A stretch of DNA of 64,000 nt, from positions 11,107 to 75,106 of the forward strand of contig JAFEAR010000043.1 of the NCBI GenBank assembly GCA_018266335.1. Direction: 5' to 3'. Source of the stretch: Bdellovibrionales bacterium (lineage in GTDB: Bacteria; Bdellovibrionota; UBA2428). The translations under genes and the position numbers were made by a program. The notes under the pieces are model-generated. The model saw only the letters and a list, made by a program, of their open reading frames with translations. It searched no databases and had not been told where the DNA came from. Below, piece by piece: positions 1 through 64,000 of the stretch; the stretch's first letter is position 1, and each line of letters starts with the position of its first letter.

Positions 1-676
1 CCACCAGCGGCGTAAGAAGCACCGAGCAGGCTAGGATGAGGTTGTAGCAAACAACGGTTAAGAATCCCGGCGACTGAGAAGCTTTTTCAATGTCGATCGC
101 GGCCGTGCTCCACAGCAGCGTTGCCAATACACTCCAGCAAATCTTCCACGCGCTTACTTCAAATAGCGCACGAAACAGCGCCGTAGTCGCTCCCGCCGTC
201 GCAGGCAGAATAAACATTGCGATCAGCAGCGGCGAGAAAACGTAAATCAGTACCCAAACAAACGCCACGCCTGCGTTTGCGATGTACACCGAGATGTACA
301 CGAGAAAAAACGTGATAAATGAAATCCCAACGATGGCGAGTTGTTTGATCGAACTCCAAGACCACGTTAACTCGTGAAGTTTTTGGGAGGTGCGTTCCAT
401 CACAAGGCTTATGTTATGGAGATCGCCCACAGTGTTCGCAAACGCATCGGTCACGTCGGCAATGGCATTGGTAATTTCAGGCAGAGCTACCAGGAGTAGC
501 GCTGCAACCAACGCCCTGATGATAAGCATCCCGAAGTCTGGGGTGCCACCCATGGGGATTTTGAAGTAGTCGCAAACGACCCCGATGAGAATCAGAACTG
601 TTGCCAATAAATAAAAGGCGTTTTGGAAAATGCCGTGGAGTGTAACGGCCTCTCTCTGGAGCCAGGATAAATCCAT
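1..676 (-). CDS. VirB6/TrbL-like T4SS inner-membrane protein (3' part outside window)
   Basis: The frame is open from an ATG at 676 to the window edge, giving at least 225 residues with no stop. It contains several long hydrophobic segments (around residues 20-35, 50-70, 120-150, 150-175 and near the edge), as in the polytopic VirB6/TrbL channel component that forms the inner-membrane platform of conjugative T4SS. It follows a TrbJ/VirB5-like gene by 19 bp, the usual trbJ-trbL order. A G-rich stretch about 10 nt before the ATG can serve as ribosome binding site. Family assignment is from topology and gene order, so VirB6 versus TrbL is not resolved. Confidence 0.7.
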   Translation of the reverse strand, partial: MDLSWLQREAVTLHGIFQNAFYLLATVLILIGVVCDYFKIPMGGTPDFGMLIIRALVAALLLVALPEITNAIADVTDAFANTVGDLHNISLVMERTSQKLHELTWSWSSIKQLAIVGISFITFFLVYISVYIANAGVAFVWVLIYVFSPLLIAMFILPATAGATTALFRALFEVSAWKICWSVLATLLWSTAAIDIEKASQSPGFLTVVCYNLILACSVLLTPLV

Positions 677-695
677 ATATTGCGGTACCCCCTAT

Positions 696-1385
696 TTAGA
701 ATCTTGGCACTTGGAAGGTTGGCTTGAGCGCCTGCATGGCACCGCCCAAGGCGTCCGAGGTGCCGAGCAGAAACCGGGTACTCTCTTTTTCCCTTCGATT
801 TTCGATAGCAAGGGACTGGGCCTGAAGCTTAAGTCCCGTCGCCTGAGTTCTTAGGGACTGATTCATTACCGTGAGAAGCACCCCGATTCCCTCAGCCGAA
901 AGTTTTGCCGCACCTCCGGGCGACACACTATGAGAGAAGTCTTTGATGCGATCCCCAATGTCATCGATTTTTCTGGTGTAGTCGTAGACTTGATTATTAA
1001 GCGAAATGGCTTCAGCTACACTTTGATCCGCATCCGTTTGTACGCGTGTATCTGCTGAGCTGGGCACGGATCCATACACCGTGGCAATACCCTGAAGAGC
1101 GCGGTTTACTTTATCCCAATCTTTGTAAATACCGGGGTCGATATTTGGATATACAGTTCGAATGAGTTGAAGGGAGTCATTGATGCCTCGGTTAATTTGC
1201 CGGATGAGATCGAGCTGACTTGAGGCACTATTAAGAAGACTACGAAGCTCAGTTAGCTGTTTAACGGCATTCGCCAAAATTTCGATCAGTACCGCGACGT
1301 CTCCGCCCCAAATATCGGCGTGCGCCGGACCACTTGAAATAAGAATGCCGCTAGCAAAAGTTAGCGCCTGTAAAAAACGTCTCAT
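696..1385 (-). CDS. TrbJ/VirB5-like periplasmic T4SS protein
   Basis: A 229-aa protein with a clear signal peptide (hydrophobic stretch to residue 23, cleavage after SGPAHA) and a long helical body with heptad-like regions. The segment around residues 150-190 (SPGGAAKLSAEG) matches the same segment in the C-terminal domain of the 993-aa fusion protein of the second T4SS at 45984-48965, so the two are homologous. TrbJ/VirB5 proteins are minor pilus components placed next to VirB4 and VirB6. Its ATG overlaps the stop of the upstream virB4 gene by 4 bp, which suggests translational coupling. Confidence 0.72.
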   Translation of the reverse strand: MRRFLQALTFASGILISSGPAHADIWGGDVAVLIEILANAVKQLTELRSLLNSASSQLDLIRQINRGINDSLQLIRTVYPNIDPGIYKDWDKVNRALQGIATVYGSVPSSADTRVQTDADQSVAEAISLNNQVYDYTRKIDDIGDRIKDFSHSVSPGGAAKLSAEGIGVLLTVMNQSLRTQATGLKLQAQSLAIENRREKESTRFLLGTSDALGGAMQALKPTFQVPRF

Positions 1386-3814
1386 TTCTCGCCTCCCTTG
1401 GATTTGCTCGTCTGTGAGCTTGCGGCGACACCGTTTGGAAAGTTTTGGGCGAGCCGTTGAAGCCGCTCGAAAGAACTCTCTCCAGGATATTCTTTTTCTG
1501 CGCGGTCAATTTCGGCGAGATCTTTTGGGTCGGTAGTTGCAATCCAGTACTCAAGCGGTGTGGACTCGATCACTGCGACCGTGTGGTTATCGTTGGCGAC
1601 GAGGAATGCTTCCGAGAAGAATCCCTTTTCTTGGCGCAGGCTTTTAACAAGAGCGACCTCGTTGTCGTTTAGCGAGAGTGTTTCTTGCAGCCGTCCGTAG
1701 TCAATCTGCCCTTGAGTTAGACACCACTTCACGGAGCAGTTGGGAAGAATCGCCGAGGCAATTTTAGATTTCGCGAAATCATCCATGTCTTGCGAGATCG
1801 CAATGGCCGAAGCGCGGTACTTTCGAAATGTGCGAAAAACCTCTTCGATGAACACAAGACCCGAGTCGTTTTTGAGAAGCCGCCAGCATTCATCAAAAAC
1901 AAGAAATTTCATTGTGGCCCGGTCACGAGCAACAACACGCCAAACGAAGTCAGTGATGATGAATAAGCAAACGGTTTGTAGATCTGGGTAAGATTCAAGG
2001 CCCTTCAAATCAAACGCCACGACGGATCTCGTCAGCTCAAGATTTGTTGGCCGGTCAATGAAGCGGCCGTAAGGGGTATCCCCGCACCACGGAGCAAGAA
2101 TTCGCGCGTAGCGGCGAATCTCGGCATCTGGGTGGGCAGCGAGAATGTCTTTTAGCGTACTGAGCCGTGGTTGTGCGGTGTTGTCATAGACGTGAGTAAT
2201 GGCATCTTCAATTTCGGCTCGGTGGAGTTTCGGCAAACGAAGCTCACCCTCCTCCTTGGTCATCAGCTCCACGAGCGTCACAATGAATTTGATTTTTTGA
2301 CTTGAGGGAGCGGTCTCACCGGACGCCAAGTCAAACGGATTAAACGAAAAGCCGCTTTCAACACCGAGTGCGACATACTGCCCATCGAGATTTTCGGAGA
2401 GCTTTTTGTAGGAGCCTCCGATATCCACAAAAAACACCTTTGGGTTGTCTTTTAGCATTTGGAGAAGCAGCAAATTCGTCATGAATGACTTTCCGGCGCC
2501 GCTACCGCCGGAGATGAGCTGGTTCGAGTTCGTCAGATTGCTGTCGAATGGATTGAAACTTAGAAGAGCCCCCTCGCGATTTCGCAGTAAAATGGCAGGC
2601 TCCTTGTGACCACGCCACGGAGCAAAAACGGGAATCAAATCCGAAAGATTCGAAGTTTTCATTCTGCGTTCACGTTCGCGGGACCGAGCGTTCGGAAGCG
2701 AAAGTTCTGAAAAAATGTCAAACGCGGCAAGCGTCTCGACCATGGCTTCGGCGCCGTTTAGATGACGGATCGCGAGAAGCGTTCTTGCCGTGTTTTCATC
2801 TAGGCGGGATTGATCCGTGTCCGATAGAACTACGGTAAGGCTTGTACGGTAGACTTTCTCCGAGCTACCGATCATTTCCTCTAGTAGCGACTCAAGGTCT
2901 TGGAGCTTGGCAATCGAATCGAGATCGCTCACACCAGCTTTTTTGCCCGTAACCATAGAGTGGGCTACGCGCCGACTCCGCTGCAGCTTTTCAATTTCTT
3001 GCGCTTGGTCGGGTACGTGAATAGATAGAAAGCATTTCGAGCCAAACGGCAGAGCATTTAAACTTGCGGCCATTCCCGAAACTGTTTGCTCGGGCGTGGA
3101 TTTAAGCGAGATCACGCGAAAGTGAGTTTCGCCGATTCGAAATCCTTTGGGAGTCACCTCAACGTCGGTCGAAATCAGGTCTGGGGCCACCTCATCAAAG
3201 TCGATTGTGGAAAGCGATACGACTCCGCTAGGGTTCCACATTCGGTAGCTGAGCGAGGCGACCTCGCGCGCGTCAAGGCGCCTGGGCGATAGGCCCAGGC
3301 GCGAGAGCTCGCCATCGATTTGAGTCTGTAGACGCTTTGTTTGCTCGATTTCTAGAGCAAGCTGCGTTTCGCTAAGCCGCACAAACTTTTTGGCCGAGGT
3401 AAAAATGGACTTTTTCGGTGTAGCCGAGCTTGGAGCCTTTCGAACAACTAGGTACATCCGGTGGACGGGCATAGCGCCTGTGCCATCGAGCTCCGACATG
3501 CAGTCTACCCTTGCCTGCGCGAGGTCTTGAACAAGGGAACTAGAGGCGCCACCTGCCCGATTCTTGAACTCGGAAAGCTTTTCGCTATTTCCTGACTCAA
3601 TGCTCTGAACGAACTGAAGATCAAGGTGTGGTGGTAGTCCATTCAGGAAAGAACCAATGCGGGATGTCCAGGTATTGATGGTGTCATCGGCGGACGACGA
3701 AATATCGGCTCCTATGAGTTCAAAGCTAAATCCTATGGATCCATCGCGGAAAATCGCGAAATCTTTTTCGAAACCCCAGAGTTCAATTTTTTCAACAAGC
3801 GCTCCTCTTTTCAT
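1382..3814 (-). CDS. virB4: VirB4/TrbE-family T4SS ATPase
   Basis: An 810-aa cytoplasmic ATPase that energises pilus assembly and substrate transfer. Walker A is GGSGAGKS near residue 435 and Walker B is FLVFDECW near residue 640, followed by conserved helicase-like blocks (SQDMDDF, FRTFRKYR). Length fits the VirB4 family (about 800 aa). It overlaps the virB3 stop upstream and the virB5 start downstream by 4 bp each, so virB3, virB4 and virB5 form a tightly coupled block. The N-terminal region of about 400 residues is the CagE/TrbE-type part. Confidence 0.92.
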   Translation of the reverse strand: MKRGALVEKIELWGFEKDFAIFRDGSIGFSFELIGADISSSADDTINTWTSRIGSFLNGLPPHLDLQFVQSIESGNSEKLSEFKNRAGGASSSLVQDLAQARVDCMSELDGTGAMPVHRMYLVVRKAPSSATPKKSIFTSAKKFVRLSETQLALEIEQTKRLQTQIDGELSRLGLSPRRLDAREVASLSYRMWNPSGVVSLSTIDFDEVAPDLISTDVEVTPKGFRIGETHFRVISLKSTPEQTVSGMAASLNALPFGSKCFLSIHVPDQAQEIEKLQRSRRVAHSMVTGKKAGVSDLDSIAKLQDLESLLEEMIGSSEKVYRTSLTVVLSDTDQSRLDENTARTLLAIRHLNGAEAMVETLAAFDIFSELSLPNARSRERERRMKTSNLSDLIPVFAPWRGHKEPAILLRNREGALLSFNPFDSNLTNSNQLISGGSGAGKSFMTNLLLLQMLKDNPKVFFVDIGGSYKKLSENLDGQYVALGVESGFSFNPFDLASGETAPSSQKIKFIVTLVELMTKEEGELRLPKLHRAEIEDAITHVYDNTAQPRLSTLKDILAAHPDAEIRRYARILAPWCGDTPYGRFIDRPTNLELTRSVVAFDLKGLESYPDLQTVCLFIITDFVWRVVARDRATMKFLVFDECWRLLKNDSGLVFIEEVFRTFRKYRASAIAISQDMDDFAKSKIASAILPNCSVKWCLTQGQIDYGRLQETLSLNDNEVALVKSLRQEKGFFSEAFLVANDNHTVAVIESTPLEYWIATTDPKDLAEIDRAEKEYPGESSFERLQRLAQNFPNGVAASSQTSKSKGGEK

Positions 3815-4155
3815 TTCGAGCCCCCCATGAAGTGGCGAGGTTTTAGGATGTCCGCAATAATACGGCGGTCCGACTTTCCACCGTCCGCAAACGCCTCATA
3901 GCGCTTTGGTTTCACATGAAATCGAATGAAGTGAACGAGGTAGTTGTCGGGCTTGCCGCGTTTTGACACCCAAAGCGTTGCCGCGAGTAGAAACGATGGA
4001 ATCCAAACTGTAACTGCGCGCATGTTGAGAGGCCCCGTCAATAAATTCAAAACTGAAATCAGCAAAAAAATTGCGAGCAAGTCGACAACCTCAAACCCTG
4101 CAATTTTAAGTTTTCGTTCAAGACATGGATTTGTTTTCGTCACACGTAAACTCAT
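3811..4155 (-). CDS. virB3: VirB3-like T4SS membrane protein
   Basis: A 114-aa protein with paired hydrophobic segments near residues 25-65 and a basic C-terminus, typical of VirB3, which partners VirB4 at the inner membrane. The start chosen is the ATG at 4155, which has GGAG about 10 nt upstream; a TTG five codons further up is possible. It overlaps virB4 by 4 bp. In the second T4SS of this window the equivalent domain is fused to the N-terminus of VirB4, which supports the assignment. Confidence 0.75.
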   Translation of the reverse strand: MSLRVTKTNPCLERKLKIAGFEVVDLLAIFLLISVLNLLTGPLNMRAVTVWIPSFLLAATLWVSKRGKPDNYLVHFIRFHVKPKRYEAFADGGKSDRRIIADILKPRHFMGGSK

Positions 4156-4205
4156 ATAGGCGTTCTCCAATCGTGACCTTGTTTGAGAAAATTAAGGGAT
4201 CCAAG

Positions 4206-4344
4206 AACAGGGAGAGCAGAGAGCGGTTAGTTGCGGCCCCGATAGCCAAGAAATGTTCGCTTGGACAAAAATGCGATGAGGAGGTGGGACGCATAATTGG
4301 TCCGGGGGGCTCTGAGCTGTTTGCGACTGTAGGCTCTCCCTGTT
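4206..4344 (-). repeat. 12-bp inverted repeat enclosing the virB2-virB3 intergenic region
   Basis: AACAGGGAGAGC at 4206-4217 is the exact inverse complement of GCTCTCCCTGTT at 4333-4344, with about 115 nt between. The interior has a smaller CCAAG/CTTGG stem. No convincing gene is present. On the minus strand it directly follows the pilin-like gene, so in mRNA it could fold and separate pilin expression from the rest of the operon, by stabilising upstream RNA or causing partial termination. That role is inference. Confidence 0.5.
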
Positions 4345-4369
4345 CGTTGGATTTTTCCTTAAGGGTTCG

Positions 4370-4747
4370 TCAGTTGACGACCCCCCGAATGAATTCAATG
4401 AGGCTAGGCGCTCCGAACCCAACTCCTGCCCCGATCAGCGCCAGAATTAGGTGGGAGCGTGCATTTTCACGACCCATTACAAAAGACAGTCCCGCGAAAA
4501 TAAGGCCAATAATGCCTCCAACGGGAAGTACAAAGTTGATGAGCTTTGACTGAATGGCCATCAAACTTGATTCGACAGAGGCATAAGCAAGCGTCGGAAT
4601 GGCGCCTGCGGCGAAGGCTAGTACCGGTGCGAGGCGCGAATGAAACACTTTGCCGACTTCGTCCGATTGAGTCTCTGTGGATTCAGCCGCCGCTGTGCTT
4701 TTTGAAGTCTGGCGCTTGAGTTTCTTTTTGATTTGTTTTGGTGCCAT
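4370..4747 (-). CDS. virB2: VirB2-like pilin
   Basis: A 125-aa protein with a long polar, Lys-rich leader (residues 1-40), a cleavage-like ALAYAS motif near residue 56 and two hydrophobic helices (about 70-87 and 95-117) joined by a short basic loop (GRENAR), as in VirB2/TrbC pilins. It lies upstream of virB3-virB4. The charged leader is longer than usual, as in some conjugative propilins. Assignment is from size, topology and position. Confidence 0.68.
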   Translation of the reverse strand: MAPKQIKKKLKRQTSKSTAAAESTETQSDEVGKVFHSRLAPVLAFAAGAIPTLAYASVESSLMAIQSKLINFVLPVGGIIGLIFAGLSFVMGRENARSHLILALIGAGVGFGAPSLIEFIRGVVN

Positions 4748-4757
4748 AGATGAACTC

Positions 4758-5063
4758 CTACTTTGTTTTTTGAACCGAGGATTGAATCTTCATTTGCAGA
4801 AGAATGGCCTCGATAGTTCTGATGTAATTTTTGAGCGTCGGGTTCTGCTCAAGTTCCATGTTTGAAATTGCGGCGATGAGCCTGCGAACTTCACGCTCAA
4901 GTGATCCAGTCATGCAGTGACGCTCCTTTCTTGCCTTTGTTAAAAGCCTCTGCGCCTCTCCAAAGGCGTGAACTAAAACGGCGTTACTCATAATCTCTTT
5001 GACCGATACGCACCCCATCAGCTCGCGAATCTCACTATGTAGACGCGAGAATTTATTTTTCAT
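4758..5063 (-). CDS. Small helical protein in T4SS operon (copy 2 of a pair)
   Basis: A 101-aa, mostly helical protein without membrane segments or signal peptide. I do not recognise a family. Its pattern (LM-x2-S/I-S-x-KE-x3-N-x2-L, then LI/LL-x-AIS) aligns loosely with the 111-aa product at 5269-5604, so the two look like distant paralogues. It lies 11 bp before the pilin gene in the same operon, which suggests a role in assembly or regulation of this T4SS, but nothing in the sequence fixes one. Confidence 0.55.
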   Translation of the reverse strand: MKNKFSRLHSEIRELMGCVSVKEIMSNAVLVHAFGEAQRLLTKARKERHCMTGSLEREVRRLIAAISNMELEQNPTLKNYIRTIEAILLQMKIQSSVQKTK

Positions 5064-5101
5064 AAATCGTTACCCCGCAGCGAAACCGTTGCCTTGCCTT
5101 G

Positions 5102-5254
5102 TTAGAAGTCCCCGCGCTCTATCCAGTGGTAGGGATGTTCGCTAGCCTTCTGTTGGTTCTGAGTGGCGCAGGCATCTGGCGTGGCACCATTCTGAGAGTT
5201 GCAGCTTGCGCAGGAGGCGACGACAAACGGGATTATAAGAAAGATGAATTTCAT
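5102..5254 (-). CDS. Small Cys-rich lipoprotein (VirB7-like position)
   Basis: A 50-aa product with a short hydrophobic signal ending in a lipobox-like VVASC at residue 15, a second close cysteine, then a polar tail ending RGDF. GGAGA lies 6 nt before the ATG at 5254. Small lipoproteins in conjugation operons often act as VirB7/TrbH-type outer-membrane core partners or entry-exclusion factors. It alternates with small helical genes on both sides. Confidence 0.6.
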   Translation of the reverse strand: MKFIFLIIPFVVASCASCNSQNGATPDACATQNQQKASEHPYHWIERGDF

Positions 5255-5268
5255 TTATTTCTCCAAAG

Positions 5269-5604
5269 TTATGCGCTGACTACGCCATGACTGCTGATTT
5301 TAAGATTCTCGACTAACAAGACATGCTTGCGCTGAGCCTGTCGTATGCAGTTCATTTTCTTTTGAATTTTTCGCGATTCAATTTCGAGTTCAACGTTGCT
5401 GTCGAATTCGTCGTCCGAAATGGCATTCAGCAAATTGCCAATATCGACAAGTATCGTGGTAATCAGTGGCGTTTTTCTTCCAAACGCACTTTTGACATCC
5501 CAGAACAGTTGCATGAGAGCCGGATTGGCGAGCTTTTCCTTGCGTGAAATCGTCGTCATTAAGTCCGTTAGGTCGTCTTCGAGTTCGAAAATCATTCTGG
5601 ACAT
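5269..5604 (-). CDS. Small helical protein in T4SS operon (copy 1 of a pair)
   Basis: A 111-aa soluble helical protein of unknown family. It resembles the 101-aa product at 4758-5063: an acidic N-terminus, a DLM-TTIS-KE block and a central LLNAIS block. GGAGA lies 8 nt before the ATG at 5604. The small lipoprotein gene at 5102 follows 14 bp downstream, so the lipoprotein and helical genes alternate as if a two-gene unit had been duplicated. Confidence 0.55.
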   Translation of the reverse strand: MSRMIFELEDDLTDLMTTISRKEKLANPALMQLFWDVKSAFGRKTPLITTILVDIGNLLNAISDDEFDSNVELEIESRKIQKKMNCIRQAQRKHVLLVENLKISSHGVVSA

Positions 5605-5617
5605 AAAAATTTCTCCG

Positions 5618-5755
5618 TTACCATTTCAGGTTCATTAAATAGAAAGTCGATGCATCACTCTCTGCAGCCGACGGTAGTCCCACGAACCCCAAGACACAGG
5701 CCGCGACAACAACGCATCCGCTGAGAAGGCACAAAAACAGAAGAGCTAGTTTCAT
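5618..5755 (-). CDS. Very small lipoprotein in T4SS operon
   Basis: A 45-aa product with a hydrophobic signal and lipobox LLSGC at residues 10-14, then a second hydrophobic stretch and a short tail. The ATG at 5755 follows the upstream stop codon directly (TAA then ATG), so translation is probably coupled. Of VirB7 size, but function is not determinable. The second hydrophobic stretch could make it a membrane peptide instead. Confidence 0.5.
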   Translation of the reverse strand: MKLALLFLCLLSGCVVVAACVLGFVGLPSAAESDASTFYLMNLKW

Positions 5756-5983
5756 TTAGAGGCATCCGTCTCGGCCGCCGCAATTTTGATTGCGCAGCAA
5801 AAGGGCGCGCTCCTTTTGCGCCTTGAAGTGCTGCTTGCTTTTTTCGTTGGCGATAAAAGTAGCCATCATCAGGTCGTGCTCGTCCCAAAAATTTCCAGGC
5901 GGAGCGACATCTTTGCTCTCACCAACGAGGGCGGTGCCGAGTAGATCAAGAATTTTTGGTAAACGGATTCCTAGAATTTGCAT
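5756..5983 (-). CDS. Hypothetical 75-aa protein in T4SS operon
   Basis: A 75-aa product with an amphipathic N-terminal helix (LPKILDLLGTALVG), a charged middle and a C-terminus ending CGGRDGCL. No family recognised. It is followed without a gap by the small lipoprotein gene at 5755. Co-orientation with the virB genes places it in the same transcript. Confidence 0.45.
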   Translation of the reverse strand: MQILGIRLPKILDLLGTALVGESKDVAPPGNFWDEHDLMMATFIANEKSKQHFKAQKERALLLRNQNCGGRDGCL

Positions 5984-6040
5984 AAAAATCTCCCTTGCTA
6001 TTAATTTTCTGTAGCTGACGTGATTTGTGATCGAGCTGCT

Positions 6041-6163
6041 CTATTCGTCCGGATCGTTGAGTGGCTGAGCAGAACCTTGCGGCGGCTCGAACTCAGCGAA
6101 CTCGAATTCTATCCCTGGCGTAAGCCAACCGATGAGACGCTCAAGGCAGTGACGAAGCATCAT
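6041..6163 (-). CDS. Hypothetical 40-aa peptide
   Basis: A 40-aa frame with an amphipathic N-terminus (HCLERLIGWL) and an acidic Pro-rich tail. A strong GAGGAGG ribosome binding site lies about 10 nt before the ATG at 6163. It overlaps the end of the zinc-ribbon gene by 23 bp. The good binding site is the main support; length alone would not justify the call. Confidence 0.4.
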   Translation of the reverse strand: MMLRHCLERLIGWLTPGIEFEFAEFEPPQGSAQPLNDPDE

Positions 6164-6473
6164 CGTGAACCGCCTCCTCAGTGAGTGCCTGTTCCGCATC
6201 TGGCGGCGCGGTAGGTGCCCTCAAATTTTTTGCTTTGCTTCGTCCGCGTCTTTTGCGCGGAACGTTCGTTTCATTCAATGCTTCGAGTTCCGCGTGTACA
6301 AAGACGCTGTTCCATCCACACGAATTGCAGAGCACTTCCTCGTCGATCTTCAAAATATTTCGGCTCCGACAATGCGGGCACTGGTCGAAAACTTCGGATG
6401 GCTTTTTGATTTTTTTCTTTGGCATGGTCGGATCCAGTTCGAGTGCCGTGGAGCATTCCAATTTCAGTTCCAT
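6141..6473 (-). CDS. Zinc-ribbon protein heading the T4SS operon
   Basis: A 110-aa protein with a CPHC-x10-CNSC zinc ribbon near residues 32-51, a basic stretch (PRKRRGRSKAK) and an acidic tail. Such small ribbons commonly bind nucleic acid or proteins. It is the most upstream gene of the minus-strand T4SS cluster, so a regulatory or DNA-processing role is plausible. The ATG at 6473 lies behind a GGGGGCTCTCTCAA leader that resembles the leader of the unrelated 55-aa gene at 27173. Confidence 0.55.
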   Translation of the reverse strand: MELKLECSTALELDPTMPKKKIKKPSEVFDQCPHCRSRNILKIDEEVLCNSCGWNSVFVHAELEALNETNVPRKRRGRSKAKNLRAPTAPPDAEQALTEEAVHDDASSLP

Positions 6474-6609
6474 TTGAGAGAGCCCCCTTTCTTGGTGTTG
6501 CCTCTTAACTTTATGAATGCACTCGTTGTGCCATGCGTCATAACGGCCTAAGATGATTCGGAATTTCAGAACTGAGGTGTTTCTGAAGAGGTACAAAAGT
6601 ACGGAAATC

Positions 6610-6796
6610 GTGCGAGATCTCGCACAGCCGGGGCCCGAAACAACGGGATTTTGGGAAGTTATTCTTTAAAATTATGGAGTTATAAAACGTGCGAGAGTTC
6701 GCACATCTGAAGCCCGCCAGGAGCCCGCCGAATAGACTATGTGTTTGAAAATGTTGGTATTTTTATAGCTAAAAGGCAGTGTGCGAGGACTCGTAT
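6610..6796. promoter_or_regulatory. Three GTGCGAG-type palindromic operator sites
   Basis: GTGCGAGATCTCGCAC at 6610-6625 is a perfect 16-bp palindrome. GTGCGAGAGTTCGCAC at 6689-6704 is the same site with a changed centre, and a third weaker copy (GTGCGAG then CTCGTAT) lies at 6781-6796. They fill the gene-free stretch 6474-6895 between the T4SS operon and the divergent peptide system, with roughly 80-90 bp spacing. A dimeric repressor controlling the T4SS operon is the simplest reading; no nearby gene is identified as that regulator. I see nothing else in the stretch except the promoter at 6859. Confidence 0.6.
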
Positions 6797-6858
6797 TCCA
6801 TTGAATTTATTTGAACTTTGAAGTCCGGGGTCGATAGTAAATGGAAAGAGGATTTAAT

Positions 6859-6886
6859 TTGACCCACCGCATTATTTCCGTAAAAT
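6859..6886 (+). promoter_or_regulatory. Sigma-70-type promoter of the peptide system
   Basis: TTGACC at 6859-6864 and TAAAAT at 6881-6886 are separated by 16 bp. The predicted start of transcription falls at about 6892-6894, only a few bases before the ATG at 6896, so the precursor mRNA may be leaderless. No other good promoter is visible before the precursor gene. Confidence 0.5.
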
Positions 6887-6895
6887 CCCGAGTCT

Positions 6896-7024
6896 ATGAA
6901 AAAACAAGGCAAGGAAGCTAAACGCATTTCCAAAAAGGTCGAAGTTCTTTCTACCGCCGCTGTTTATAAAGCTCTGCGTGCCCACATCAATCCGAAGTTC
7001 GGCGGGCGCGGGGGTTGCTGTTAA
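6896..7024 (+). CDS. Putative RiPP precursor peptide ending in Cys-Cys
   Basis: A 42-aa peptide: a Lys-rich helical leader (residues 1-34) followed by a short Gly-rich core (FGGRGGCC) and stop. A charged leader, small Gly/Cys core, and position 30 bp before a PqqC-like enzyme gene in the same direction are the usual signs of a ribosomally made, post-translationally modified peptide. The two terminal cysteines are the likely modification sites. There is no strong ribosome binding site, but the transcript may be leaderless. The stop codon is in frame with the next gene. Product chemistry cannot be told from sequence. Confidence 0.6.
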   Translation: MKKQGKEAKRISKKVEVLSTAAVYKALRAHINPKFGGRGGCC

Positions 7025-7054
7025 AGTTTTGAGTCTGACTGTAGACTTATTCGG

Positions 7055-8053
7055 GTGCCTGCTGCGCCCAAACGCCTAAAACATCATGTTTCCCTAGAGT
7101 TAGAGGATGGGTCTACGGCCGTGATTTGCGGCGCCCAGGCGATCAAACTCATGGGCGAGCACGCCAAGTTATTTGCCCTCCACCGGGGCGCGGGAATCGC
7201 AGCCGACATCGCAGCTCCGGCAGCTAATACCGATTCATGGCCCAGCTTCATTGAGCTTTGCGAGGACCTGGATCTTCTGTTCGTTCCCGCTAGACGGGGA
7301 GCGCGGAAGGCAACCGTAAAACCGGGCTTAGTGCTAAATCGAATCGAGAGCGCCCTCGGCATGTGGAAGCCGCTCGTGAGCTTTCATAAATTCTTTTCGT
7401 TCGTTGAAGACCACCCCTGGGCAATGGCCCGGTACCTACTAGAGGTCACTTGCTTTGTATCAAAGGCATCTGAGTATCTAAGCGCTGCTGCTCGGCACGC
7501 GCCAACGCCAAAACTAAAAAAAATTCTCACTAAAATGGAACGGGACGAGCGCGACCACTACAAGATGTTGCTGAAAGATCTTGGACTCTCCGAAAAAGAT
7601 TTCGCAGCTCACGACCCAGCACCGGGCACCCACGCCGTATTCACCCAGCTCTTTCACTTGGCCGTAACGGATCCACGAAGTCTTCTCATCAGCACCGCCC
7701 TTTTCGAAACGGATCCCGAGGAAGGCGATGGGATCCGCCAATTTTACAAATCCGTCACCCAACTTACAAAAATTCCCACGGATCGTTTCGTCGAGCACCA
7801 CATCGAAGATATCGAAGCCGGTCATATCGATCTGTGGAGATCGGCCGTCGACGGGCTCAAGAAAGTTTCATACGAGCAGGCATCCAAATGGATTTCGGAT
7901 CTGCATATGACCAAGCACATGCTCGATCTTTGGCACGATTCGATACAGATCGAATGCAGTTCGCTGGAAAAGCCCGCTATCGCGCCCATCATGAAGAACA
8001 TCATCAGGACACGGCCCGAGCTTGGCTCCGTTCAGGAGCCGCGACTTGAATAA
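7055..8053 (+). CDS. PqqC/haem-oxygenase-like diiron-type enzyme, probable RiPP maturase
   Basis: A 332-aa protein starting at GTG. Residues 1-75 form a small domain (VSLELEDGSTAVICGAQ then a helix) that resembles the PqqD-type peptide-recognition fold. Residues 110-290 are all-helical with the spaced ligand pattern of haem-oxygenase-like oxidases: Glu in LLEVT, ERDERDHY near 163-169 and HHIEDIEAGH near 248-257. Such enzymes (PqqC, CADD, TglE relatives) oxidise small molecules or peptide residues. Placement right after the Cys-Cys peptide suggests that peptide as substrate. Domain calls are by pattern and need a profile search. Confidence 0.6.
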   Translation: MPAAPKRLKHHVSLELEDGSTAVICGAQAIKLMGEHAKLFALHRGAGIAADIAAPAANTDSWPSFIELCEDLDLLFVPARRGARKATVKPGLVLNRIESALGMWKPLVSFHKFFSFVEDHPWAMARYLLEVTCFVSKASEYLSAAARHAPTPKLKKILTKMERDERDHYKMLLKDLGLSEKDFAAHDPAPGTHAVFTQLFHLAVTDPRSLLISTALFETDPEEGDGIRQFYKSVTQLTKIPTDRFVEHHIEDIEAGHIDLWRSAVDGLKKVSYEQASKWISDLHMTKHMLDLWHDSIQIECSSLEKPAIAPIMKNIIRTRPELGSVQEPRLE

Positions 8054-9299
8054 TCGTCTCAAGTCATTTTTTGTCACCCGCTCGCTATCCGGTATTGGCG
8101 ATGAAATGTGGCTCATGGCGCTCCCCATTTGGCTTGCTGCGCACGGATTTTCTACCATGCAGATGGGTGCAATTAGTTCGGCTGCGGCCGCCGGAAATAC
8201 GATTGGCTTTGTGGTGGTTCCAAAGCTCTGTCGCCATTTCAAAACTTCACTCATTTCGGTGGGCGCCGATCTTGTGCAGGTCGTTTTGTTTGCGGCTCTA
8301 GTGGGTCTCTATTTTAGGGGCGGCCTACCAAGTGCATTAGGTTTCTGGATCGTGCTGGGGTTTGTGTTAAGCCTAAGTACTGCCATATGGTTTGCGGCAA
8401 CCGAAACGCTACTTAGCCTCTCGACTTCCGAGGCCGGTGAGGCTCAAGAGCTTCACCGCTACAACTATCTTGCTGCGAATGCGGGTCCGATGGTTGGTCC
8501 GGGCCTTGGCGGAATCTTGTACCAATTCGGCGGACTGGCCTCGGTGGCGCTCGCAAATATCGGCAGCTTCTTCGGCCAAATTCTCTCGCTTGTCTCTCTA
8601 TCAAGCGAAGAAGAGGCTCCCTCGAAACTAGAAAATGAAAAGACCCAGGGGTTTCTGGCCGGAGTGCGCGACATTGCCCGCTCGAAAACTTACATCAGTT
8701 TGACCGTGCTCCCATCCATCGTGAAACTCACGCTGCTGGGTGCGCTTCCCTTTATTCCGTTTGTTCTTGCCCAGAGCCAAAACTCTCCATTTCTTATTGG
8801 ACTTGTCAGCTCGTGCTATATCGTGGGCAGCACAATCGGAGCGTATTTCTACCGGCCAACATCCAAAGCCAAACTTGGCAAGGCATTTACTGTGGACTCC
8901 GTACAAACTCTCCTTGCTGGCGCCCTCATCATACTCACTCTTCACACGGGAAACGCGGTGATTCTAAGTCTTGGGATGTTCTGGGGTGGTTTTTCCTGCG
9001 CTAGATACACCGTTGCGATTCGCTCTCTGCGGCAACTAATTATTCAGCCATCCAAAATGTCCTCCATTGTTTCAGCGCAAGGACTACTTGTTCGTCTTGC
9101 TACGCCCCTCTCGGGAATTATTCTCGGCTACTTTTTAAACGAGCGGGGAGTTTTTATGAATATATCGGCCGTATTTGTGACTCTCACTACAGTCGCAGGC
9201 ACCCTAGCTGCGATCTACCTTTTCAAGTCTTATGATGCGGTCGTGACGAATGGAGTAAACAATGAGGCTAAAGACACTGGCGGCAGGAATCTGCCTTAG
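8046..9299 (+). CDS. MFS transporter, probable exporter of the modified peptide
   Basis: A 417-aa protein with about 12 hydrophobic segments and an MFS_3/enterobactin-exporter-like N-terminus (SLSGIGDEMWLMALPIWL). The start chosen is TTG 8046, which has AGGAG 7 nt upstream and overlaps the preceding stop; TTG 8022 is the alternative. Overlap with both neighbours (8046-8053 and 9262-9299) places it in one operon with the precursor and maturase genes, so export of their product is the likely role. Confidence 0.75.
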   Translation: MNNRLKSFFVTRSLSGIGDEMWLMALPIWLAAHGFSTMQMGAISSAAAAGNTIGFVVVPKLCRHFKTSLISVGADLVQVVLFAALVGLYFRGGLPSALGFWIVLGFVLSLSTAIWFAATETLLSLSTSEAGEAQELHRYNYLAANAGPMVGPGLGGILYQFGGLASVALANIGSFFGQILSLVSLSSEEEAPSKLENEKTQGFLAGVRDIARSKTYISLTVLPSIVKLTLLGALPFIPFVLAQSQNSPFLIGLVSSCYIVGSTIGAYFYRPTSKAKLGKAFTVDSVQTLLAGALIILTLHTGNAVILSLGMFWGGFSCARYTVAIRSLRQLIIQPSKMSSIVSAQGLLVRLATPLSGIILGYFLNERGVFMNISAVFVTLTTVAGTLAAIYLFKSYDAVVTNGVNNEAKDTGGRNLP

Positions 9300-10701
9300 T
9301 ATTTTTTGGAGCGGCAACCTTATGGCAAATCAAGGCAGTCCTCCCGCGTCCATTCGAATCAACGTGGATGCCATGCCGGTGAACTTGGAGCCACCACTTT
9401 TGACCGACACAAATACCGCGTGGCTACTGCACCACCTTGGAGATAGACTCGTCGAGGAACACCGAGTTGGGCATCTTAAGGGTAACTTGGCTGCTCAGTG
9501 GACGATCTCCGACGACAAGCGTACCTATCGTTTCAGGATAAAGACTGGTGAGAAGTTCAGCGACGGTAAAAAATTAGAGGCCCAGGACGTTGTCGATAGC
9601 CTTGCTCGCGCCAAAAAACACGGCGAGCATAGTCGTGTCGGATTTTATCTAAAAAACATCGAGGCCGTATCGCTTAAAGATGGTGACTCGGTTGAGGTTA
9701 TCCTCAAAAAGCCCGCCTCGAACTTTTTGCAAATTCTCTCCGACGCGAGCTTTACGATTTACCGGCCATGCAAAGCAGTCGGAGGCTTCTGCTTTACCGG
9801 CGATTTTGAACTTGTCTCTCTTGGCGAAAAATCCGTCGAAATGCGAGCACGCGAGAGCGGTCAAGCGTTTGTTTTGGAACAAATGTCATTTGATGAAGCG
9901 GCACAGAAGTTTCAGTCTGGATCCCTTGAGGTGCTTCGTAGCTACGGCATGGAAAACCTACCCCTTATTCGAAAGACGGCCAAGCAGCGCGTCGTAATGC
10001 CCGATGAGCGGTCCTTCTTTTTTGCATTTAATACCAAGTCCAAAGTTTTCACTGCACTCAAATCCAGAGAGGCCGTTGTGCACGCCATGAACACAGAGGC
10101 ACTAGGCAAGGCCTTGGAGGAGCGAGGGCTGACTCGTTCCCACTCCCTGCTCTCGCCATCTCTTGTGTTTGGACACAAAGAGTTTCAAAAAGATGTTGAG
10201 TCGCGGTCCAGTGCCGATGCCGTTCCGCCCAAAGGGTTCACCGTGTTAATGATGAAAGCCTACAAGCTAGAGCCCCTTGCTAAGGCAGCCTTGGGCCACC
10301 TGAACCCAGTTTATAGAAATCTTGAAAAAGCCGACTTTCTCTCTGAGATGCGCAAAGGACACTATGATTTGATTCTTATGGGGTACGGACTCACTGTGCG
10401 GGACTGGGACTACCTCTCAACACTGTTTCATTCGGATTCCTTGCATAACTTTATCAAGCTACACGATGCGGAAGTTGACGAATTTCTCGTTAAATCTAGA
10501 GAGGAAATCGAACCATCAAAGAGGATTGGCCTCTATGCCCAGGTACTGGAGAAAAATCGCGCGAACCTTTGGTATATTCCGGTTGCCCACGTACCTCTTC
10601 TTTTTGGCATTTCGGATAAGCTAACGCTGGATCCTCCTCTCGAAGAAACCACCATTACCTCACCATTTTTCTACCTCGGTAAGCTCAGTTGGAAAAAGTA
10701 G
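9262..10701 (+). CDS. Extracellular oligopeptide-binding protein (SBP_bac_5 family)
   Basis: A 479-aa protein with a signal peptide (to about residue 22) and the features of ABC peptide-binding proteins: NLEPPLLTDTNTAWLL, LAAQWTISDDKRTYRFRIK-type block, FSDGKKLEAQDVVDSL, and a C-terminal DWDYLSTLFHSDS block. No ABC permease or ATPase gene follows; instead a sensor kinase gene overlaps its 3' end by 13 bp. This suggests a periplasmic sensing partner rather than uptake: it may bind the exported peptide and present it to the kinase. Confidence 0.8.
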   Translation: MRLKTLAAGICLSIFWSGNLMANQGSPPASIRINVDAMPVNLEPPLLTDTNTAWLLHHLGDRLVEEHRVGHLKGNLAAQWTISDDKRTYRFRIKTGEKFSDGKKLEAQDVVDSLARAKKHGEHSRVGFYLKNIEAVSLKDGDSVEVILKKPASNFLQILSDASFTIYRPCKAVGGFCFTGDFELVSLGEKSVEMRARESGQAFVLEQMSFDEAAQKFQSGSLEVLRSYGMENLPLIRKTAKQRVVMPDERSFFFAFNTKSKVFTALKSREAVVHAMNTEALGKALEERGLTRSHSLLSPSLVFGHKEFQKDVESRSSADAVPPKGFTVLMMKAYKLEPLAKAALGHLNPVYRNLEKADFLSEMRKGHYDLILMGYGLTVRDWDYLSTLFHSDSLHNFIKLHDAEVDEFLVKSREEIEPSKRIGLYAQVLEKNRANLWYIPVAHVPLLFGISDKLTLDPPLEETTITSPFFYLGKLSWKK

Positions 10702-12434
10702 TTCGCATATCAGTCGGCAAGCTCTTCGGGATACTCGCCACGGGCGTTGTCATATTTCTTTTGAGCGCGGGCGCGGCCGTTGTTCTTTCGATTAAAAGTG
10801 ATCTTCAGTCGTCAGCCTCAAGACAACAGGCCCGCATGGCTCTCCTGGCACTTAGCAGCTCGCTCAACAATGACCTGATTTATAGCAATTTTCTTCAGGC
10901 CGCCGACCGCATTCAGCTCCTCCTTGATGGTCAAAATCTATCAAAGTCATTAGGCGTCCGCCTTGTGGATGTCGCGGGCGTAGAAAAGCTAAAATTCGAT
11001 CCATCCGGAGTTTCGAATGAAAAAAAAGCCAGCACGTTGGAAGAAACGATCTACTTCGATGAAGGACGAAAAAATCCTGCCTACCGACTTCAGGTAACCT
11101 ATGTCCCGCAGTCATTCGCGGTTGAGAACCTTGCTAGGCTTTTGATGTTCCCCTCTCTCCTCGTGGTTCTAGCTCTACTTGGATTATTTGGTCTTGGTTA
11201 TTTCACAAGAACACTCTTTCGGAGGGCCACCGAGCTGATCGAAAGCGGGCAGACTCAAATTCATTTCTTTAAATGGGTTCAGGTGAAAGAACTTCAGAGC
11301 CTAAAAGAAACTGTTTTGGAGTTGTCCAGAAAGCGCGGTGAGCTGGTTGAAGCGCGAGTTGCCGAAGGCACCGCAAACCAGCTCTCTCTATTTAGCTCGC
11401 TCATTGTTCACGACATTAAGCAGCCCCTCTCTACGGTACTAAAACTTGTGGATAGTCTCGAAGGCACCGCGCCCGCGCACAAGCTCACGCTGATTCAACA
11501 GTCACTACGCCGAATCCAGTCTACGACAGCGCGAGCTTTTGACAGCGCCGGAGTGATCCAATCGGTAAAGACACCTCGGCAAGACGGGCAAAGCAAGGTT
11601 GCCGCCGAGCAAATAATTGTCTTGGTGGAGTCTTTGCTCACTGAAAAAAGAGAGTTGTACGCGGAGCGGACCACACTTGAAATCGAAGCTGTTCCGCAGT
11701 CCACCGACTACGGATTTTTCGCAAGTATCGACGGCAAAGAATTCTTGGGACTTCTTTCAAATATCGTGGACAATTCGGCCGAGGCTATCGAGGGCGCGGG
11801 CCAGATCTGGGTATCTCTTGGCGAGAGTCCGAACGGCATCGTAGTAAAAATTACCGACACCGGGCGGGGTATCCCGGACCACGTACTCCCAAAGCTCATG
11901 CAGGTGGGAGCGACATACGGGAAGCCTGGGGGCTCGGGCCTTGGCCTCTACCATGCCCGCGTGCAGGTGGAGTCTTGGGGCGGAAAAATACAGATTGAAA
12001 GCAGGCCGGGTCTCACTACGGTTAGCATTCACCTTCCCAGGGCGCCCATTCCCGCATGGATACTGCCCGAGCTGCGTCTGCCCGCCTCAAATCAGGTGGC
12101 TATTCTTGACGACGATCCAGGCATTCACGGTTTATGGAAACTGCGACTTGGAGATACAGTGATTCAGCATTGTTTTAGAACCGGCACCGAATTCACAAAC
12201 TGGGTAAAATCATTAACCTCTGAGCGCAGGAATGAATTTTTGTTTCTGTGCGACTTCGAACTCAAGGGAGAAAAAGCCACGGGACTTGAAATTATCGAGG
12301 CTCTGGGGATCGCAAAGAACAGCGTTCTTGTTACCGGGCGAATCGCTGAGACGAGTGTAACCGAAGGGTGTTTGCGCGTAGGGGTCAAAGCCATTCCAAA
12401 GTCCGCGCTATCCCGTGTTCCGATAGTCAAATAG
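10689..12434 (+). CDS. Hybrid sensor histidine kinase
   Basis: A 581-aa protein: transmembrane helix near 10-32, periplasmic region of about 120 residues, second helix near 150-172, then a kinase core with phospho-acceptor His in IVHDIKQPLS (near 240), N box LSNIVDNSAEAI, G1 DTGRGIP (near 390) and G2 GGSGLGLYHAR (near 413). Residues 470-575 form a receiver-like domain (ILDDDPG, acceptor Asp in CDFEL near 520, PK near the end). Start TTG 10689 overlaps the binding-protein gene. Its convergent neighbour is an NtrC-type activator, the likely output. Confidence 0.88.
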   Translation: MEKVVRISVGKLFGILATGVVIFLLSAGAAVVLSIKSDLQSSASRQQARMALLALSSSLNNDLIYSNFLQAADRIQLLLDGQNLSKSLGVRLVDVAGVEKLKFDPSGVSNEKKASTLEETIYFDEGRKNPAYRLQVTYVPQSFAVENLARLLMFPSLLVVLALLGLFGLGYFTRTLFRRATELIESGQTQIHFFKWVQVKELQSLKETVLELSRKRGELVEARVAEGTANQLSLFSSLIVHDIKQPLSTVLKLVDSLEGTAPAHKLTLIQQSLRRIQSTTARAFDSAGVIQSVKTPRQDGQSKVAAEQIIVLVESLLTEKRELYAERTTLEIEAVPQSTDYGFFASIDGKEFLGLLSNIVDNSAEAIEGAGQIWVSLGESPNGIVVKITDTGRGIPDHVLPKLMQVGATYGKPGGSGLGLYHARVQVESWGGKIQIESRPGLTTVSIHLPRAPIPAWILPELRLPASNQVAILDDDPGIHGLWKLRLGDTVIQHCFRTGTEFTNWVKSLTSERRNEFLFLCDFELKGEKATGLEIIEALGIAKNSVLVTGRIAETSVTEGCLRVGVKAIPKSALSRVPIVK

Positions 12435-12457
12435 CGACGAGTCCAAACGAACTGGCG

Positions 12458-13846
12458 CTATTCTCCTTCGTCTTCAATTTTCTCAGATCCAAATCCAAAA
12501 AGTTTGTGCTGTTTAGTTAAACTGTGGAAGGTGCTTTTGCTAAGACCAAGGCTCGACGCAGCCAAAGTTTTAGTCGGAATTTGAAGGGCCCGAGTTAGAC
12601 GCTCCCTCCGCTCACGATATTGCTTGTCCATAAGCGCATTCCAACTAAGAGTAGCATCATCGACAAAAAATCTATCGCCTAGCTGCTGAGGCTCGACGTA
12701 TTTTCCGGGGCATTTGGCAAGTAGCTCAATGACGGCGTTTCCGAGTTCGCGGATGTTTCCAGGCCATGAGTACCTCATCATTTGGTGAACTGTTTTCATT
12801 CGAAAATTTTTACTTGTCTTGTGCTTGCTGTTGAAAACTTCGGTGAAGTGCTGAATCAAAAGTGGGATGTCTTCGATTCGCTCGCATAGAGGAGGAATCT
12901 CAATGGAGAGCACCTTCATGCGGTAGTAGAGGTCTGGCAGAAATTCACCGCGATCAACAAGCTCCTTAATGTTCGTCTTGGTGGCGACGACCAATCGAAA
13001 ATCGACAGCATATTCAGCAAGCCCACCAAATCTTCGAATTTTCTTCTCTTGGATTGCGCGCAAAAGACCGGCTTGGGTTTTTAGTCCCAGTTGATGAACC
13101 TCATCAAGGAACAGTGTGCCGCTGCGAACCGATTCAAATAATCCAATCTTTGAGGAGTCAGCTCCGGTAAAGGACCCCTTTTCGTGACCGAAAAGTTCCG
13201 AGTCGGCAGTTTCGGCTTTTCCGGCCCAGGCGGCACAGTTTACTGCGACAAACGGCTTGGTGGATGTGCCATGCAGCCCTCTTGCTACGAGTTCTTTGCC
13301 AACCCCCGTTTCGCCGAGAATCATGATGGACTCCGGCATGTCACGATATTTACGAATCATGTGGGCGACCTTTGTCATGGAGTCAGACTTTCCGACCATT
13401 CCTACAGCAGCTAGGGCTTTTTGATTTTCGTCACCATTCTGAGTGCTGGCCTCCAAGAGTCGCGTGGTTTCTTCGAACTTTCGGCACTGTCGCTCGATTA
13501 CGGCAAAAAGCTCATCTTCCATATCTTTTTCGATGAACCCATAGGCCCCGGCCGCCCATGTTGTTTTAAGCGAGTCTCGCGTCTTGTCGCCGGAGTAGAT
13601 GTAGGCCGCAAGCTCGGGGCTGATTTCGAGCATTTCTTTTACGAGTTCAGCGCCGTTTAGGCGGTCTCCCGGCATGGAGTAATCAACAATGGCGACTGCG
13701 TATTTTGTTCCATGGGCACGAGTAAACTTAAGTGCTTCATCGGCGGTTGTCGCCGTATCAACCAAATACCCGCGCTCTTCAAGCAACACGCGGTTTGTAT
13801 CAAGGATAAGTGTGTCGTCATCGACGATCAGGATGCGGTAGCTCAT
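12458..13846 (-). CDS. NtrC-family sigma-54-dependent response regulator
   Basis: A 462-aa protein: receiver domain (DDD at 9-11, acceptor Asp 55 in AIVDYSMPG), AAA+ domain with Walker A GETGVGKE (178-185), the sigma-54 contact loop GSFTGA (224-229, Ser in place of the usual Ala), FLDEVHQL Walker B, and a short C-terminal helix-turn-helix (LAASSLGLSKSTFHSL). It converges on the kinase gene (24 bp apart) and is probably its partner. It is co-oriented with the AAA+ gene upstream. I did not find a clear -24/-12 promoter nearby. Confidence 0.92.
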   Translation of the reverse strand: MSYRILIVDDDTLILDTNRVLLEERGYLVDTATTADEALKFTRAHGTKYAVAIVDYSMPGDRLNGAELVKEMLEISPELAAYIYSGDKTRDSLKTTWAAGAYGFIEKDMEDELFAVIERQCRKFEETTRLLEASTQNGDENQKALAAVGMVGKSDSMTKVAHMIRKYRDMPESIMILGETGVGKELVARGLHGTSTKPFVAVNCAAWAGKAETADSELFGHEKGSFTGADSSKIGLFESVRSGTLFLDEVHQLGLKTQAGLLRAIQEKKIRRFGGLAEYAVDFRLVVATKTNIKELVDRGEFLPDLYYRMKVLSIEIPPLCERIEDIPLLIQHFTEVFNSKHKTSKNFRMKTVHQMMRYSWPGNIRELGNAVIELLAKCPGKYVEPQQLGDRFFVDDATLSWNALMDKQYRERRERLTRALQIPTKTLAASSLGLSKSTFHSLTKQHKLFGFGSEKIEDEGE

Positions 13847-13879
13847 GGTGCTGAAACTCCTTCGCGCGCTTATCCTGCG

Positions 13880-14740
13880 CTATTGAGACTTACTGTAGGT
13901 GCGGGTTAGGCCCATGCCATTTTTCAGACGGAAATACGTTCTACGTGTAAGTCCCGTGCGACGAATAAACTCACGTTCTTGCTGAACGACGGGGAGTTTT
14001 GAATTCAAAAGCTCCTGCAATACTTTCAGCGGCGGCTCGGTCTCGCGCTTTGATGCGGGAAGGAGTCTAAGCAGAAGCTCCTGCCACTCGCCATGGCCGT
14101 GGACCTGGGCCACGTCGTAGCCGACCTTTAGCGTGCGCAGATTTATTTGGTCCGAATTTTCTCTGGTGCGGTGACTGTTGAGAAATGCCGCAACCTGCGC
14201 GGCGAGTTCTGAATCACGGTAATGGTTTTTGTCGCCTGCCGCACTCGTAAGAAGAGCCGACGCTTCTGCGGCTGAAAAATGAAGGCGATACGACATCGCT
14301 CGCGATAGGATTGCAGATCCATCTGGAGTGGCCGGAAATGAGTTACAGATAAAAATGATTTTGCTTTGAAAATCGAATTCGGGGGTTGAGATTGCAGCCC
14401 TCGTGGATCCCCAGACAACACGGCGGGGACCGTCTGTGGTGCCAGTGGCGGCCTTTAAAATTGCCATTGCCGACGGACTTTGAAACAAGTTGGCACTTGT
14501 GTCATCGACGAGCACGATTTGACCGTGAGCATTTTCCGCCAAGAAATTAAATAAATTCAGAGGGGTAGAATAGGACCCAAGAGACTTTGGCTTGTGCCCG
14601 AGTTGTTCGAGTGCTGCTTCAACAGCCAAGCTCTTGCCGAGTCCGGCGGCACCTTTAACCAAAAGTGCATGAATTGATTCACTTTTTAAGAGGGTCTGGA
14701 TGTAGCCTTTGATGTGGCGGACATGATCCATGGTGGGCAT
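13880..14740 (-). CDS. Small AAA+ ATPase with C-terminal DNA-binding-like region
   Basis: A 286-aa protein with Walker A GAAGLGKS (near residue 31), Walker B IVLVDDTS, a sensor-1-like IIFICNS block and a C-terminal helical part (FIRRTGLTRRTYFRLKNGMGLTR) that looks like a helix-turn-helix. It resembles single-module ATPases that load or remodel DNA or protein partners. It lies 33 bp upstream of the NtrC-type gene on the same strand and probably shares its transcript. Start at 14740 or 14731 cannot be settled. Confidence 0.65.
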   Translation of the reverse strand: MPTMDHVRHIKGYIQTLLKSESIHALLVKGAAGLGKSLAVEAALEQLGHKPKSLGSYSTPLNLFNFLAENAHGQIVLVDDTSANLFQSPSAMAILKAATGTTDGPRRVVWGSTRAAISTPEFDFQSKIIFICNSFPATPDGSAILSRAMSYRLHFSAAEASALLTSAAGDKNHYRDSELAAQVAAFLNSHRTRENSDQINLRTLKVGYDVAQVHGHGEWQELLLRLLPASKRETEPPLKVLQELLNSKLPVVQQEREFIRRTGLTRRTYFRLKNGMGLTRTYSKSQ

Positions 14741-14775
14741 TTATGCCTGGTTTTGACGCGCCGAGCAATGTTAAA

Positions 14776-14789
14776 AGTGACATGTCACT
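14776..14789. promoter_or_regulatory. Palindromic operator AGTGACATGTCACT
   Basis: A perfect 14-bp palindrome lying between the divergent AAA+ gene (start 14740) and the secreted beta-propeller gene (start 14932). Its position 36 bp before the AAA+ start codon suits a repressor or activator site controlling the AAA+/NtrC operon. Confidence 0.5.
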
Positions 14790-14931
14790 AATTTCAATGA
14801 TTGCAGGCTTTTCCGTCCGCCCCCGCCGATATTGGGGAGAGGTAAAAGCGCCCCTTCTGCCGCGTTTTTGGCAAACACGCCAAGATAGCCCGGGAACTTC
14901 ACTTCCTTGGGGTTCCTACTATGATGTGGGA

Positions 14932-16641
14932 ATGGCGAAATTTTCAAACACCTTCCGAATTTTCGTTCTCGTTCTCTCGATACCCACAGCTCAGGCTTGG
15001 GGCGCGTCCTGGAGCCAACAAGAAATTATTGGTGCCTATCCACATGCAACGGGCGGTGTAAGCGATTTGCATTTTACGCCAGACCTCACAGTTGGCATGG
15101 CCCGCAGTTTTTCTTGTAAGGAAGCAGCCCGAGGCTGCGACTCGATTCTGCAATTTCTTCCGCAACAGGAAGTCTCGGAGTCTTGGGACGAAGCACTCAA
15201 CGCTCCGTCAATGTTAGATCTCTCTCGCGATGGAATGGTTAAAGCTTACTATCGCAACGAGTGCAAAGGCGATGAACTTTGTAGGACCGACGATAACGCA
15301 CGACCTATCTTGAGTGTGATGGTTTCCCGGAGGCTTAAAACGGCGTCTATCCCGCTTCCTACTCCCTACCAGTTCTTCAGAGGTGAAGAGCTTAAAATCT
15401 CTCCGGATGGGAAATATGTCGCCTTAAAATTAGTCGTTACAAACGACAACGAAAGTACCGTTGGGGGAATTAGGTATCGCGCTATCACCCACATCTATCG
15501 TGTCGGGCAGCAATTGGAATATTTGAGCCGGATCGAGTCCAACACCGTTCGGACGAATTTCCTGTCGCCCCAGGTGGCCCTACTGTTCTCGGGTGATAGC
15601 CGCTATCTCGCTTTGAGTGGCCATGAATACCAACCTCAAATTGTTGATCTTAGCACCGTGACTCTCCGCAATCTTGGCCTCACGAATGATTCTATCGTCC
15701 GCGAGCTCAGCTCGTCCTATGCGCTTGCCGAACTCAACGGGCCTCATGGCGAACATGCTGGCATCGCCGTTTTCGATCCATCAACGGGACAAAAGCTCTG
15801 GAATCGTGACCAGCTTTACAGTTTCTCTTACCTTTCAAAGAGTCTGCGGACGCATGAAGACTATCTGCTCGTGCTTAAAAGAGACCGACCACGTTCCCAG
15901 CCGAAATATCAACTCGTGAACCCACGTAGCGGTCAGCCGCTCTTCAACTCAGACACCTGTACGAACTCCCTTCACATGAATCTAGTAGAAGGAAAATCAC
16001 TGCCTTCTGTTGTGGGCGTTTCTTGCGAGTCATCGTTTCAATGGGTTGATTCCCAAACGGGCCGCGTTCTGTATTCGCAAAATGTCGAATCTGGGATGCA
16101 AGTTGTCTCGGAGGAAGTCTCTAACGATAAGCGCATCGGCACGATTCTCGTAGGAAGTGATGTCAACTCCGACGGAGCCATCTATCAAAGATTTTTTGTG
16201 GATATCAGCCACGGACGCATCTTGCGTAGCGAAAGCGCTAAGACGTCTGCCATTTTCTTACCTCAATCGAACGGCTTGAGATTCGCCCAAGAATATTGCC
16301 GCTTTGAGAATCATCATGTCTCAGACTGCAAGCTAGAAATTGTCGATTCGATGAGCGGAACTATTCTTGGCGTTCAGGCGTTTGACCCGCTTCAAAATGT
16401 TGAAGGGAATCGCTGGGGCTTTGTTGGCGAGGATGTTTTCATAAAATTTCCAGAGGAATTTAAAGTTTTGGATGGTCAAACGGGCCAAGTTTCATTGGCC
16501 GAGAGAACACCTCTCCACTATTCGATTCAACCCGCCGAGATCGGTAACCGCTTTCTTGTGATGGCGCCCGCGAATCTTCAGCCTTCCTCGTCAGGCTATC
16601 TAATGCATTCCGGCTTAAAAGCTAACCTCTTTGAGCGCTGA
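14932..16641 (+). CDS. Secreted beta-propeller-like protein of unknown function
   Basis: A 569-aa protein from the ATG at 14932, chosen because it begins a proper signal peptide (KFSNTFRIFVLVLS then AQA). The body contains repeated blade-like units (LHFTPDLTVGMARS, LKISPDGKYVALKL, LLFSGDSRYLALSG, AVFDPSTGQKLW, WVDSQTGRVLY, VLDGQTGQVSL), as in WD40/quinoprotein-like propellers. Several cysteines suggest periplasmic disulphides. It is divergent from the AAA+/NtrC operon. No specific function can be given. Confidence 0.6.
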   Translation: MAKFSNTFRIFVLVLSIPTAQAWGASWSQQEIIGAYPHATGGVSDLHFTPDLTVGMARSFSCKEAARGCDSILQFLPQQEVSESWDEALNAPSMLDLSRDGMVKAYYRNECKGDELCRTDDNARPILSVMVSRRLKTASIPLPTPYQFFRGEELKISPDGKYVALKLVVTNDNESTVGGIRYRAITHIYRVGQQLEYLSRIESNTVRTNFLSPQVALLFSGDSRYLALSGHEYQPQIVDLSTVTLRNLGLTNDSIVRELSSSYALAELNGPHGEHAGIAVFDPSTGQKLWNRDQLYSFSYLSKSLRTHEDYLLVLKRDRPRSQPKYQLVNPRSGQPLFNSDTCTNSLHMNLVEGKSLPSVVGVSCESSFQWVDSQTGRVLYSQNVESGMQVVSEEVSNDKRIGTILVGSDVNSDGAIYQRFFVDISHGRILRSESAKTSAIFLPQSNGLRFAQEYCRFENHHVSDCKLEIVDSMSGTILGVQAFDPLQNVEGNRWGFVGEDVFIKFPEEFKVLDGQTGQVSLAERTPLHYSIQPAEIGNRFLVMAPANLQPSSSGYLMHSGLKANLFER

Positions 16642-16674
16642 AACGAGCCACAAACCCAATCCATCTCACGGAGA

Positions 16675-16709
16675 CCGCGTTCACGAAGGTTCTGAATTCG
16701 TGAACGCGG
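16675..16709. terminator. Strong hairpin between convergent genes
   Basis: Arms of 13 bp at 16675-16687 and 16697-16709 are perfectly complementary with a 9-nt loop. It lies between the convergent genes ending at 16641 and 16747. There is no T tract on either side, so it may block RNA decay or act as a weak bidirectional terminator. Confidence 0.55.
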
Positions 16710-16746
16710 GCCATGGCGTGATGTCACTTTCTCAACTATCTGATTT

Positions 16747-17376
16747 TCAGCCCTCGTCGCCTTCAAACCGTTCCACGTCATCGTCGATGTAAAACATGCC
16801 GGCCTTGCGCCCGGGCACCCTGTACGGCTTTCCGGCTTTATACCTCGGGCACCCACGGGGCCCGTAGCAGTGGGTTTCAAAGCGCCACTTCACCTTCGAG
16901 GGGTTCCAGTGGTCGAGAATAATCTGTGTTGGCATCGTGAGCCCCCAGGGGCAGCGAGCACACGCCGCTTCGCACGTTTTCTTCTCGAGACGAAAGTGTC
17001 CGTTGACCCGGTATCTCTCAAGCGGCGGCGCTATTCCGCCGTCCGGATCGGGTGCTCGCTCCTCGGATTCTGGGCCGCGCCGTGAAATTTCGATACCACT
17101 CACTTTGTAGAAGTCGGCCCACTCGGTTTCGAGATCCGGTATTTTTTCCCCTTCACCGCTTAGGACATCGCCAATGCGAAAACGGTATTTCTCGTGAGCT
17201 TTGGTCCCGACGGCGATGCGTAGCCCCAGACCGGTTTCTGGCGTCGATTCCGATGGCGTATCGAGTACAAGGACGTAGCCTTGGTACTGGTGCGTGGGTA
17301 TTTGGTCGAAGGAGCGAATGAGACGGATGCGAGCTTTTACTGCGACGATTTTTCTGGCGAACGCGATCTTGTCCAT
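16747..17376 (-). CDS. Hypothetical protein with C-terminal Cys cluster
   Basis: A 209-aa soluble protein. The N-terminal half has beta-rich, barrel-like segments (YQGYVLVLD, LRIAVGTKAHEKYRFRIGDVLSG). The C-terminal half has CEAACARCPWG and HCYGPRGCP clusters, enough cysteines for a metal or Fe-S site. No family recognised. It stands alone between convergent and divergent neighbours, with a hairpin at 17436-17455 upstream. Confidence 0.55.
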   Translation of the reverse strand: MDKIAFARKIVAVKARIRLIRSFDQIPTHQYQGYVLVLDTPSESTPETGLGLRIAVGTKAHEKYRFRIGDVLSGEGEKIPDLETEWADFYKVSGIEISRRGPESEERAPDPDGGIAPPLERYRVNGHFRLEKKTCEAACARCPWGLTMPTQIILDHWNPSKVKWRFETHCYGPRGCPRYKAGKPYRVPGRKAGMFYIDDDVERFEGDEG

Positions 17377-17435
17377 TTCTGGTCAGAGATTGTACCAGGG
17401 GCAGGCGACACGGGAAAACGGTGATTCAGAAAGCA

Positions 17436-17455
17436 CCGGTAGCGAACGCTACCGG
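17436..17455. terminator. Perfect 9-bp hairpin CCGGTAGCG
   Basis: CCGGTAGCG at 17436-17444 pairs with CGCTACCGG at 17447-17455 around a 2-nt loop. It lies 60 bp upstream of the gene starting at 17376 and is followed on the plus strand by a short T run at about 17464. Function as terminator is uncertain because no plus-strand gene ends here. Confidence 0.35.
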
Positions 17456-17571
17456 CGAGGAGTGAGTTTTTGCGAGCCCGTAGTTCCTGAGACTCGCTCG
17501 ACCTCGGGCAGCTCTGCCGAGTGACATTCCGTCAGGTTTGATTGGGGACTCGTCCGCATCCGGTGTAGCCC

Positions 17572-17985
17572 TCATGTTCCATTCTGTGGAGTGAATAACC
17601 CGAACCAGTAGCCGAGGTACTCAAAGGTCTCGTAGCGGCCTTGCTCGATCTTGTCGGGGTCTTCGTGGCAACCGTCCGGCTGCGTACGCTGGGCCTCGAA
17701 CTCGGATACCGTCACTGTGACGTGTCCGCCCTCGCGAGGGAATCCCGGAAGGACGTCTGCGCGCACGTCGTTCTCGTAGATCCGACCATCTTCACCCAAG
17801 AAAAAGCAAAATCCCCAAACGGTTGTGGAGCAAGCGTAGATCATTTCCTCCTGTCTTTGCGACTGGGTCTTGCCAATAGCCTCCACGTAGGGGAAGGACG
17901 GCATGCAGCCCGACGCTTGTGCCACCGAACCGGAGAGCAAGAAAACAAAAGAGCCAAGAATTTGAAGTACCGTTTTTGTATCCAT
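17572..17985 (-). CDS. Secreted hypothetical protein
   Basis: A 137-aa protein with a signal peptide (hydrophobic 7-21, cleavage after AQAS), several cysteines and an acidic middle. No family recognised. It is divergent from the LysR-type gene at 18059 with a 73-bp AT-rich gap, so it could be a target of that regulator, as is common for LysR pairs. Confidence 0.5.
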   Translation of the reverse strand: MDTKTVLQILGSFVFLLSGSVAQASGCMPSFPYVEAIGKTQSQRQEEMIYACSTTVWGFCFFLGEDGRIYENDVRADVLPGFPREGGHVTVTVSEFEAQRTQPDGCHEDPDKIEQGRYETFEYLGYWFGLFTPQNGT

Positions 17986-18058
17986 AGCCTACTACTAACA
18001 AACCATTTACCAGCTTAAAAATATATAGTTGGTATAAAAATCATGCTAATTTGGTCTA

Positions 18059-18934
18059 ATGGATTTGAACGCACTTCGACATTTCTATTGGGTTGTTCGA
18101 GAGGGCAATTTCACTAACGCATCTCGCGCGATCCGCACGGCCCAGCCCGCCATCAGTCGCTCTGTCCGAAAACTCGAGGGATTGATGGGCGGCGCGCTTC
18201 TTGTTAGGCACAAACGAAAGGTCGAACTTACGCCTCTGGGTAACTCCATTTTTCTTCAGTGTCAGATAATATTTCAGGCCGCCGAGCACATAAAAGATTT
18301 AAGCGATTCTTCGCCGCCCGAAATTGGAGGATCACTGTCGTTAGGCACGGCTGATATTATTGCCGAATATTTGCTTCCCTCGGCCCTTCAACAACTCTCG
18401 CACATTAATCCTAAGCTGCATTCTTCCGTGCAGGTGGGACCAACAAGCTTCATGCTTTCGCGCATTGTCGCACGCGAACTGGATGTTGGAATTTTTTTCC
18501 ATGTTCCCACTGAACCAAATCCAGACCTCGAAATTCGCCGTATCGCGAGAGTTCAATTCAAACTGGTAGTAGATTCAAAGTTCGCCAAGAATAGCGACAC
18601 GCTTATTAAATTTCTCGGTTCTCGAGAGGTCGACTCGCCCAATACCAGAAGCTATCCGACGCTGGAAAAACTACGCAAGATTCATCAACGAGCGGCAATT
18701 CATTATTCTTCGAATCATCTGGGCCTTCACAAGCGCCTAGTTCTTTTGGGTATGGGAGTTGCCGTTTTGCCTATATTTTCAATTCGAGAAGAACTTAAGC
18801 GGGGACGTTTAAAGGATCTGCTACCCAAGGAACATTTAGAATTTGACCTAAAATTAGTACGGCACAAGCATCGTCCTCCGAGTCGAAGCGTCAGGGAGTT
18901 AGTCGCAGTCCTTGAAGAAGTGGCTGTTCGTTAG
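18059..18934 (+). CDS. LysR-family transcriptional regulator
   Basis: A 291-aa protein with the standard N-terminal winged helix (LNALRHFYWVVREGNFTNASRAIRTAQPAISRSVRKLEG pattern, residues 3-41) and a C-terminal effector-binding domain of about 200 residues (LSLGTADIIAEYLLPSAL onwards). The ligand is not predictable. The divergent secreted protein gene is the nearest candidate target, with the shared promoter in 17986-18058. Confidence 0.92.
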   Translation: MDLNALRHFYWVVREGNFTNASRAIRTAQPAISRSVRKLEGLMGGALLVRHKRKVELTPLGNSIFLQCQIIFQAAEHIKDLSDSSPPEIGGSLSLGTADIIAEYLLPSALQQLSHINPKLHSSVQVGPTSFMLSRIVARELDVGIFFHVPTEPNPDLEIRRIARVQFKLVVDSKFAKNSDTLIKFLGSREVDSPNTRSYPTLEKLRKIHQRAAIHYSSNHLGLHKRLVLLGMGVAVLPIFSIREELKRGRLKDLLPKEHLEFDLKLVRHKHRPPSRSVRELVAVLEEVAVR

Positions 18935-19148
18935 GGTCTTCAATAAAGCCGCCCTCGCGGCCCAAATGGCTCTATCAGGCTGAACGTGGGTCCACACGGT
19001 GGGCTCCTGTCGCCCCTGTCGCGATGGGGTCTTTGGACGGAAAGCAGTCCATTGGGGGCGATTCGACGGATTTTTGACGCCCAGACCGCCACCAGCTCTC
19101 ACTTATGTTCGCTTTCGATTCCATCTGACACATTGCCTAGCTTCAGAC

Positions 19149-21952
19149 CTAGTGAATAACCCCCGTAGGTATTGAAGTGTCTGTCGTGCTGCCGTTGCCG
19201 AGTTGTCCGTAGCCATTGTAGCCCCAGCACGCAGCAGCTCCTGTGCTCGTGATCGCGCAAAATTGCTGTGTCCCCGAGTATCCACCACCAGTTAAGCCGA
19301 TCGAACTTGCAGAAAGAGTCCCTGAGCTACTGCCAATAGGCAGCACATCAACAAACGCGGCCGTACTAGATGTGGTGGTGCCGTTTCCCAGCTCCCCATA
19401 CCCGTTGTAACCCATACATTTAATCGTACCACCTGCTGTGGGCATGAAGCATGACTCGTTGGCACCGGCCGCGATTTGCAGCGGAGCGCTCGACACCCCA
19501 ATCAGCGACGCGTACACGGGAGTCGACTGGTTGCTCGTGGTGGAATCCATGAGCTGTCCGTAGCCGTTGTAGCCCCAGCAGTAAGCCTTGTAACTTGGGC
19601 CACTAGAGGAAACGTAAGATACGGTGATTCGCACTGAATCTACGCTGTAGGTGCGCGAGGTGCCACTAGTGCTCCTAGCGGATAGAGCCGCGCCAAAGTT
19701 TGAGCTGTTAATGTCGGACGCGGTCCAGGTTTCGCCCCAAAGATCCGAACTGCCGCCGTAAGTCGAAAAAGCGTCGCTCGTTCCCCAGGCCGTGCCGCTT
19801 GATTTATCAGTCGACCCTATCGTGCCGCCCTTAATGATGCGAATGCTGTTATCGAAGGCGGTAGCGCCCGCACTAACCTTCTTTTCCCATTCGACCTTGA
19901 TTCCCGTCACAGTGGCATCGGAGGGAATCGAAAAGCCGAAGCCGGTTGCAGCAAGATTCACCGACACCGTGGCCGAGGTGAGCGCCACAGTTGCATAGCT
20001 GTTGTTACTGGTCGTAGCGTTTGAGGCGTTCGCCCAAGCAGTGCCGTTACCACTTGTGCTCACTGAACTTGCAGAACTTACACCTGTCAGTGATCCAACC
20101 TTCGCCACGGCACAAGTCGACCCGTTTCCGTTAGCAGTATCGCCCCCCGCAGCCATGGCGGTAACATTTACGGCGCCGTCAGTAGCGAGTGTTGTGGTTA
20201 CAACCTGCACGGCGGTGGATGCACTGGTGGTCGTGCTATCACCCAGTTGGCCGACGCCGTACCATCGCCGACCTGGCCAACGTTGTTATACCCCCAACAC
20301 CAAACTTTTCCCGTCGAATCCACCGCACAAAAGTTATAGCCGCCGCCTGTGATATCCAGCACCGCGCCGAGAGTTGAAACGGGAACAGCTACGCCACTAG
20401 CGGTGGTGGTACCGTTGCCAAGTTGTCCGTTACCATTTGAGCCCCAGCAGTAGACCTTGCTGTCTGAGGCCTGAATGGCGCAAGTCGAATAGATACCTGT
20501 CATCACGACCTTAGTTGCCAAAAATTTCGTGCCGTCGTTTTTGTAGACGAATACAGGAATGGAGCTATTTGTTGTGGTTCCATTTCCGAGTTGTCCAGCG
20601 CTATTGTAGCCCCAGCACTGCACGGTTTGATCAGAAAGAATTCCGCACGACATGTACACGCCAGTCGCGACCTGCGTATAACTCAAGCTGGTGTTACTCG
20701 ATGGGAGGGCAGTGCAGACCTTCGTGCCGGTGGCGTCGAATCCCGTGAGGTAGTACCCCGCATTACAAGTTTGCCCAAGAAAGCGCTGAAGCTGGGACTG
20801 AATGCCTGCCGTCACACCGACAAGAAACGCCAGTTCAACGTCAGTGACCGCAGCAGAAACCAAGTTCTTCGATCCGTCGGTCAGAGCAACGCGGCTTGCC
20901 GTGAGTCCCGACACATTCACCGTCGCGGCTTGTATGGTGCCAGATGAAGTGATGCTAGCACCTACTTGCAGCGCGCCTGACATTGAATCCCCGAGTTTAC
21001 TGACCGGCACGTAGGCGAGTGTCGCCTGCTTGCCATTTATTTGGGTTTGCACGTTGGCGGTGAGACCCCCCAGATTTGCCCCTAAGTTTGCGGTCACCCC
21101 ACTGAGGTACCCGAACTCGGTATCGGTGACGGTGGTTGCCGAGGAGCTAAGATTCTTCGATGCATCGAAAAGTGCGAAGCGCGAGGCTGTGACGCCCGTG
21201 GATTTAAGCGTCGCAGCCTGCACGGTGCCGGTGGAAGTAACGTTTGCACCGACATCGAGCGCGCCCGACATGGAGTCGCCCGTTTTCGATACTTTTCCGC
21301 TGACTCCAGCTGCCGTGCCATTTACGGCGTTTAGCTGAGTTTGTACGTTTGCGGAAACGCCGGTTAAGTAGTTCATCTCGGCGACCGTGGCCGTGACTCC
21401 TTTAAGTGCATCAGCCGTGTTGGCAGTGAGAGCAAATGCCGTGCCGCGTGCACGCATGCGGGGGAGTACGATGGTAGGAGTATCCATGGAACCGTTCGCA
21501 GCACCGGAATCGACTTCAATCTGAAAATAAATCGCCTGACTTGTCGTGCGTTCTCCAAGTCTGTCGACAAGACTTGGTGACCCGCTCGCTGCATCTAGGT
21601 TGATGGTAAACTTACCGGCTGAAACAGCGGTGTTATAAACGGAGCTTGTCCACAAAAGGGATCCGCCGCTGGCGGCATCATAGGCTTTAATTTGGACGTC
21701 TTTGCTTGCGGTGACAGGCACTCCGGCGTTGTCGAAAATCGAGCCGTCGACACGAATAATTTGCGGAGTAGCGCGGGAAGAGACGGGGAACAGTGCGAGT
21801 AAAAAAAGGATAAAAGAAAGAAATTCGAGAGAAAACAGAGACTTTAGTAGAGACGGGCTATTTCTACTTCTGCCGAGCTGCCGAGCTGCCGAGCTGCCGA
21901 GCTGCCGAGCTGCCGAGCTGCCGAGCTGCCGAGCGGTAGTAGGTGAACGCAA
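19149..21952 (-). pseudogene. RCC1-repeat secreted adhesin, frameshifted near 20250
   Basis: Two frames (20198-21952 and 19149-20210) together encode one long protein: signal peptide, the ATPQIIRVDGS N-terminal module shared with four adhesins at 29-40 kb, tail-fibre-like repeats (GDSMSGALDVG, TDTEFGYLSGVTANL) and then RCC1-type propeller repeats (WGYNSAGQLGNGTTT). The frame breaks near 20250 after GQVGDGTAS. The next frame resumes the repeat as GQLGDSTTT, as if a 26-bp imperfect duplication had occurred inside an RCC1 unit. At the 5' end, TTG 21952 is in frame, but the only ATG (21956) is not; see the 8-bp repeat. Either a decayed gene or an off state. Confidence 0.72.
21870..21933 (-). repeat. 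Eight tandem copies of an 8-bp unit at the 5' end of the RCC1 adhesin
   Basis: The minus-strand unit CTCGGCAG occurs eight times without interruption, directly after the start region (ATG at 21956 or TTG at 21952). Eight is not divisible by three, so each gain or loss shifts the frame. With eight units the ATG frame reaches TAG just after the repeat. With six or nine units the ATG would be in frame with the signal peptide. This is the usual layout of a slippage-driven phase-variable gene. Confidence 0.8.
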
Positions 21953-22242
21953 ACATATACGAGAGTTTATCGGCTCCGAGCACCAAAAAGATTAAGATAA
22001 AGTTAATGCGACAACGTCAAGCAGCAGCAAAGCCAAAAAAAAACTGAATTTCAGGTACTTCTGTCTTCAAGTTAATTTCAAAAGAATGCGCCTTGATGGG
22101 ATAGTGCTCGGAAACGCATTGGTTTTGGGGCCGATGGACGCAAAGGCCCCCAAGACGAGCATCCGGCTTCAGGGCGGACTTGAGGCCCCGAGCGATTCCC
22201 CGGCACCCATTTCGGCAAAGAGAGTGGTTTCTGAATCGCGCT

Positions 22243-23010
22243 TCAATGTGAAAATCTTCGGGCATCGGTTCCGATCAATCTGGCGTTGTTCAAATAAATC
22301 ACCACAAAAAACACCGCTAGTGCGACGTTGGTGTACACGTTGCCGAGGTTCAACCCGATAGGTTTGCTAACGTAGTTGCCGATCGTGGCCCCGATCGGAT
22401 GCATAAGAACCAGGGCCGACCAGTAAGCCATAGCGCCACTCAATCGACGATATCTAAAGGCAGAGTAACAGATCGCAAGTAGGACCAGCAAAAAGACGCT
22501 GCCCCCAAAAGCCCCCAAAGGTGTGTCGTTCGTGATGAAGTCTCCGCTCGTTGTTCCGAAGGTACTACTCAGCAGAATTGCGAGCCAGTAGAAGACACTG
22601 CTGAGCAGACTTTCCTCCCCTCGTTTCCTTGAAATGAGGTAGCGGACGACCAGCACCAGCAGCAGCGAACCGAGCACCGCCAGCGATCCCAGTTGCGTAC
22701 CCAACTGGAGCGGCTTGAGTAGACCCCACTTTTTGTCGTTGTCCAAAGGTTCCAAGGTCACCCAATCCGCGAGGTTGGTGCCGCCAATATTACCCATGAG
22801 AATCAAAAGCCAATAGAAAATGTCGTTCTTCAATTTGAAAAATAGGATCCCGAAAATCATGGCGCCAAAAACACAAATGTCCAGAATCGCCCCTTGCGTG
22901 TAACCAAGCTCGAAATTACGGGAAAGCAGATTTCCGATCAGCTCGCCCATGGTGGTGCAAATCAACATGAGGGCCCAGTAACTGGCGTTGAGTTTCGGCA
23001 GATTCTTCAT
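22243..23010 (-). CDS. COG4705-type membrane protein (copy A)
   Basis: A 255-aa protein with about eight membrane helices arranged as internal repeats (YWALMLICTTMGELIGN, FYWLLILMGNIGGTNLADW, FYWLAILLSSTFGTTSGDF, YWSALVLMHPIGATIGNY). This four-fold pattern is typical of the uncharacterised COG4705 membrane-anchored family. The start is ATG 23010. A diverged paralogue follows on the other strand at 23123. The intergenic stretch 21957-22242 downstream shows nothing recognisable. Confidence 0.75.
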   Translation of the reverse strand: MKNLPKLNASYWALMLICTTMGELIGNLLSRNFELGYTQGAILDICVFGAMIFGILFFKLKNDIFYWLLILMGNIGGTNLADWVTLEPLDNDKKWGLLKPLQLGTQLGSLAVLGSLLLVLVVRYLISRKRGEESLLSSVFYWLAILLSSTFGTTSGDFITNDTPLGAFGGSVFLLVLLAICYSAFRYRRLSGAMAYWSALVLMHPIGATIGNYVSKPIGLNLGNVYTNVALAVFFVVIYLNNARLIGTDARRFSH

Positions 23011-23122
23011 AGAGAAACAGACTACAGTATCCGAAGACAACAGCAAGGGCATAAGAACAGCGCTCCCCTTTCCGAGCCTCTACCAAGTTGGCAAAACGGG
23101 CCCAATAGGCAAGACTCGTTGA

Positions 23123-23899
23123 ATGCAAAAACAAGCTATTGGCTCTACGCCTCAGTTCATCAACAAATTGCCACAAATCACGGCGGCCTTTTGGATTATG
23201 AAAATAACGGCAACGACGCTGGGCGAAACGGGCGGTGACTGGCTGTCGATGACCATGAATTTAGGTTACCTCGTTAGCACTCTGATCTTTTTCTCTCTCT
23301 TCGCAGGCGCTCTTGCAGCACAGCTCCTCTCGAAGAAGCATCACCCTTACCTCTATTGGACGGTTATCATCGCCACAAGTACGGCCGGCACCACATTGTC
23401 GGACTACATGGATCGAACACTGGAGCTTGGCTACACAAAAGGTGCCGCGATCTTAGTGACGATTCTTCTTAGCTTGCTTGCAGCGTGGCGTTTTAGCGTG
23501 GGCAACTTGTCCGTCGACAACATTCGTACTCGCAAGGCAGAGTTGTTTTACTGGTTCACGATTCTTTTCTCGAACACATTGGGTACGGCGCTGGGTGACT
23601 TCCTGTCCGATGATTCCGGACTTGGCTTCTTTGGTAGCTGGCTTTTGATAACCGGTATTTTAGGCGTGATTCTGGCTGGCACTTTCTTTACGCGCATTTC
23701 GCGGGTTCTGCTGTTTTGGATCGCCTTCATTTTAACCCGTCCGTTCGGTGCCACTTTTGGTGACGTTTTAACTAAATCGCACGAGCAAGGCGGGCTCAAT
23801 TTCGGACGGGGCTATTCGTCGCTCATTCTCTTAGCCATTCTGGTAGTCACCATCCGTATTTCGTATAAGGAAAAGTCTGCAGTTAGCATCGAGGTCTAG
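23123..23899 (+). CDS. COG4705-type membrane protein (copy B)
   Basis: A 258-aa paralogue of the divergent 255-aa protein, with the same four-fold motif (FWIMKITATTLGETGGDWL, LYWTVIIATSTAGTTLSDY, FYWFTILFSNTLGTALGDF, FWIAFILTRPFGATFGDV). Acidic residues (E, D) recur at the same place in each repeat, which suggests cation handling, but that is inference. It is followed 22 bp later by an EamA-like gene on the same strand. Confidence 0.78.
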   Translation: MQKQAIGSTPQFINKLPQITAAFWIMKITATTLGETGGDWLSMTMNLGYLVSTLIFFSLFAGALAAQLLSKKHHPYLYWTVIIATSTAGTTLSDYMDRTLELGYTKGAAILVTILLSLLAAWRFSVGNLSVDNIRTRKAELFYWFTILFSNTLGTALGDFLSDDSGLGFFGSWLLITGILGVILAGTFFTRISRVLLFWIAFILTRPFGATFGDVLTKSHEQGGLNFGRGYSSLILLAILVVTIRISYKEKSAVSIEV

Positions 23900-23921
23900 T
23901 GTCGATGACAGAGGAGCGGCA

Positions 23922-24338
23922 ATGAACTGGCAGCTTTTTTCGCTAGGATCAGCATTCTTTGCGGCTCTCACCGCGATATTCGGAAAAGTCGGCGTTTCGG
24001 AACTAAACTCCAATCTCGCGACGTTTGTTCGAACGTTGGTGATTTTGGCGGTAACCGCGCTCTTGATCACTTTAAGGCAAGAGTGGCAGTCGCCACAGAA
24101 TCTTTCGATGAAAGGATTTCTGTTTCTGGTCTTTTCCGGGCTCGCTACAGGACTGTCATGGCTTTGCTATTATCGCGCTTTACAGATGGCTCCAGCTTCT
24201 CGAGTTGCCCCAATCGACAAACTGAGTGTCGTATTAGTCGTTATTTTTGCATCGCTATTTTTAGGCGAAAAAATCAGCTGGCAAACAGGAGTTGGAGCAT
24301 TGTTGGTCAGCGCAGGAGCTCTTCTTATTGCGCTCTAG
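23922..24338 (+). CDS. EamA/DMT-family half-size transporter
   Basis: A 138-aa protein with five hydrophobic segments and the drug/metabolite transporter signature near the end (SRVAPIDKLSVVLVVIFASLFLGEKISWQTGVGALLVSAGALLI). Length equals a single EamA domain, so it probably acts as a homodimer. It probably shares a transcript with the COG4705 gene 22 bp upstream. Confidence 0.85.
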   Translation: MNWQLFSLGSAFFAALTAIFGKVGVSELNSNLATFVRTLVILAVTALLITLRQEWQSPQNLSMKGFLFLVFSGLATGLSWLCYYRALQMAPASRVAPIDKLSVVLVVIFASLFLGEKISWQTGVGALLVSAGALLIAL

Positions 24339-24569
24339 TTATCAATAAACCAATCTTTTTAACTCGCTTGCCGGTATAGCCGAGCAGGCAAGTTGACCGT
24401 TGATGGGAAAACCTTGCACGGAAACGCTCCGGAGCGACCGAGGCGGAACGAAAGACTCAGGCTTCGGTCCACGGCATCAAAACTCAGTGATCATACCGAA
24501 CAAGTGGCTTGGCGAGTGCGGCGGCTACATTGAAAAGCTCCAGAAGAAGTAGTTTGATGGTTTCCTGTC

Positions 24570-25103
24570 GTGCAATTCAATTTACAACCCACTCTTTTGG
24601 GAAGCCGCGTGACCCTTCGACCGTTGAAGGAATCTGACTTTGAAGACCTGTACCGTGTGGCGTCCGATCCTTTAATTTGGGAGCAACATCCAAGTAAAGA
24701 TCGGTACAAGAGAGAGGTTTTTATGAATCTCTTTGAAGGAGCCTTGAATTCAGGCGGCGCGCTTGCAGTGTTGGACTCTCAGTCGGGAAATATTATCGGA
24801 AGTTCTCGCTACTATGAACTCAACGAGCGTGAGCGAGAAATTGTCATCGGATTTACTTTCCTTGCTCGTAGCTATTGGGGCGGCATTTGCAATCAGGAGC
24901 TGAAGCAGCTCATGCTGCAACATGCTTTTCGTTACGTTCGAGCCGTTTTTTTTCATGTCGATAAAGGCAACGTCCGCTCGCAAAAGGCGTTGGAAAAAAT
25001 TGGCGCTACAAAAGCGGGCACATTTACAAAGACCGCCCCTGACGGTCGAAGTCGTGATGTCTTAATTTACAAGATTGCTACTGAATCCTCCAAGCTCGAT
25101 TGA
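24570..25103 (+). CDS. GNAT-family N-acetyltransferase (RimJ/RimL-like)
   Basis: A 177-aa enzyme of the acetyl-CoA-dependent N-acetyltransferase fold: VTLRPLKESDFEDLYRVASDP at the start, IIGSSRYYELNEREREIVIGFTFLARSYWGG in the middle, and the acetyl-CoA/helix motif NVRSQKALEKIGATKAG near residue 150. Substrate unknown. It stands alone. The 231 bp before it contain a CTTGCC/GGCAAG hairpin and nothing else I can identify. Confidence 0.85.
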   Translation: MQFNLQPTLLGSRVTLRPLKESDFEDLYRVASDPLIWEQHPSKDRYKREVFMNLFEGALNSGGALAVLDSQSGNIIGSSRYYELNEREREIVIGFTFLARSYWGGICNQELKQLMLQHAFRYVRAVFFHVDKGNVRSQKALEKIGATKAGTFTKTAPDGRSRDVLIYKIATESSKLD

Positions 25104-25170
25104 TCGTCGTCGTCATAGAAAAAATTTTGGACGGCCGCAGGTCCAAAAACTCACTTTTTAATTCTCGACA

Positions 25171-25545
25171 TCAGAACTCAGAAATCATTTCGAGCAAGTG
25201 GCCCGCCTGGACGGGGCGCGTGAGTACCGACATCCCGATTCTTCCGCCTCTGACTTCCATCGCAGCCTCGTCGGCATTGTCGACAAGCACACAGGCAAGA
25301 AAAGGGATGTCGGCTCCAGCAACGCGCAGGAGTTCAACGAACCCGTCGCCGCTCATGTCTCCGACATATTGATCTACAAGAACCGCTGCCCATTTGTTGA
25401 TTTTCTGGGATGCGATCATGAGTCCTGCATTTCCATCGTCAGTGCGAACAACGCCAAAGCCCGAGGCTTCGAGCGCCATCACCAGATCGCGATTTTTAGA
25501 AATTGTTTGTCCCACCATAAGGACGTAGCGTTTACCGGCTTCCAT
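25171..25545 (-). CDS. Stand-alone receiver-like protein
   Basis: A 124-aa protein with the response-regulator receiver pattern: YVLMVGQT at the first strand, an acidic residue in AAVLVDQYVGDMSGDGF at the acceptor strand and LTRPVQAGHL where the usual KP would lie. The N-terminal acidic pocket (DD) is missing, so phosphorylation is doubtful. ATG 25545 is chosen because AGGAG lies about 6 nt before it. It overlaps the upstream 98-aa gene by 14 bp and shares its transcript. Confidence 0.55.
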   Translation of the reverse strand: MEAGKRYVLMVGQTISKNRDLVMALEASGFGVVRTDDGNAGLMIASQKINKWAAVLVDQYVGDMSGDGFVELLRVAGADIPFLACVLVDNADEAAMEVRGGRIGMSVLTRPVQAGHLLEMISEF

Positions 25546-25828
25546 GCTGTCTCCTAACTTTTTGCTTGGCATTTTGTCGCTCGATCTCGTCGTTCCAGAT
25601 CGGCGTGTAGCGAAGAAGATTCAGCAGCGAACGGATAACCTTGCCATCGGTAACGTCGATGAGCGCCTGCGACCAAGCAAATCGCTCGCAGGTGGCCTCG
25701 TCTCGTGCCCAAGCCACGATCTCGCCGTTTTGTAGCACGGCGTAGGGGAAGCCCTGCGGCGCACCCTTACGCCTTTCGTAAATTGCACCGCCACTCTTGG
25801 ATTTCTTTTTCGATTCAGACACGAACAA
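25532..25828 (-). CDS. Hypothetical protein upstream of receiver-like gene
   Basis: A 98-aa protein with a Lys/Ser-rich start and a small beta-rich middle (GFPYAVLQNGEIVAWARDEATCERFAW). No family recognised. First gene of a two-gene transcript with the receiver-like gene, divergent from a small XRE regulator; a 30-bp perfect palindrome lies between them at 25851-25880. Confidence 0.45.
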   Translation of the reverse strand: MFVSESKKKSKSGGAIYERRKGAPQGFPYAVLQNGEIVAWARDEATCERFAWSQALIDVTDGKVIRSLLNLLRYTPIWNDEIERQNAKQKVRRQHGSR

Positions 25829-25850
25829 GAGAATACGGCATGGTTTGCAG

Positions 25851-25880
25851 GTTTACGAGCGTAAATTTACGCTCGTAAAC
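25851..25880. promoter_or_regulatory. Perfect 30-bp palindrome in a divergent promoter
   Basis: The two 15-bp halves (first half GTTTACGAGCGTAAA) are exact inverse complements. It lies between the divergent genes starting at 25828 and 25899. Sub-repeats TTTACG/CGTAAA occur within it, so one or two dimers could bind. The adjacent XRE protein is the obvious candidate ligand, probably in autoregulation. Confidence 0.65.
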
Positions 25881-25898
25881 AATTGCTAGCCTAAATGG

Positions 25899-26141
25899 AT
25901 GGCGGTAAAGAAAACTAAAAAGGCCCGGACCATCTCCTCACCCGAATTGTCGGCCATGCGTCGACAGGTGGTGGAGCTGATCGGGGCCTCGTACAAAACA
26001 ACCGAGGAGTTCTGCTGGGAGCATGATCTGAACAAGGCCACGCTCTCGAACTTCCTGAACGGCAAAAAGGACTTTCAGGTTTCAACTCTTGCAAAGATCG
26101 CGCGGGCTCTTAAACGGCGCCTGGTGATTCGTCTGGAGTAG
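25899..26141 (+). CDS. XRE-family helix-turn-helix regulator
   Basis: An 80-aa single-domain DNA-binding protein: the helix-turn-helix spans about residues 38-70 (TEEFCWEHDLNKATLSNFLNGKKDFQVSTLAKIARAL). The Lys-rich N-terminus may add DNA contacts. It is divergent from the receiver-like operon, with the 30-bp palindrome starting 48 bp upstream of its start codon. A GC-rich CCCCAAGG/CCTTGGGG stem (26146-26195) lies between its end and the convergent recombinase gene. Confidence 0.8.
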   Translation: MAVKKTKKARTISSPELSAMRRQVVELIGASYKTTEEFCWEHDLNKATLSNFLNGKKDFQVSTLAKIARALKRRLVIRLE

Positions 26142-26202
26142 CCCGCCCCAAGGTCGGTCCCCGGCGCTGCGCCCGTGCCAGGGGGCGCCTTGGGGGTCCA
26201 GA

Positions 26203-26910
26203 CTAGAAGGAAACGGGCCCGGCCGAGGGATCCACTTCCGAAACTGCCTTTTCCGGAAAGAGAACCTGGGGCTCGACAGCTGGAGGCAGTTCTGCCATCC
26301 TTTTTTTGGCCTTTTGTTCTTTCAAAATAGCTAGTTTTTCCGAATAGATAGCCCCATGCGAGGCTCCGGACACCTGGGCAATGGTGCGGTACGGAAGATT
26401 CTTCGATAGCAGCACCCGGATAAGCTCTGATGGACGGGTCTTTTTTCTTCCGATATGTTTCCCTTTAGCCTTTGCGTTCGCCAGTCCTGAGCGAACCCTC
26501 TCTATAATAAGCTCCCTTTCTAGTTGGGCCAAAGATCCAAGGATCGTAAAAAGCGCAACCCCAATCGGGCTATTCGTATCTATTTGTTCTGAAAGGGAAA
26601 TTAGCTGCACCTTGTGTTTTTTGAACTCGTCCAAAGCGGACAATAAATGCACCGTAGAACGCGCCAAACGGGAGAACGAAAAGACGATGATTTTGTTGAG
26701 CTGGCCGTCTTTAACAGCCTTCATCATGCGGTCGAGGGCCGGACGCGACGCCTTGGCGCCTGATTGGTTTTCGTCGGTGAAGATTTCGTAATCGCTGATG
26801 TTGTTGCGCTCGCAGAAGGTACGGAGAGCCAAAGTCTGCGATTCCATCCCGCCCTTCTGGTCCGCTGTCGAAACTCTGACGTACAGGGCCGCCTTTTGAA
26901 TTTGAGTCAT
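26203..26910 (-). CDS. Serine recombinase (resolvase/invertase family)
   Basis: A 235-aa small serine recombinase: catalytic Ser14 in ALYVRVSTADQ, conserved SGAKASRPALDRMM, FSFSRLARS, the E-helix LGSLAQLERELIIERVRSGL and a C-terminal helix-turn-helix (RTIAQVSGASHGAIY). The ATG at 26910 has GGAGA 5 nt upstream. It sits directly behind a strong terminator hairpin (26932-26971). It could resolve element dimers or invert DNA, but no paired crossover sites were found. It lies outside the 28-kb tRNA-Ser element. Confidence 0.9.
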   Translation of the reverse strand: MTQIQKAALYVRVSTADQKGGMESQTLALRTFCERNNISDYEIFTDENQSGAKASRPALDRMMKAVKDGQLNKIIVFSFSRLARSTVHLLSALDEFKKHKVQLISLSEQIDTNSPIGVALFTILGSLAQLERELIIERVRSGLANAKAKGKHIGRKKTRPSELIRVLLSKNLPYRTIAQVSGASHGAIYSEKLAILKEQKAKKRMAELPPAVEPQVLFPEKAVSEVDPSAGPVSF

Positions 26911-26920
26911 GTGATTCTCC

Positions 26921-26971
26921 AAAAAAAGAAAACCCCAAAGTCCCGCGCCGTGAAGCGCGGAACTTTGGGGT
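26921..26971 (-). terminator. Rho-independent terminator just upstream of the recombinase
   Basis: ACCCCAAAGT plus CCGCGC pair with GCGCGG plus ACTTTGGGGT across 26932-26971, a stem of about 16 bp with one unpaired base on each side and a 6-nt loop. On the minus strand it is followed by a TTTTCTTTTTTT tract at 26930-26921. It ends transcription from the 55-aa gene upstream. The recombinase binding site and ATG follow at once, so the recombinase would be made mainly by readthrough. Confidence 0.8.
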
Positions 26972-27005
26972 CGTGTTTGAGGGGCGAGGCCCCTTGAATT
27001 TGGTT

Positions 27006-27173
27006 TTACTTTGAAGCCGGGTACAGGCCTCGGTTCAGTGCCGATAGGCTGAGGAGTCCGCCCCGGCTCACCGAGAAGGCCTCCTTCTGCATAAGCTCGG
27101 TTACGTGCGCAAGCTCTCCGATCATCGCAAGCCAGAACACAGTTTTGATAAGTACCCCGATCAGTTTTCCCAT
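27006..27173 (-). CDS. Hypothetical 55-aa protein
   Basis: A 55-aa product with a hydrophobic N-terminal segment (LIGVLIKTVFWLAMIG) and a polar C-terminus. The ATG at 27173 has AGGA about 8 nt upstream and the leader GGATCTCTCAA, nearly the same as the leader of the zinc-ribbon gene at 6473. A terminator follows 35 bp after its stop. Function unknown. Confidence 0.5.
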   Translation of the reverse strand: MGKLIGVLIKTVFWLAMIGELAHVTELMQKEAFSVSRGGLLSLSALNRGLYPASK

Positions 27174-27547
27174 TTGAGAGATCCTTTCTTTCAATTGACT
27201 CGCTCCCAGAATGAAAGAAAGTTGAGCCAGCTTTCCCAACCAACGCAGCTCGATTTTTAAGTCGAGATGGGACCTTGGGAAAACTCGATTCAGCGATCTT
27301 CACTCCGGGAACTTGCCGTTTTAAACAACGGCTCTTCCTGAGTTGAAAGGATGCTCCAAAGCGGGGCCGCGCCTCTAAAAATGCGCTTTCAGTTTTAGAC
27401 TTTTGAAAGACTTTTTTTAGATCACGCCCGATTGGATGCGTGATTTTCTGTGACGGTGCGATTTGACCGTGTGCGGCAAGTGCCTGAGCTTTTTGCTCTG
27501 CTTTTTCGCCTATTTGAACTGACAGTTCCCAAACCCAATTTTGAAAC
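27174..27547. other. Gene-free flank left of the attachment site
   Basis: No gene, RNA or clear repeat is recognised here. It includes one GTTCCCAAA (27525-27533) that resembles the arm-type sites inside the element, and the promoter region of the 55-aa gene at its left side. The rest is unassigned. Confidence 0.4.
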
Positions 27548-27607
27548 TGGCGGAGAGACAGGGATTCGAACCCTGGGTACCTGTTACAGTACGCACGCTT
27601 TCCAAGC
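27548..27607 (-). tRNA. Displaced 3' fragment of tRNA-Ser(GGA) (left attachment site)
   Basis: Reading the minus strand, this holds the anticodon 3' arm, variable arm, T arm and CCA end of a serine tRNA but no D arm or 5' acceptor, so it is a fragment and not a working tRNA. Bases 27576-27607 (32 bp) are identical to 55602-55633 in the complete tRNA-Ser. The T stem differs from the complete copy but stays fully paired (CAGGG/CCCTG against GTGGG/CCCAC). This is the expected product of tRNA-site integration and marks the left end of the 28-kb element. Confidence 0.85.
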
Positions 27608-27736
27608 CTTGGAAGGCGCTTTCTTCGCCGGTTGTTAAGTTCCTAAACTAAACCAATTTTTTAATAAAAGCGAGAGATTAGGACGCTCCACCATCCTTGG
27701 CTGGTTTTGGTGATTTGTGGTCATTTTGGGGCGCTC

Positions 27737-27760
27737 TGTTCCCAAATTGTTCCCAAAAAA
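27737..27760 (+). repeat. Paired TGTTCCCAAA repeats, left copy (candidate integrase arm sites)
   Basis: Two copies of TGTTCCCAAA spaced 11 bp apart, about 130 bp inside the left attachment repeat. The whole 24-bp block is repeated exactly at 55477-55500, about 100 bp inside the right attachment repeat. Direct repeats at this distance from both core sites are what tyrosine integrases use as arm-type binding sites. Confidence 0.5.
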
Positions 27761-27790
27761 TGGCTTTATATATGTATCTGAGGAACAAAT

Positions 27791-28141
27791 ATGGTACACT
27801 TGTACAAGTTGAAAGCAAGGCTGCTGTTCAGTTTCGACATGAGGGTGGCTCGGGAGACCGGGGAGGGGGGAATCGTTGTCTCAATGCGCGTCCATGAAGT
27901 CGTGGGCGCGAAAGACGACGAGTTCCCCGATGGTCTGAAGTTTCGCTGGATCGCCTTTGATGAGGCTGACCCCGAGATGCGGGTTTTGGTCGATTGCCAC
28001 TCCGGTAAGGGGCCTCATGTTCATGTTGATGCAGACACTGAGGGTAGGGCCTTTGTGTGGACTGGGATCGACGATGCTGTGGCGCTGTTCGTTTACGAAA
28101 TTGAGCAACGTTTTGGGGTACGAATTGAAATCCCCTTGTGA
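27791..28141 (+). CDS. TumE-type toxin-family protein (DUF6516)
   Basis: A 116-aa protein with the DUF6516 pattern: beta-rich N-half, a central DCHSGKGPHVHVDADTEG block and a C-terminal helix (AVALFVYEIEQRFG). Such proteins form toxin-antitoxin pairs with an HTH partner. The partner gene follows after 9 bp. A CTTGTACAAG palindrome overlaps codons 3-6. First cargo gene inside the element, where addiction modules are common. Confidence 0.7.
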   Translation: MVHLYKLKARLLFSFDMRVARETGEGGIVVSMRVHEVVGAKDDEFPDGLKFRWIAFDEADPEMRVLVDCHSGKGPHVHVDADTEGRAFVWTGIDDAVALFVYEIEQRFGVRIEIPL

Positions 28142-28150
28142 GGTAGGGCT

Positions 28151-28537
28151 ATGAAGACATTTACATTCAAGTATAAGCCGAATGCAGCTACCGATGCCTT
28201 TCGCCGACTCAAGCAGGCGGTGAAGTCGCGTAAGCCGGATCTTAATCCTGACGTTTTGTTCTGCGACTCATACGATTCCATGACGAGTCTTATGACGGAA
28301 GCTCGCTTTGCTGTGATTGAGGCGATCAAGGAGCATAAGCCGGACTCGATGTATCAGTTGGCGAAGATTCTTGAGCGCGATCAGGCGAATGTGTTTCGTG
28401 ATGTGAAGGCGCTTGTCGAGATAGGAATTTTAGAGCTTGAGGCTATTAAGAAGGATGGGCGCGAACTTCAGAAGCCTGTGCTTCTTTACGACAAGATCAT
28501 TTTTGAATGGGAGCCCGCTAAGGCGTCGGGGATGTAA
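28151..28537 (+). CDS. HVO_A0114-type HTH protein, likely antitoxin partner
   Basis: A 128-aa protein with a winged helix of the HVO_A0114 type (EARFAVIEAIKEHKPDSMYQLAKILERDQANVFRDVKALVEIGILEL, residues 51-98) and a C-terminal strand that would complete the wing (KPVLLYDKIIFEW). HTH proteins of this kind pair with TumE toxins. It is 3 bp from the next gene, so three genes form one operon. Confidence 0.75.
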   Translation: MKTFTFKYKPNAATDAFRRLKQAVKSRKPDLNPDVLFCDSYDSMTSLMTEARFAVIEAIKEHKPDSMYQLAKILERDQANVFRDVKALVEIGILELEAIKKDGRELQKPVLLYDKIIFEWEPAKASGM

Positions 28538-28540
28538 AGC

Positions 28541-29242
28541 ATGAGTAGTGATAGCGAAAGTTCCTGGATGCATGAGTTGGTAGCGAAGTACGAGGAAAGC
28601 ACTTCCGTAAGAACATTAGTCCAGTTGATTCCATACGTAGGAGGGGCTCTTGATTTGGTGCTTTCGAGTCATGGTCAAAAGTTTCGACGAGCGAGACTTG
28701 AGAGTTACCTCGGCGCCATATCGGCGAAGATTGGAAAGGTGGAGCAGGACTTCACGCGAATGCTGAACGAATCTCCCGAGGAAGTTTATGATTTATTGAG
28801 GTCCCATTTGGAGGAGTCCGATCGTACGCGAGATAACGAGCGCCGGGAGCAGTTTGCAAATATCCTTCTGAATCAAGCGACCAGGAATACAAAGTGGGAT
28901 GAGCCGGAAACAGCCACTCGGTTATTGCGAACTCTTACATCGCTTCATGTCGCAATTTTGAAAGATGTTTGCAGCGCCCCCATCTGTGACGCGCCCTTTG
29001 AGGGCCTTCGTGTTTCGGTCATTGAACCCATCGACAAGAAAGATGAGCCAGGGAAGTTTCATGTTTTGGCTGAAACATTTGGCGCTGTGCCTGGCCCTCA
29101 ACTCCGCCTCGCGGTAATCGAGTTGGTATCGAGCGGACTAATTAAAGATGAAGGCGTCGGCCGATTTGGCGCCATGGCTATGGAAAAATTTTCGCCACTA
29201 CCCACCGCAAGTTGGTTGTTAGGCTGGATAGAGTCGCCATAG
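28541..29242 (+). CDS. Hypothetical protein linked to the TumE-type locus
   Basis: A 233-aa protein with no signal peptide. Residues 20-40 (VRTLVQLIPYVGGALDLVLSS) form an amphipathic or membrane-associated segment. The middle is charged and helical (EESDRTRDNERREQFANILLNQ) and the C-terminus is a small mixed domain. Similar layouts, a hydrophobic N-terminal hairpin then helices, occur in defence-linked membrane-acting proteins, but I cannot place it in a family. Three-base spacing to the antitoxin-like gene suggests a functional link. Confidence 0.5.
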   Translation: MSSDSESSWMHELVAKYEESTSVRTLVQLIPYVGGALDLVLSSHGQKFRRARLESYLGAISAKIGKVEQDFTRMLNESPEEVYDLLRSHLEESDRTRDNERREQFANILLNQATRNTKWDEPETATRLLRTLTSLHVAILKDVCSAPICDAPFEGLRVSVIEPIDKKDEPGKFHVLAETFGAVPGPQLRLAVIELVSSGLIKDEGVGRFGAMAMEKFSPLPTASWLLGWIESP

Positions 29243-29506
29243 GGTGCACGTAGCTGCGACTACAGCTGCGCCGCTCGAGTCCGCACGTTCAATTCTGGCG
29301 GACTGACGCCCCGTTGCTGGCTTCAGGACAGTGAAATAGTTTCATTGTCATCTTCATCAAAAATTAATCAGGAGCGAGTAAGTCGCTGGCCTCTAAAGTT
29401 TTTTCTGGCTCAAAGGGACGATTGCGACGAGTAGTCGCATAGAAATTCAACTTCTTGTCCAACGGCGACGATAAACTACGGGAATATGGTCTGCTCCCGC
29501 AACGAT

Positions 29507-29556
29507 GCGGAAGCACGAGTGCGGAAGCACGAGTGCGGAAGCACGAGTGCGGAAGC
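29507..29556 (+). repeat. 14-bp tandem repeat (3.6 copies) at the start of adhesin 1
   Basis: The unit GCGGAAGCACGAGT occurs three times plus 8 bp. Adhesin 2 has a diverged 1.6-copy version (about 33081-33104), adhesin 3 has 1.6 copies of the same unit (35055-35076) and adhesin 4 the diverged version again. Fourteen is not a multiple of three, so each unit gained or lost shifts the frame between upstream start codons and the signal peptide. Confidence 0.8.
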
Positions 29557-31428
29557 TATCTTAAAAAACGAGCGCGCCTACTAAAGACGCGTCTTTCTTT
29601 CGAGTTCCTTTTTCTTGTCATTTTTTTGCTGTGTGCGTTGCCTGGAGTTGTGTGGGCGACTCCACAAGTCATTCGAGTTGACGGCTCGGTGTTCGACAGC
29701 GCCGGGGCTCCGGTGACTGCGGGTAAAGATATTCAGATCAAAGCCTACGATGCGGCGACAGCGGGCACGCTCCTGTGGACATCGAGCGTGTACAACACGT
29801 CAGTCAGCTCAGGCCGTTTTACGATCAATCTTGACGCAGCTGCCGGGTCACCCAGTCTTGTGGACCGGTTGGGGGAACGCACTGCCTCACAGGCGGTCTA
29901 TTTTCAGATTGAGGTCGATTCCGGCGCTGCGAACGGTTCCATGGATTCCGCGACGATTGTGCTCCCTCGCATTCGAGCGAAGGGGACGGCGTTCGCGCTC
30001 AATGCCGTCAGTGCAGACGCCATCAAGGGTGTTACGGCGACTGCGGGCGAGATCAACTTCCTCGCGGGCGCTACCGCCAACGTGCAAACGCAGATCAACG
30101 CGAAGATGGCGACGGTTAGTCCTGGAACGAGCGGAAACATACTCACCAGCAATGGCACAAGTTGGGTAAGCTCAGCGCCAAGTGCGAGTTCGGGCGGTGG
30201 GTCCATGAGGCAAACCGTATTGAACGGTTCCGTTGACTCAAACGGAAGCGCAAACTTCTTGTCTGCTGGCAGCGGGCTCGCGGTGAATCTGGCGGCAACT
30301 TCAACCCCCGTTGTCTTAAGTTTTTCGGATGGATTCGATTCGACGGGAGCTGTCGAGAAGTTGGCCGTCGTGTCTTCGGATGTCAGCAGTGCGTGGTCGA
30401 GTCTTCCGGCAAGCTCTACGGTGTATCTCTACGTTGATCGAAATAGCTCTAACGGAAGTCTTAGCTACGGGTATTCGACATCGAAGCCTCAGTACGCGCC
30501 GTATCAACCCTCGGGCGTTGCTGCCACGCCGACGATGACATCGAACACGGCTCCGTCGGGCACGGTAACCGAGGGCAGCAGCTATAACGCGAGTTACTTG
30601 GGGTGGAAGGCGTTCAACAAGACGACCGTCGACAATAACGATGCATGGTGTACTGCCTCCGGCGTTACGGCCTCGACCTTGGGTTATCAGTTCCCGTCGG
30701 CAAAAGTCATTTCGAGCTATTCCGTACAATACAGAAACTACAGTGACCCTCTCGAGGCGCCTAAAGATTGGACCTTTCAGGGGTCATCCAACGGCAGTTC
30801 GTGGACCACCCTTGACACTCGTTCAAGTGAGACGGGGTGGAGTCAAAACCAGAAGCGTTCTTATACCGTGTCGAGTCCGGCGAGTTACGCCTACTACCGC
30901 CTGAACATCACGAACAACAACGGAACCGCCTCTGCGATTATCTGCGTGGGCGAGGTTGAACTCAAAGAAATAGTCTCGAATTGGTTCGACATGGCGGCGT
31001 TCAAATTCAAGTCGTGGAATGGCTCTTCGTGGGATGCCGTTCAGCGCCTTTTTGTGGGCGAAGCTGTTACCGGCGCCTCGTCGGTGAGTTCGGTGACGAC
31101 ATACGCGCTTCGTGGATACTACGAAAGCCCTGTGTTTTCGGTGGCGGCTGCCTCGTTTTACACGAAGAATCATAATCTCGGAGTTGAGCCCCTTGATACC
31201 TTTGGGTTCGTTAGGCAGTCCGAGAGTTACTCATGGAAGATTTTGGGACACGCGTATGCAGGTGGAAACTACGGAGGTGATTTGATCTTAGACCGTCTGA
31301 CAGTTTCGACCGGCTTTACCGAGTGGATTTCTTACGGTGGAGGTGACGCGTGGGGTGGAACATATGCGTTTTCGTCTGGAGCTGCCACAAGCGGCGAAGC
31401 CAAGATCGTTGTTCGCAGGGGCTGGTGA
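29533..31428 (+). CDS. Secreted adhesin 1: common N-module, discoidin-like C-domain
   Basis: About 631 aa from GTG 29533 (in frame from TTG 29455). Parts: basic leader, signal peptide (FEFLFLVIFLLCALPGVVWA), the shared ATPQVIRVDGSVFDSAG module of about 150 residues, a tail-fibre-like linker (GTSGNILTSNGTSWV), an F5/8-type-C/discoidin-like domain (NDAWCTASGV to YYRLNITNNNG) and a C-terminal fibre-like tip (FYTKNHNLGVEPLDTFGF). Such proteins resemble the chimeric fibre adhesins of Bdellovibrio. The ATGs at 29486 and 29505 are both out of frame because of the 14-bp repeat; GTG codons inside each repeat unit keep one start in frame. Confidence 0.72.
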   Translation: MRKHECGSYLKKRARLLKTRLSFEFLFLVIFLLCALPGVVWATPQVIRVDGSVFDSAGAPVTAGKDIQIKAYDAATAGTLLWTSSVYNTSVSSGRFTINLDAAAGSPSLVDRLGERTASQAVYFQIEVDSGAANGSMDSATIVLPRIRAKGTAFALNAVSADAIKGVTATAGEINFLAGATANVQTQINAKMATVSPGTSGNILTSNGTSWVSSAPSASSGGGSMRQTVLNGSVDSNGSANFLSAGSGLAVNLAATSTPVVLSFSDGFDSTGAVEKLAVVSSDVSSAWSSLPASSTVYLYVDRNSSNGSLSYGYSTSKPQYAPYQPSGVAATPTMTSNTAPSGTVTEGSSYNASYLGWKAFNKTTVDNNDAWCTASGVTASTLGYQFPSAKVISSYSVQYRNYSDPLEAPKDWTFQGSSNGSSWTTLDTRSSETGWSQNQKRSYTVSSPASYAYYRLNITNNNGTASAIICVGEVELKEIVSNWFDMAAFKFKSWNGSSWDAVQRLFVGEAVTGASSVSSVTTYALRGYYESPVFSVAAASFYTKNHNLGVEPLDTFGFVRQSESYSWKILGHAYAGGNYGGDLILDRLTVSTGFTEWISYGGGDAWGGTYAFSSGAATSGEAKIVVRRGW

Positions 31429-31473
31429 TCTTGTTTGGATCAGCGGTTCCGAGGGTCGTGGCAGGCGGTGCCC

Positions 31474-31728
31474 TCAAAACTTCAGCAGCTCAAAGGGCTT
31501 AACTCCCAAAACTTCTGCGTAGCGATATAGCAGCGAGACGTGCACGTCGTGTGAACCGCTTTCGAGGCGCTGAATTGCACCGGGACTCAGTTGCGTGCCT
31601 TCTCTATACATTCGATCAATTGAGTAGCCTCGTGAGCGGCGCATTTTTCGGCAGTGGGTTCCCAGTGCTCGAGCGAACGCGGAGTTCTTGTATCTTTGTG
31701 AGGGTCTTCTTGTTTTTGTCTTTGCCAC
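31474..31728 (-). CDS. XRE-family helix-turn-helix regulator
   Basis: An 84-aa protein with a basic N-terminus and a Cro/C1-type domain (residues 20-80: CRKMRRSRGYSIDRMYREGTQLSPGAIQRLESGSHDVHVSLLYRYAEVLGV). The start is GTG 31728. It is divergent from the receiver-like gene at 31815, and the gap holds two ACCAT/ATGGT palindromes it could bind. Confidence 0.75.
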   Translation of the reverse strand: MAKTKTRRPSQRYKNSAFARALGTHCRKMRRSRGYSIDRMYREGTQLSPGAIQRLESGSHDVHVSLLYRYAEVLGVKPFELLKF

Positions 31729-31763
31729 CCCAATAGGCTACAAACGGCACAAATTGCACCTTT

Positions 31764-31798
31764 CCATATATGGTATAAAAACGTACCATGTATGGTAT
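31764..31798. promoter_or_regulatory. Tandem CCAT/ATGG palindromes in a divergent promoter
   Basis: CCATATATGG (perfect) and ACCATGTATGGT (perfect except the centre), about two helical turns apart, lie between the divergent genes starting at 31728 and 31815. The spacing suits two dimers on the same DNA face. The XRE protein next to it is the likely binder. Confidence 0.5.
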
Positions 31799-31814
31799 AG
31801 GTCGAATTCTTCAT

Positions 31815-32183
31815 ATGAAACGTCGAAAAATCCTTTTGGTTGATGAATCTTTTGAGTTCTTAGAGCAGGTCAGCGGCGAGCTTGATGCGGTTGCCGATAC
31901 GATCGTGGCCGTTGACTCCATCGAGGCGCTCTCGCAGCTTTGCCAGTCGACAAATTTCGACCTGCTTATTGTCGGAAGTCGCCTGCGTCCGGTGACGAGC
32001 GTCACGCTCGCCCATGTGTTTCATGAGCTACAGCCCGACGGCGCTGTATGCTTTCTTGTTGATGGTGCTGACGGGCTCCCTGATTTTTTGGGGCGACCGG
32101 CCATTCCGGGCGCAAGCTTTGTGGCCAGGGCGGATCTCGCCTCGTATGTCTTGGGCGAGAGTGCCCTGAGCTGTTCTATTTGA
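31815..32183 (+). CDS. Degenerate stand-alone receiver-like protein
   Basis: A 122-aa protein with a receiver fold pattern: KILLVDESFEFLEQV at strand 1, but the acceptor strand reads FDLLIVGSRL with Gly where Asp should be, so it cannot be phosphorylated in the normal way. ATG 31815 is chosen over 31788 because the pattern starts there. It is divergent from an XRE regulator, the same arrangement as the receiver-like gene at 25171-25545. Confidence 0.55.
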   Translation: MKRRKILLVDESFEFLEQVSGELDAVADTIVAVDSIEALSQLCQSTNFDLLIVGSRLRPVTSVTLAHVFHELQPDGAVCFLVDGADGLPDFLGRPAIPGASFVARADLASYVLGESALSCSI

Positions 32184-32230
32184 ATCGGGAGTGAGGATGG
32201 GCTTCCTAGAAAGTTGGGGGCCTCTCAGTT

Positions 32231-32596
32231 TTAATCGTCGAACGATGGCATCTTATGGGATGGGAAGCGATCGATATTCGACTGCCTGTTATCATCGACA
32301 TCAAGAAAGGTAACCTCAAAGTCGAGATTCTCGCGGACCGCGACTTTATAGAAAACCCGGTATCGTCCGTCGCTGGTCAACGCGGACTTCTCTCCGACCG
32401 TGTCATGCGCTTTGGGTGTTTGATACATTTGCTCGAGGGTGTCGGCGATTCGATCAATGGCCTGAGCGAGACGGTTGACTGAAGCAAGAGCAAGACTCGA
32501 GTCGTTTTCGATTTCCATGATGGAATCAAAAAGATGTTGCTCGATGCGACCGCGGGCCTCCTCGAAGGGCGACGAGGAAAAGAAATGAACGGCCAT
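32231..32596 (-). CDS. RelE/ParE-type toxin-like protein
   Basis: A 121-aa protein. The C-terminal half has the RelE/ParE beta-strand pattern (SDGRYRVFYKVAVRENLDFEVTFLDVDDNRQ), with the basic and aromatic residues expected on the active face. Its ATG overlaps the antitoxin stop codon by 1 bp. An N-terminal helical extension of about 60 residues is longer than in a minimal ParE. Toxicity is inferred from pairing only. Confidence 0.7.
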   Translation of the reverse strand: MAVHFFSSSPFEEARGRIEQHLFDSIMEIENDSSLALASVNRLAQAIDRIADTLEQMYQTPKAHDTVGEKSALTSDGRYRVFYKVAVRENLDFEVTFLDVDDNRQSNIDRFPSHKMPSFDD

Positions 32597-32850
32597 TACT
32601 TCCCTTCAAAGCGTTTTGCGCGGTTCTCTTTTCTGACGAAGGGCTTGGTCTTAGCGTCGATGATCTCGGACATGCCGAGAAGGCGCCTCTGAAGAGATTG
32701 AATTTCGTTTCTGAATTCGTCGTAAACTTGTTCAGACATCAGAATGAAGCTCTGCCCGTCGCGGCGATTGATGCGCACGGGTTCTGAGGCAGCCGCGTCC
32801 ATGTAGTCCTTAAGTTCAGATCGGAACTGCTTGGCGTTTGCGCTTCTCAT
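32596..32850 (-). CDS. Phd/YefM-family antitoxin
   Basis: An 84-aa protein with the Phd/YefM N-terminal DNA-binding pattern (ANAKQFRSELKDYMDAAASEPVRINRRDGQSFILMSEQVYDEF) and a basic disordered C-terminus that would bind the toxin. GGAGG precedes the ATG. A palindromic operator lies just upstream at 32868-32897. First gene of the pair, as usual for type II systems. Confidence 0.85.
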   Translation of the reverse strand: MRSANAKQFRSELKDYMDAAASEPVRINRRDGQSFILMSEQVYDEFRNEIQSLQRRLLGMSEIIDAKTKPFVRKENRAKRFEGK

Positions 32851-32867
32851 AGAGCCTCCACTTGTCC

Positions 32868-32897
32868 CCTAAGAGTACACTTAAGAGTACTCTTAGG
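32868..32897 (-). promoter_or_regulatory. Palindromic operator of the Phd/ParE-type pair
   Basis: AAGAGTACTCTT (32882-32893) is a perfect 12-bp palindrome preceded by another AAGAGTAC half-site. The block lies about 18-45 bp before the antitoxin start codon, where Phd-family dimers autoregulate. Confidence 0.6.
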
Positions 32898-33173
32898 TCA
32901 AGTCCCGAACACGAGATCGAACATGCGCGGGCTTCACGAAAACAAAATAAACGAGAGGAAAGGATAAAAAGAACGCGGGGATGAAAGGAAGCAGCGCGGG
33001 GCAATTAACCGTGGCTTCATGAAACGCCGCGAAACAGCCGATAAGGTGTTGAAGTATGGTGGACTGTTGCGGCTTGGCTGCGAAGGCGCGAGCGCGAAGG
33101 CGGCAATTATAAATACGAGGCGCGTGTACTAAAGACGCGACTGTCTTTCGAGTACCTTTTTCTTGTCATTTTT

Positions 33174-34316
33174 TTGCTGTGTGCGTTGCCTGAGATTGCT
33201 CTAGCCACGCCGCAAGTCATTCGAGTTGACGGTTCGGTGTTCGACAGCGCCGGGGCTCCGGTGACGGCAGCCAAAGACATTCAAATTAAAGCCTACGATG
33301 CGGCGACAGCGGGCACGCTGCTGTGGACGAGTTCCGTCTACAACACGAGCGTTGCCTCTGGCCGTTTTACCATCAATCTTGACGCAGCCGCCGGGTCGCC
33401 CAGTCTGGTCGACAGGCTTGGAGAACGCACTACGAGTCAGGCAATTTACTTTCAGGTCGAGGTCGACTCCGGCGCTGCGAACGGTTCCATGGATACCGCG
33501 ACGATTGTGCTCCCGCGCGTTCGTGCCAAAGGTACGGCGTTCGCGCTGAGCGCCGCCAGTGCCGACGCGCTCAAAGGCGTTACGGCAACCGTGGCGGAGA
33601 TCAACTACCTTGCGGGAGCGACCGCTAACGTGCAATCGCAGATTCAGTCGAAACTATCGCTTGCCGGCGGCACCATGTCGGGCAACCTGGCGCTCGCGGG
33701 AGCTCCGACGAACAGTCTGGACGCCGCTACGAAAGCTTATGTCGATGCGGCAGGAGGCGGTGTAACCTACATCACCGACAATACCGAGGCCGCGTATAGC
33801 GAGAGCGTGTCTGCGATTACTCCTGCAGCGTCAACCACAGACATGTTTGTTAAAAGCGGATCGTCTTCGAAGACGGTATACATTCAGCGTATCGAGCTCA
33901 CCTACGTTAACTCGGATGCCAACCAAATGTATGGGTTGTATGTGTATCTCCTGAAGAGAAGTACGGCTGGGAGCGGTGGCACGAGTACGAGTGCAACAAG
34001 CGTCCCCATGGACAGTAATTTTTCTGCAGCTACAAGCACTGCCATGAAAGCCTATACGGCTAATCCCACAGTGGGCACCTTGGTTGGGCAGATAAATTCA
34101 ACGGTCATATCTGCTCGTCACTCGCCGGCAACCTGGAACACCTACTTCAACGGACAGAGTGGAGAGCAGAATATCATTCTCTTTGATGCTTCCCGCGACG
34201 GCGGGCCAATTGTGCTGCGTGGTACAAGTGAGAGCGTGGCCGTTAACTTTAACGGCACCATTCCTCCAGGAACCTCACCGCGCCTCGGCTGTCGAATCGT
34301 GTACCGCGAGAAGTAG
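33174..34316 (+). CDS. Secreted adhesin 2: common N-module, unique C-domain
   Basis: At least 380 aa. The signal peptide reads in frame from about 33129 (LKTRLSFEYLFLVIFLLCALP), but between the upstream stop (33042) and TTG 33174 there is no ATG, GTG or TTG in this frame, so 33174 is only a formal start inside the signal peptide. The common module follows, then a fibre linker (SGNLALAGAPTNSLDAATKAYVD) and a C-terminal domain of about 180 residues without recognised family. One more 14-bp unit would join it to ATG 33056. Probably an off state or a silent copy. The signal peptidase gene follows 13 bp later. Confidence 0.65.
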   Translation: MLCALPEIALATPQVIRVDGSVFDSAGAPVTAAKDIQIKAYDAATAGTLLWTSSVYNTSVASGRFTINLDAAAGSPSLVDRLGERTTSQAIYFQVEVDSGAANGSMDTATIVLPRVRAKGTAFALSAASADALKGVTATVAEINYLAGATANVQSQIQSKLSLAGGTMSGNLALAGAPTNSLDAATKAYVDAAGGGVTYITDNTEAAYSESVSAITPAASTTDMFVKSGSSSKTVYIQRIELTYVNSDANQMYGLYVYLLKRSTAGSGGTSTSATSVPMDSNFSAATSTAMKAYTANPTVGTLVGQINSTVISARHSPATWNTYFNGQSGEQNIILFDASRDGGPIVLRGTSESVAVNFNGTIPPGTSPRLGCRIVYREK

Positions 34317-34329
34317 AGGTGACTGCGGG

Positions 34330-34851
34330 ATGAATCTACTGAGCTTAGCGCTTAAGGCTCTCACGCTTTTGATGGCAAATGCTTCGCATGCGGCAGATTG
34401 CGAGGTGAAGCCGTCGGTGATGTGGGTGGCCGGTGACTCTATGCGCGAGCTTTTCAAGCCCGAAGATCGTATTGAGGTTCAAGAAGGGTGGTACGCCTGC
34501 CACGAAGTGCGTCGCGCAGATATCGCGGTTGTGCAAATTCCAGGGCGAAAGCGTCCTATCGTAAAAATTGTTCAAGTGTTGCCAGGAGATTCTTTTGAAC
34601 TGAAGGAGGGAGACGACGGAATCAGCACCCTCCTGGTGAACGGGAAGACGCTCGTTACACCCCTCGGAATTGAATATAAGTTTTCAGGGAAGCCTGTAAA
34701 AATGTTGGGTCTCTACGCCGAGAGTTTCTCGGAAAAAATGCCACCAGACACCTACTTTGTTTTCGGTACCTCGCCACACGGGAGTTTCGACTCAACAAGG
34801 TTTGGTCCGTTACGCAGAGACGCACTGGTGGGTCGAGTTGTTCGCCCGTAG
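34330..34851 (+). CDS. S26-family signal peptidase (TraF/LepB-like)
   Basis: A 173-aa protein with its own signal peptide or anchor (residues 1-22). Catalytic Ser37 lies in VAGDSMRELF, the likely general-base Lys79 in RPIVKIVQVLPGDSF, and the closing box is YFVFGTSPHGSFDSTRFGPL. Small S26 peptidases of mobile elements (TraF) mature pilins or other exported proteins in the periplasm. Here the gene follows an adhesin gene by 13 bp, so an adhesin or the VirB2 pilin of this element may be the substrate. GAGG lies about 11 nt before the ATG. Confidence 0.78.
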   Translation: MNLLSLALKALTLLMANASHAADCEVKPSVMWVAGDSMRELFKPEDRIEVQEGWYACHEVRRADIAVVQIPGRKRPIVKIVQVLPGDSFELKEGDDGISTLLVNGKTLVTPLGIEYKFSGKPVKMLGLYAESFSEKMPPDTYFVFGTSPHGSFDSTRFGPLRRDALVGRVVRP

Positions 34852-35052
34852 AGTCTCCGTTTTTTGCAGCCCTTCGGTCAAGTCTCGAACGAGATCGAAC
34901 ATGCGTGAGCTTCACGAAAACAAAATAAACGAGAGGAAAGGGTAAGGAGATTGGGAAGATGTGAGGAGGGAGCGCGGAACAATTAACCGTGGCTTCATGA
35001 AACGCCGCGAAACAGCCGATAAAGTGTTGAAGTATGGTCTGCTTTCGCAACG

Positions 35053-36756
35053 ATGCGGAAGCACGAGTGCGGAAGCTATCTTAAAAAACGAGCGCGCTTA
35101 CTAAAGACGCGTCTTTCTTGCGAGTTCCTTTTTTTTGCTCTTACTTTCGTTTTTGTCGTGACCTCAGTGTTGCCTGGAGTTGCGTGGGCAACTCCACAAG
35201 TCATTCGTGTTGACGGTTCCGTGTTCGATAGCGCCGGGGCTCCCGTCACGGCGAGCAAAGATATTCAGATCAAAGCCTACGATGCCGCAAGCGGCGGGAC
35301 GCTTCTGTGGACGAGTTCGGTGTACAACACCTCGGTTTCCTCCGGAAGGTTCACCATCAATCTTGACGCAGCAGCCGGATCGCCCAGTCTGGTCGACAGG
35401 CTTGGAGAACGCACACCAAGTCAGGCGATTTATTTTCAGATCGAGGTCGACTCCGGCGCTGCGAACGGGAGCATGGACACTCCCACGATTGTGCTCCCGC
35501 GCATTCGCGCCAAAGGTACGGCCTTTGCGCTGAACGCCGCCAGTGCTGATGCACTTAGGGGCGTCACCGCGACTACCAGCGAGATCAACTACCTCGCGGG
35601 AGCGACTGCGAATGTGCAAACGCAGATCAATACGCTCGCTAGTGCAGGAGGGGCGGCAGACTACAGCTTTACATCGGTAACAGGGAACGTCGCGGCGATA
35701 GCGGGGACCGCCTACATCACAACGGGCACGGCCTTGGTCGGGGTCACTCTTCCGAGCACCTGCGCTTTGGGAGACAAGATCAAGATTCTCGGATACGGGA
35801 GTGGTGGGTGGTCGCTTGTTCCCACGGGAGGCATGTCGATCATGGACGGTGCTGGGGGAGTCTTGACCTCGACTTATACGTCCGAGCAGTCTCACCAGAG
35901 CGGCGAGTTTTTCTGTGCTGCGGCCAATAGCGCGTGGTTTACCTCTGATGCAATAGCCTGTGTGGCGGGATCGCAAGTCTTTACCTACACTGGATCTGAT
36001 CAGAATTTTACCATTCCCAACGGCTGTTCCACGGTTCGAGTGAAAATGTGGGGTGCGGGCGGTGGTGGATCGTTGGGAACTGGTGGTGGCGGTGGCTTCG
36101 TGTCAGGAACTCTCGCTGTCACTTCTGGAGAAGCTTTGACGGTGATTGTTGGTCAGGGTGGAGCTTCGAGCGGATCGACCACGACCTACGGCGGAGGAGG
36201 GAGCTCCATCGGTTCCAGTGGAGGAATCAACCGAGGAAGCGGCGGTGGACGTTCGGCCTTGCGACGCTCTTCGACGGAACTCATGACTGCGGGTGGCGGA
36301 GGTGGCGGCGCAGGTTGGGCGAGTGCGACGAACGGAGGTGCTGCGGGCGGAACCACGGGAAGTGCTGGAGCTAATTATCCGGGTGGTGCAGTTGGGGGCG
36401 CTGCAGGTTCTTCAAGCTCCGGCGGTTCGGGAGGAAGCGGATACGGCGGATATTCTGCGGGCACCTCAGGTAGTCAGTATGCTGGCGGCAACGGCGGCAA
36501 TGGTGCAGCCGGAGGTGGCGGTGGTGGTGGTTACTATGGCGGTGGCGGTGGGGGTGGCGGAACGAACTCCGATGGCGGTGCGGGCGGAGGTGGCGGCTCC
36601 AGTTATACGGGCAGCGCAACTTCTGCGGCCAATACCGCAGCTTCGGGTGTTACCCCAGGCAACAATAGTGACAGTGACTACTCGAGTGGCATCGGAGTCG
36701 GTGGCGCTGCGAGTACCGCAGGCGGCAACGGGCGAGTGGTGATCAGTTATCCGTAA
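35053..36756 (+). CDS. Secreted adhesin 3: common N-module, glycine-rich C-domain
   Basis: A 567-aa protein from ATG 35053, the only ICE copy with an in-frame ATG close to the signal peptide. Common ATPQVIRVDGS module, then a fibre-like domain (YSFTSVTGNVAAIAGTAYI), a tail-fibre glycine-rich entry motif (FTIPNGCSTVRVKMWGAGGGG) and about 200 residues of extended Gly-rich repeats ending VVISYP. Gly-rich tips of this kind occur in phage tail fibres and bind surface sugars. The upstream ATG 35034 is out of frame with the present 1.6 repeats and stops after 16 codons. Confidence 0.75.
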   Translation: MRKHECGSYLKKRARLLKTRLSCEFLFFALTFVFVVTSVLPGVAWATPQVIRVDGSVFDSAGAPVTASKDIQIKAYDAASGGTLLWTSSVYNTSVSSGRFTINLDAAAGSPSLVDRLGERTPSQAIYFQIEVDSGAANGSMDTPTIVLPRIRAKGTAFALNAASADALRGVTATTSEINYLAGATANVQTQINTLASAGGAADYSFTSVTGNVAAIAGTAYITTGTALVGVTLPSTCALGDKIKILGYGSGGWSLVPTGGMSIMDGAGGVLTSTYTSEQSHQSGEFFCAAANSAWFTSDAIACVAGSQVFTYTGSDQNFTIPNGCSTVRVKMWGAGGGGSLGTGGGGGFVSGTLAVTSGEALTVIVGQGGASSGSTTTYGGGGSSIGSSGGINRGSGGGRSALRRSSTELMTAGGGGGGAGWASATNGGAAGGTTGSAGANYPGGAVGGAAGSSSSGGSGGSGYGGYSAGTSGSQYAGGNGGNGAAGGGGGGGYYGGGGGGGGTNSDGGAGGGGGSSYTGSATSAANTAASGVTPGNNSDSDYSSGIGVGGAASTAGGNGRVVISYP

Positions 36757-37044
36757 CGGACGTGGAATCGAACATACCCCCCGGCTTCACGAAAACAAAA
36801 TAAACGTGGGGAATCGGTAAGAAGATTGAGGGGATGAAACGAGGCAGCACGGGGCAATTAACATGGTCTTCACGAAATACGGAGAAACAGCCGATAAGGT
36901 GTTGAAGTATGGTCTGCTGCGGCTTGGCTGCGAAGGCGCGAGCGCGAAGGCGGCAATTATAAATACGAGGCGCGTGTACTAAAGACGCATCTTTCTTTCG
37001 AGTTTCTTTTTCTTGTTCTTACTATCTTCGTCGTAGTCGCTGCG

Positions 37045-39804
37045 TTGCCTCGGATTGCGCAGGCTACACCGCAGGTCATTCGCGTTGACGGCTCGGTGTT
37101 CGACAGTACCGGTGCTCCGGTTACTGCGAGCAAAGACATTCAAATCAAAGCCTACGATGCGGCAACAGCGGGAACGCTGTTGTGGACGAGTTCCGTCTTC
37201 AACACGTCGGTCAGCTCTGGCCGTTTTACAATAAATTTAGACGCAGCTGCCGGATCACCCAGTCTCGTGGACCGGTTGGGGGAACGCGCTGCCTCACAGG
37301 CGGTCTACTTTCAGATTGAGGTCGACTCCGGCGCTGCGAACGGAAGCATGGATACTCCAGCCATCGTGCTCCCGCGCATTCGCGCCAAAGGCACGGCCTT
37401 TGCGCTGAGTGCCACCAGCGCCGACGCGCTCAAGGGTGTTACTGCAACCGTGAGTGAGATCAACTACCTTGCTGGCACCACTGCCAACGTGCAGTCGCAG
37501 ATAAATACACTTTCTGCCGGAGGCTCGTCTGCAAGCAAGGTCGACAAGGCGGGCGACTCGATGTCGGGCGCGCTACAGGTGGGTGCGAATATCACTTCGA
37601 CGGGCACAGTCCAAGCTGCGACTCTCAACTCCACGGGTGCGACGGCCTCACGTTTTGCACTCTTCGATTCGTCGAAGAACCTAACTTCGTCGGCGTCGAT
37701 CGTGACGGACACGGAGTTCGGTTACTTGAGTGGAGTCACGGCAAACTTAGGTGCGAACCTCCATGGGTTGACAGCCAATGTGCAGACGCAACTCAACGCG
37801 AAGCAAGCTTCTCTTGGGTACTCTCCTGTGAGCAAGCTCGGTGATTCGATGTCGGGAGCGCTGCAGGTGGGCGCGAATATCACTTCGACGGGCACGGTGA
37901 CGGCTGCGACAATCAACGGAACCGGACTTACAGCCAGCCGAGCACTGGTGACCGATGGCTCAAAAAATCTAGGCTCAAGTTCGGTGACGAGCACGGAACT
38001 GGGATACTTGAGTGGCGTGACAGGCAGCATTCAATCGCAGCTCGACTCAAAAGCAAGCGGTACATTTGATGGATTCTCAAACCTCACCGACGCAGCGACG
38101 ATCTCGGTGGGTGGCTCCTTGGGAAGAATTTACAAAGTCACGCTTGGCGGCAATCGTACGATGGGCAATCCGACGAACCTCGTGACAGGTCGCATGTACA
38201 CGTTCGTGGTGGGACAAGACGCCACGGGTGGGCGAGCTCTGACATGGGGATCGAGCTACAAGGGATCGATCCCGGCTGTGAATAATCAAACGCTGGTCGG
38301 CGCGACCGTGGGCACGACCATCGGAAACATGACGACCTACGGCGGGCTAGCCGGCTGTTTCGATGGCGTGACTTCTCAGTCATGGTCTGGCGGATGCAAT
38401 TACACATCTCAACCCGGATGGGGCTATGTCGGCAAAGATTGGGGATCCGGAAATACCAAGAGTATCTCGAGATTCATAGTATACGCGACAAACGACTATG
38501 CCTTTAGCGTCGCCGGAGACTCCAATACAATCAAACTTCAAGGATCTGACGACAACTCGACTTGGACAGACCTTTATACTTCCTCATCCTTCACCTCATC
38601 GAATAGCCAAACGATCGATGTAAGTTCCGGGATTACGAACTCGGCCTATCGATATCACCGAATAGGTGTTTACACCGCGCAAGGCAGTTATAACGTGAGG
38701 GCCGCGGAGGTCGTGTTCTACGAAACGACGGCGGCCGCAAACAGCACCGCAGTCTATCCCTTCGTCTCCGACGGTACGTTTCTTTACTATGCGGTCGATC
38801 CCGGTCCGAACGGAAGCGGAGGAAACTCCGTCACGAGCTACACCGCAAGTCGCGCCATGGTGACAGATTCCAACGGCAGCGCGAGCGCCAGTAGCGTCAC
38901 CAGTACCGAACTTGGTTACCTGAGCGGGGTGACGGCTAACCTCCAAACGCAGCTCAACAGTGCGGTTGGAGTTCCGACCGGAGCCAGTACCGGACGCCTG
39001 ACAGTTGTCTCGGCGACTCCGGTACCCGACACAGATCAAAGTGCCAAAACCACGCTATATTTGACGTCTGGCGTGATCGACCTGTGGGATGGAAGCAAAT
39101 ACGTGACCAAGCAGTACGATGAAATCAACATTTCCTTGGCTGGAGCTTCGACCGCGAGTCGAATGTACGCCGTGTACTGTTACTTGTCGGGTGGTGTTCC
39201 TACCCTTGAACTTGAGTCGTGGACGAACAACACGACTCGTGCGACGGCGTTGGTGCAAGATACAAAGCACTCAAGGATCAAGTACAAGTCGGGTGCCAAG
39301 GACCGCAGGTGGGTGGGAGATATCCTTACCAATTCTACGGGAGGCCAAACCGACGATACACTGGTATTCCGAGGTGTGTTCAATGCGCATAATCGCGTGT
39401 CGCGTCCGATTAAGAAATTCGAGACAACCAATAGCTGGAGCTACAGCACGGATTCCTGGCGAGCCATGAATAACGATTCCACCAACAACCGAGCCACCGT
39501 TTGCACGGGAGACACGACACGAGTCAACATTGATGTCGTGGTAACCGGTGGACACTACAGTACCAGTGTTGCTGGAGTTGTTGGGGTGGGGGTTAACTCA
39601 ACCACCGCCGACGCCGGGTCTATTCATTCGTCGGGAAGCGTTTACTATGGTTACGACTCCTTCCAAGCCGTCTACAAAGGTTATCTGAGTCCCGGTGCCA
39701 ACATTATTTATCCCCTAGAAACGGGCGGAGCCGGGACGACTTTCTACGGCGACAACGGAGGTACGACGGTAGCCAGCGGCATGATCGGGGATGTCGAATT
39801 ATGA
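37045..39804 (+). CDS. Secreted adhesin 4: long fibre with discoidin-like domain
   Basis: At least 919 aa, largest of the family. The signal peptide frame is open further upstream (LKTHLSFEFLFLVLTIFVVV) but without ATG, GTG or TTG, as in adhesin 2. Common module, then three or more GDSMSGALQVGANITSTGT / TELGYLSGVT tail-fibre repeats, a discoidin-like domain (FDGVTSQSWSGGC to YRYHRIGVY), another YLSGVTANLQTQLN repeat and a C-terminal domain of about 280 residues. It shares the fibre repeats with the RCC1 adhesin at 21 kb. ATG 36909 would be in frame with one more 14-bp unit. Confidence 0.7.
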   Translation: MPRIAQATPQVIRVDGSVFDSTGAPVTASKDIQIKAYDAATAGTLLWTSSVFNTSVSSGRFTINLDAAAGSPSLVDRLGERAASQAVYFQIEVDSGAANGSMDTPAIVLPRIRAKGTAFALSATSADALKGVTATVSEINYLAGTTANVQSQINTLSAGGSSASKVDKAGDSMSGALQVGANITSTGTVQAATLNSTGATASRFALFDSSKNLTSSASIVTDTEFGYLSGVTANLGANLHGLTANVQTQLNAKQASLGYSPVSKLGDSMSGALQVGANITSTGTVTAATINGTGLTASRALVTDGSKNLGSSSVTSTELGYLSGVTGSIQSQLDSKASGTFDGFSNLTDAATISVGGSLGRIYKVTLGGNRTMGNPTNLVTGRMYTFVVGQDATGGRALTWGSSYKGSIPAVNNQTLVGATVGTTIGNMTTYGGLAGCFDGVTSQSWSGGCNYTSQPGWGYVGKDWGSGNTKSISRFIVYATNDYAFSVAGDSNTIKLQGSDDNSTWTDLYTSSSFTSSNSQTIDVSSGITNSAYRYHRIGVYTAQGSYNVRAAEVVFYETTAAANSTAVYPFVSDGTFLYYAVDPGPNGSGGNSVTSYTASRAMVTDSNGSASASSVTSTELGYLSGVTANLQTQLNSAVGVPTGASTGRLTVVSATPVPDTDQSAKTTLYLTSGVIDLWDGSKYVTKQYDEINISLAGASTASRMYAVYCYLSGGVPTLELESWTNNTTRATALVQDTKHSRIKYKSGAKDRRWVGDILTNSTGGQTDDTLVFRGVFNAHNRVSRPIKKFETTNSWSYSTDSWRAMNNDSTNNRATVCTGDTTRVNIDVVVTGGHYSTSVAGVVGVGVNSTTADAGSIHSSGSVYYGYDSFQAVYKGYLSPGANIIYPLETGGAGTTFYGDNGGTTVASGMIGDVEL

Positions 39805-40211
39805 GGTATCTGCTGCACGCCGTAGTCTTTATTGGATTCGCGGTTCATGCTGCCGATATGGAAGATTTGCATCGGGAAGTCGAAAGAGTGTGCCCGATTA
39901 GCGGGCTCTCGGGGAACCCGGCTGATCCACGTCATATAAGAATTGATTTTAAACCCGAAGCTACGCCCGAACAGCGGGCCGCAGCCATCGCTATCAGGAA
40001 TTCATTTGATCATAGAAGTGCCGGACTTGCGGAATTGGATGACCAACTAGATCGGTTGGCTAGTCGTGCAGCAAACGCCGCCGCCGTCAGCGAAGCAACA
40101 TTTCAGGTGGTCTACAGTAAGGTTCAGCGAGCAAAACTTGTCGCCGATGTGAATGTGAAGAAGCGATTGATCCAAGAAATTGATGCCCTGATTTCATCGA
40201 GTGGGAAATGA
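39801..40211 (+). CDS. Secreted helical protein coupled to adhesin 4
   Basis: A 136-aa protein with a signal peptide (YLLHAVVFIGFAVHAAD), a short Cys/Pro region, then FKPEATPEQRAAAIAIRNSFD and a helical C-half. The ATG overlaps the adhesin stop by 4 bp, so the two are coupled. Small genes right after fibre genes often encode assembly helpers; this is inference. No family recognised. Confidence 0.6.
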   Translation: MRYLLHAVVFIGFAVHAADMEDLHREVERVCPISGLSGNPADPRHIRIDFKPEATPEQRAAAIAIRNSFDHRSAGLAELDDQLDRLASRAANAAAVSEATFQVVYSKVQRAKLVADVNVKKRLIQEIDALISSSGK

Positions 40212-40290
40212 AATGGGGGCCGAATGCCTCCAATCAACTCGGAAACAATTCGACCACCGACTCCTACGTGCCGAAGGGTGCCCTCGGTCC

Positions 40291-41472
40291 CTAAGGCCGC
40301 CTTCGCAAGTCAGGCAGTGCCGTGGCTGCGGCGAGCAGCAGGCATGCGGCGCCTGCCACGCAGACCGCTCCCAAGTGTGCGTTGTGTTGAGTGGTGTTTT
40401 CGATGATGAGTGCCGAAAGATAGGTTCCGACGCCTTGGACTGCGGCGGCGGTGCTGAGGGCCGTGGCCTTGTTGGCAGGCGAGAGCGTCAAGATCGAAAA
40501 CTCCAGTGCACCGGCATGCAGCGAAAGGCCGATCACCATAAGAAGCCAGCTTGCGATGGCGAGCCAGCCTAGCTGCGTAACTCCGAAGAGAGCCAGAAAA
40601 ACACTCGCAATGAGTAAGCTCAGCGCCATGGCCCAACCCTTGTGCATGAAGCCGCTCTTTTTCCAGAGCGTGATGCCAGCTATGCGCGTAAGACTCAGCA
40701 CTCCTTGAACGGAGGCGACCGAGAGCCCAACAGTGACGAGCGTGTTCACCTTGGGCCAGAAGACCGTTCCGAGTACGGCACTGGCGAATCCGTACATGAG
40801 GCAGCTTAAGAACAGGCGCCTGAGTGAGGGCACCTTGAAGCTGTCGAAGCTAAAGTGTTTTGCTCGGGAGTGGATCTCGACTGGGGCCGCTTTGATGATG
40901 GCGGCCCAGGCGAAAAATATCAGGCTGACAAGCCCGAGGACTATCCAGGGAATTTTCTCGGTGGAGCCGACTCCGGTCTTTGAAATCCACACGACAAGGG
41001 GAATCAAAACGAAAGCTCCTGCGATCATGCCGAATCTCTCGAACTGGTCGCGTGAGAGAATCGTATGAGTTGTGACGGCAAGGCCGTTGCTGCGCTCTTG
41101 TACATCCTTTAGCCAGGCTTGAAGGGCGCCTGCTGCGAAGGTATCACCGAGTGCAACGAGTGCGGTCCCGGCAAGTATCGTGTTTAGGCGGACTCCGTAG
41201 ATTGCAGGTATCAGTACGCCAACGACGATAAATAAAATTCCCACAAGTGAAATGCGTTTGTGCCCAATGCGATCGGCGAGAACGCCGCTTGGGATATTGA
41301 AGACGAGATTCACTGCTGTTTGGATGCCAAAGACCTTCGCGATCTCGGAGGTTCCGAAGCCCAGTTGCAGCAAGATGTTTGGCCAAAGCGGATAGTAGGC
41401 TCCAAAAAAGAGGCCTTTGATTCCGAATAAAAAGTAAAATGCGTTGAGCGACGACAATCCCAAATCCCCCAA
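40291..41472 (-). CDS. MFS transporter
   Basis: A 393-aa protein with about 12 membrane segments and the MFS loop motif GVLADRIGHKR (residues 63-73). Start TTG 41472 or the TTGs just downstream, behind a TTTTTGGGGG stretch. It follows the regulator gene at 41478 with 5 bp spacing, so the two are co-transcribed. Substrate unknown; export of the small glycine-rich peptides encoded divergently is one possibility. Confidence 0.82.
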   Translation of the reverse strand: MGDLGLSSLNAFYFLFGIKGLFFGAYYPLWPNILLQLGFGTSEIAKVFGIQTAVNLVFNIPSGVLADRIGHKRISLVGILFIVVGVLIPAIYGVRLNTILAGTALVALGDTFAAGALQAWLKDVQERSNGLAVTTHTILSRDQFERFGMIAGAFVLIPLVVWISKTGVGSTEKIPWIVLGLVSLIFFAWAAIIKAAPVEIHSRAKHFSFDSFKVPSLRRLFLSCLMYGFASAVLGTVFWPKVNTLVTVGLSVASVQGVLSLTRIAGITLWKKSGFMHKGWAMALSLLIASVFLALFGVTQLGWLAIASWLLMVIGLSLHAGALEFSILTLSPANKATALSTAAAVQGVGTYLSALIIENTTQHNAHLGAVCVAGAACLLLAAATALPDLRRRP

Positions 41473-41477
41473 AAATT

Positions 41478-42326
41478 TTAGAGCGAGTACCGACGCCCAA
41501 GTGCGATCGTGCAGACAAAAGCGTCGGGGCCTTCTTCGGGCAAGTTCATTAGCTTCGCGACGACCTGATCTATTTCTTCAACGGTCTGTTTGATCTGTGC
41601 TTCGCTTAGCCTTCTGACGAGTGTGACGCGGTAGGCTTTTTTTTCGAGCAGATCCTGGGTTTTGATCATTTTTATGAGCGCCTGTGAGGCGTGAAGAAAG
41701 TTCTGATCTCGCAGGGGACGGAACTCTTCGAGGTTCGGGATGTGAAAATACTTCCGTTTGCGCTTGAGAACGCCCTTCTGTGCGAGCACGAGGTTTTCGT
41801 TGCGAAGCCATTCGACCATATCTTTGACCTCTGCAAGGGGAATGCCTGAGAGTCGTGCGACATCTTTTTCCGTGATATCCGCGTTGAGACTGTAAACGGA
41901 AATCACCGAGGCTACTTCCCAGAGCTTCGGCGTTTCGAGGAATTTTTTAATCTGACTTTCTTGAATGACGTAATAGTTGTCGATCTGACCTGCTTGCGAG
42001 TACAGGGGCTCGCCCTTTCTCTCGGTTCCTGGCGCGGGCTCGAAGTAAGAGCGCGTCTCGGGCGTGGGCATGTGATCTTTGGCCCAGGCATGGCAGATGA
42101 GTCTCTCTTCGATGCCGAGAATTTTTGCGATCTCGAGCGTGAGACTGATGTCGGGCATACGCTTACTGGATTCGACCGCAGCGTACTGGGAGTAGCTGAT
42201 GGAGAGTTCTTTTTGGTGTTCTTCCCAAAAAGCGGACGCCGTGCGGAACTTTTGAGCCCGAGCGGTTTCGACCAGTTCCGAGACTAAGTACTTGTTATTT
42301 GGTTTATATCTCTCTTTTTTGTCCAT
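41478..42326 (-). CDS. TIGR02147-like transcriptional regulator with XRE domain
   Basis: A 282-aa protein. Residues 25-70 form an XRE-type helix-turn-helix (ASAFWEEHQKELSISYSQYAAVESSKRMPDISLTLEIAKILGI). The C-terminal two-thirds resemble the TIGR02147/DUF4423 family known mainly from Bdellovibrio and Fibrobacter (WLRNENLVLAQKGVLKRK). It is divergent from two small peptide genes and upstream of an MFS gene. The inverted repeat ATTCTCT/AGAGAAT 2 bp upstream of its start codon is a likely operator. Confidence 0.65.
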   Translation of the reverse strand: MDKKERYKPNNKYLVSELVETARAQKFRTASAFWEEHQKELSISYSQYAAVESSKRMPDISLTLEIAKILGIEERLICHAWAKDHMPTPETRSYFEPAPGTERKGEPLYSQAGQIDNYYVIQESQIKKFLETPKLWEVASVISVYSLNADITEKDVARLSGIPLAEVKDMVEWLRNENLVLAQKGVLKRKRKYFHIPNLEEFRPLRDQNFLHASQALIKMIKTQDLLEKKAYRVTLVRRLSEAQIKQTVEEIDQVVAKLMNLPEEGPDAFVCTIALGRRYSL

Positions 42327-42327
42327 A

Positions 42328-42348
42328 ATTCTCTAAAATCCAGAGAAT
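42328..42348. promoter_or_regulatory. Inverted repeat ATTCTCT-N7-AGAGAAT
   Basis: Perfect 7-bp arms with a 7-nt spacer, 2 bp upstream of the regulator's start codon and about 95 bp before the first peptide gene. Further CAGAGA half-sites follow near 42376. Fits autoregulation of the divergent pair. Confidence 0.5.
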
Positions 42349-42441
42349 CTCTATATTTGGTAATTTTTGCGTTGACCAGAGAAAAGCAAAACAATACTTC
42401 CTCAATCCACTCGGGACGGAAAGAGAGAGGAAGAAACTGCG

Positions 42442-42681
42442 ATGTTTACCAAGAGTACAAAACAGAAACTTTGGACCGTGGGGCTTTTCTCGATCCTGAT
42501 TTCGGCAACGAGTTTGCGATTAGAGAACAAGAAAGGGGGAATTATCGGACAAGTATTGCAAAGAAGCGGCGGGAATCCAGATGGTGGGGGCACGGTCGGT
42601 GGACCACGGCCTCATAATCTGACCGTTGCCCGCGGCGGAACGATTGGTCGTACCGCTCGCTCGGGCGGAACTATCGGATAG
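42442..42681 (+). CDS. Small exported glycine-rich peptide 1
   Basis: A 79-aa product with a basic start, hydrophobic segment (LWTVGLFSILISATSL) and a Gly/Thr-rich C-half ending GGTIGRTARSGGTIG. GGAAG lies about 10 nt before the ATG. The tail matches the motif in the next peptide (GGTVGRGLRSGGTQG). They may be secreted structural or signalling peptides. No family recognised. Confidence 0.6.
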   Translation: MFTKSTKQKLWTVGLFSILISATSLRLENKKGGIIGQVLQRSGGNPDGGGTVGGPRPHNLTVARGGTIGRTARSGGTIG

Positions 42682-42718
42682 CGAACTTTAAAAAATAAAA
42701 AAACAATAAGGGGGAATC

Positions 42719-42946
42719 ATGAAATCGAAAGTTTTTTACATGGCTTTGGCATTTGCTGCTCTCGGCGCGGAAAAAATTCGCGGCGGTGGAGTTGGCAAAC
42801 AAGAGCGTGGCGGTAGCGGTACATTCCGCGTCGCGGGTCACGGCACAAACGGTGTCATGAGTACCGGCGGCACGGTTGGACGTGGTTTGCGAAGCGGCGG
42901 TACCCAGGGACTGTCCGAAGGTGGGAGCACGAACAGTCTAACCTAA
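42719..42946 (+). CDS. Small exported glycine-rich peptide 2
   Basis: A 75-aa product with a hydrophobic N-terminus (KVFYMALAFAALGA), then GGG and RGG motifs and the shared tail motif GGTVGRGLRSGGTQG followed by a Ser/Asn end. GGGGG lies just before the ATG. It follows peptide 1 by 37 bp in the same direction. The 232 bp after it hold a degenerate tRNA-like stretch but no gene I can support. Confidence 0.6.
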   Translation: MKSKVFYMALAFAALGAEKIRGGGVGKQERGGSGTFRVAGHGTNGVMSTGGTVGRGLRSGGTQGLSEGGSTNSLT

Positions 42947-43178
42947 CGGAAAATAAAAAAGCCCTGACCCGGATGGGACTTGAATCGCGCTCCGTGGAAG
43001 GTTTTGCGACTCAGGAACCATAAAGCAGGCCAGAGCTTCAGTAGCGCAGAGAGTGCCTGAATCTCGGTCTTCCAGTCAAGGCGATTTCGGAGAACGGCGT
43101 ATGCAGAATTACTCGGCGAGGGGCCGAGAGTGGAACTGCACGTCAAAAGAATTCCGACTGAACTTATGAGGGGGATTG

Positions 43179-44402
43179 ATGAAGAGGTATTTTTTATTTC
43201 GTCGCGCCGCTTGCGCGACGGGCGTTCTTGTTTTGTTCGCCGCTTGCGGCAAGTTGAGCTTCGATGATCCGAGCGATCCGTTGATGTCATCACCATCGAC
43301 GACAGCACCTTCGGCAACACCGCAAGTCGGCTCTGCCGAGGTGGGTGATCTTTCGGCAAGTCTTCGCGAGCTGCCCGAGCCGAATCGCTTCGAGGTTGCG
43401 CTTTCGTGGTCGCCAGAGCCGGATGTGTCGGCATACATCGTGAAACGAAAAGACAATCACGGGCAGATCGCCCAGCTCGACTTGTTGCCAGGAGCTGCAA
43501 AGTCGTTTTCGGATTCGTCGGTCGAACCACAAAATCGTTACGTGTATTCCGTAGTGGGCATGCGCGACGGTGCCGTGCTTGAGTCGCGAGAGGCCGTGAT
43601 TGAAACGCCGCTCGACTTGGAAGTCGCAAGTGCAGTGGATTGGCCGGCATCCGAAATAACAGGCATCAATCGACTGTTTTTGCGCAAAGGAGCTCGGCTC
43701 CGAACCCTAGGTCGAGATTTTCGCATTGATGTGCGTGCGATCATTGCCGACGACGCTGTCATAGAAAGTTTTCCCGAAGGTCGAGCGGCTCCGTTGGGTG
43801 CGGCTGGCAGTCACGGTGGATCGCTCGATCTCAAGGCGACGACCGGCGCGGGATCTCTTTTGATTTTGGCTCGTGGCGAAAATGGTGGGGCTGGTCTTGC
43901 CGGTGCTCGAGGCGGCATGGGTCCCGTGGGTGCTCGTGGAGGCGACGGGGTTGCCGACTATGAGACGGATTGCACGCTGCTGAGTCTTTCTCGCCTGGCC
44001 ATTGGCGACCATGGGCACTGCTTCAAACACTGGTACTGCAAACGTGAAACCGGAGACGGCGCTCAGGGCGGTCGAGGCGCCGCAGGCGCTATCGGGGGCT
44101 CGGGCTTTGCCGGCGGCGACAGCATGTCCGTTACAGTAGACGTTGCCGAAGCGAAGGATCTTTCGTTCCGCTACGAGAAGCTTCCCGGACTCGGCGGCCC
44201 AGGCGGGCCCGGGGGCCCTGGCGGTGCAGGCGGTCCTGGTGGTCCGCCGGGAAGTCGCGATTCGGGCGGCCGATGTCGAGTGGCACAGTTCGGCCCAACG
44301 GGACCGGTCGGGCCTCAAGGGCCGAATGGTCCCAGCGGATCGTCCGGTGAGGCGCGGCCTGTGTGCCTAAGTCTCAGCGGAACAAAGATCGGCGACTGCT
44401 GA
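43179..44402 (+). CDS. Lipoprotein with FN3-like and collagen-like regions
   Basis: A 407-aa protein with lipobox LFAAC (Cys near residue 23), a linker rich in Ser/Thr/Pro, an FN3-like domain (NRFEVALSWSPEPDVSAYIVKRK, residues 69-125) and Gly-rich parts with collagen-like triplets (GPVGARGGDG, GLGGPGGPGGPGGAGGPGG, GPTGPVGPQGPNGPSG). A cysteine pair region lies near the middle (ETDCTLL to HWYCKRE). Probably surface-exposed. GGGGG lies 4 nt before TTG 43176; ATG 43179 is preferred. Confidence 0.7.
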   Translation: MKRYFLFRRAACATGVLVLFAACGKLSFDDPSDPLMSSPSTTAPSATPQVGSAEVGDLSASLRELPEPNRFEVALSWSPEPDVSAYIVKRKDNHGQIAQLDLLPGAAKSFSDSSVEPQNRYVYSVVGMRDGAVLESREAVIETPLDLEVASAVDWPASEITGINRLFLRKGARLRTLGRDFRIDVRAIIADDAVIESFPEGRAAPLGAAGSHGGSLDLKATTGAGSLLILARGENGGAGLAGARGGMGPVGARGGDGVADYETDCTLLSLSRLAIGDHGHCFKHWYCKRETGDGAQGGRGAAGAIGGSGFAGGDSMSVTVDVAEAKDLSFRYEKLPGLGGPGGPGGPGGAGGPGGPPGSRDSGGRCRVAQFGPTGPVGPQGPNGPSGSSGEARPVCLSLSGTKIGDC

Positions 44403-44454
44403 TTTCGCGAACTCCGCAATCAATCTTCAACATTTCAGAACGGGGGAATGGAAT

Positions 44455-44613
44455 ATGTGGGAACTTTTTGTCTTCGCGCTCCTTGCGGGGCTCACGATTG
44501 CAAGTGCGTTCACCGAGGAGCGCAACCAACACACGAACACGCATCCTAGCGTGTATCACTCAAGTGAACTTTCAACTCTTCTTCTGCCCCATCATGGGCA
44601 CGACATGTACTGA
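44455..44613 (+). CDS. Small membrane peptide at the head of the T4SS operon
   Basis: A 52-aa frame with one hydrophobic N-terminal segment (LFVFALLAGLTIASAF) and a His-rich polar tail (LLLPHHGHDMY). Its stop is 18 bp before the ATG of the next gene. The binding site is weak. It lies first in the co-oriented T4SS series. Confidence 0.4.
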   Translation: MWELFVFALLAGLTIASAFTEERNQHTNTHPSVYHSSELSTLLLPHHGHDMY

Positions 44614-44630
44614 CCATGGAGGAATTCAAC

Positions 44631-45209
44631 ATGACGACTACGAATGCGATTCAAAAAAATCAACCTATCGTTCGCGAGCGGCCCGTGATGAGCGTGGTTC
44701 GGTTCGTGAAAGGCGGTGAAGCTATCAACGTGGGCGCCGTTTGGGACAACAATCTTCCGAGCGGCGCCCTTACTATGCGACTCGACCTGTCGGCGATCAA
44801 CACGGATGCCGAAGTGATTCGACTTGCGGTGTTTCCAAAAGAGTCCTTTGCACGAAAAGTGGTTTGGGGCCTGCTCACGGAGCTTGAGCACAAGATTCGA
44901 ACTCGCATGGAGGCGCCGGAAAAGCCCGATCCAAAACTTCCGCCGCTCTTTAAGTGCGTTCTGTATCTGGAAGAGGTCAATACGGAGACCGGCGAGGTGA
45001 CGACTCGGCGCCAAGAAGTCGGTGCTTTCTGGCCGAACTACGCCAATGGTGATCTTGAACTGCAACTTCGTTTGCATGTCATCCCAAAGGACAAACTCCC
45101 AAAACTCACGCTTCTCGTATTCCCTCATCGAAGACGGCTCGAAATGTCGGGTCAGGCGTCGAAACAACCTGGTCAGGCTGGCCCCGACGAATCGCGGGAG
45201 GTTGCATGA
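44631..45209 (+). CDS. Conserved-looking protein of the ICE T4SS operon, unknown function
   Basis: A 192-aa soluble protein, beta-rich (MSVVRFVKGGEAINVGAVWDNN, GALTMRLDLSAINTD, LLVFPHRRRLE). ATG 44631 is preferred over 44616 because GGAGG lies about 9 nt before it. The stop overlaps the next start by 4 bp (ATGA), which ties it to the T4SS operon. No family recognised. Confidence 0.55.
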   Translation: MTTTNAIQKNQPIVRERPVMSVVRFVKGGEAINVGAVWDNNLPSGALTMRLDLSAINTDAEVIRLAVFPKESFARKVVWGLLTELEHKIRTRMEAPEKPDPKLPPLFKCVLYLEEVNTETGEVTTRRQEVGAFWPNYANGDLELQLRLHVIPKDKLPKLTLLVFPHRRRLEMSGQASKQPGQAGPDESREVA

Positions 45210-45706
45210 GGTCGGCGCTACTTTCGAGCACGCTCACTCTCGCAATGCTTTCCGTTCAAGGATGCAGCTCTGTGCCCTTTACGAAGAAGTCGATGTGGGT
45301 GGGGCTTGGTGCAGGCGTTGCGACGGGCCTCGTCATCGGCGCTATCGGTGCGACTCACAACAACAACGCTTGGGCTACGCTCGGGGCCGGGGTTGGTGGG
45401 TCGGTCGCGTCCGCGCTCGTTACGGCAATCAGTTCCGAGCCAAAACCCATGACCGATAAACAACTCATTGAGGATCTGTTGCGTCCCACGAAACCTCAAG
45501 GGATGGCGATAACTTCGAGTCGCGAAGAGAATTCTTACAACATCGGGGTTGGAAACGTTCCTGCGGGTCTTAAGGCCCGTGTACGCCAGCCTCGACTTCG
45601 CGTCGGAAAAACCGACTGGCTTGAGATCGACGGCGAGTATCACGAACCGCACAAGGTCTACACCTATGAGGAGGGCGGATTTCTGATGCCCTTGCGGAGG
45701 AACTAG
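45206..45706 (+). CDS. T4SS lipoprotein with glycine-zipper segment
   Basis: A 166-aa lipoprotein: signal with lipobox SVQGC (Cys20), then a glycine-zipper membrane segment (VGLGAGVATGLVIGAIGATH ... LGAGVGGSVASALVTA) and a C-terminal soluble domain (RVRQPRLRVGKTDWLEIDG). Position before the pilin gene suits a VirB7/TraV-like outer-membrane core lipoprotein. It overlaps its upstream neighbour by 4 bp. Confidence 0.6.
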   Translation: MRSALLSSTLTLAMLSVQGCSSVPFTKKSMWVGLGAGVATGLVIGAIGATHNNNAWATLGAGVGGSVASALVTAISSEPKPMTDKQLIEDLLRPTKPQGMAITSSREENSYNIGVGNVPAGLKARVRQPRLRVGKTDWLEIDGEYHEPHKVYTYEEGGFLMPLRRN

Positions 45707-45708
45707 AA

Positions 45709-45981
45709 ATGATGAACTTCGCGATCGCATTTGCAGTGGCGTTGATTCCTCATCTGGCGCTGGCTGACGAGGTTTCGGCAAAAATTGAACGGCTTCGTGG
45801 GGCGATTATGCCGACGGCGTTCGCCGTTGGCGGTCTCATGGCGGTCGTAACTCTGTTGCTCGGCATGTTCTCAGAAAAAATCGGTTGGGGTCCGTTTCTG
45901 AAAGTTCTGGGCCTTGTGGGCACGCTTTGCGTGGTGAATGGGCTCTTAAACATCATGAAAAATAGTCTGGGAGGACTGTAG
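45709..45981 (+). CDS. virB2: VirB2-like pilin of the ICE T4SS
   Basis: A 90-aa protein with a signal peptide (cleavage near LALADE) and two hydrophobic helices (IMPTAFAVGGLMAVVTLLLGMF and LKVLGLVGTLCVVNGLLNIM), the VirB2 pattern. It lies 2 bp after the lipoprotein gene and directly before the VirB3-VirB4 fusion gene. Confidence 0.75.
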   Translation: MMNFAIAFAVALIPHLALADEVSAKIERLRGAIMPTAFAVGGLMAVVTLLLGMFSEKIGWGPFLKVLGLVGTLCVVNGLLNIMKNSLGGL

Positions 45982-45983
45982 GT

Positions 45984-48965
45984 ATGTCTCAATTTCGAAT
46001 TCATTCGACACGCTTTCTCGAATCAAAACCGACCCTCTTTGGGTTCACCCCCGTCGAGTTGACGGGGCTTGTCGTGCTGATGTCGATCCTTTCGGCGTCT
46101 ATCCCAGGGCATCCGCTTGTTACGGTGGGCGTGCTCGTGGCTGTAGCTGGGGCGATGCTTGGCGTTCGCCTGGCGATTGGCCCCTCGCGGCTGGTGCGAT
46201 TCTTTCGGGCCATTACAGGCAGTGGTTTCAACGGGCAGCGAGAAGGTTTCTATTCCGTTCGAGTGCTCGGACCGCAGTTTTCGGAGGCAACCTTTGACGA
46301 CGAATTCGGGTACTTCAAACGAGTGCGCGACCGACTTTGCCACTTTCCGCAGAACATTCCTTTGGTTGTTTCGTTTCGTAGAGTTCAAGTCGATTTGCAA
46401 ACTCCGACCAGAGAGGGGAGCGATGCGATTTCGATCCTGCGGCGCGAACGCAGGGAGGCTCTCTGTAGTGCCGGACCCTTCTTTGAAAATCGCGTCTATT
46501 TTTCGACCCCGAAGAAGTATCAAAAGCACCTTACCGAGTTTCTTTGCGACCTTCGCCTTGAGAGTCGCGAAGAGGATTGCCCTTCGTTCTCGGTTCAAGG
46601 TCTTGTTTCGGGGCACATTGTTCACGGAGAGGACCAGTCTCTTCACAGCTTCGAACTCGGCGCCTTGCCTCTTGAATTTGGGTTGCGCGACCTTTCGAGT
46701 CTTCTTCGGATGCCTCATGAGGTGACTTACACGCTACGGCTAACTCACAAGAACTCACGTTCGGCGATTCAGCGCTACTCCATGAAACACGGCTCGATGA
46801 AAGGCTTCCAAGGGGGCGCATCGAGTCAGATCGAGGCGAGCCTTTCGGCAACGGCCGCCTACGACACCATCGGGCAATTGATCTCGGGCCAGGATGGAAT
46901 TTTTGCCGTCCAAGGAGTCCTGACCTTTCGCACCAAAGAGCGAGCTCTCGCTTTGCCGCAAATGGCATTCACGGACTCGCTCATTCCGCTCTCGCATGCG
47001 GGTGTTCGCGATCTTGAGCTTCTGCATCGTGGAGCGAGGGATTCCATTCTTGAGCGCACCCTGACTGGGATCGAAGTTGCGGGACTTCTCCCGACGCCGT
47101 TTGCGTGGACGACTCCGCCTCAGTTTCCGAACTTCTTTACGCCTGAGCGGGAGCTTCTCCACGTTTCGGGATTTCAGGATGATTTAGCGTCGGGTAACGC
47201 CGTCTGTTTTGGCCCGTCGGGTAAGGGCAAATCGATGACGCTTGCAAACCTCTTCGCCTACATCCTGGAAGAAACGGATCGTTCCGTTGTCATTCTCGAT
47301 AACGGACATGGCTTTGATAACTTCGTTCGAGCCTACGACGGACAGACCTTTGAGATGGCCTCTAGCGACCACCCTGCGGGCATTTCGATCATGAAGATTC
47401 TGGCCCAGTTCGATGACGAGAACTTTCGGCAGGAAGCGTTGGTGGACTTCACGCGGTTTCTTGCCGACCCTCGTGGTCACGTTGAGCCGCTCTCAATGGC
47501 GCGCCTTAGAAAACTGGCCCAAAGGGCCGACTTTGGAGCCGGTTTATCCGACTGGGCCGCACTCCTTCGTGATGCCGGAGAAGCTCAGCTTGCCGAACTC
47601 CTTGACCCCTTTGTTCGAGGCGGCATCTACGGCGAGCATTTTGACGGCGGGAGTCTTCCCGAGATTCGCTCCCGAGTGCTTTACTTCACGGGCCCCATGG
47701 TGAGCCCGGGCGCCGAGGCGAACCCTCTGATCGTTCCCTATTTCTTCGTCGTAAACTTACTTATTGCGTCGAGACTCGGGCGCGACCTGCCTCCGGCCAA
47801 AATCTGTTGGGATGAGCTCAAGTATCTCATGCAGTGCGCGCCGGATGTCGTAACGGGCATGTGGAACCGAGTTCGAAAAACGGGGAACTCCGTGATTTGC
47901 GCCGCCCAGCATCCGGGCCAAATTGCCGCCTTCGCGGGTGGAGAGGACATCCTGATCAATAGCCCGACCGGCTGGTTCCTGGGCCTTCCGAAGGGTGAGA
48001 GCACTGTCGACAGATTCATTCCTCTCACGGACGAGACAAAGGAGGCGCTCGCCAGCAGACAGCCCGGCGACTTTTTTCTTCTGTGGCGCGACGGCCGAAT
48101 GTATTGGGCGAGCTTTGCCCAGAGCCCGCTTCACTATGCTCTCTTTACATCGAAGAAAAGTGAGCGCGATCGAATCGACAGGCTCATTGCCGACGAGGAG
48201 CGCTCCCTGGGGCGAAGCCCTAAAGCTGCCGTTAAGGGAGCGATCCGTTACCTAAGCGAGCGGGCTAAAAGCGTAGCAGTCGCAGGCGTGGCTATCGCGT
48301 GTTTCGCAGTTTGCGCCGGAAACGCGAACGCTTCGATCTTCGGCGAGGAGAATGCTCCCCTCTATGCGATTCTGGCTAAGCACATTGAGGAACTCGCCAT
48401 TCTGAAGCAGCAGCTCGACAAGGCGGCATCTCAGGTCAACGAAATGCGCTCGATCTACGAGAACCACAAGCGCATTCTCGAGGAAATCAAGATCGCGGCT
48501 TCGGTCATCAAATCGAAGGACCGTGAAATGGGCGGTCTTAACAACAAGGCCAAGGCCATCGACAAAATCTTAGAGAGTGTTGCCGAGCTCAAATCGGCGC
48601 AGCGCTTGCCTCGAGGTTTAGAAGAGGAATCTCAGGTTGTGGGCGAAACGATGGCCTATCAGAACGGCTTGGTGAGCACTTCAGATTCGACCAAAGAAGC
48701 GGGGCTCGTGGTAACTCGTCAGGCAAGAAGTGCTTCTCCCGGAGTGGCGGCGAAACTCTCCGCCCAAGCAGAGGGGCTTTCTCTTCAGGCTCTCGGCGAC
48801 ATCCAACGGTCACAAGCAGAAATCATTCGTCTCATGACTATCGAGGCCGCCGAACGCACTAACAACAAAGCTCAAGACATTGCACTGGAGCGCGAGCTGC
48901 GAGCGTCGCGAGGAGACTCTAGGCAAGCTCGCGCAAGCTCTGCGCTCGCGGCAAGGCCATTTTAA
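45984..48965 (+). CDS. VirB3-VirB4-VirB5 fusion protein
   Basis: A 993-aa protein in one frame. Residues 1-90 are VirB3-like with a double hydrophobic segment. Residues 95-745 are VirB4 with Walker A GPSGKGKS (near 410) and Walker B KICWDELKYL (near 607). From about 754 a hydrophobic segment ending in ANA (VAVAGVAIACFAVCAGNANA) starts a helical domain homologous to the separate TrbJ/VirB5 protein at 696-1385 (SPGVAAKLSAQAEG against SPGGAAKLSAEG). VirB3-VirB4 fusions are known; adding VirB5 at the C-terminus is unusual. An AAGGGAG stretch precedes codon 754 (ATC), so a lost start codon is possible. Confidence 0.85.
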   Translation: MSQFRIHSTRFLESKPTLFGFTPVELTGLVVLMSILSASIPGHPLVTVGVLVAVAGAMLGVRLAIGPSRLVRFFRAITGSGFNGQREGFYSVRVLGPQFSEATFDDEFGYFKRVRDRLCHFPQNIPLVVSFRRVQVDLQTPTREGSDAISILRRERREALCSAGPFFENRVYFSTPKKYQKHLTEFLCDLRLESREEDCPSFSVQGLVSGHIVHGEDQSLHSFELGALPLEFGLRDLSSLLRMPHEVTYTLRLTHKNSRSAIQRYSMKHGSMKGFQGGASSQIEASLSATAAYDTIGQLISGQDGIFAVQGVLTFRTKERALALPQMAFTDSLIPLSHAGVRDLELLHRGARDSILERTLTGIEVAGLLPTPFAWTTPPQFPNFFTPERELLHVSGFQDDLASGNAVCFGPSGKGKSMTLANLFAYILEETDRSVVILDNGHGFDNFVRAYDGQTFEMASSDHPAGISIMKILAQFDDENFRQEALVDFTRFLADPRGHVEPLSMARLRKLAQRADFGAGLSDWAALLRDAGEAQLAELLDPFVRGGIYGEHFDGGSLPEIRSRVLYFTGPMVSPGAEANPLIVPYFFVVNLLIASRLGRDLPPAKICWDELKYLMQCAPDVVTGMWNRVRKTGNSVICAAQHPGQIAAFAGGEDILINSPTGWFLGLPKGESTVDRFIPLTDETKEALASRQPGDFFLLWRDGRMYWASFAQSPLHYALFTSKKSERDRIDRLIADEERSLGRSPKAAVKGAIRYLSERAKSVAVAGVAIACFAVCAGNANASIFGEENAPLYAILAKHIEELAILKQQLDKAASQVNEMRSIYENHKRILEEIKIAASVIKSKDREMGGLNNKAKAIDKILESVAELKSAQRLPRGLEEESQVVGETMAYQNGLVSTSDSTKEAGLVVTRQARSASPGVAAKLSAQAEGLSLQALGDIQRSQAEIIRLMTIEAAERTNNKAQDIALERELRASRGDSRQARASSALAARPF

Positions 48966-48975
48966 AGGAGGAGCT

Positions 48976-49941
48976 ATGGGTAGCACGGATCTAGCGCCTG
49001 GATTTTTTACCTCTTTTGCGTGGAACACTTTCGACCAGTTTCGAGCCGTCGGCATTGGATTAGTAGTTTTGCTGACGGTTCTTGCGCTCATCGTCGACTT
49101 GATTGCGATTCATCGCGGAGGGGGCATGGAGGCCGGTGCGATACTCGTTCGCGCGGCCGTTGCACTTTGTTTGCTCGGCTGTTTTCGACCCATCGTCGAG
49201 GGGGCGAAGGATTTTGTGTGGGCACTTGAAAAAGTGATCTCAAGCCAAGGGTCAATCGAGAGCAGCCTGGAGCGATTTCAAACGCTCACCGAACAGGGAT
49301 CGTTCTGGAATGGGCCCATGGGGCGGATGCGGCTAATGTTTGCCGGATGGGGAATGACGCTAGCTCATTATGTGGGTGAGTTCATTTTCTGGCTCTACGG
49401 TGTGCTTTGGGTTTGCGCAACCGTGGCAGCACCGCTTCTGATTCCGACCGTCGTCATGGAGGCCACGCAGAAGATTTTTCGCATGTTCTTGTTCTTCATA
49501 GTTGCGATGCTTTTCGTAAGGATTCCATGGGCGATGATCTCGGCCGTGCTCGAGCACATGATCGACTACCTCGCCCAGCACGGGAAGGGCGAGCAGCTTC
49601 GCGCGTTCTTTCTGTTTTGGATCGCACTTCTTGTGACGATGATCGCTCCGGTTGTTTCGACGATGGCATTTCTAAAGATGGACGGGTTCATACAGAGTGC
49701 CATGCAGGCGGCGCAACTTGGCGTCAAAGGCGTGGGCATGGTGGCTAGCGGCGGCGCCGCTCTAGCGGGCGGGGCCGCTTGGAAAGCGCATCAAGTCACC
49801 CAGATTGCGTTCGGCAAAGAACTTCTAAAGGGCGAAACGGCCAAACTCTTCGAGCGACGTTTCGGCGCGCAGCGGAAGCCACCGGACTTGGACTCGGTTG
49901 ACTGGGGAGCGTTTCGAAAGCGAATGCGCGACTACAGCTAG
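48976..49941 (+). CDS. VirB6/TrbL-like T4SS membrane protein
   Basis: A 321-aa polytopic membrane protein with about six hydrophobic segments (residues 25-45, 55-75, 115-150, 155-190, 210-235, 240-260) and an Ala/Gly-rich region (GMVASGGAALAGGAAW), as in VirB6/TrbL. An AAAGGAGGAG site 5 nt before ATG 48976 fixes the start. It follows the fusion gene by 10 bp, in the trbJ-trbL order. Confidence 0.75.
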   Translation: MGSTDLAPGFFTSFAWNTFDQFRAVGIGLVVLLTVLALIVDLIAIHRGGGMEAGAILVRAAVALCLLGCFRPIVEGAKDFVWALEKVISSQGSIESSLERFQTLTEQGSFWNGPMGRMRLMFAGWGMTLAHYVGEFIFWLYGVLWVCATVAAPLLIPTVVMEATQKIFRMFLFFIVAMLFVRIPWAMISAVLEHMIDYLAQHGKGEQLRAFFLFWIALLVTMIAPVVSTMAFLKMDGFIQSAMQAAQLGVKGVGMVASGGAALAGGAAWKAHQVTQIAFGKELLKGETAKLFERRFGAQRKPPDLDSVDWGAFRKRMRDYS

Positions 49942-49985
49942 CACCGCACAGTTCATTCAAAAAATTCAAACCAAGAGGAGAGTTT

Positions 49986-50372
49986 ATGGGGATCTTTTTT
50001 CCAAAAAATCGAAAAACGCGGGCACTCCTGCTGCTCGTCGCGTATCTGCCGAAGGCCATTGCCGGCCCCACGCGTGAATGCGACATCCGGGTTCGGGGCA
50101 AGTCCGTCGAACGCTTAGCTGTTCCGCTTGGTGCGGCATCAACGCTTCAGCTCTCCGAGGACTTCGACTTCGCGATTCCAGGAAATTCTCGCGACTTCAA
50201 GACAGTCACGACGCCGAACCCCAGGTACGCAGTTGTGCAGGCCAATGCCACAACGGCCAAAGAAACATCGCTGACGCTCGTGATGAAGTCGGGCGCGCAG
50301 GTGTCCCTTTGGCTCGTTCCAACTTCCAAGGATCGCGGTTGCATCCTTGCTCGCATTCGGAGGGGTCTATGA
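49986..50372 (+). CDS. VirB9/TraK-like short periplasmic T4SS protein
   Basis: A 128-aa protein with a signal peptide (ALLLLVAYLPKAIAG) and a beta-rich body (TLQLSEDFDFAIPGNSRDFKTVT, ALTLVMKSGAQVSLWLVP-like strands) resembling the N-terminal domain of VirB9/TraK core proteins. It is half the usual VirB9 length; the C-terminal VirB7-binding domain is absent. Its stop overlaps the VirB10-like start by 4 bp. AGGAG lies about 10 nt before the ATG. Confidence 0.5.
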   Translation: MGIFFPKNRKTRALLLLVAYLPKAIAGPTRECDIRVRGKSVERLAVPLGAASTLQLSEDFDFAIPGNSRDFKTVTTPNPRYAVVQANATTAKETSLTLVMKSGAQVSLWLVPTSKDRGCILARIRRGL

Positions 50373-51304
50373 AAAATCACGTCTTATTCAGAAAACTCAG
50401 AGCATCGCTCAACGCCGCGTGGAAGCGCCTTGTTAGGTGCTTTGTCTGTGAAGTTGAGCTCGGCGGTCAGAAACTGCGGGGGCTCGAGTATCGAAATATC
50501 GGTGTCGCGGTCAGCAGCGTCGCTGTCATGGGGATTGTCGCCGTTGCGCTGTATTCGGGATTTACGTTCACCGGTATGGCCCGATGGATGGGGTTTTTGC
50601 CCCAGGAAGCCCGAAGTGCGACCCTAGATACGGCCCAAGAGGCTAAGTCGAACACTTCAGACCACGCTCCGCAGCGTAAGACGGCAAGTCGCACCGACCA
50701 CTTCAATCTTGAGATCGTCGAATCGAGGGCCGAGGGTTCGTTTGGAAGGCTCGATCGAGGCGCGTTCTTGCTTGGGATTCTAAAGAACCGCATCGTTTCG
50801 GAACAGGAGAACACACCGGTACTCGTGAAGCTTCCCCAGGGGGCCATGAGTCGAGGTCGCATGATCGTTCCCCCTGACAGTCTCATCATCGGTACGACTC
50901 AGGGGCGTTCGGAGCGAAGAGTATTCGTTGGCTTTCACACGCTTCGCAGTCCCGACGGCCAGGCATATCCGATCAAAGCCCAGCTTCTGTCGCCAGATGG
51001 ATCAGCGGGGCTTTCAGGCGAGTACAGCTCCGGGCGTGGCAAGGCCGTAGCCGGTGCCGCCATTTCTGCCTTCGTGTCGGGTGCAGCAAGTGGCCTCATG
51101 ACATTTCAGGCCGGGCCCTTGGGAACCGTCTCGGACGGGAGTGTTCGCAATTCCATGCTCTCGGGCCTCGCCGGAACGGCAAACTTCGCCGCCGACACCT
51201 ACACAGCCGACATGCGAAATGCCCGGGGCGTAGTGGAGGCGGAGCCCGATTCACTGGTTCTCATCATGCTCGACGAAGACTTTCGGACAGAGGTGAGCAA
51301 ATGA
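50369..51304 (+). CDS. virB10: VirB10/TrbI-like T4SS core protein
   Basis: A 311-aa protein with a cytoplasmic N-terminus, one membrane helix (IGVAVSSVAVMGIVAVALYSG, about 44-64), a linker and the VirB10 beta-barrel domain: ENTPVLVKLPQGAMSRGRMIVPPDSLIIGTTQ, RVFVGFHTLRSPDGQAYPIKAQLLSPDGSAGLSGEY and an antenna-like hydrophobic stretch (KAVAGAAISAFVSGAASGL). It spans both membranes in T4SS cores. The ATG at 50369 overlaps the upstream stop; the stop overlaps virD4 by 4 bp. Confidence 0.85.
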   Translation: MKNHVLFRKLRASLNAAWKRLVRCFVCEVELGGQKLRGLEYRNIGVAVSSVAVMGIVAVALYSGFTFTGMARWMGFLPQEARSATLDTAQEAKSNTSDHAPQRKTASRTDHFNLEIVESRAEGSFGRLDRGAFLLGILKNRIVSEQENTPVLVKLPQGAMSRGRMIVPPDSLIIGTTQGRSERRVFVGFHTLRSPDGQAYPIKAQLLSPDGSAGLSGEYSSGRGKAVAGAAISAFVSGAASGLMTFQAGPLGTVSDGSVRNSMLSGLAGTANFAADTYTADMRNARGVVEAEPDSLVLIMLDEDFRTEVSK

Positions 51305-52752
51305 GAAGCACTGTTCTTGGATATGCGGGCACCTGGCCGCTTCGACATCTCTTTATGCTGCCGGACTCCCATCGACTCACTCATACCTTGGTCCTTGGAA
51401 TGACCGGCTCGGGCAAAACCACCACGCTGCGATCTCTCATCGCTCAAGACATCGCTAAGGGCTACTCGGTGATCGTCATCGACGGTAAGGGAGATCGTTC
51501 GATCCTCGGAAGAGCCGGGCCCCATTTTGACTTCATGCTCTTTGGGCGTGAAGTCGAAGGCAACCTTTCGTTCAATCCCCTGCTCGGGCCGAGAGACCAA
51601 GTGGTGGATGGATTCATCGCCGCTATGGGCTTCGAGTCCGAGTTCTACGAGGGATGCGCAAGAAACCTGCTCTATGTCTACTTACGGCTTATGGAGCTTA
51701 TGAATATTGCTCCGGATCTCCGTGAACTCGCGAAACTGGCTGTCGATATCGAGTCGTTCGCCGAAGAAATCAAGAGCCTTCCGGCGGATGCAGTCGAGCT
51801 ACGCCGTTCTTTCAACTCGCTAAGCGCGCTCCGTGCACGAGAGTACATGGAGTTCCACACGGGCCTGTCGAACCGCATCAATGCCCTGATCCATTCTCGT
51901 TGGATGCCAAGGCTTGGATCAATGGCCCCTGCGGGCGTTCATAACATCGACCTCGCCAGCGCCTTTGAGGAGCCACGATGTTTCTATGTGGGACTACAGA
52001 AACTCGCCAATCACCGTGGCGCGAGCATTCTAGGAAAACTCCTTTTGCATAAGATCGGCACGCTTTCTGCTGAACGGGCGGCGCTCGGAGCCGATGCCAT
52101 CTCCGCAAAGCCCCTTGTGTCGGTCTACATCGATGAACTCGCAGGGCTTGCCTATCGAGGATTTGAAGTACTTCCGCAAACGGTGCGCTCGACAAAAATC
52201 ATGCTGACACTCTCAACTCAAACGCTTGCCGACCTTCGTGCCGTATCAGATGAATTTGCCGAGCAGATCCAAACCAACACAGGAATCAAAATCCTTCATC
52301 GACTGAATAGCGAGAAAGAGGCCGACTCATGGGCAAGGCTTTTGGGCAGCAAGAAAACCTCGGGGAAGATTCTGGATCGTATTCTCACGGCCACGAATCC
52401 AAAGAAATACGGCCGACTGCATGAGGAGGAGGTTTGGGCCGTCCATCCCAACGATCTGAAGAATATGCCGCGAGGACAGGCCATCGTTGAGCGCGATGGC
52501 TCGGGGCGCAAGATTTTTGCGAGAGTGCGAATTGTCGATCTCGAAGCAAAATTGAGGAGAAAAGAAGAATGGAACAAGCGTTTCCGTACATTCGTGATGC
52601 AGCCATTTTGTCGGCTGTGCAGGTTCATCGGATCATTTCGTTTCGAGAGCTGTGGGAGCGTTTCTTTACCGGCGGAGATCGAAGTACGGCCTACAAACGC
52701 ATCCACGTTGTCCTCAGGCGATACTCACACATCGTCGAGGAGTGGCGTATGA
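51301..52752 (+). CDS. virD4: VirD4/TraD-type coupling ATPase
   Basis: A 483-aa protein with Walker A GMTGSGKTT (near 33), VIDGKGDRS, Walker B VSVYIDELAGLA (near 275) and the coupling-protein block IMLTLSTQTLADLRAVS. It hands the DNA substrate to the T4SS. There is no N-terminal membrane anchor, so it is a soluble short form. The last 60 residues or so (after LRRKEEWNKRF) lie in a second frame of the next gene and look unlike any domain, so the true end is probably near 52575 and the stop there may have been lost. Confidence 0.85.
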   Translation: MRSTVLGYAGTWPLRHLFMLPDSHRLTHTLVLGMTGSGKTTTLRSLIAQDIAKGYSVIVIDGKGDRSILGRAGPHFDFMLFGREVEGNLSFNPLLGPRDQVVDGFIAAMGFESEFYEGCARNLLYVYLRLMELMNIAPDLRELAKLAVDIESFAEEIKSLPADAVELRRSFNSLSALRAREYMEFHTGLSNRINALIHSRWMPRLGSMAPAGVHNIDLASAFEEPRCFYVGLQKLANHRGASILGKLLLHKIGTLSAERAALGADAISAKPLVSVYIDELAGLAYRGFEVLPQTVRSTKIMLTLSTQTLADLRAVSDEFAEQIQTNTGIKILHRLNSEKEADSWARLLGSKKTSGKILDRILTATNPKKYGRLHEEEVWAVHPNDLKNMPRGQAIVERDGSGRKIFARVRIVDLEAKLRRKEEWNKRFRTFVMQPFCRLCRFIGSFRFESCGSVSLPAEIEVRPTNASTLSSGDTHTSSRSGV

Positions 52753-53345
52753 ACGGAAGTCGCGAGCTTTTTGTGCGAGCTAAGCCTTCTCCGGGGGTAG
52801 CGGGAACCTACGACGAACACGACCTCGCCGTTAGTCGCATTGTGCAGGCGCTTGGTGGCATCTTTGGCCCCGATGGGTGGCTACGTGAAATCGAGCTTCG
52901 CTCGGGCAGTCTTGGACCACGATTTGAGATTCTTGCAAGGAACTTGGCCCGCCGTGTCCCGGATGCAGCATGGAGTTTTGGAGAAACGGCCAGGCAAACT
53001 GCCGCTATCGAATATGAGAGAACGCTCAAAAGCGCCAAAAGAATTCGTGGAATCGTTTCGCATTACGAGGACCGTATTGAATGCAAGTTCACGAGTGTCT
53101 TTATCGTCACCGACGATCCGCTAGTTGCGCGGGCTTATCAGGACTCGATTCGGGCGTTCTACTCCAAGGTGCGTTTTCAAATTCGACCTAAGTCGAAAGT
53201 CATTCTTCTTGATGAAGGATGGCAGCGCTCGGCAGGCCTCCTGTTATCCAACATGAATCGGCTGCGCGATGCCGTTCGTAGTGAAATTGAATCGGCGGCA
53301 AGCACCGCCAGGAAAGGAATTCAGGAACATGGAAAAGTTGCATGA
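52569..53345 (+). CDS. Replic_Relax-type DNA-processing protein
   Basis: A 258-aa protein. Residues 8-60 form a winged helix (ILSAVQVHRIISFRELWERFFTGGDRSTAYKRIHVVLRR) and the C-half has the EYERTLKSAKRIRGIVSHYED and DDPLVARAY pattern of the replication-relaxation family found in mobilisable elements. GAGGAG lies about 10 nt before ATG 52569. It overlaps the coupling-protein frame by 184 bp. No catalytic tyrosine or histidine cluster of a standard relaxase is visible, so it may be an accessory or a divergent initiator. Confidence 0.65.
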   Translation: MEQAFPYIRDAAILSAVQVHRIISFRELWERFFTGGDRSTAYKRIHVVLRRYSHIVEEWRMNGSRELFVRAKPSPGVAGTYDEHDLAVSRIVQALGGIFGPDGWLREIELRSGSLGPRFEILARNLARRVPDAAWSFGETARQTAAIEYERTLKSAKRIRGIVSHYEDRIECKFTSVFIVTDDPLVARAYQDSIRAFYSKVRFQIRPKSKVILLDEGWQRSAGLLLSNMNRLRDAVRSEIESAASTARKGIQEHGKVA

Positions 53346-53805
53346 AGCAAATCGAACGTCACTCAGTGTGAGCCGCAGGGGAGCGGCTGAGCTTCAGGAG
53401 CTTCAAAAGAGCCTTGAGGCAGAACTTCACGATAGCGTGAACCTCGGCGAGATATTCGATGCGGTGATTGATGCCTATCGTAAGAACCCCCAGCGGTTAT
53501 CCATCTCACGCAAGTGGACCTGCGAAAGGGCTTTCTCGCATATGAAGAAAACTCAGACCGATATCTGCACCGGGTTACTGGACGGTGAAAAGGCGAAGGC
53601 GATCTATAAATTTCTGCAGACAAAGGCCGAGCAGACCGAACGAGCGTTGAAGAATCAAGGCGAGGAAGTCTTATGCAATGCCGAAGGGGTTGTGCATAAG
53701 CCGTCGCGAAAACGTGCAGGCAAGTCTGAGGGCCTGCCCCCCCAAGATACCCCCCAAATTCGGGAGAGTGCGTCACAAAATGAATCGCGATCCAAAACGG
53801 CATAA
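53329..53805 (+). CDS. Hypothetical basic protein, possible mobilisation accessory
   Basis: A 158-aa protein: N-terminal helix (LQELQKSLEAELHDSVNLGEIFDAVIDAYRK), basic middle (RKWTCERAFSHMKK) and a disordered Lys/Ser-rich tail. The ATG at 53329 overlaps the upstream stop. Directly followed by the nested inverted repeats at 53804-53938. Position and charge suggest a DNA-binding accessory of transfer, but no family is recognised. Confidence 0.5.
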   Translation: MEKLHEANRTSLSVSRRGAAELQELQKSLEAELHDSVNLGEIFDAVIDAYRKNPQRLSISRKWTCERAFSHMKKTQTDICTGLLDGEKAKAIYKFLQTKAEQTERALKNQGEEVLCNAEGVVHKPSRKRAGKSEGLPPQDTPQIRESASQNESRSKTA

Positions 53806-53938
53806 GCACCGGATTCTCCGGTGCTTCGCCCGCACCCGCTTCCGGTTCGGGCGCCCGAGACGCTGCTGACCTCGCTCTCTCTTGCAGAGATACCGAGGTC
53901 AGCAGCTTGGTCCCAAACCTACAGCGGGTGCGGGCGAA
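53804..53938. other. Nested inverted repeats, candidate oriT or structured RNA
   Basis: Four perfect symmetries in 135 bp: AAGCACCGG/CCGGTGCTT (53804-53826); outer arms of 16 bp (53825-53840 with 53923-53938); palindrome TCGGGCGCCCGA (53847-53858); inner arms of 13 bp, GCTGCTGACCTCG (53862-53874) with its complement at 53894-53906, topped by TCTCT/AGAGA. The whole folds as one long branched hairpin. It lies between the mobilisation-like gene and the excisionase gene, where an oriT or a regulatory RNA would be expected. No open frame runs through it convincingly. Confidence 0.65.
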
Positions 53939-53958
53939 AAGAACAGAGAGGACTGACT

Positions 53959-54387
53959 ATGAGAACTTTCAAAAAAGTTGTGAATGGTGGTTATCATGAA
54001 TCAGAGGAAGAACCCTCCCTTACCCCCTCTCTTCCTCTGAAACTCCATCTCTCCCCTGGAACGAAGAACGAGTGCGATGCGCCGAGTGTTGCCGTCCGTG
54101 AGCCTGTGGAGGCGAATTCAGATCTATTGACGCCAAACGAGCTCGCGGACGCTCTTAAGGTCTCCGTTAACACTGTGTACTATTGGATTTCGCGGAGCGA
54201 GGTTCCCTACATAAAGGTTGGACGGCACCTTCGTTTCGTCCTAAAAAATGTACTGGCGTATTTCGAGGCACAGACCTCAGTTGAACGACAAGAGCCTAAG
54301 CGTGCTCGTTCTCTCTCGGCTTTGAAATCGCTTGGTTCTTTGAAAAGCAGGGGTGGTGGACGTGCTCAATCTCCAGAAATGGAGTGA
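53959..54387 (+). CDS. Excisionase-like MerR/HTH_17 protein
   Basis: A 142-aa protein. A disordered N-terminus is followed by an HTH_17 excisionase-type domain (LLTPNELADALKVSVNTVYYWISRSEVPYIKVGRHLRFVLKNVLAYFE, residues 56-103) and a basic tail. It sits directly before the integrase gene, with GGAG of the integrase binding site inside its last codons. Likely a directionality factor for excision or a repressor of the integrase region. ATG 53959 is chosen as the first one after the inverted repeats. Confidence 0.78.
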   Translation: MRTFKKVVNGGYHESEEEPSLTPSLPLKLHLSPGTKNECDAPSVAVREPVEANSDLLTPNELADALKVSVNTVYYWISRSEVPYIKVGRHLRFVLKNVLAYFEAQTSVERQEPKRARSLSALKSLGSLKSRGGGRAQSPEME

Positions 54388-54392
54388 TAAGC

Positions 54393-55514
54393 ATGTCAGT
54401 AGTTTCACGAGTCGGAAAGTTCGGCATCAAGTATCAAGTGAAAGTTAGAGGTTCCGACGGTCATTGGATCACGGAAACTTTTCAGTCCGAGGCAGATGCG
54501 ATTCGACGAAATAACGACTTGGAGCTGAAGAAGTTCGACGGCTTCAAGGTAAACAATTCCGCGGGAAAATCCGTCAGTGAGTATTTCGTTTCTTGGGAAG
54601 CGATGACTGACAACGGAAATGTCTCGACGGGTTGGCGCAAAGATCAGATCAAATATTTTCGTCGCTACGTTGAGCCTTCGCTCGGGCATCTGAAACTCCG
54701 TGCCGTTACGCCGGCGCATGTTTCGGGAGTTCTCGCGCAAATGAAAAAGTTGGGTCGTGCGCCGCAGACGCGGCTTCATATCTACAACTTGATGCACAAG
54801 ATGTTCGAAGATGCGATTGAGCTGTTCGAACTGATCCAAAGAAACCCGGTGAAGAAATCACTTAAGCCAGTCGTTCCGACGATCGAGGCGAAGTATTTGC
54901 CGATGGATCAGTCGATCAAGTTGTTGAGCTTCGTTGTGGGCAAGTCCTACGACGTCGCGATTTGGCTGGCAGTTTTTGTCGGTCTTCGGGCGGGTGAAGT
55001 GCAGGCGCTGAAGTGGGAGAGCGTGGATTTTGACAGAAGAGAAATCCTTGTGTGCTCGACTTACCTACGAAAGGAAAAGAAGTTTCAGCCCTATCCAAAG
55101 GGCAAGAAACAGCACCGAATCAAGATTCCGGCCGAGCTGCTGGATTTTTTGAAGATGGCTAAAGAGAGGTCGACTTCTCCTTACGTAGCAGCCTTGCCGG
55201 GGCAGAACTTCCTTCAGTACGAGGGTTTCTTAAAGGCCATCAAGCGATACTGCGCTCAACTCGAAATTGGGCCGGTTTCTCCGCATGGTCTTAGACACTC
55301 GACGTCCGAGATTTGGATGGAACACGGAGCGGATCGCGAGGATTTGCGTCAGCTGTTCTCGCACTCTTCAAGTGCAGTCACGGATCGTTATGTGCACAAC
55401 AAGGGCAGCAAGCTTGAGAAAGTTTCGAACGTAGTTCGCTTGTTTCCGAGAAAAATGGAAACGAGTGGAGTCGAAGTGTTCCCAAATTGTTCCCAAAAAA
55501 CGGAAATAGCGTGA
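54393..55514 (+). CDS. int: Tyrosine integrase of the element
   Basis: A 373-aa site-specific recombinase: N-terminal arm-binding region, SAM-like core-binding domain (about 65-165) and catalytic domain with Arg in GLRAGEVQALKW (near 196), HGLRH (near 297), His in FSHSS (near 321) and nucleophile Tyr in DRYVH (near 331). GGAG 8 nt before ATG 54393; GTG 54384 is an alternative. Its 3' end is 87 bp from the right attachment repeat in tRNA-Ser, and its last codons overlap the TGTTCCCAAA arm-type repeats. Confidence 0.95.
   Translation: MSVVSRVGKFGIKYQVKVRGSDGHWITETFQSEADAIRRNNDLELKKFDGFKVNNSAGKSVSEYFVSWEAMTDNGNVSTGWRKDQIKYFRRYVEPSLGHLKLRAVTPAHVSGVLAQMKKLGRAPQTRLHIYNLMHKMFEDAIELFELIQRNPVKKSLKPVVPTIEAKYLPMDQSIKLLSFVVGKSYDVAIWLAVFVGLRAGEVQALKWESVDFDRREILVCSTYLRKEKKFQPYPKGKKQHRIKIPAELLDFLKMAKERSTSPYVAALPGQNFLQYEGFLKAIKRYCAQLEIGPVSPHGLRHSTSEIWMEHGADREDLRQLFSHSSSAVTDRYVHNKGSKLEKVSNVVRLFPRKMETSGVEVFPNCSQKTEIA
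55477..55500 (+). repeat. Paired TGTTCCCAAA repeats, right copy
   Basis: Exact copy of the 24-bp block at 27737-27760, in the same orientation, lying in the last codons of the integrase gene and about 100 bp from the right core site. Candidate integrase arm-binding site. Confidence 0.5.
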
Positions 55515-55573
55515 AAGTTTGAGTGTGATGGGCTCTGAGCGATTTTCCAAGTTTTGGATTTCATTCTAAAACT

Positions 55574-55663
55574 TGGCGGAGAGAGTGGGATTCGAACCCA
55601 CGGTACCTGTTACAGTACGCACGCTTTCCAAGCGTGTGCCTTAAACCACTCGGCCATCTCTCC
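55574..55663 (-). tRNA. tRNA-Ser(GGA), right attachment site
   Basis: A complete 90-nt serine tRNA with encoded CCA: acceptor GGAGAGA, D arm, anticodon loop TTGGAAA (anticodon GGA) on the CACGC/GCGTG stem, long variable arm and T arm GTGGGTTCGAATCCCAC. Bases 55602-55633 form the right copy of the 32-bp attachment repeat. The 3' half was therefore supplied by the element, and the displaced original 3' end lies at 27548-27607. Confidence 0.95.
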
Positions 55664-55811
55664 GTGAGATGTCAGAGGATGTCCAGGACCCTGCGGGTCT
55701 CGGCCATCTCTCCGGCCTAGAGCTTGAGAAGGTCCCGGGAATAACACAGGGCAGTGCAAGCGTCTAGCCCGTCAGGTGCCCGGGGTGGGGCTTCCTTGCT
55801 ATAAACAAGGC

Positions 55812-56336
55812 ATGCTCGCACTCCAACAGATGCTCTCCACCTTCCCCAAAGAACACCTCCATCCTCTCCTGGTGCACTTTCCCCTGGCCCTTTGGATAAC
55901 TGGGATGGTGCTTTATATCTTCTCGATTTTTGAGTTTTTCGAATGGCTCCGTTTGCCGTCCATCGTGATGGGCGTGTTGGGCTCGGGCTTTGGTTGGCTA
56001 GCCGTGGAGACGGGAGAAAAGGCCGAGCACATCATTAGCCCCACTTTCTGTAATCCGTCCTTGCTTGAGGCTCATGCTGAGCAAGCCGAAACGGCGCAAA
56101 TTTTCTTTGCCGTGGGCTGGGGCGCGGCCGCTATTTTTTATTTTATTCGGTCCAAATTCACGCCTGGTCGCGACAGTCCCATGCTCATTAAAGTGCTTAT
56201 CGTGTTCGGCTTATTAATGGGCTCGGCTTACTTGGTTATGGCCGGTCATAAGGGTTTTCGCTTGGTGTACGAAGAAGGGGCCGCCGTGCGCAGCCCCATT
56301 AAGGCTTGTACCAATAAATCGGGTGCGCGTTACTGA
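55812..56336 (+). CDS. DUF2231-type membrane protein
   Basis: A 174-aa protein with the DUF2231 start motif (LHPLLVHFPLALWITGMVLY) and four hydrophobic segments. A haem-binding or redox role has been suggested for such proteins, but it is not established. ATG 55812 is chosen since the motif begins soon after. Its end overlaps the convergent transglycosylase gene by 7 bp. Confidence 0.75.
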   Translation: MLALQQMLSTFPKEHLHPLLVHFPLALWITGMVLYIFSIFEFFEWLRLPSIVMGVLGSGFGWLAVETGEKAEHIISPTFCNPSLLEAHAEQAETAQIFFAVGWGAAAIFYFIRSKFTPGRDSPMLIKVLIVFGLLMGSAYLVMAGHKGFRLVYEEGAAVRSPIKACTNKSGARY

Positions 56337-58138
56337 GTATCCGGCGCGTCCACCTTCGCGGTGCGCATGCGCGCGTTCTCGTGCGCTTCTACTAGCTGAC
56401 TTACGATTTCGCTCTTCTGCTGCTTGTGCGCCTTAAGGCTGGCCAGCGAGCGGCCCGCCGCATTTTCCGAGGCGTAAATGCGCTCGTACCAGTAGTTGTT
56501 GCGCAAAATATTGGCCACGTAGTGGCGCGTTTCCTTAAAGGGAATCAAGTCCATGAACAGCGTGGAATTGTTCGAATCAAAGCGCGAGGTCCAGTCGCCA
56601 ATGCGGCCGGGGCCTGCGTTGTAGCCAGCCAGCGCGAGCTCCACGCGGCCATCGAACTGGCTAATTAAACTGCTCAGGTACTTCACGCCGAGTTGGGCGT
56701 TGATTTCGGAATCGTACAGGTTGTTGCGGCGCTTGCCGCTCAAGCGGCGGGCGGTGCTGGGCAAAAGTTGCAGCAGTCCTTGAGCATTGGCGGGCGAGCG
56801 CGCACGCGGATTGAATCCAGATTCCTGCCGAGCCACGGCTAGCACCAGCGAGGTGTCGGTTTCGGGCGAGTGCCGATCAAACACATCGTAGTACGGGCGC
56901 GGAAACAATAGGCGCAGGGTTTGGCGATTGATCATGGTGGGGTTTTCATTCACCTGCTGCGTAAGGAAGGTCATGGAGTTCAGCGGATTCGCGCGGCCCG
57001 ACTTAAGCGCCGAAATGTACAGCGCTTGCGACGGAGCGAGGTCGTCCTTAAAGGTCGAGTTCAACCAGCGCGCCAACTTTTGACCGGCTTCGGTGTGTCC
57101 TTGTACGTAGAGGGCTTCTAGCCAGCGCACGGCATTGTCTACGTCCTCGTTGTCGCTGTGACGGCTAAGGGTAAGGGCCGGGCGCGCTTCAAAAATTTCG
57201 AGTGGATCTTGCCGGCGGTGTTTCCAAACTTCCAGCGCGTGAAAGGAGAGGGGGTATTCATCGACTAACTTGTCCCAAAACTTTTTGCGCAGAGATGGAT
57301 TGGTTTGCAGGCTACCCGCCCAGTACAAAACGCGCGGGCGATCGGTGCTGTCCTCGGCCTGTGCGGCACGTTCCAGAGCTGCTTTGGCCCCGGCCTTATT
57401 GCCCCACTGCATGCGCAGCAGGCCTTGGCGCAAGTGAGTAATTTCGTAACCTTCGTCCTGCGGACGTAAGCACGCGGCGGCGTGATCGTAGAGCTTCTCC
57501 ATCATAAAACGCACGGACGGCGTAGGTAGGCCAGCTTCCAGGCGGCGAATCGCGGCGGCCGACAAGTTGCGCGGGCAACTCGTGGTGGCCAGCATGCGTG
57601 CAGACCACACCATCACGCGATTCACAGGTTCGCGGTTGATGGAGCGCATCAGGCGGCCGTAGCCCATGCCCTGTTGTTGAGCAAAGTGATGGGGCCGAAT
57701 GGGCACGCGGCGGCCAGTTTCGCGGCGACTGTGCGAGCTAACGCGGTTGTTCGTGAGGTTCTCGATAATGCCGCAAAGTTTTTCCGTACTGTCATCGTCT
57801 TCGTCCGTGCACAAACCTTTGGGCGTGTGGCGGCTTTCCAAAAACTTAGCCAGAATTTTTGTTTGTTGTTCCAAGCGACCACGTGGCACACCGAGTTCGG
57901 TGCTCACCTGATCCATTGAAATCGAAACGGACTGCGGACCGGCGGGTTCTTTGGTGGCTCCGTTGGAGTGTGTTTCGGTTACGGTGGGGGAAGGGCTTGG
58001 GGTCGAGGAGTTTGCCGGCGGAATTGAATTCACGGTAGGCATGGGAGCGAGTCCGACCGACCTCGACGGACCCTGACTAGCGCAGCCCGCAAGACAAAAA
58101 GTTACTAACAATCCCAGTACTTTTTTATTTCCACCCAT
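56330..58138 (-). CDS. Soluble lytic transglycosylase-family lipoprotein
   Basis: A 602-aa peptidoglycan-cleaving enzyme attached to the outer membrane: lipobox CLAGC near residue 19, a Ser/Pro linker, a superhelical middle (residues 200-420) and a C-terminal SLT domain with catalytic Glu in AVARQESGFNP (near 437), GLLQLLPSTAR and LALAGYNAGPGRI. Close in layout to Slt70. It releases anhydromuropeptides during wall turnover and, in predators, may act on prey walls; that last point is inference. Confidence 0.9.
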   Translation of the reverse strand: MGGNKKVLGLLVTFCLAGCASQGPSRSVGLAPMPTVNSIPPANSSTPSPSPTVTETHSNGATKEPAGPQSVSISMDQVSTELGVPRGRLEQQTKILAKFLESRHTPKGLCTDEDDDSTEKLCGIIENLTNNRVSSHSRRETGRRVPIRPHHFAQQQGMGYGRLMRSINREPVNRVMVWSARMLATTSCPRNLSAAAIRRLEAGLPTPSVRFMMEKLYDHAAACLRPQDEGYEITHLRQGLLRMQWGNKAGAKAALERAAQAEDSTDRPRVLYWAGSLQTNPSLRKKFWDKLVDEYPLSFHALEVWKHRRQDPLEIFEARPALTLSRHSDNEDVDNAVRWLEALYVQGHTEAGQKLARWLNSTFKDDLAPSQALYISALKSGRANPLNSMTFLTQQVNENPTMINRQTLRLLFPRPYYDVFDRHSPETDTSLVLAVARQESGFNPRARSPANAQGLLQLLPSTARRLSGKRRNNLYDSEINAQLGVKYLSSLISQFDGRVELALAGYNAGPGRIGDWTSRFDSNNSTLFMDLIPFKETRHYVANILRNNYWYERIYASENAAGRSLASLKAHKQQKSEIVSQLVEAHENARMRTAKVDAPDTQ

Positions 58139-58187
58139 ACCCTTCAGTATAGGGGATTTCGTGCTTCAAACCCGTGGCAGAAAAATG

Positions 58188-58850
58188 TCAGGTGGCGTCG
58201 GGTTGCTGTTCAGGTGAAGCCTTGCGGCATGGGTTCGTGGCCAGGCAGGTCGTGTAAATTTTTGCCAAGGACGGAAACTCTTTGGGCACGTTAATTTGGT
58301 AGCGGGTCGCATTGTAGAGCTGGGGAATAAGGCAAATATCCGCCGCGGTCAGTTGGTTCCCAAACGAGAATTCTCCGGTGCGGTACGGTTTGCTAATTTT
58401 GTCGTAAGCGTCAAGACCCTGACGAATAAAGTCGCGGGCCCAAGAGCTCTTCTCGTCCGTTTCAATGGTGTGGCGATTTTGAGCTCGCGGTGTTTGCAGG
58501 GGGGCTGTTTCGCTGTTGATGATTTCGCACAGGCTGCGAACCAGGGCGCGATCGAGCGGGTCTTTAGGGTAAATCGCCGGAGTGGGATGCACATCCTCAA
58601 GCCACTCCATGATGGCTAGACTTTCGGATAAATTGGTTCTGCCATCGATTTCCAACACGGGCAGTGCGCCCAGAGGATTACGTGCCAGGTGGCTCAGTTT
58701 TTTAGGCTCACCCTTAAGAATGTTCAGCGGCACGTATTCGAAGGGAATTTCTTTAAATTGCAGTGTCCAACGCACGCGCCAACTTGCCGAGGAGCGCCAG
58801 TAGCCAAAAAGTTTCAGTTTGTGTGGAAACGGCGTGGTGGGTGTGTTCAT
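58188..58850 (-). CDS. maiA: Maleylacetoacetate isomerase (zeta-class GST)
   Basis: A 220-aa glutathione-dependent isomerase of tyrosine/homogentisate breakdown, converting maleylacetoacetate to fumarylacetoacetate. Zeta-class motif LFGYWRSSASWRVRW near residue 13, LGALPVLEIDG and NLSESLAIMEWLE follow, and a helical C-domain with LTAADICLIPQLYNA. Its ATG overlaps the stop of the FAH-family gene by 4 bp, matching the next step of the pathway. Confidence 0.88.
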   Translation of the reverse strand: MNTPTTPFPHKLKLFGYWRSSASWRVRWTLQFKEIPFEYVPLNILKGEPKKLSHLARNPLGALPVLEIDGRTNLSESLAIMEWLEDVHPTPAIYPKDPLDRALVRSLCEIINSETAPLQTPRAQNRHTIETDEKSSWARDFIRQGLDAYDKISKPYRTGEFSFGNQLTAADICLIPQLYNATRYQINVPKEFPSLAKIYTTCLATNPCRKASPEQQPDAT

Positions 58851-59767
58851 GCCTGTTCCTCGATAATAGTGTTCTCCAACTCACCGAGTCCGGCGATTCT
58901 GAGCACCACTTTGTCGCCGGGTTTGAGCCACTGCTTGGTGATGCCCGAGCCGTTGAGTTCCATAAAGCAGCCGGTGCCCACGGTGCCCGAACCAATCACG
59001 TCGCCCGGATAAATCGTGGTGCCGTAGGACACGCGTTCAATGATTTGCGCGAAGGTCCAGTTCATGTCGGCCATGTTGCCCTTCGAAATGGGCACACCGT
59101 TCACGTCGCAGGTCATTTCCAGGGCGTAGCGATCGCCGGTGGGGCCGGGCCGACGGTACGATTCGAGTTCGTCTTTGGTGACGAGCCAAGCGCCGAGAGC
59201 GGTGGCAAAGTCTTTGCCCTTCGCCGGGCCGAGACTCATTTTCATTTCTTCCATTTGCTCTTTGCGTGCGGAGAGGTCGTTCATGATGGTGTAACCGAAA
59301 ATATACTTATCGGCATCCTGCGCGCGAATGTTGCGGCCCTGCTTGCCAATGACGATGGCCGATTCGAGTTCGAAATCGAGCTGCTCGAGTTGCTTGGGCA
59401 TGACGGGCACGGGGCCGGGTCCCACCACGGCTTGGTGGTTCGTGTAGTAAAAAGTGGGCGCCAAATCGAACTCGGCAATCATGGGCACGCCGCGATTGCG
59501 GCGTGCAGCTTCGACGTGCTGGCGAAAAGCGTAGCCATCGCGCATGGAGGGCGGGCGGGGCACGCACGCCAGTAGCTTCACGCTATGCAGAGGAACGTCG
59601 GCATTCTTAAGGGAACTTTGAATGATGGGCAGTTGTTCTTCCCATTTGCCGCGCAGAAAATCCACCAGAGTAGGAGCGCGCGTGGAGAGATCAAAAATTT
59701 TATCGTTCGGGCCCAGAACGCCCCAAGATTCTTGTCCGGATTTTGTAACGTAGCTGAGGAATTTCAT
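58847..59767 (-). CDS. Fumarylacetoacetate hydrolase-family protein
   Basis: A 306-aa FAH-fold enzyme. Metal-binding acidic residues lie in LDFELESAIVIGKQGRNI and the FGYTIMNDLSARKEQMEE block, followed by KGKDFATALGAWLVT and GDVIGSGTVGTGCFMEL, all standard in the family. Paired with maiA by a 4-bp overlap, it most likely hydrolyses fumarylacetoacetate. ATG 59767 is chosen because MKFLSY begins the fold. Members with this length also include related acylpyruvases, so the exact substrate is not certain. Confidence 0.88.
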   Translation of the reverse strand: MKFLSYVTKSGQESWGVLGPNDKIFDLSTRAPTLVDFLRGKWEEQLPIIQSSLKNADVPLHSVKLLACVPRPPSMRDGYAFRQHVEAARRNRGVPMIAEFDLAPTFYYTNHQAVVGPGPVPVMPKQLEQLDFELESAIVIGKQGRNIRAQDADKYIFGYTIMNDLSARKEQMEEMKMSLGPAKGKDFATALGAWLVTKDELESYRRPGPTGDRYALEMTCDVNGVPISKGNMADMNWTFAQIIERVSYGTTIYPGDVIGSGTVGTGCFMELNGSGITKQWLKPGDKVVLRIAGLGELENTIIEEQA

Positions 59768-59815
59768 GCCCCCGAAGTTAACCCGCTCCGGGGGCAAGTT
59801 CAATTGTGTGAATGA

Positions 59816-60628
59816 TTACTTGTGCAAGCCACCTTCAACGGACGACGCTGCGCTGGGTTCGATGAGGCCGGGGTTGCGGTTAAAGCAACCGGCAACATCG
59901 TCCATCCGCTTTTTCAAACCCTGCAGGCAAACGACGGAACCTTTGCACTCGGCTTGCTGGGTGAGGATAGCTTTTTCTCCTAGCGGACTCATGGCGAAGG
60001 TGCGTTTGGAGCTATCGAAAAATGCAAGCACGTTGCCCTTCTGATCTTTGTAAAGACCGGTGCCTTTGGTGGGCAGCTGGCTAGAAACCGAAACTTTAAT
60101 TGCCGGAAGCTTAGGAGTTTTGGATTTCTCCATCAGCGAACTCAAAATGTTAGTGGCTTTGGTTTGTGGATTGTCTTCCCACTTCACATTGAGTGCCGCA
60201 ACGGTGCAATCAGCGCCGGGGGCATTGGAACAGATTGTTCCGTTGGAAGTGGTGTGCAATGAAGCTCGCGCCGGAGTCACGGCCTGCATTTGCGCGGCTG
60301 AAGAATTACTAGCCGGGTTCGTACGCACGCTTTGGGTGTCATCCATCTCCTGTAGGAGATTCGAGCCTTCTTTATTATTCGTTCCCTTGCTACCGTTTGT
60401 TTTAGGGAGGGTGATGCCATGATCCTGGCAAAACTTGCCCACGCATTGAATTGCGCCATTTAGAACTTTGCCGGTTTCATTGATGATGGGTTTTAATGCT
60501 TTCGCTGCATCGTTGGCTCCCTTGTTAATGGCCGGAAGGTTTTTCTCCACCGTTGCGGGCGTCTGGGCATGAGCCGTCAGCGAAAGCGTTAGGCAAAATG
60601 CGGTTGCGAGAGCGGCGATGTGTTTCAT
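59816..60628 (-). CDS. Secreted hypothetical protein
   Basis: A 270-aa protein with a signal peptide (AALATAFCLTLSLTAHAQ), a helical N-half, a Ser/Asn-rich linker and a C-terminal part with two cysteine pairs (CSNAPGADC, CKGSVVC) and a later CFNRNPG. No family recognised. The neighbouring J-domain protein gene is co-oriented, 70 bp upstream, and also exported. Confidence 0.6.
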   Translation of the reverse strand: MKHIAALATAFCLTLSLTAHAQTPATVEKNLPAINKGANDAAKALKPIINETGKVLNGAIQCVGKFCQDHGITLPKTNGSKGTNNKEGSNLLQEMDDTQSVRTNPASNSSAAQMQAVTPARASLHTTSNGTICSNAPGADCTVAALNVKWEDNPQTKATNILSSLMEKSKTPKLPAIKVSVSSQLPTKGTGLYKDQKGNVLAFFDSSKRTFAMSPLGEKAILTQQAECKGSVVCLQGLKKRMDDVAGCFNRNPGLIEPSAASSVEGGLHK

Positions 60629-60698
60629 ATAAACTCCTCTACTTTTCTATAATAACGGCAGATTCAAATGATAACTAAACTTCCAAATTGGCTTGTCA

Positions 60699-62681
60699 TT
60701 ATTTTGACGGGAACACGCCTAATACGTTGGCGGCTTCGGTAATTTTTTTTAGTGACTCCTCGTACCGTTTATCGCCCGCATGGACGTCGGGATGGTAGGT
60801 GCGCACGCGATTGCGAAAGGCGCGCTTCAAGCTGGCAAGATCGTTGGTACCGGCGGGTACCCCCAGGATTTGATACGGATTATTGCTGGCCATAATTTCT
60901 TCGGGCGTGAGCGAAGCCTTGGGGTCGAAGTCCGTGCGCGCATGAAGTGTGGCGGGATTGGGGCGAATTTGGATTTCGGTGCTAAGGGGATTCCACCGAT
61001 CGGTTAGAGTTTTCATGTAGCGCTGCACGGCGGGGTTGTTGGCCGCTGCGCGCATAATTGCGGGCGAGGCAGCCCAGAAGCTAGAGGTTATGCAGGCGGC
61101 CCAGTCGCCCAAGGTAATGAGCTCCGAACTGACATCGCGCTCGCAGCCTTTACTTTTGACTTCTTTGATTTTTGCCTGCGCGGCCTCCGCGATGGGTTTG
61201 CATGTTTGAAGGGCCGTGTGCATCCCAAAGGCCGTCCAATATATTTGAGTGCCAAAGCGCACCTGGTTGAGGGTGCGGGCGGTGCTGCCAAAAACTTTCG
61301 GCTGAATAAGGGAGTTAGAGCTGCGAGTCAGCTTAGAGGGAAGATTTAATTGCTTGGCTAAGGCGGGGAATCGAGCGAGCAACTGGTTAGTTTTGAGGGT
61401 TAGCAGACCTGCTTGCAGTCCATCAATCCAGAGACCTAGGCCGGCGGTGGCCACGTTGAGTGCTACGCCGGAGGCAAAGTCGTTTTCGGTGCTGCGGGCG
61501 GTATCGAACCCTGCGCGATGGGCGGCCATGCATTCGGCGCTATTTAGGTATCCGAAGACTTCGATTCCCTTGCGCTTGCCGTTGTGGCTTTGAGTGAGCG
61601 AATCTTTACCTTCGCGAATGGAGGCCAGAAAGGCATCTAGGTCAAACTCGGGCATATCTTGCAAGACTTCTTGTGCGTTGGGCTGCGCGCGAAGCAGAAT
61701 AACATCTTGAATGGGCGGACCGCCGGAAAAGCAATTTTCATCAGTGCTTTCTAGGCAGCGAGCGGCGCGCTCGATTTCGGATAGTTTCTTTTGGCCGCTG
61801 GCGCGCATTCCGGCAAAGGCCTGGCGGTACGCTTCCTCCACTTTGGATTGCGGTACCTGCTCGCCGTTTAAAATACGTTCCATAATTGGGCGAATGGCGG
61901 GTTCGTTGCCGAGCGGTGTTAGGGTGCCGTCTTGGAGCACGGAAATTTTTGCTTGCACGAGTGACATGCGTTTTTCGCTAGGAGAGGGGGCGTCGAGGAG
62001 AGGCTGGCACGCGGTTGCGCAGTCGGGGTACTTTTTCTTCGCTTCGTCGTCCAGGTGCATCATGGTTTGACGCAGCCGGTTGGCGAGCGAAGCTACCACC
62101 ATGCCGTTGGCGGGGCAGGATTCGAGGCCCTGAGTGAACTCGGTTGCACCCGGAACGTGACTGCCGGGGGCGTTGATGCCTTCGTTAGGTTTTTTGCCGA
62201 GACCGGCATTGGCGTGTTGAATCACCTTGGTCGTGTTGCGCAGTCCTCTCCGCAAACGATTCATGGTGAGGTACCAATCTGAAATCAGCTGCGATTTTTC
62301 GGCATTCGTTAAGGGCCGATTCACCCTGGCCCGGCGAAGTTCTGCCGGATTATCTAAGCATTTCGAGATAAAATCTTTGGGGACTCCCGGTATCCGGGTC
62401 ATGGGATGGGCGGCAAAAAAAGATTCTAAGTCGACCGGCTCTTTTAAGAAGCGCGGAAGTTGATTCATGCAATTTTTGGCGATGGGATCTTTAAAAGTGC
62501 CCTGGATGAGAACGCCGAAGGGACTTACTTCTTTTTCATCCTTGTTTATGAGGCGCGAAATTAGGGCGATCGGGCAGCCGTAGCGGGGCGCTAGCTCCGT
62601 CATGCTCACTCCCGCCGTGTGTGTTTCTGCAAAAGCAACAGGCAGGTGGGCAAGCAGCGACATGTACACCAAAAGATTCAC
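60699..62681 (-). CDS. Exported protein with C-terminal J domain
   Basis: A 660-aa protein with a signal peptide (LLVYMSLLAHLPVAFAE), a long helical body with many cysteines, two moderately hydrophobic stretches (about 415-445 and 535-550) and a C-terminal J domain (NPYQILGVPAGTNDLASLKRAFRNRVRTYHPDVHAG, HPD near residue 634). J domains stimulate cytosolic Hsp70, so an exported protein carrying one is odd unless a hydrophobic stretch puts the C-terminus back in the cytoplasm or the protein acts in another cell. Confidence 0.75.
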   Translation of the reverse strand: MNLLVYMSLLAHLPVAFAETHTAGVSMTELAPRYGCPIALISRLINKDEKEVSPFGVLIQGTFKDPIAKNCMNQLPRFLKEPVDLESFFAAHPMTRIPGVPKDFISKCLDNPAELRRARVNRPLTNAEKSQLISDWYLTMNRLRRGLRNTTKVIQHANAGLGKKPNEGINAPGSHVPGATEFTQGLESCPANGMVVASLANRLRQTMMHLDDEAKKKYPDCATACQPLLDAPSPSEKRMSLVQAKISVLQDGTLTPLGNEPAIRPIMERILNGEQVPQSKVEEAYRQAFAGMRASGQKKLSEIERAARCLESTDENCFSGGPPIQDVILLRAQPNAQEVLQDMPEFDLDAFLASIREGKDSLTQSHNGKRKGIEVFGYLNSAECMAAHRAGFDTARSTENDFASGVALNVATAGLGLWIDGLQAGLLTLKTNQLLARFPALAKQLNLPSKLTRSSNSLIQPKVFGSTARTLNQVRFGTQIYWTAFGMHTALQTCKPIAEAAQAKIKEVKSKGCERDVSSELITLGDWAACITSSFWAASPAIMRAAANNPAVQRYMKTLTDRWNPLSTEIQIRPNPATLHARTDFDPKASLTPEEIMASNNPYQILGVPAGTNDLASLKRAFRNRVRTYHPDVHAGDKRYEESLKKITEAANVLGVFPSK

Positions 62682-62754
62682 GGGTTCATATCGGAGGTTC
62701 GTTTACGGAGGATAACGGGTGTCAATTTTTTGCGGAAACGGGTGATTGGGCGAT

Positions 62755-62829
62755 TGGTGGTCCCAGCAGGAATCGAACCTGCAACTACTCTTTAGGAAAG
62801 AGCTGTTATATCCATTTAACTATGGGACC
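62755..62829 (-). tRNA. tRNA-Arg(CCT)
   Basis: A 75-nt tRNA with encoded CCA: acceptor GGTCCCA/TGGGACC, D arm, anticodon loop TTCCTAA (anticodon CCT) on a GCTCT/AGAGT stem, T arm GCAGGTTCGATTCCTGC. All stems pair well. Confidence 0.93.
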
Positions 62830-62919
62830 TCATTAGGGAAGCTTGATACCGGCTCAATGAACAAAACTTTGTCTCCCCTGGCAATACCCAAGTGTTGGAT
62901 ATCGCTTTAAACTGAAGCT

Positions 62920-64000
62920 ATGTTTGCCGGCCTTGCCACAAAATTGGCGCCCTACATGCTGTACCTCATTTATATCCAGCTGTTGCTGGTGGGAATGGCG
63001 GTGCTTGCCGGCGCATTCCTGCTCATTAAGCGTGTGCTTTCGAAGGAGCCCCTGGAGGGCGATCCTTCCTATACCAACGAAAAAATTGCTTACGAGCTAA
63101 CGAGCGAAATCAACCGGCTGCGTGATTTGCGCAACCGTATTTTTCCAAAACTTGCCGAGGCCGAAGCTGCTGCGAATGGTGGCACCGTGGTGGTGCAACA
63201 GACTCCTGGCGCTGGACTGAGTGCCGATGCGTTGGCGAAATTAGAAAAAGACGTAGAACAAAAAGTTCAGGAACAATTCAAAGCTAAGGTCGAAGAGCTG
63301 GAAGCGAAAAACAAAGATCTCGAGCAGAAAGTTCAGTCTGGTGCTGCAGCCCCGGCGGCGGGTGGCGATGGGCAAGCTTCGCTCGACGCCATTGCGCAGT
63401 TCACCAAAGAAAAAGGTGAATTGGAGGCTGAGCGCAAAGACCTCAAGGACAAAGTCGAGGTGCTGGAGCGTACTTTGTCTGAGTATCAGATTTTTGAAAA
63501 CGATATCGCCCTGGTGAAAAAATATAAAACCGAAAATGAGGAGCTGCGGAAGCAGCTGACCTCTTCACCGCAGGTGACCGAAGACGATATTGCCAACCTC
63601 TTCACCGCCATGGACGGCGAAAAGGCCGCGGCCTCTGCACCCATGGAACCGCTCTTCCCTGAAGGGGAAGTGGCTGCCGCTCCGGCTCCGGAGGCCTCTG
63701 CTCCCGCACCGAGTGCGACGGCACCCGAAATGGTTGCCGCGCCCCAAGCCGCTCCCTCGCCTGAACCGACTCCGGAACCCGAACCTGCACCCATTGCGGC
63801 TGCCCCGGCCTCCGCTGCACCTGAAGCTCCCGCGGCTGCGCCTTCGGTGTCTGTAACCAACGACGAGATCGAGGCTTTATTGAACGCCGCACAGGCTGAA
63901 ATCGACGCGGCCAAAGCGGCGGCTCCGGCTCCGGCCGCGGCACCTGCACCCGAACCCGCCACCAAGGGTTTTGTGGCAGATAAAATTCCCGAAGAACCTA
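62920..64000 (+). CDS. Membrane-anchored coiled-coil protein, Pro/Ala-rich (3' end outside window)
   Basis: The frame runs open from ATG 62920 to the window edge (360 codons). One membrane helix (about residues 13-40: YMLYLIYIQLLLVGMAVLAG), a coiled coil (about 60-210, rich in KEKGELEAERKDLKDKVEVLE), then a long Pro/Ala/Glu-rich stretch. This layout suits a spacer or scaffold protein of the inner membrane, for example a motility or cell-pole factor. Family not recognised; no stop seen. Confidence 0.7.
   Translation, partial: MFAGLATKLAPYMLYLIYIQLLLVGMAVLAGAFLLIKRVLSKEPLEGDPSYTNEKIAYELTSEINRLRDLRNRIFPKLAEAEAAANGGTVVVQQTPGAGLSADALAKLEKDVEQKVQEQFKAKVEELEAKNKDLEQKVQSGAAAPAAGGDGQASLDAIAQFTKEKGELEAERKDLKDKVEVLERTLSEYQIFENDIALVKKYKTENEELRKQLTSSPQVTEDDIANLFTAMDGEKAAASAPMEPLFPEGEVAAAPAPEASAPAPSATAPEMVAAPQAAPSPEPTPEPEPAPIAAAPASAAPEAPAAAPSVSVTNDEIEALLNAAQAEIDAAKAAAPAPAAAPAPEPATKGFVADKIPEEP

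Follow-up and report, generated by a model that had tools for sequence, protein, structure and literature searches.

The question raised by this locus is whether a group of closely packed genes at 6896-14740 of a 64-kb stretch of Bdellovibrionales DNA (the window) makes, exports and responds to a modified peptide. A preliminary description had proposed a cysteine-ended precursor, a haem-oxygenase-like enzyme with a PqqD-like front domain, an exporter, a peptide-binding protein, and a kinase and NtrC-type regulator that together form a signalling or quorum circuit. That interpretation as a whole is partly supported. Positions 6896-10701 probably form an operon that makes and exports a RiPP-type product of a class not yet described, coupled to a putative sensing loop that is set out below.

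Gene layout and the candidate precursor

The coordinates of all the frames, and hence the genes and overlaps as first described, were borne out by an ORF and overlap check of the window sequence. The plus strand begins with a candidate precursor peptide of 42 residues ending in FGGRGGCC (6896..7024), followed after a gap of 30 bp by the putative modifying enzyme (7055..8053), in which an RRE-like domain (approximately 7076-7312) is fused to a haem-oxygenase-like dimetal-oxidase core (approximately 7319-7987). Downstream on the same strand are an MFS transporter that is the presumed exporter (8022..9299), a family-5 extracytoplasmic solute-binding protein of the OppA/NikA type whose N-terminus resembles a signal peptide as judged by eye (9262..10701), and a membrane histidine kinase with a receiver-like C-terminus (10689..12434). 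Overlaps of 32 bp (enzyme and MFS gene), 38 bp (MFS and solute-binding protein genes) and 13 bp (solute-binding protein and kinase genes) suggest one transcript for the peptide, transporter, binding protein and kinase. The MFS gene likelier starts at TTG 8046, which has CAGGAG upstream, than at 8022; no Shine-Dalgarno-like sequence was seen by eye before the peptide or the enzyme gene. The minus strand carries a convergent NtrC-type response regulator (12458..13846) and, adjoining it, a small ATPase-like protein, P0007 (13880..14740). The operon probably sits on a conjugative element at tRNA-Ser. The window also encodes a TraC-like protein, 24-26% identical to plasmid TraC proteins among the matches listed.

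Among 1,140 small ORFs in the window (15-130 residues), Cys is the last but one residue in 45; 2 end in -CC and 3 in -CG. The 42-residue frame is one of the two ending in -CC and sits where distant relatives of the enzyme carry a -CG peptide. Its codon usage is indecisive: it ranks at the 18th percentile among real segments, a value that 11% of 266 spurious ORFs reach. A search for homologues of the peptide found none, and the window's own -CC subfamily is represented by one locus examined. By analogy with the -CG peptides of relatives, the -CC peptide may be the substrate of the enzyme.

The enzyme and its paired peptides in distant relatives

Pfam gave only a sub-threshold match of the enzyme to Haem_oxygenas_2/TENA (0.005). 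The predicted model contains a haem-oxygenase-like helical bundle in fold searches, and the best fold and profile matches include CADD, PqqC and 3dde haem-oxygenase-like proteins, the similarity covering the core only. Of the six positions in the E-H-E-H-(D/E)-H ligand motif, five align between the family and the ligand residues of CADD; the sixth His is out of register by two residues, lying at +5 from the Asp and not +3, and an extra Glu is invariant. The window enzyme fits the family at all 15 invariant residues. Together with P0010 it sits on a very long branch of the tree, at 6.8 changes per site, and a single-sequence search returned only the enzyme itself and P0010, its only close relative. 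No match to MNIO/DUF692 was present in the eight genes scanned with Pfam or among the families listed for 43 family members, and the Pfam matches of the operon genes include neither YcaO nor TfuA. The haem-oxygenase-like assignment holds for the predicted fold, and the core is presumably a di-iron oxidase that would bind its metals through the motif residues. PqqC has no metal cofactor (PMC11363339).

The description of the front domain as PqqD-like fared less evenly. Its predicted elements (E12-15, E21-25, E28-32, H34-46, H59-71 and H81-85) follow the RRE-type order, as defined in PMC12710340, and the front domain of the Rhizobium etli enzyme has the same predicted order. On the profile side, Pfam found no PqqD match in the window enzyme or the family members, and the window front domain, represented by two sequences, scored 5% against PqqD, 0.7% against MarR and 1.5% against the family's own front domain, matching none of them. 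The family front domain reached 77% against PqqD (E 2e-5), with the MarR control higher at 96%. Since the control is stronger than PqqD, the RRE reading is drawn from predicted element order and context, and the window domain is RRE-like, a predicted leader binder. SznF is absent from the best 50 matches listed in either fold search, lists that say little on the front domain.

The wide family was first reached through a tblastn match in R. etli p42f. Its members are distant relatives (17-26% identity) scattered over seven phyla, and its peptide-enzyme pairs include one in R. etli CFN 42 (WP_166486952 / WP_011428413) and one in Streptomyces with a 23-residue peptide. A small ORF ending in -Cys-Gly lies no more than 700 bp upstream of the enzyme in 28 of 31 full-length loci (L001 and 30 genome loci; L030 and L032 were left out as the enzyme is cut), and such ends occur in 15 of 7,168 small ORFs elsewhere in these loci. 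The exceptions end in -CA (L016) and -SG (L021) or have no peptide (L019), and the single enzyme whose ligand positions are broken is also the single one that has no candidate peptide. The 30 peptides of relatives, hand-picked with some start codons set by hand and including the -CA and -SG variants, are very short (down to 20 residues), and only their last two residues are near-fixed. The peptide is 513 bp upstream in L025 and 444 bp upstream in L027, and lies on the strand opposite to the enzyme in L007 and L011. Starts are uncertain for the L033 enzyme and the 110-residue ORF of L023, and in high-GC loci genes were called provisionally as the longest ORF. Further sampled sets of 396, 82, 392, 65 and 299 genomes were searched, the larger ones with few candidates scored per genome. 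In a later peptide check L101 proved to be the L011 locus and was not counted, and for five core-only matches distance was measured from the match, not the gene start. Pattern-based scans with the alignment of the window enzyme and its close relative (P0002/P0010) found nothing in the genome collection or viral contigs; the wide-family alignment found nothing in viral contigs, nor did phage records yield anything.

The preliminary description had named the lack of an upstream precursor in relatives as the observation that would speak against it. The opposite was found, which supports the pairing of precursor and enzyme at the family level; in the window itself the peptide's role would follow by extension. 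The family shows a RiPP feature, a short precursor gene adjoining a maturase and conserved in relatives. A scattered family nearly always accompanied by a tiny -Cys-Gly peptide looks like a new modified-peptide class, and no description of such a class was found in open-licence full texts.

Neighbouring genes and the upstream region

Pfam supports the identity of the neighbouring genes (MFS_1, E 2e-10; SBP_bac_5, 3e-33; HATPase_c, 4e-18; Sigma54_activat, 1e-53; Response_reg, 1e-16). An MFS gene lies close to the enzyme gene in 13 of 33 relatives' loci (tblastn with six MFS seeds, E 1e-4; the L013 match is partial, 147 residues). This association fits the proposed exporter, whose direction of transport is putative and read from sequence. 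The solute-binding protein has NCBIfam matches to NikA (6e-15) and CntA (2e-9), both far under the cut-offs, and its solved-structure matches are peptide binders and nickel binders. The preliminary observation that no ABC permease accompanies it holds across the 28 ORFs of the window that the Pfam scan covered, and these include no TonB receptor either. The receiver-like stretch of the kinase (DDD at 474, D at 522, K at 571) was judged from residues, not Pfam. The regulator has a receiver and a sigma-54 activator domain with a GAFTGA-type loop (GSFTGA at 224); a Fis-type DNA-binding domain was sought in its last ~60 residues, which have no Pfam match at E up to 1. The top NCBIfam matches of the kinase and regulator are PrsK (1e-16) and PrsR (1e-83) of PEP-CTERM systems, with scores of 60.7 and 281.6 far under the curated cut-offs of 300 and 502.6. 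P0007 has weak AAA matches in Pfam and matches a PHROG of unknown function (3e-15).

The region upstream of the peptide gene contains a perfect 16-bp palindrome, GTGCGAGATCTCGCAC (6610..6625), and a second copy 79 bp from it, GTGCGAGAGTTCGCAC (6689..6704; arms GTGCGA/TCGCAC), both candidate activator-binding sites. A degenerate third copy with 3 mismatches lies at 6781..6796. Every other site within the 64 kb departs from the dyad at 3 or more positions. The dyad pattern, which was written after the sequence was inspected, has 16 matches in the window at up to 3 mismatches where 7.9 are expected, and 1 of 100 shuffles reaches 16. These dyads lend some support to the proposed control by the NtrC-type regulator. 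A candidate sigma-54 -24/-12 element, TTGGTATTTTTATAGCT (6754..6770, plus strand), is weak, with 9 of 13 positions of the standard consensus; among the 655 GG-N10-GC sites of the window, 72, this one among them, score at least as high, so it is kept as a candidate only. Sigma-70-like hexamers at 6859..6886 on the same strand (10 of 12 positions) offer an alternative promoter that is as good as the sigma-54 site, and 8 equally good sites occur in 8.4 kb where 5.9 are expected. Rfam found nothing in 4000-17000.

Proposed mechanism and competing readings

In the proposed mechanism, the basic, beta-strand-prone front part of the peptide would dock on the N-terminal RRE-like domain of the enzyme. 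The presumed di-iron core would then oxidise the Cys at the peptide C-terminus (Cys-Gly in the family, Cys-Cys in the window), and the MFS protein would export the modified product. The periplasmic binding protein may then recapture the product, either alone or complexed with metal, and may act together with the kinase and the convergent sigma-54 activator to tune operon expression through the upstream dyads. Counting against the RiPP reading in the window are the long enzyme branch, the unmatched front domain and a peptide that has no homologue and ends in CC and not CG. The missing Shine-Dalgarno-like sequences, the offset sixth His, the three loci that depart from the -CG rule, the weak sigma-54 element and the lack of a nearby binding protein, regulator or ATPase in other loci also weigh against it.

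The product could be a metallophore that works like methanobactin, in which the oxidised Cys is a ligand for a metal such as copper, the MFS protein exports the peptide, the metal complex is taken back or detected by the OppA/NikA-type protein, and the kinase and regulator read metal status. In PMC13419390 and PMC7558416, MbnBC oxidises Cys, mbnM is a putative exporter gene and Cu-methanobactin is bound by the OppA-related MbnE, while the Hvf system (HvfBC) has a partner with an RRE and target Cys residues in the EGKCG repeats of HvfA. These MNIO systems would share with the window an iron oxidase and partner acting on the Cys of a small precursor, an exporter and an OppA-related binder. In contrast, the window oxidase belongs to another family, has a single C-terminal site and carries its RRE-like domain fused, so the system may be methanobactin-like but is not methanobactin. 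FlcE and FlcD, related in fold and ligand motif, build the Cys-derived ligand that holds copper in fluopsin C; their substrate is S-succinyl-cysteine, not a ribosomal peptide, and FlcD is mononuclear (PMC11363339). The sub-cut-off NikA and CntA matches point the same way, whereas the missing TonB receptor among the 28 ORFs scanned, the peptide binders among the structural matches and the lack of any metal-regulator signature seen do not. A metallophore fits as well as signalling does, and is less likely than not.

Signalling, in which the exported peptide is a signal bound by the solute-binding protein and relayed by the kinase and sigma-54 activator to the operon, is rather unlikely. It is favoured by the overlapping genes, the convergent regulator, the dyads, and a probable conjugative element on which such control would make sense. 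Relatives gave the proposed circuit no backing: across the 33 loci there is no match to the solute-binding protein or the ATPase, while the kinase is matched in 2 loci, at 2.5 to 10 kb from the enzyme, and the regulator in 1, at a distance of 8.4 kb. The binding protein and regulator are not near other enzymes, which makes signalling a hypothesis specific to the window, and sensing is not a general trait of the peptide class.

The peptide may alternatively be a carrier from which a Cys-derived metabolite is clipped with the help of aminotransferase or ornithine-cyclodeaminase-like (OCD-like) partners. Very short peptides with only two near-fixed residues would suit such a scaffold, 6 loci have OCD-like genes in the vicinity of the enzyme and 5 a class-V aminotransferase directly downstream (Pfam on relatives' neighbours covered 20 chosen genes), and amino acids are the substrates of several characterised haem-oxygenase-like dimetal oxidases (PMC13108848 and PMC13185094). 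The window operon has no such tailoring genes, and the scaffold route is improbable for it. Least probable is a spurious 42-residue ORF beside an orphan oxidase that acts on a free amino acid or other substrate, with the operon an ordinary solute sensor. The indecisive codon usage, missing homologue and divergent enzyme and front domain speak for it; the ORF's position, size and penultimate Cys and the invariant enzyme residues speak against it.

Returning to the RiPP reading, one of the closest parallels is VarO of the thiovarsolin cluster, also a haem-oxygenase-like protein in a RiPP cluster with an MFS gene. The role proposed for VarO is to introduce a double bond in Arg within a YcaO-TfuA cluster (PMC6511847), whereas the operon described here has neither gene, an RRE-like domain is built into its enzyme and the precursors have Cys-Gly or Cys-Cys ends. 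There is about an even chance that these genes define a new RiPP class in which an RRE-like/dimetal-oxidase fusion oxidises the C-terminal Cys of tiny peptides, so that the sulfur becomes reactive or able to bind metal. Such a class would be rare, with a patchy spread over at least seven phyla and frequent pairing with an MFS protein; in the window, a conjugative element would have joined it with a binding protein, a kinase and a sigma-54 activator into a self-contained sense-and-respond module. If so, an oxidase superfamily for which little RiPP involvement is known (VarO being the one case in the literature examined) would become the core maturase of a RiPP class. Its precursors would be very small and their target fixed and simple, a terminal Cys, so the system should be easy to reconstitute, to find in genomes (a Cys-Gly-ended ORF with a fused enzyme) and to test for new Cys chemistry or metal binding. 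The window would then be a case in which the bacterium that makes such a peptide may also sense it.

The window operon and its putative control region

All of the reading frames proposed in the preliminary description were found in place. The forward strand carries, in order, the 42-aa peptide (6896-7024), the enzyme (7055-8053), an MFS transporter (8022-9299), a family-5 solute-binding protein (9262-10701) and a kinase (10689-12434), and the successive spacings of +30, -32, -38 and -13 bp agree with the statement that these genes overlap or nearly so. An NtrC-type regulator (12458-13846) and an ATPase-like protein (13880-14740) are encoded convergently on the opposite strand. Pfam and NCBIfam back the identities of the transporter, binding protein, kinase and regulator, and the enzyme has solely sub-threshold matches, to Haem_oxygenas_2 and TENA/THI-4/PQQC. 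A 632-aa ORF (14743-16641) that begins 2 bp past the ATPase gene matches none of the families of Pfam, NCBIfam and PHROGs.

A perfect palindrome, GTGCGAGATCTCGCAC, is found at 6610-6625, with a close copy at 6689-6704 and a degenerate third at 6781-6796; the rest of the 64-kb window has no such site with fewer than three mismatches. Judged by position, and with a convergent regulator of that type, the palindromes could be enhancer sites of a sigma-54 activator. The candidate sigma-54 core element is weak.

The operon is probably carried by an integrated conjugative element whose right end falls near 55.6 kb, since a tyrosine integrase gene (54384-55514) has its end adjoining tRNA-Ser (55574-55663) and TraC-like (1382-3814), TrbI-like (50078-51304) and TraD-like (51301-52752) genes are present. 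Several long ORFs at 29455-39804 have a common start (...PQVIRVDGSVFDS.GAPVTA...) and are perhaps a paralogous set of surface- or fibre-like proteins. Two divergent membrane proteins at 22243-23899 are alike by eye, and the second, the one that was scanned, has four DUF347 repeats. Among relatives of the enzyme, that of Rhizobium etli is plasmid-borne (p42f), and the one at locus L003 has a conjugation coupling protein and a relaxase 1 to 3 kb downstream.

The enzyme family and its Cys-Gly peptide

Direct protein search returned one relative of the window enzyme (P0010, 64% identity), and tblastn of plasmids returned the R. etli p42f protein (21% identity). A profile built from these three sequences gave 43 proteins, the window's own included, the rest being 327-366 aa long. 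A pattern-based scan of 84,980 species genomes of the genome collection confirmed 32 enzyme loci in Actinomycetota, Bacillota, Bacteroidota, Pseudomonadota, Chloroflexota, Cyanobacteriota and Acidobacteriota. The family is wide yet rare and patchy: in sampled whole-genome searches, full-length matches (query genome included) occurred in 1/396 genomes of the phylum of L025, 1/82 and 1/299 of the families of L029 and L017, and 2/392 and 4/65 of the genera of L005 and L007. The window enzyme and P0010 were grouped on a very long branch of the tree.

Beside the R. etli enzyme, an annotated 67-aa ORF ending MCG sits 29 bp upstream. That a conserved precursor lies upstream of the enzyme in its relatives was borne out: under a fixed rule admitting ORFs of 15-130 aa on both strands in the 700 bp before the enzyme, 28 of 31 full-length loci have one ending -CG. 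Small ORFs with this ending made up 29/380 of those upstream of the enzyme versus 15/7,168 in the rest of these loci (Fisher p 9e-28). The exceptions are L016 (-ACA), L021 (-TSG) and L019 (none). The peptides range from 20 to 110 residues, and across the 29 distinct ones the final two positions alone are near-constant (Cys 28, Gly 28). The pairing is not just an effect of operon order, as the Burkholderia peptides of L007 and L011 are encoded on the opposite strand. Three family members found later, all close kin of loci already counted, have a -CG peptide, and five weaker matches to the oxidase core alone have none in the preceding 1.5 kb. The tiny Cys-Gly-ended peptide is a trait of the enzyme family.

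The sole enzyme of the 31 with broken ligand-like positions is that of L019 (Saccharothrix sp. NRRL B-16314), where Gln, Arg, Arg and Arg align with E173, H176, H261 and H270. This is also the sole locus lacking a candidate peptide, the 1.5 kb to each side holding no ORF that ends -CG or -CC. Joint loss in one lineage is what a shared purpose of peptide and catalysis would predict, though this is a single case.

Other loci show variation of their own. The Amycolatopsis peptide (L021, 1240-1320) ends in Thr-Ser-Gly beside an enzyme with intact ligand positions and, by its sequence, is a natural Cys-to-Ser variant. Tandem second enzyme copies in L025 (11030-12046) and L027 (10959-12050) align with five of seven ligand-like residues gone (V/T, R, L, M, Q) and are possibly non-catalytic partner subunits. 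On a Rhizobium sp. T1473 plasmid (L034), unannotated DNA at 4001-4126 encodes the final 42 residues of an enzyme like that of R. etli (95% identity), an apparent enzyme remnant; a recombinase gene lies about 1 kb away.

The window peptide is taken as a precursor because of its place, size and terminal Cys; it ends in -CC and is one of the 2 among the 1,140 small ORFs of the window that do so. No homologue of it was found, and its codon usage is neutral, neither for nor against. It is a candidate to be treated with caution, its subfamily giving one readable locus.

Neighbouring genes and possible roles of the product

Downstream of the enzyme, tblastn placed an MFS gene in 13 of 33 loci, within 130 bp in 11 of them (identity Pfam-checked in L005, L026 and L028). 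The window shares this order, and its MFS protein is not closely related to that of S. natalensis. A class-V aminotransferase gene lies downstream in five loci and an ornithine-cyclodeaminase-like gene nearby in six.

The preliminary description read the window genes as a single circuit in which a modified peptide is made, exported, bound outside and sensed by the kinase. Biosynthesis, often with a transporter, is common to the relatives. The sensing part did not extend to them: across the 33 loci the solute-binding protein and ATPase had zero matches and the regulator one, at a distance of 8.4 kb from the enzyme. The kinase had matches in two loci, 2.5 to 10 kb away. Biosynthesis and, often, a transporter therefore form the common unit. 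In the best-supported form of this unit, the leader would be bound by the RRE-like domain, the terminal Cys would be oxidised by the enzyme core and the product would be exported by the MFS protein.

A RiPP use of a haem-oxygenase-like enzyme has been published for VarO, whose cluster and substrate are unlike those of the present class (PMC6511847). No description of a class joining a Cys-ended peptide to such an enzyme was found in the open-licence papers searched. For the window product, two readings are about equally good. It may be a signal read back via the kinase, or a metallophore that works like methanobactin. The methanobactin system likewise pairs an iron enzyme that oxidises Cys with a partner protein, and it has a putative exporter and a binding protein related to OppA (PMC13419390, PMC7558416). 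In the window lineage, the sensing genes seem to have been added to the biosynthetic unit.
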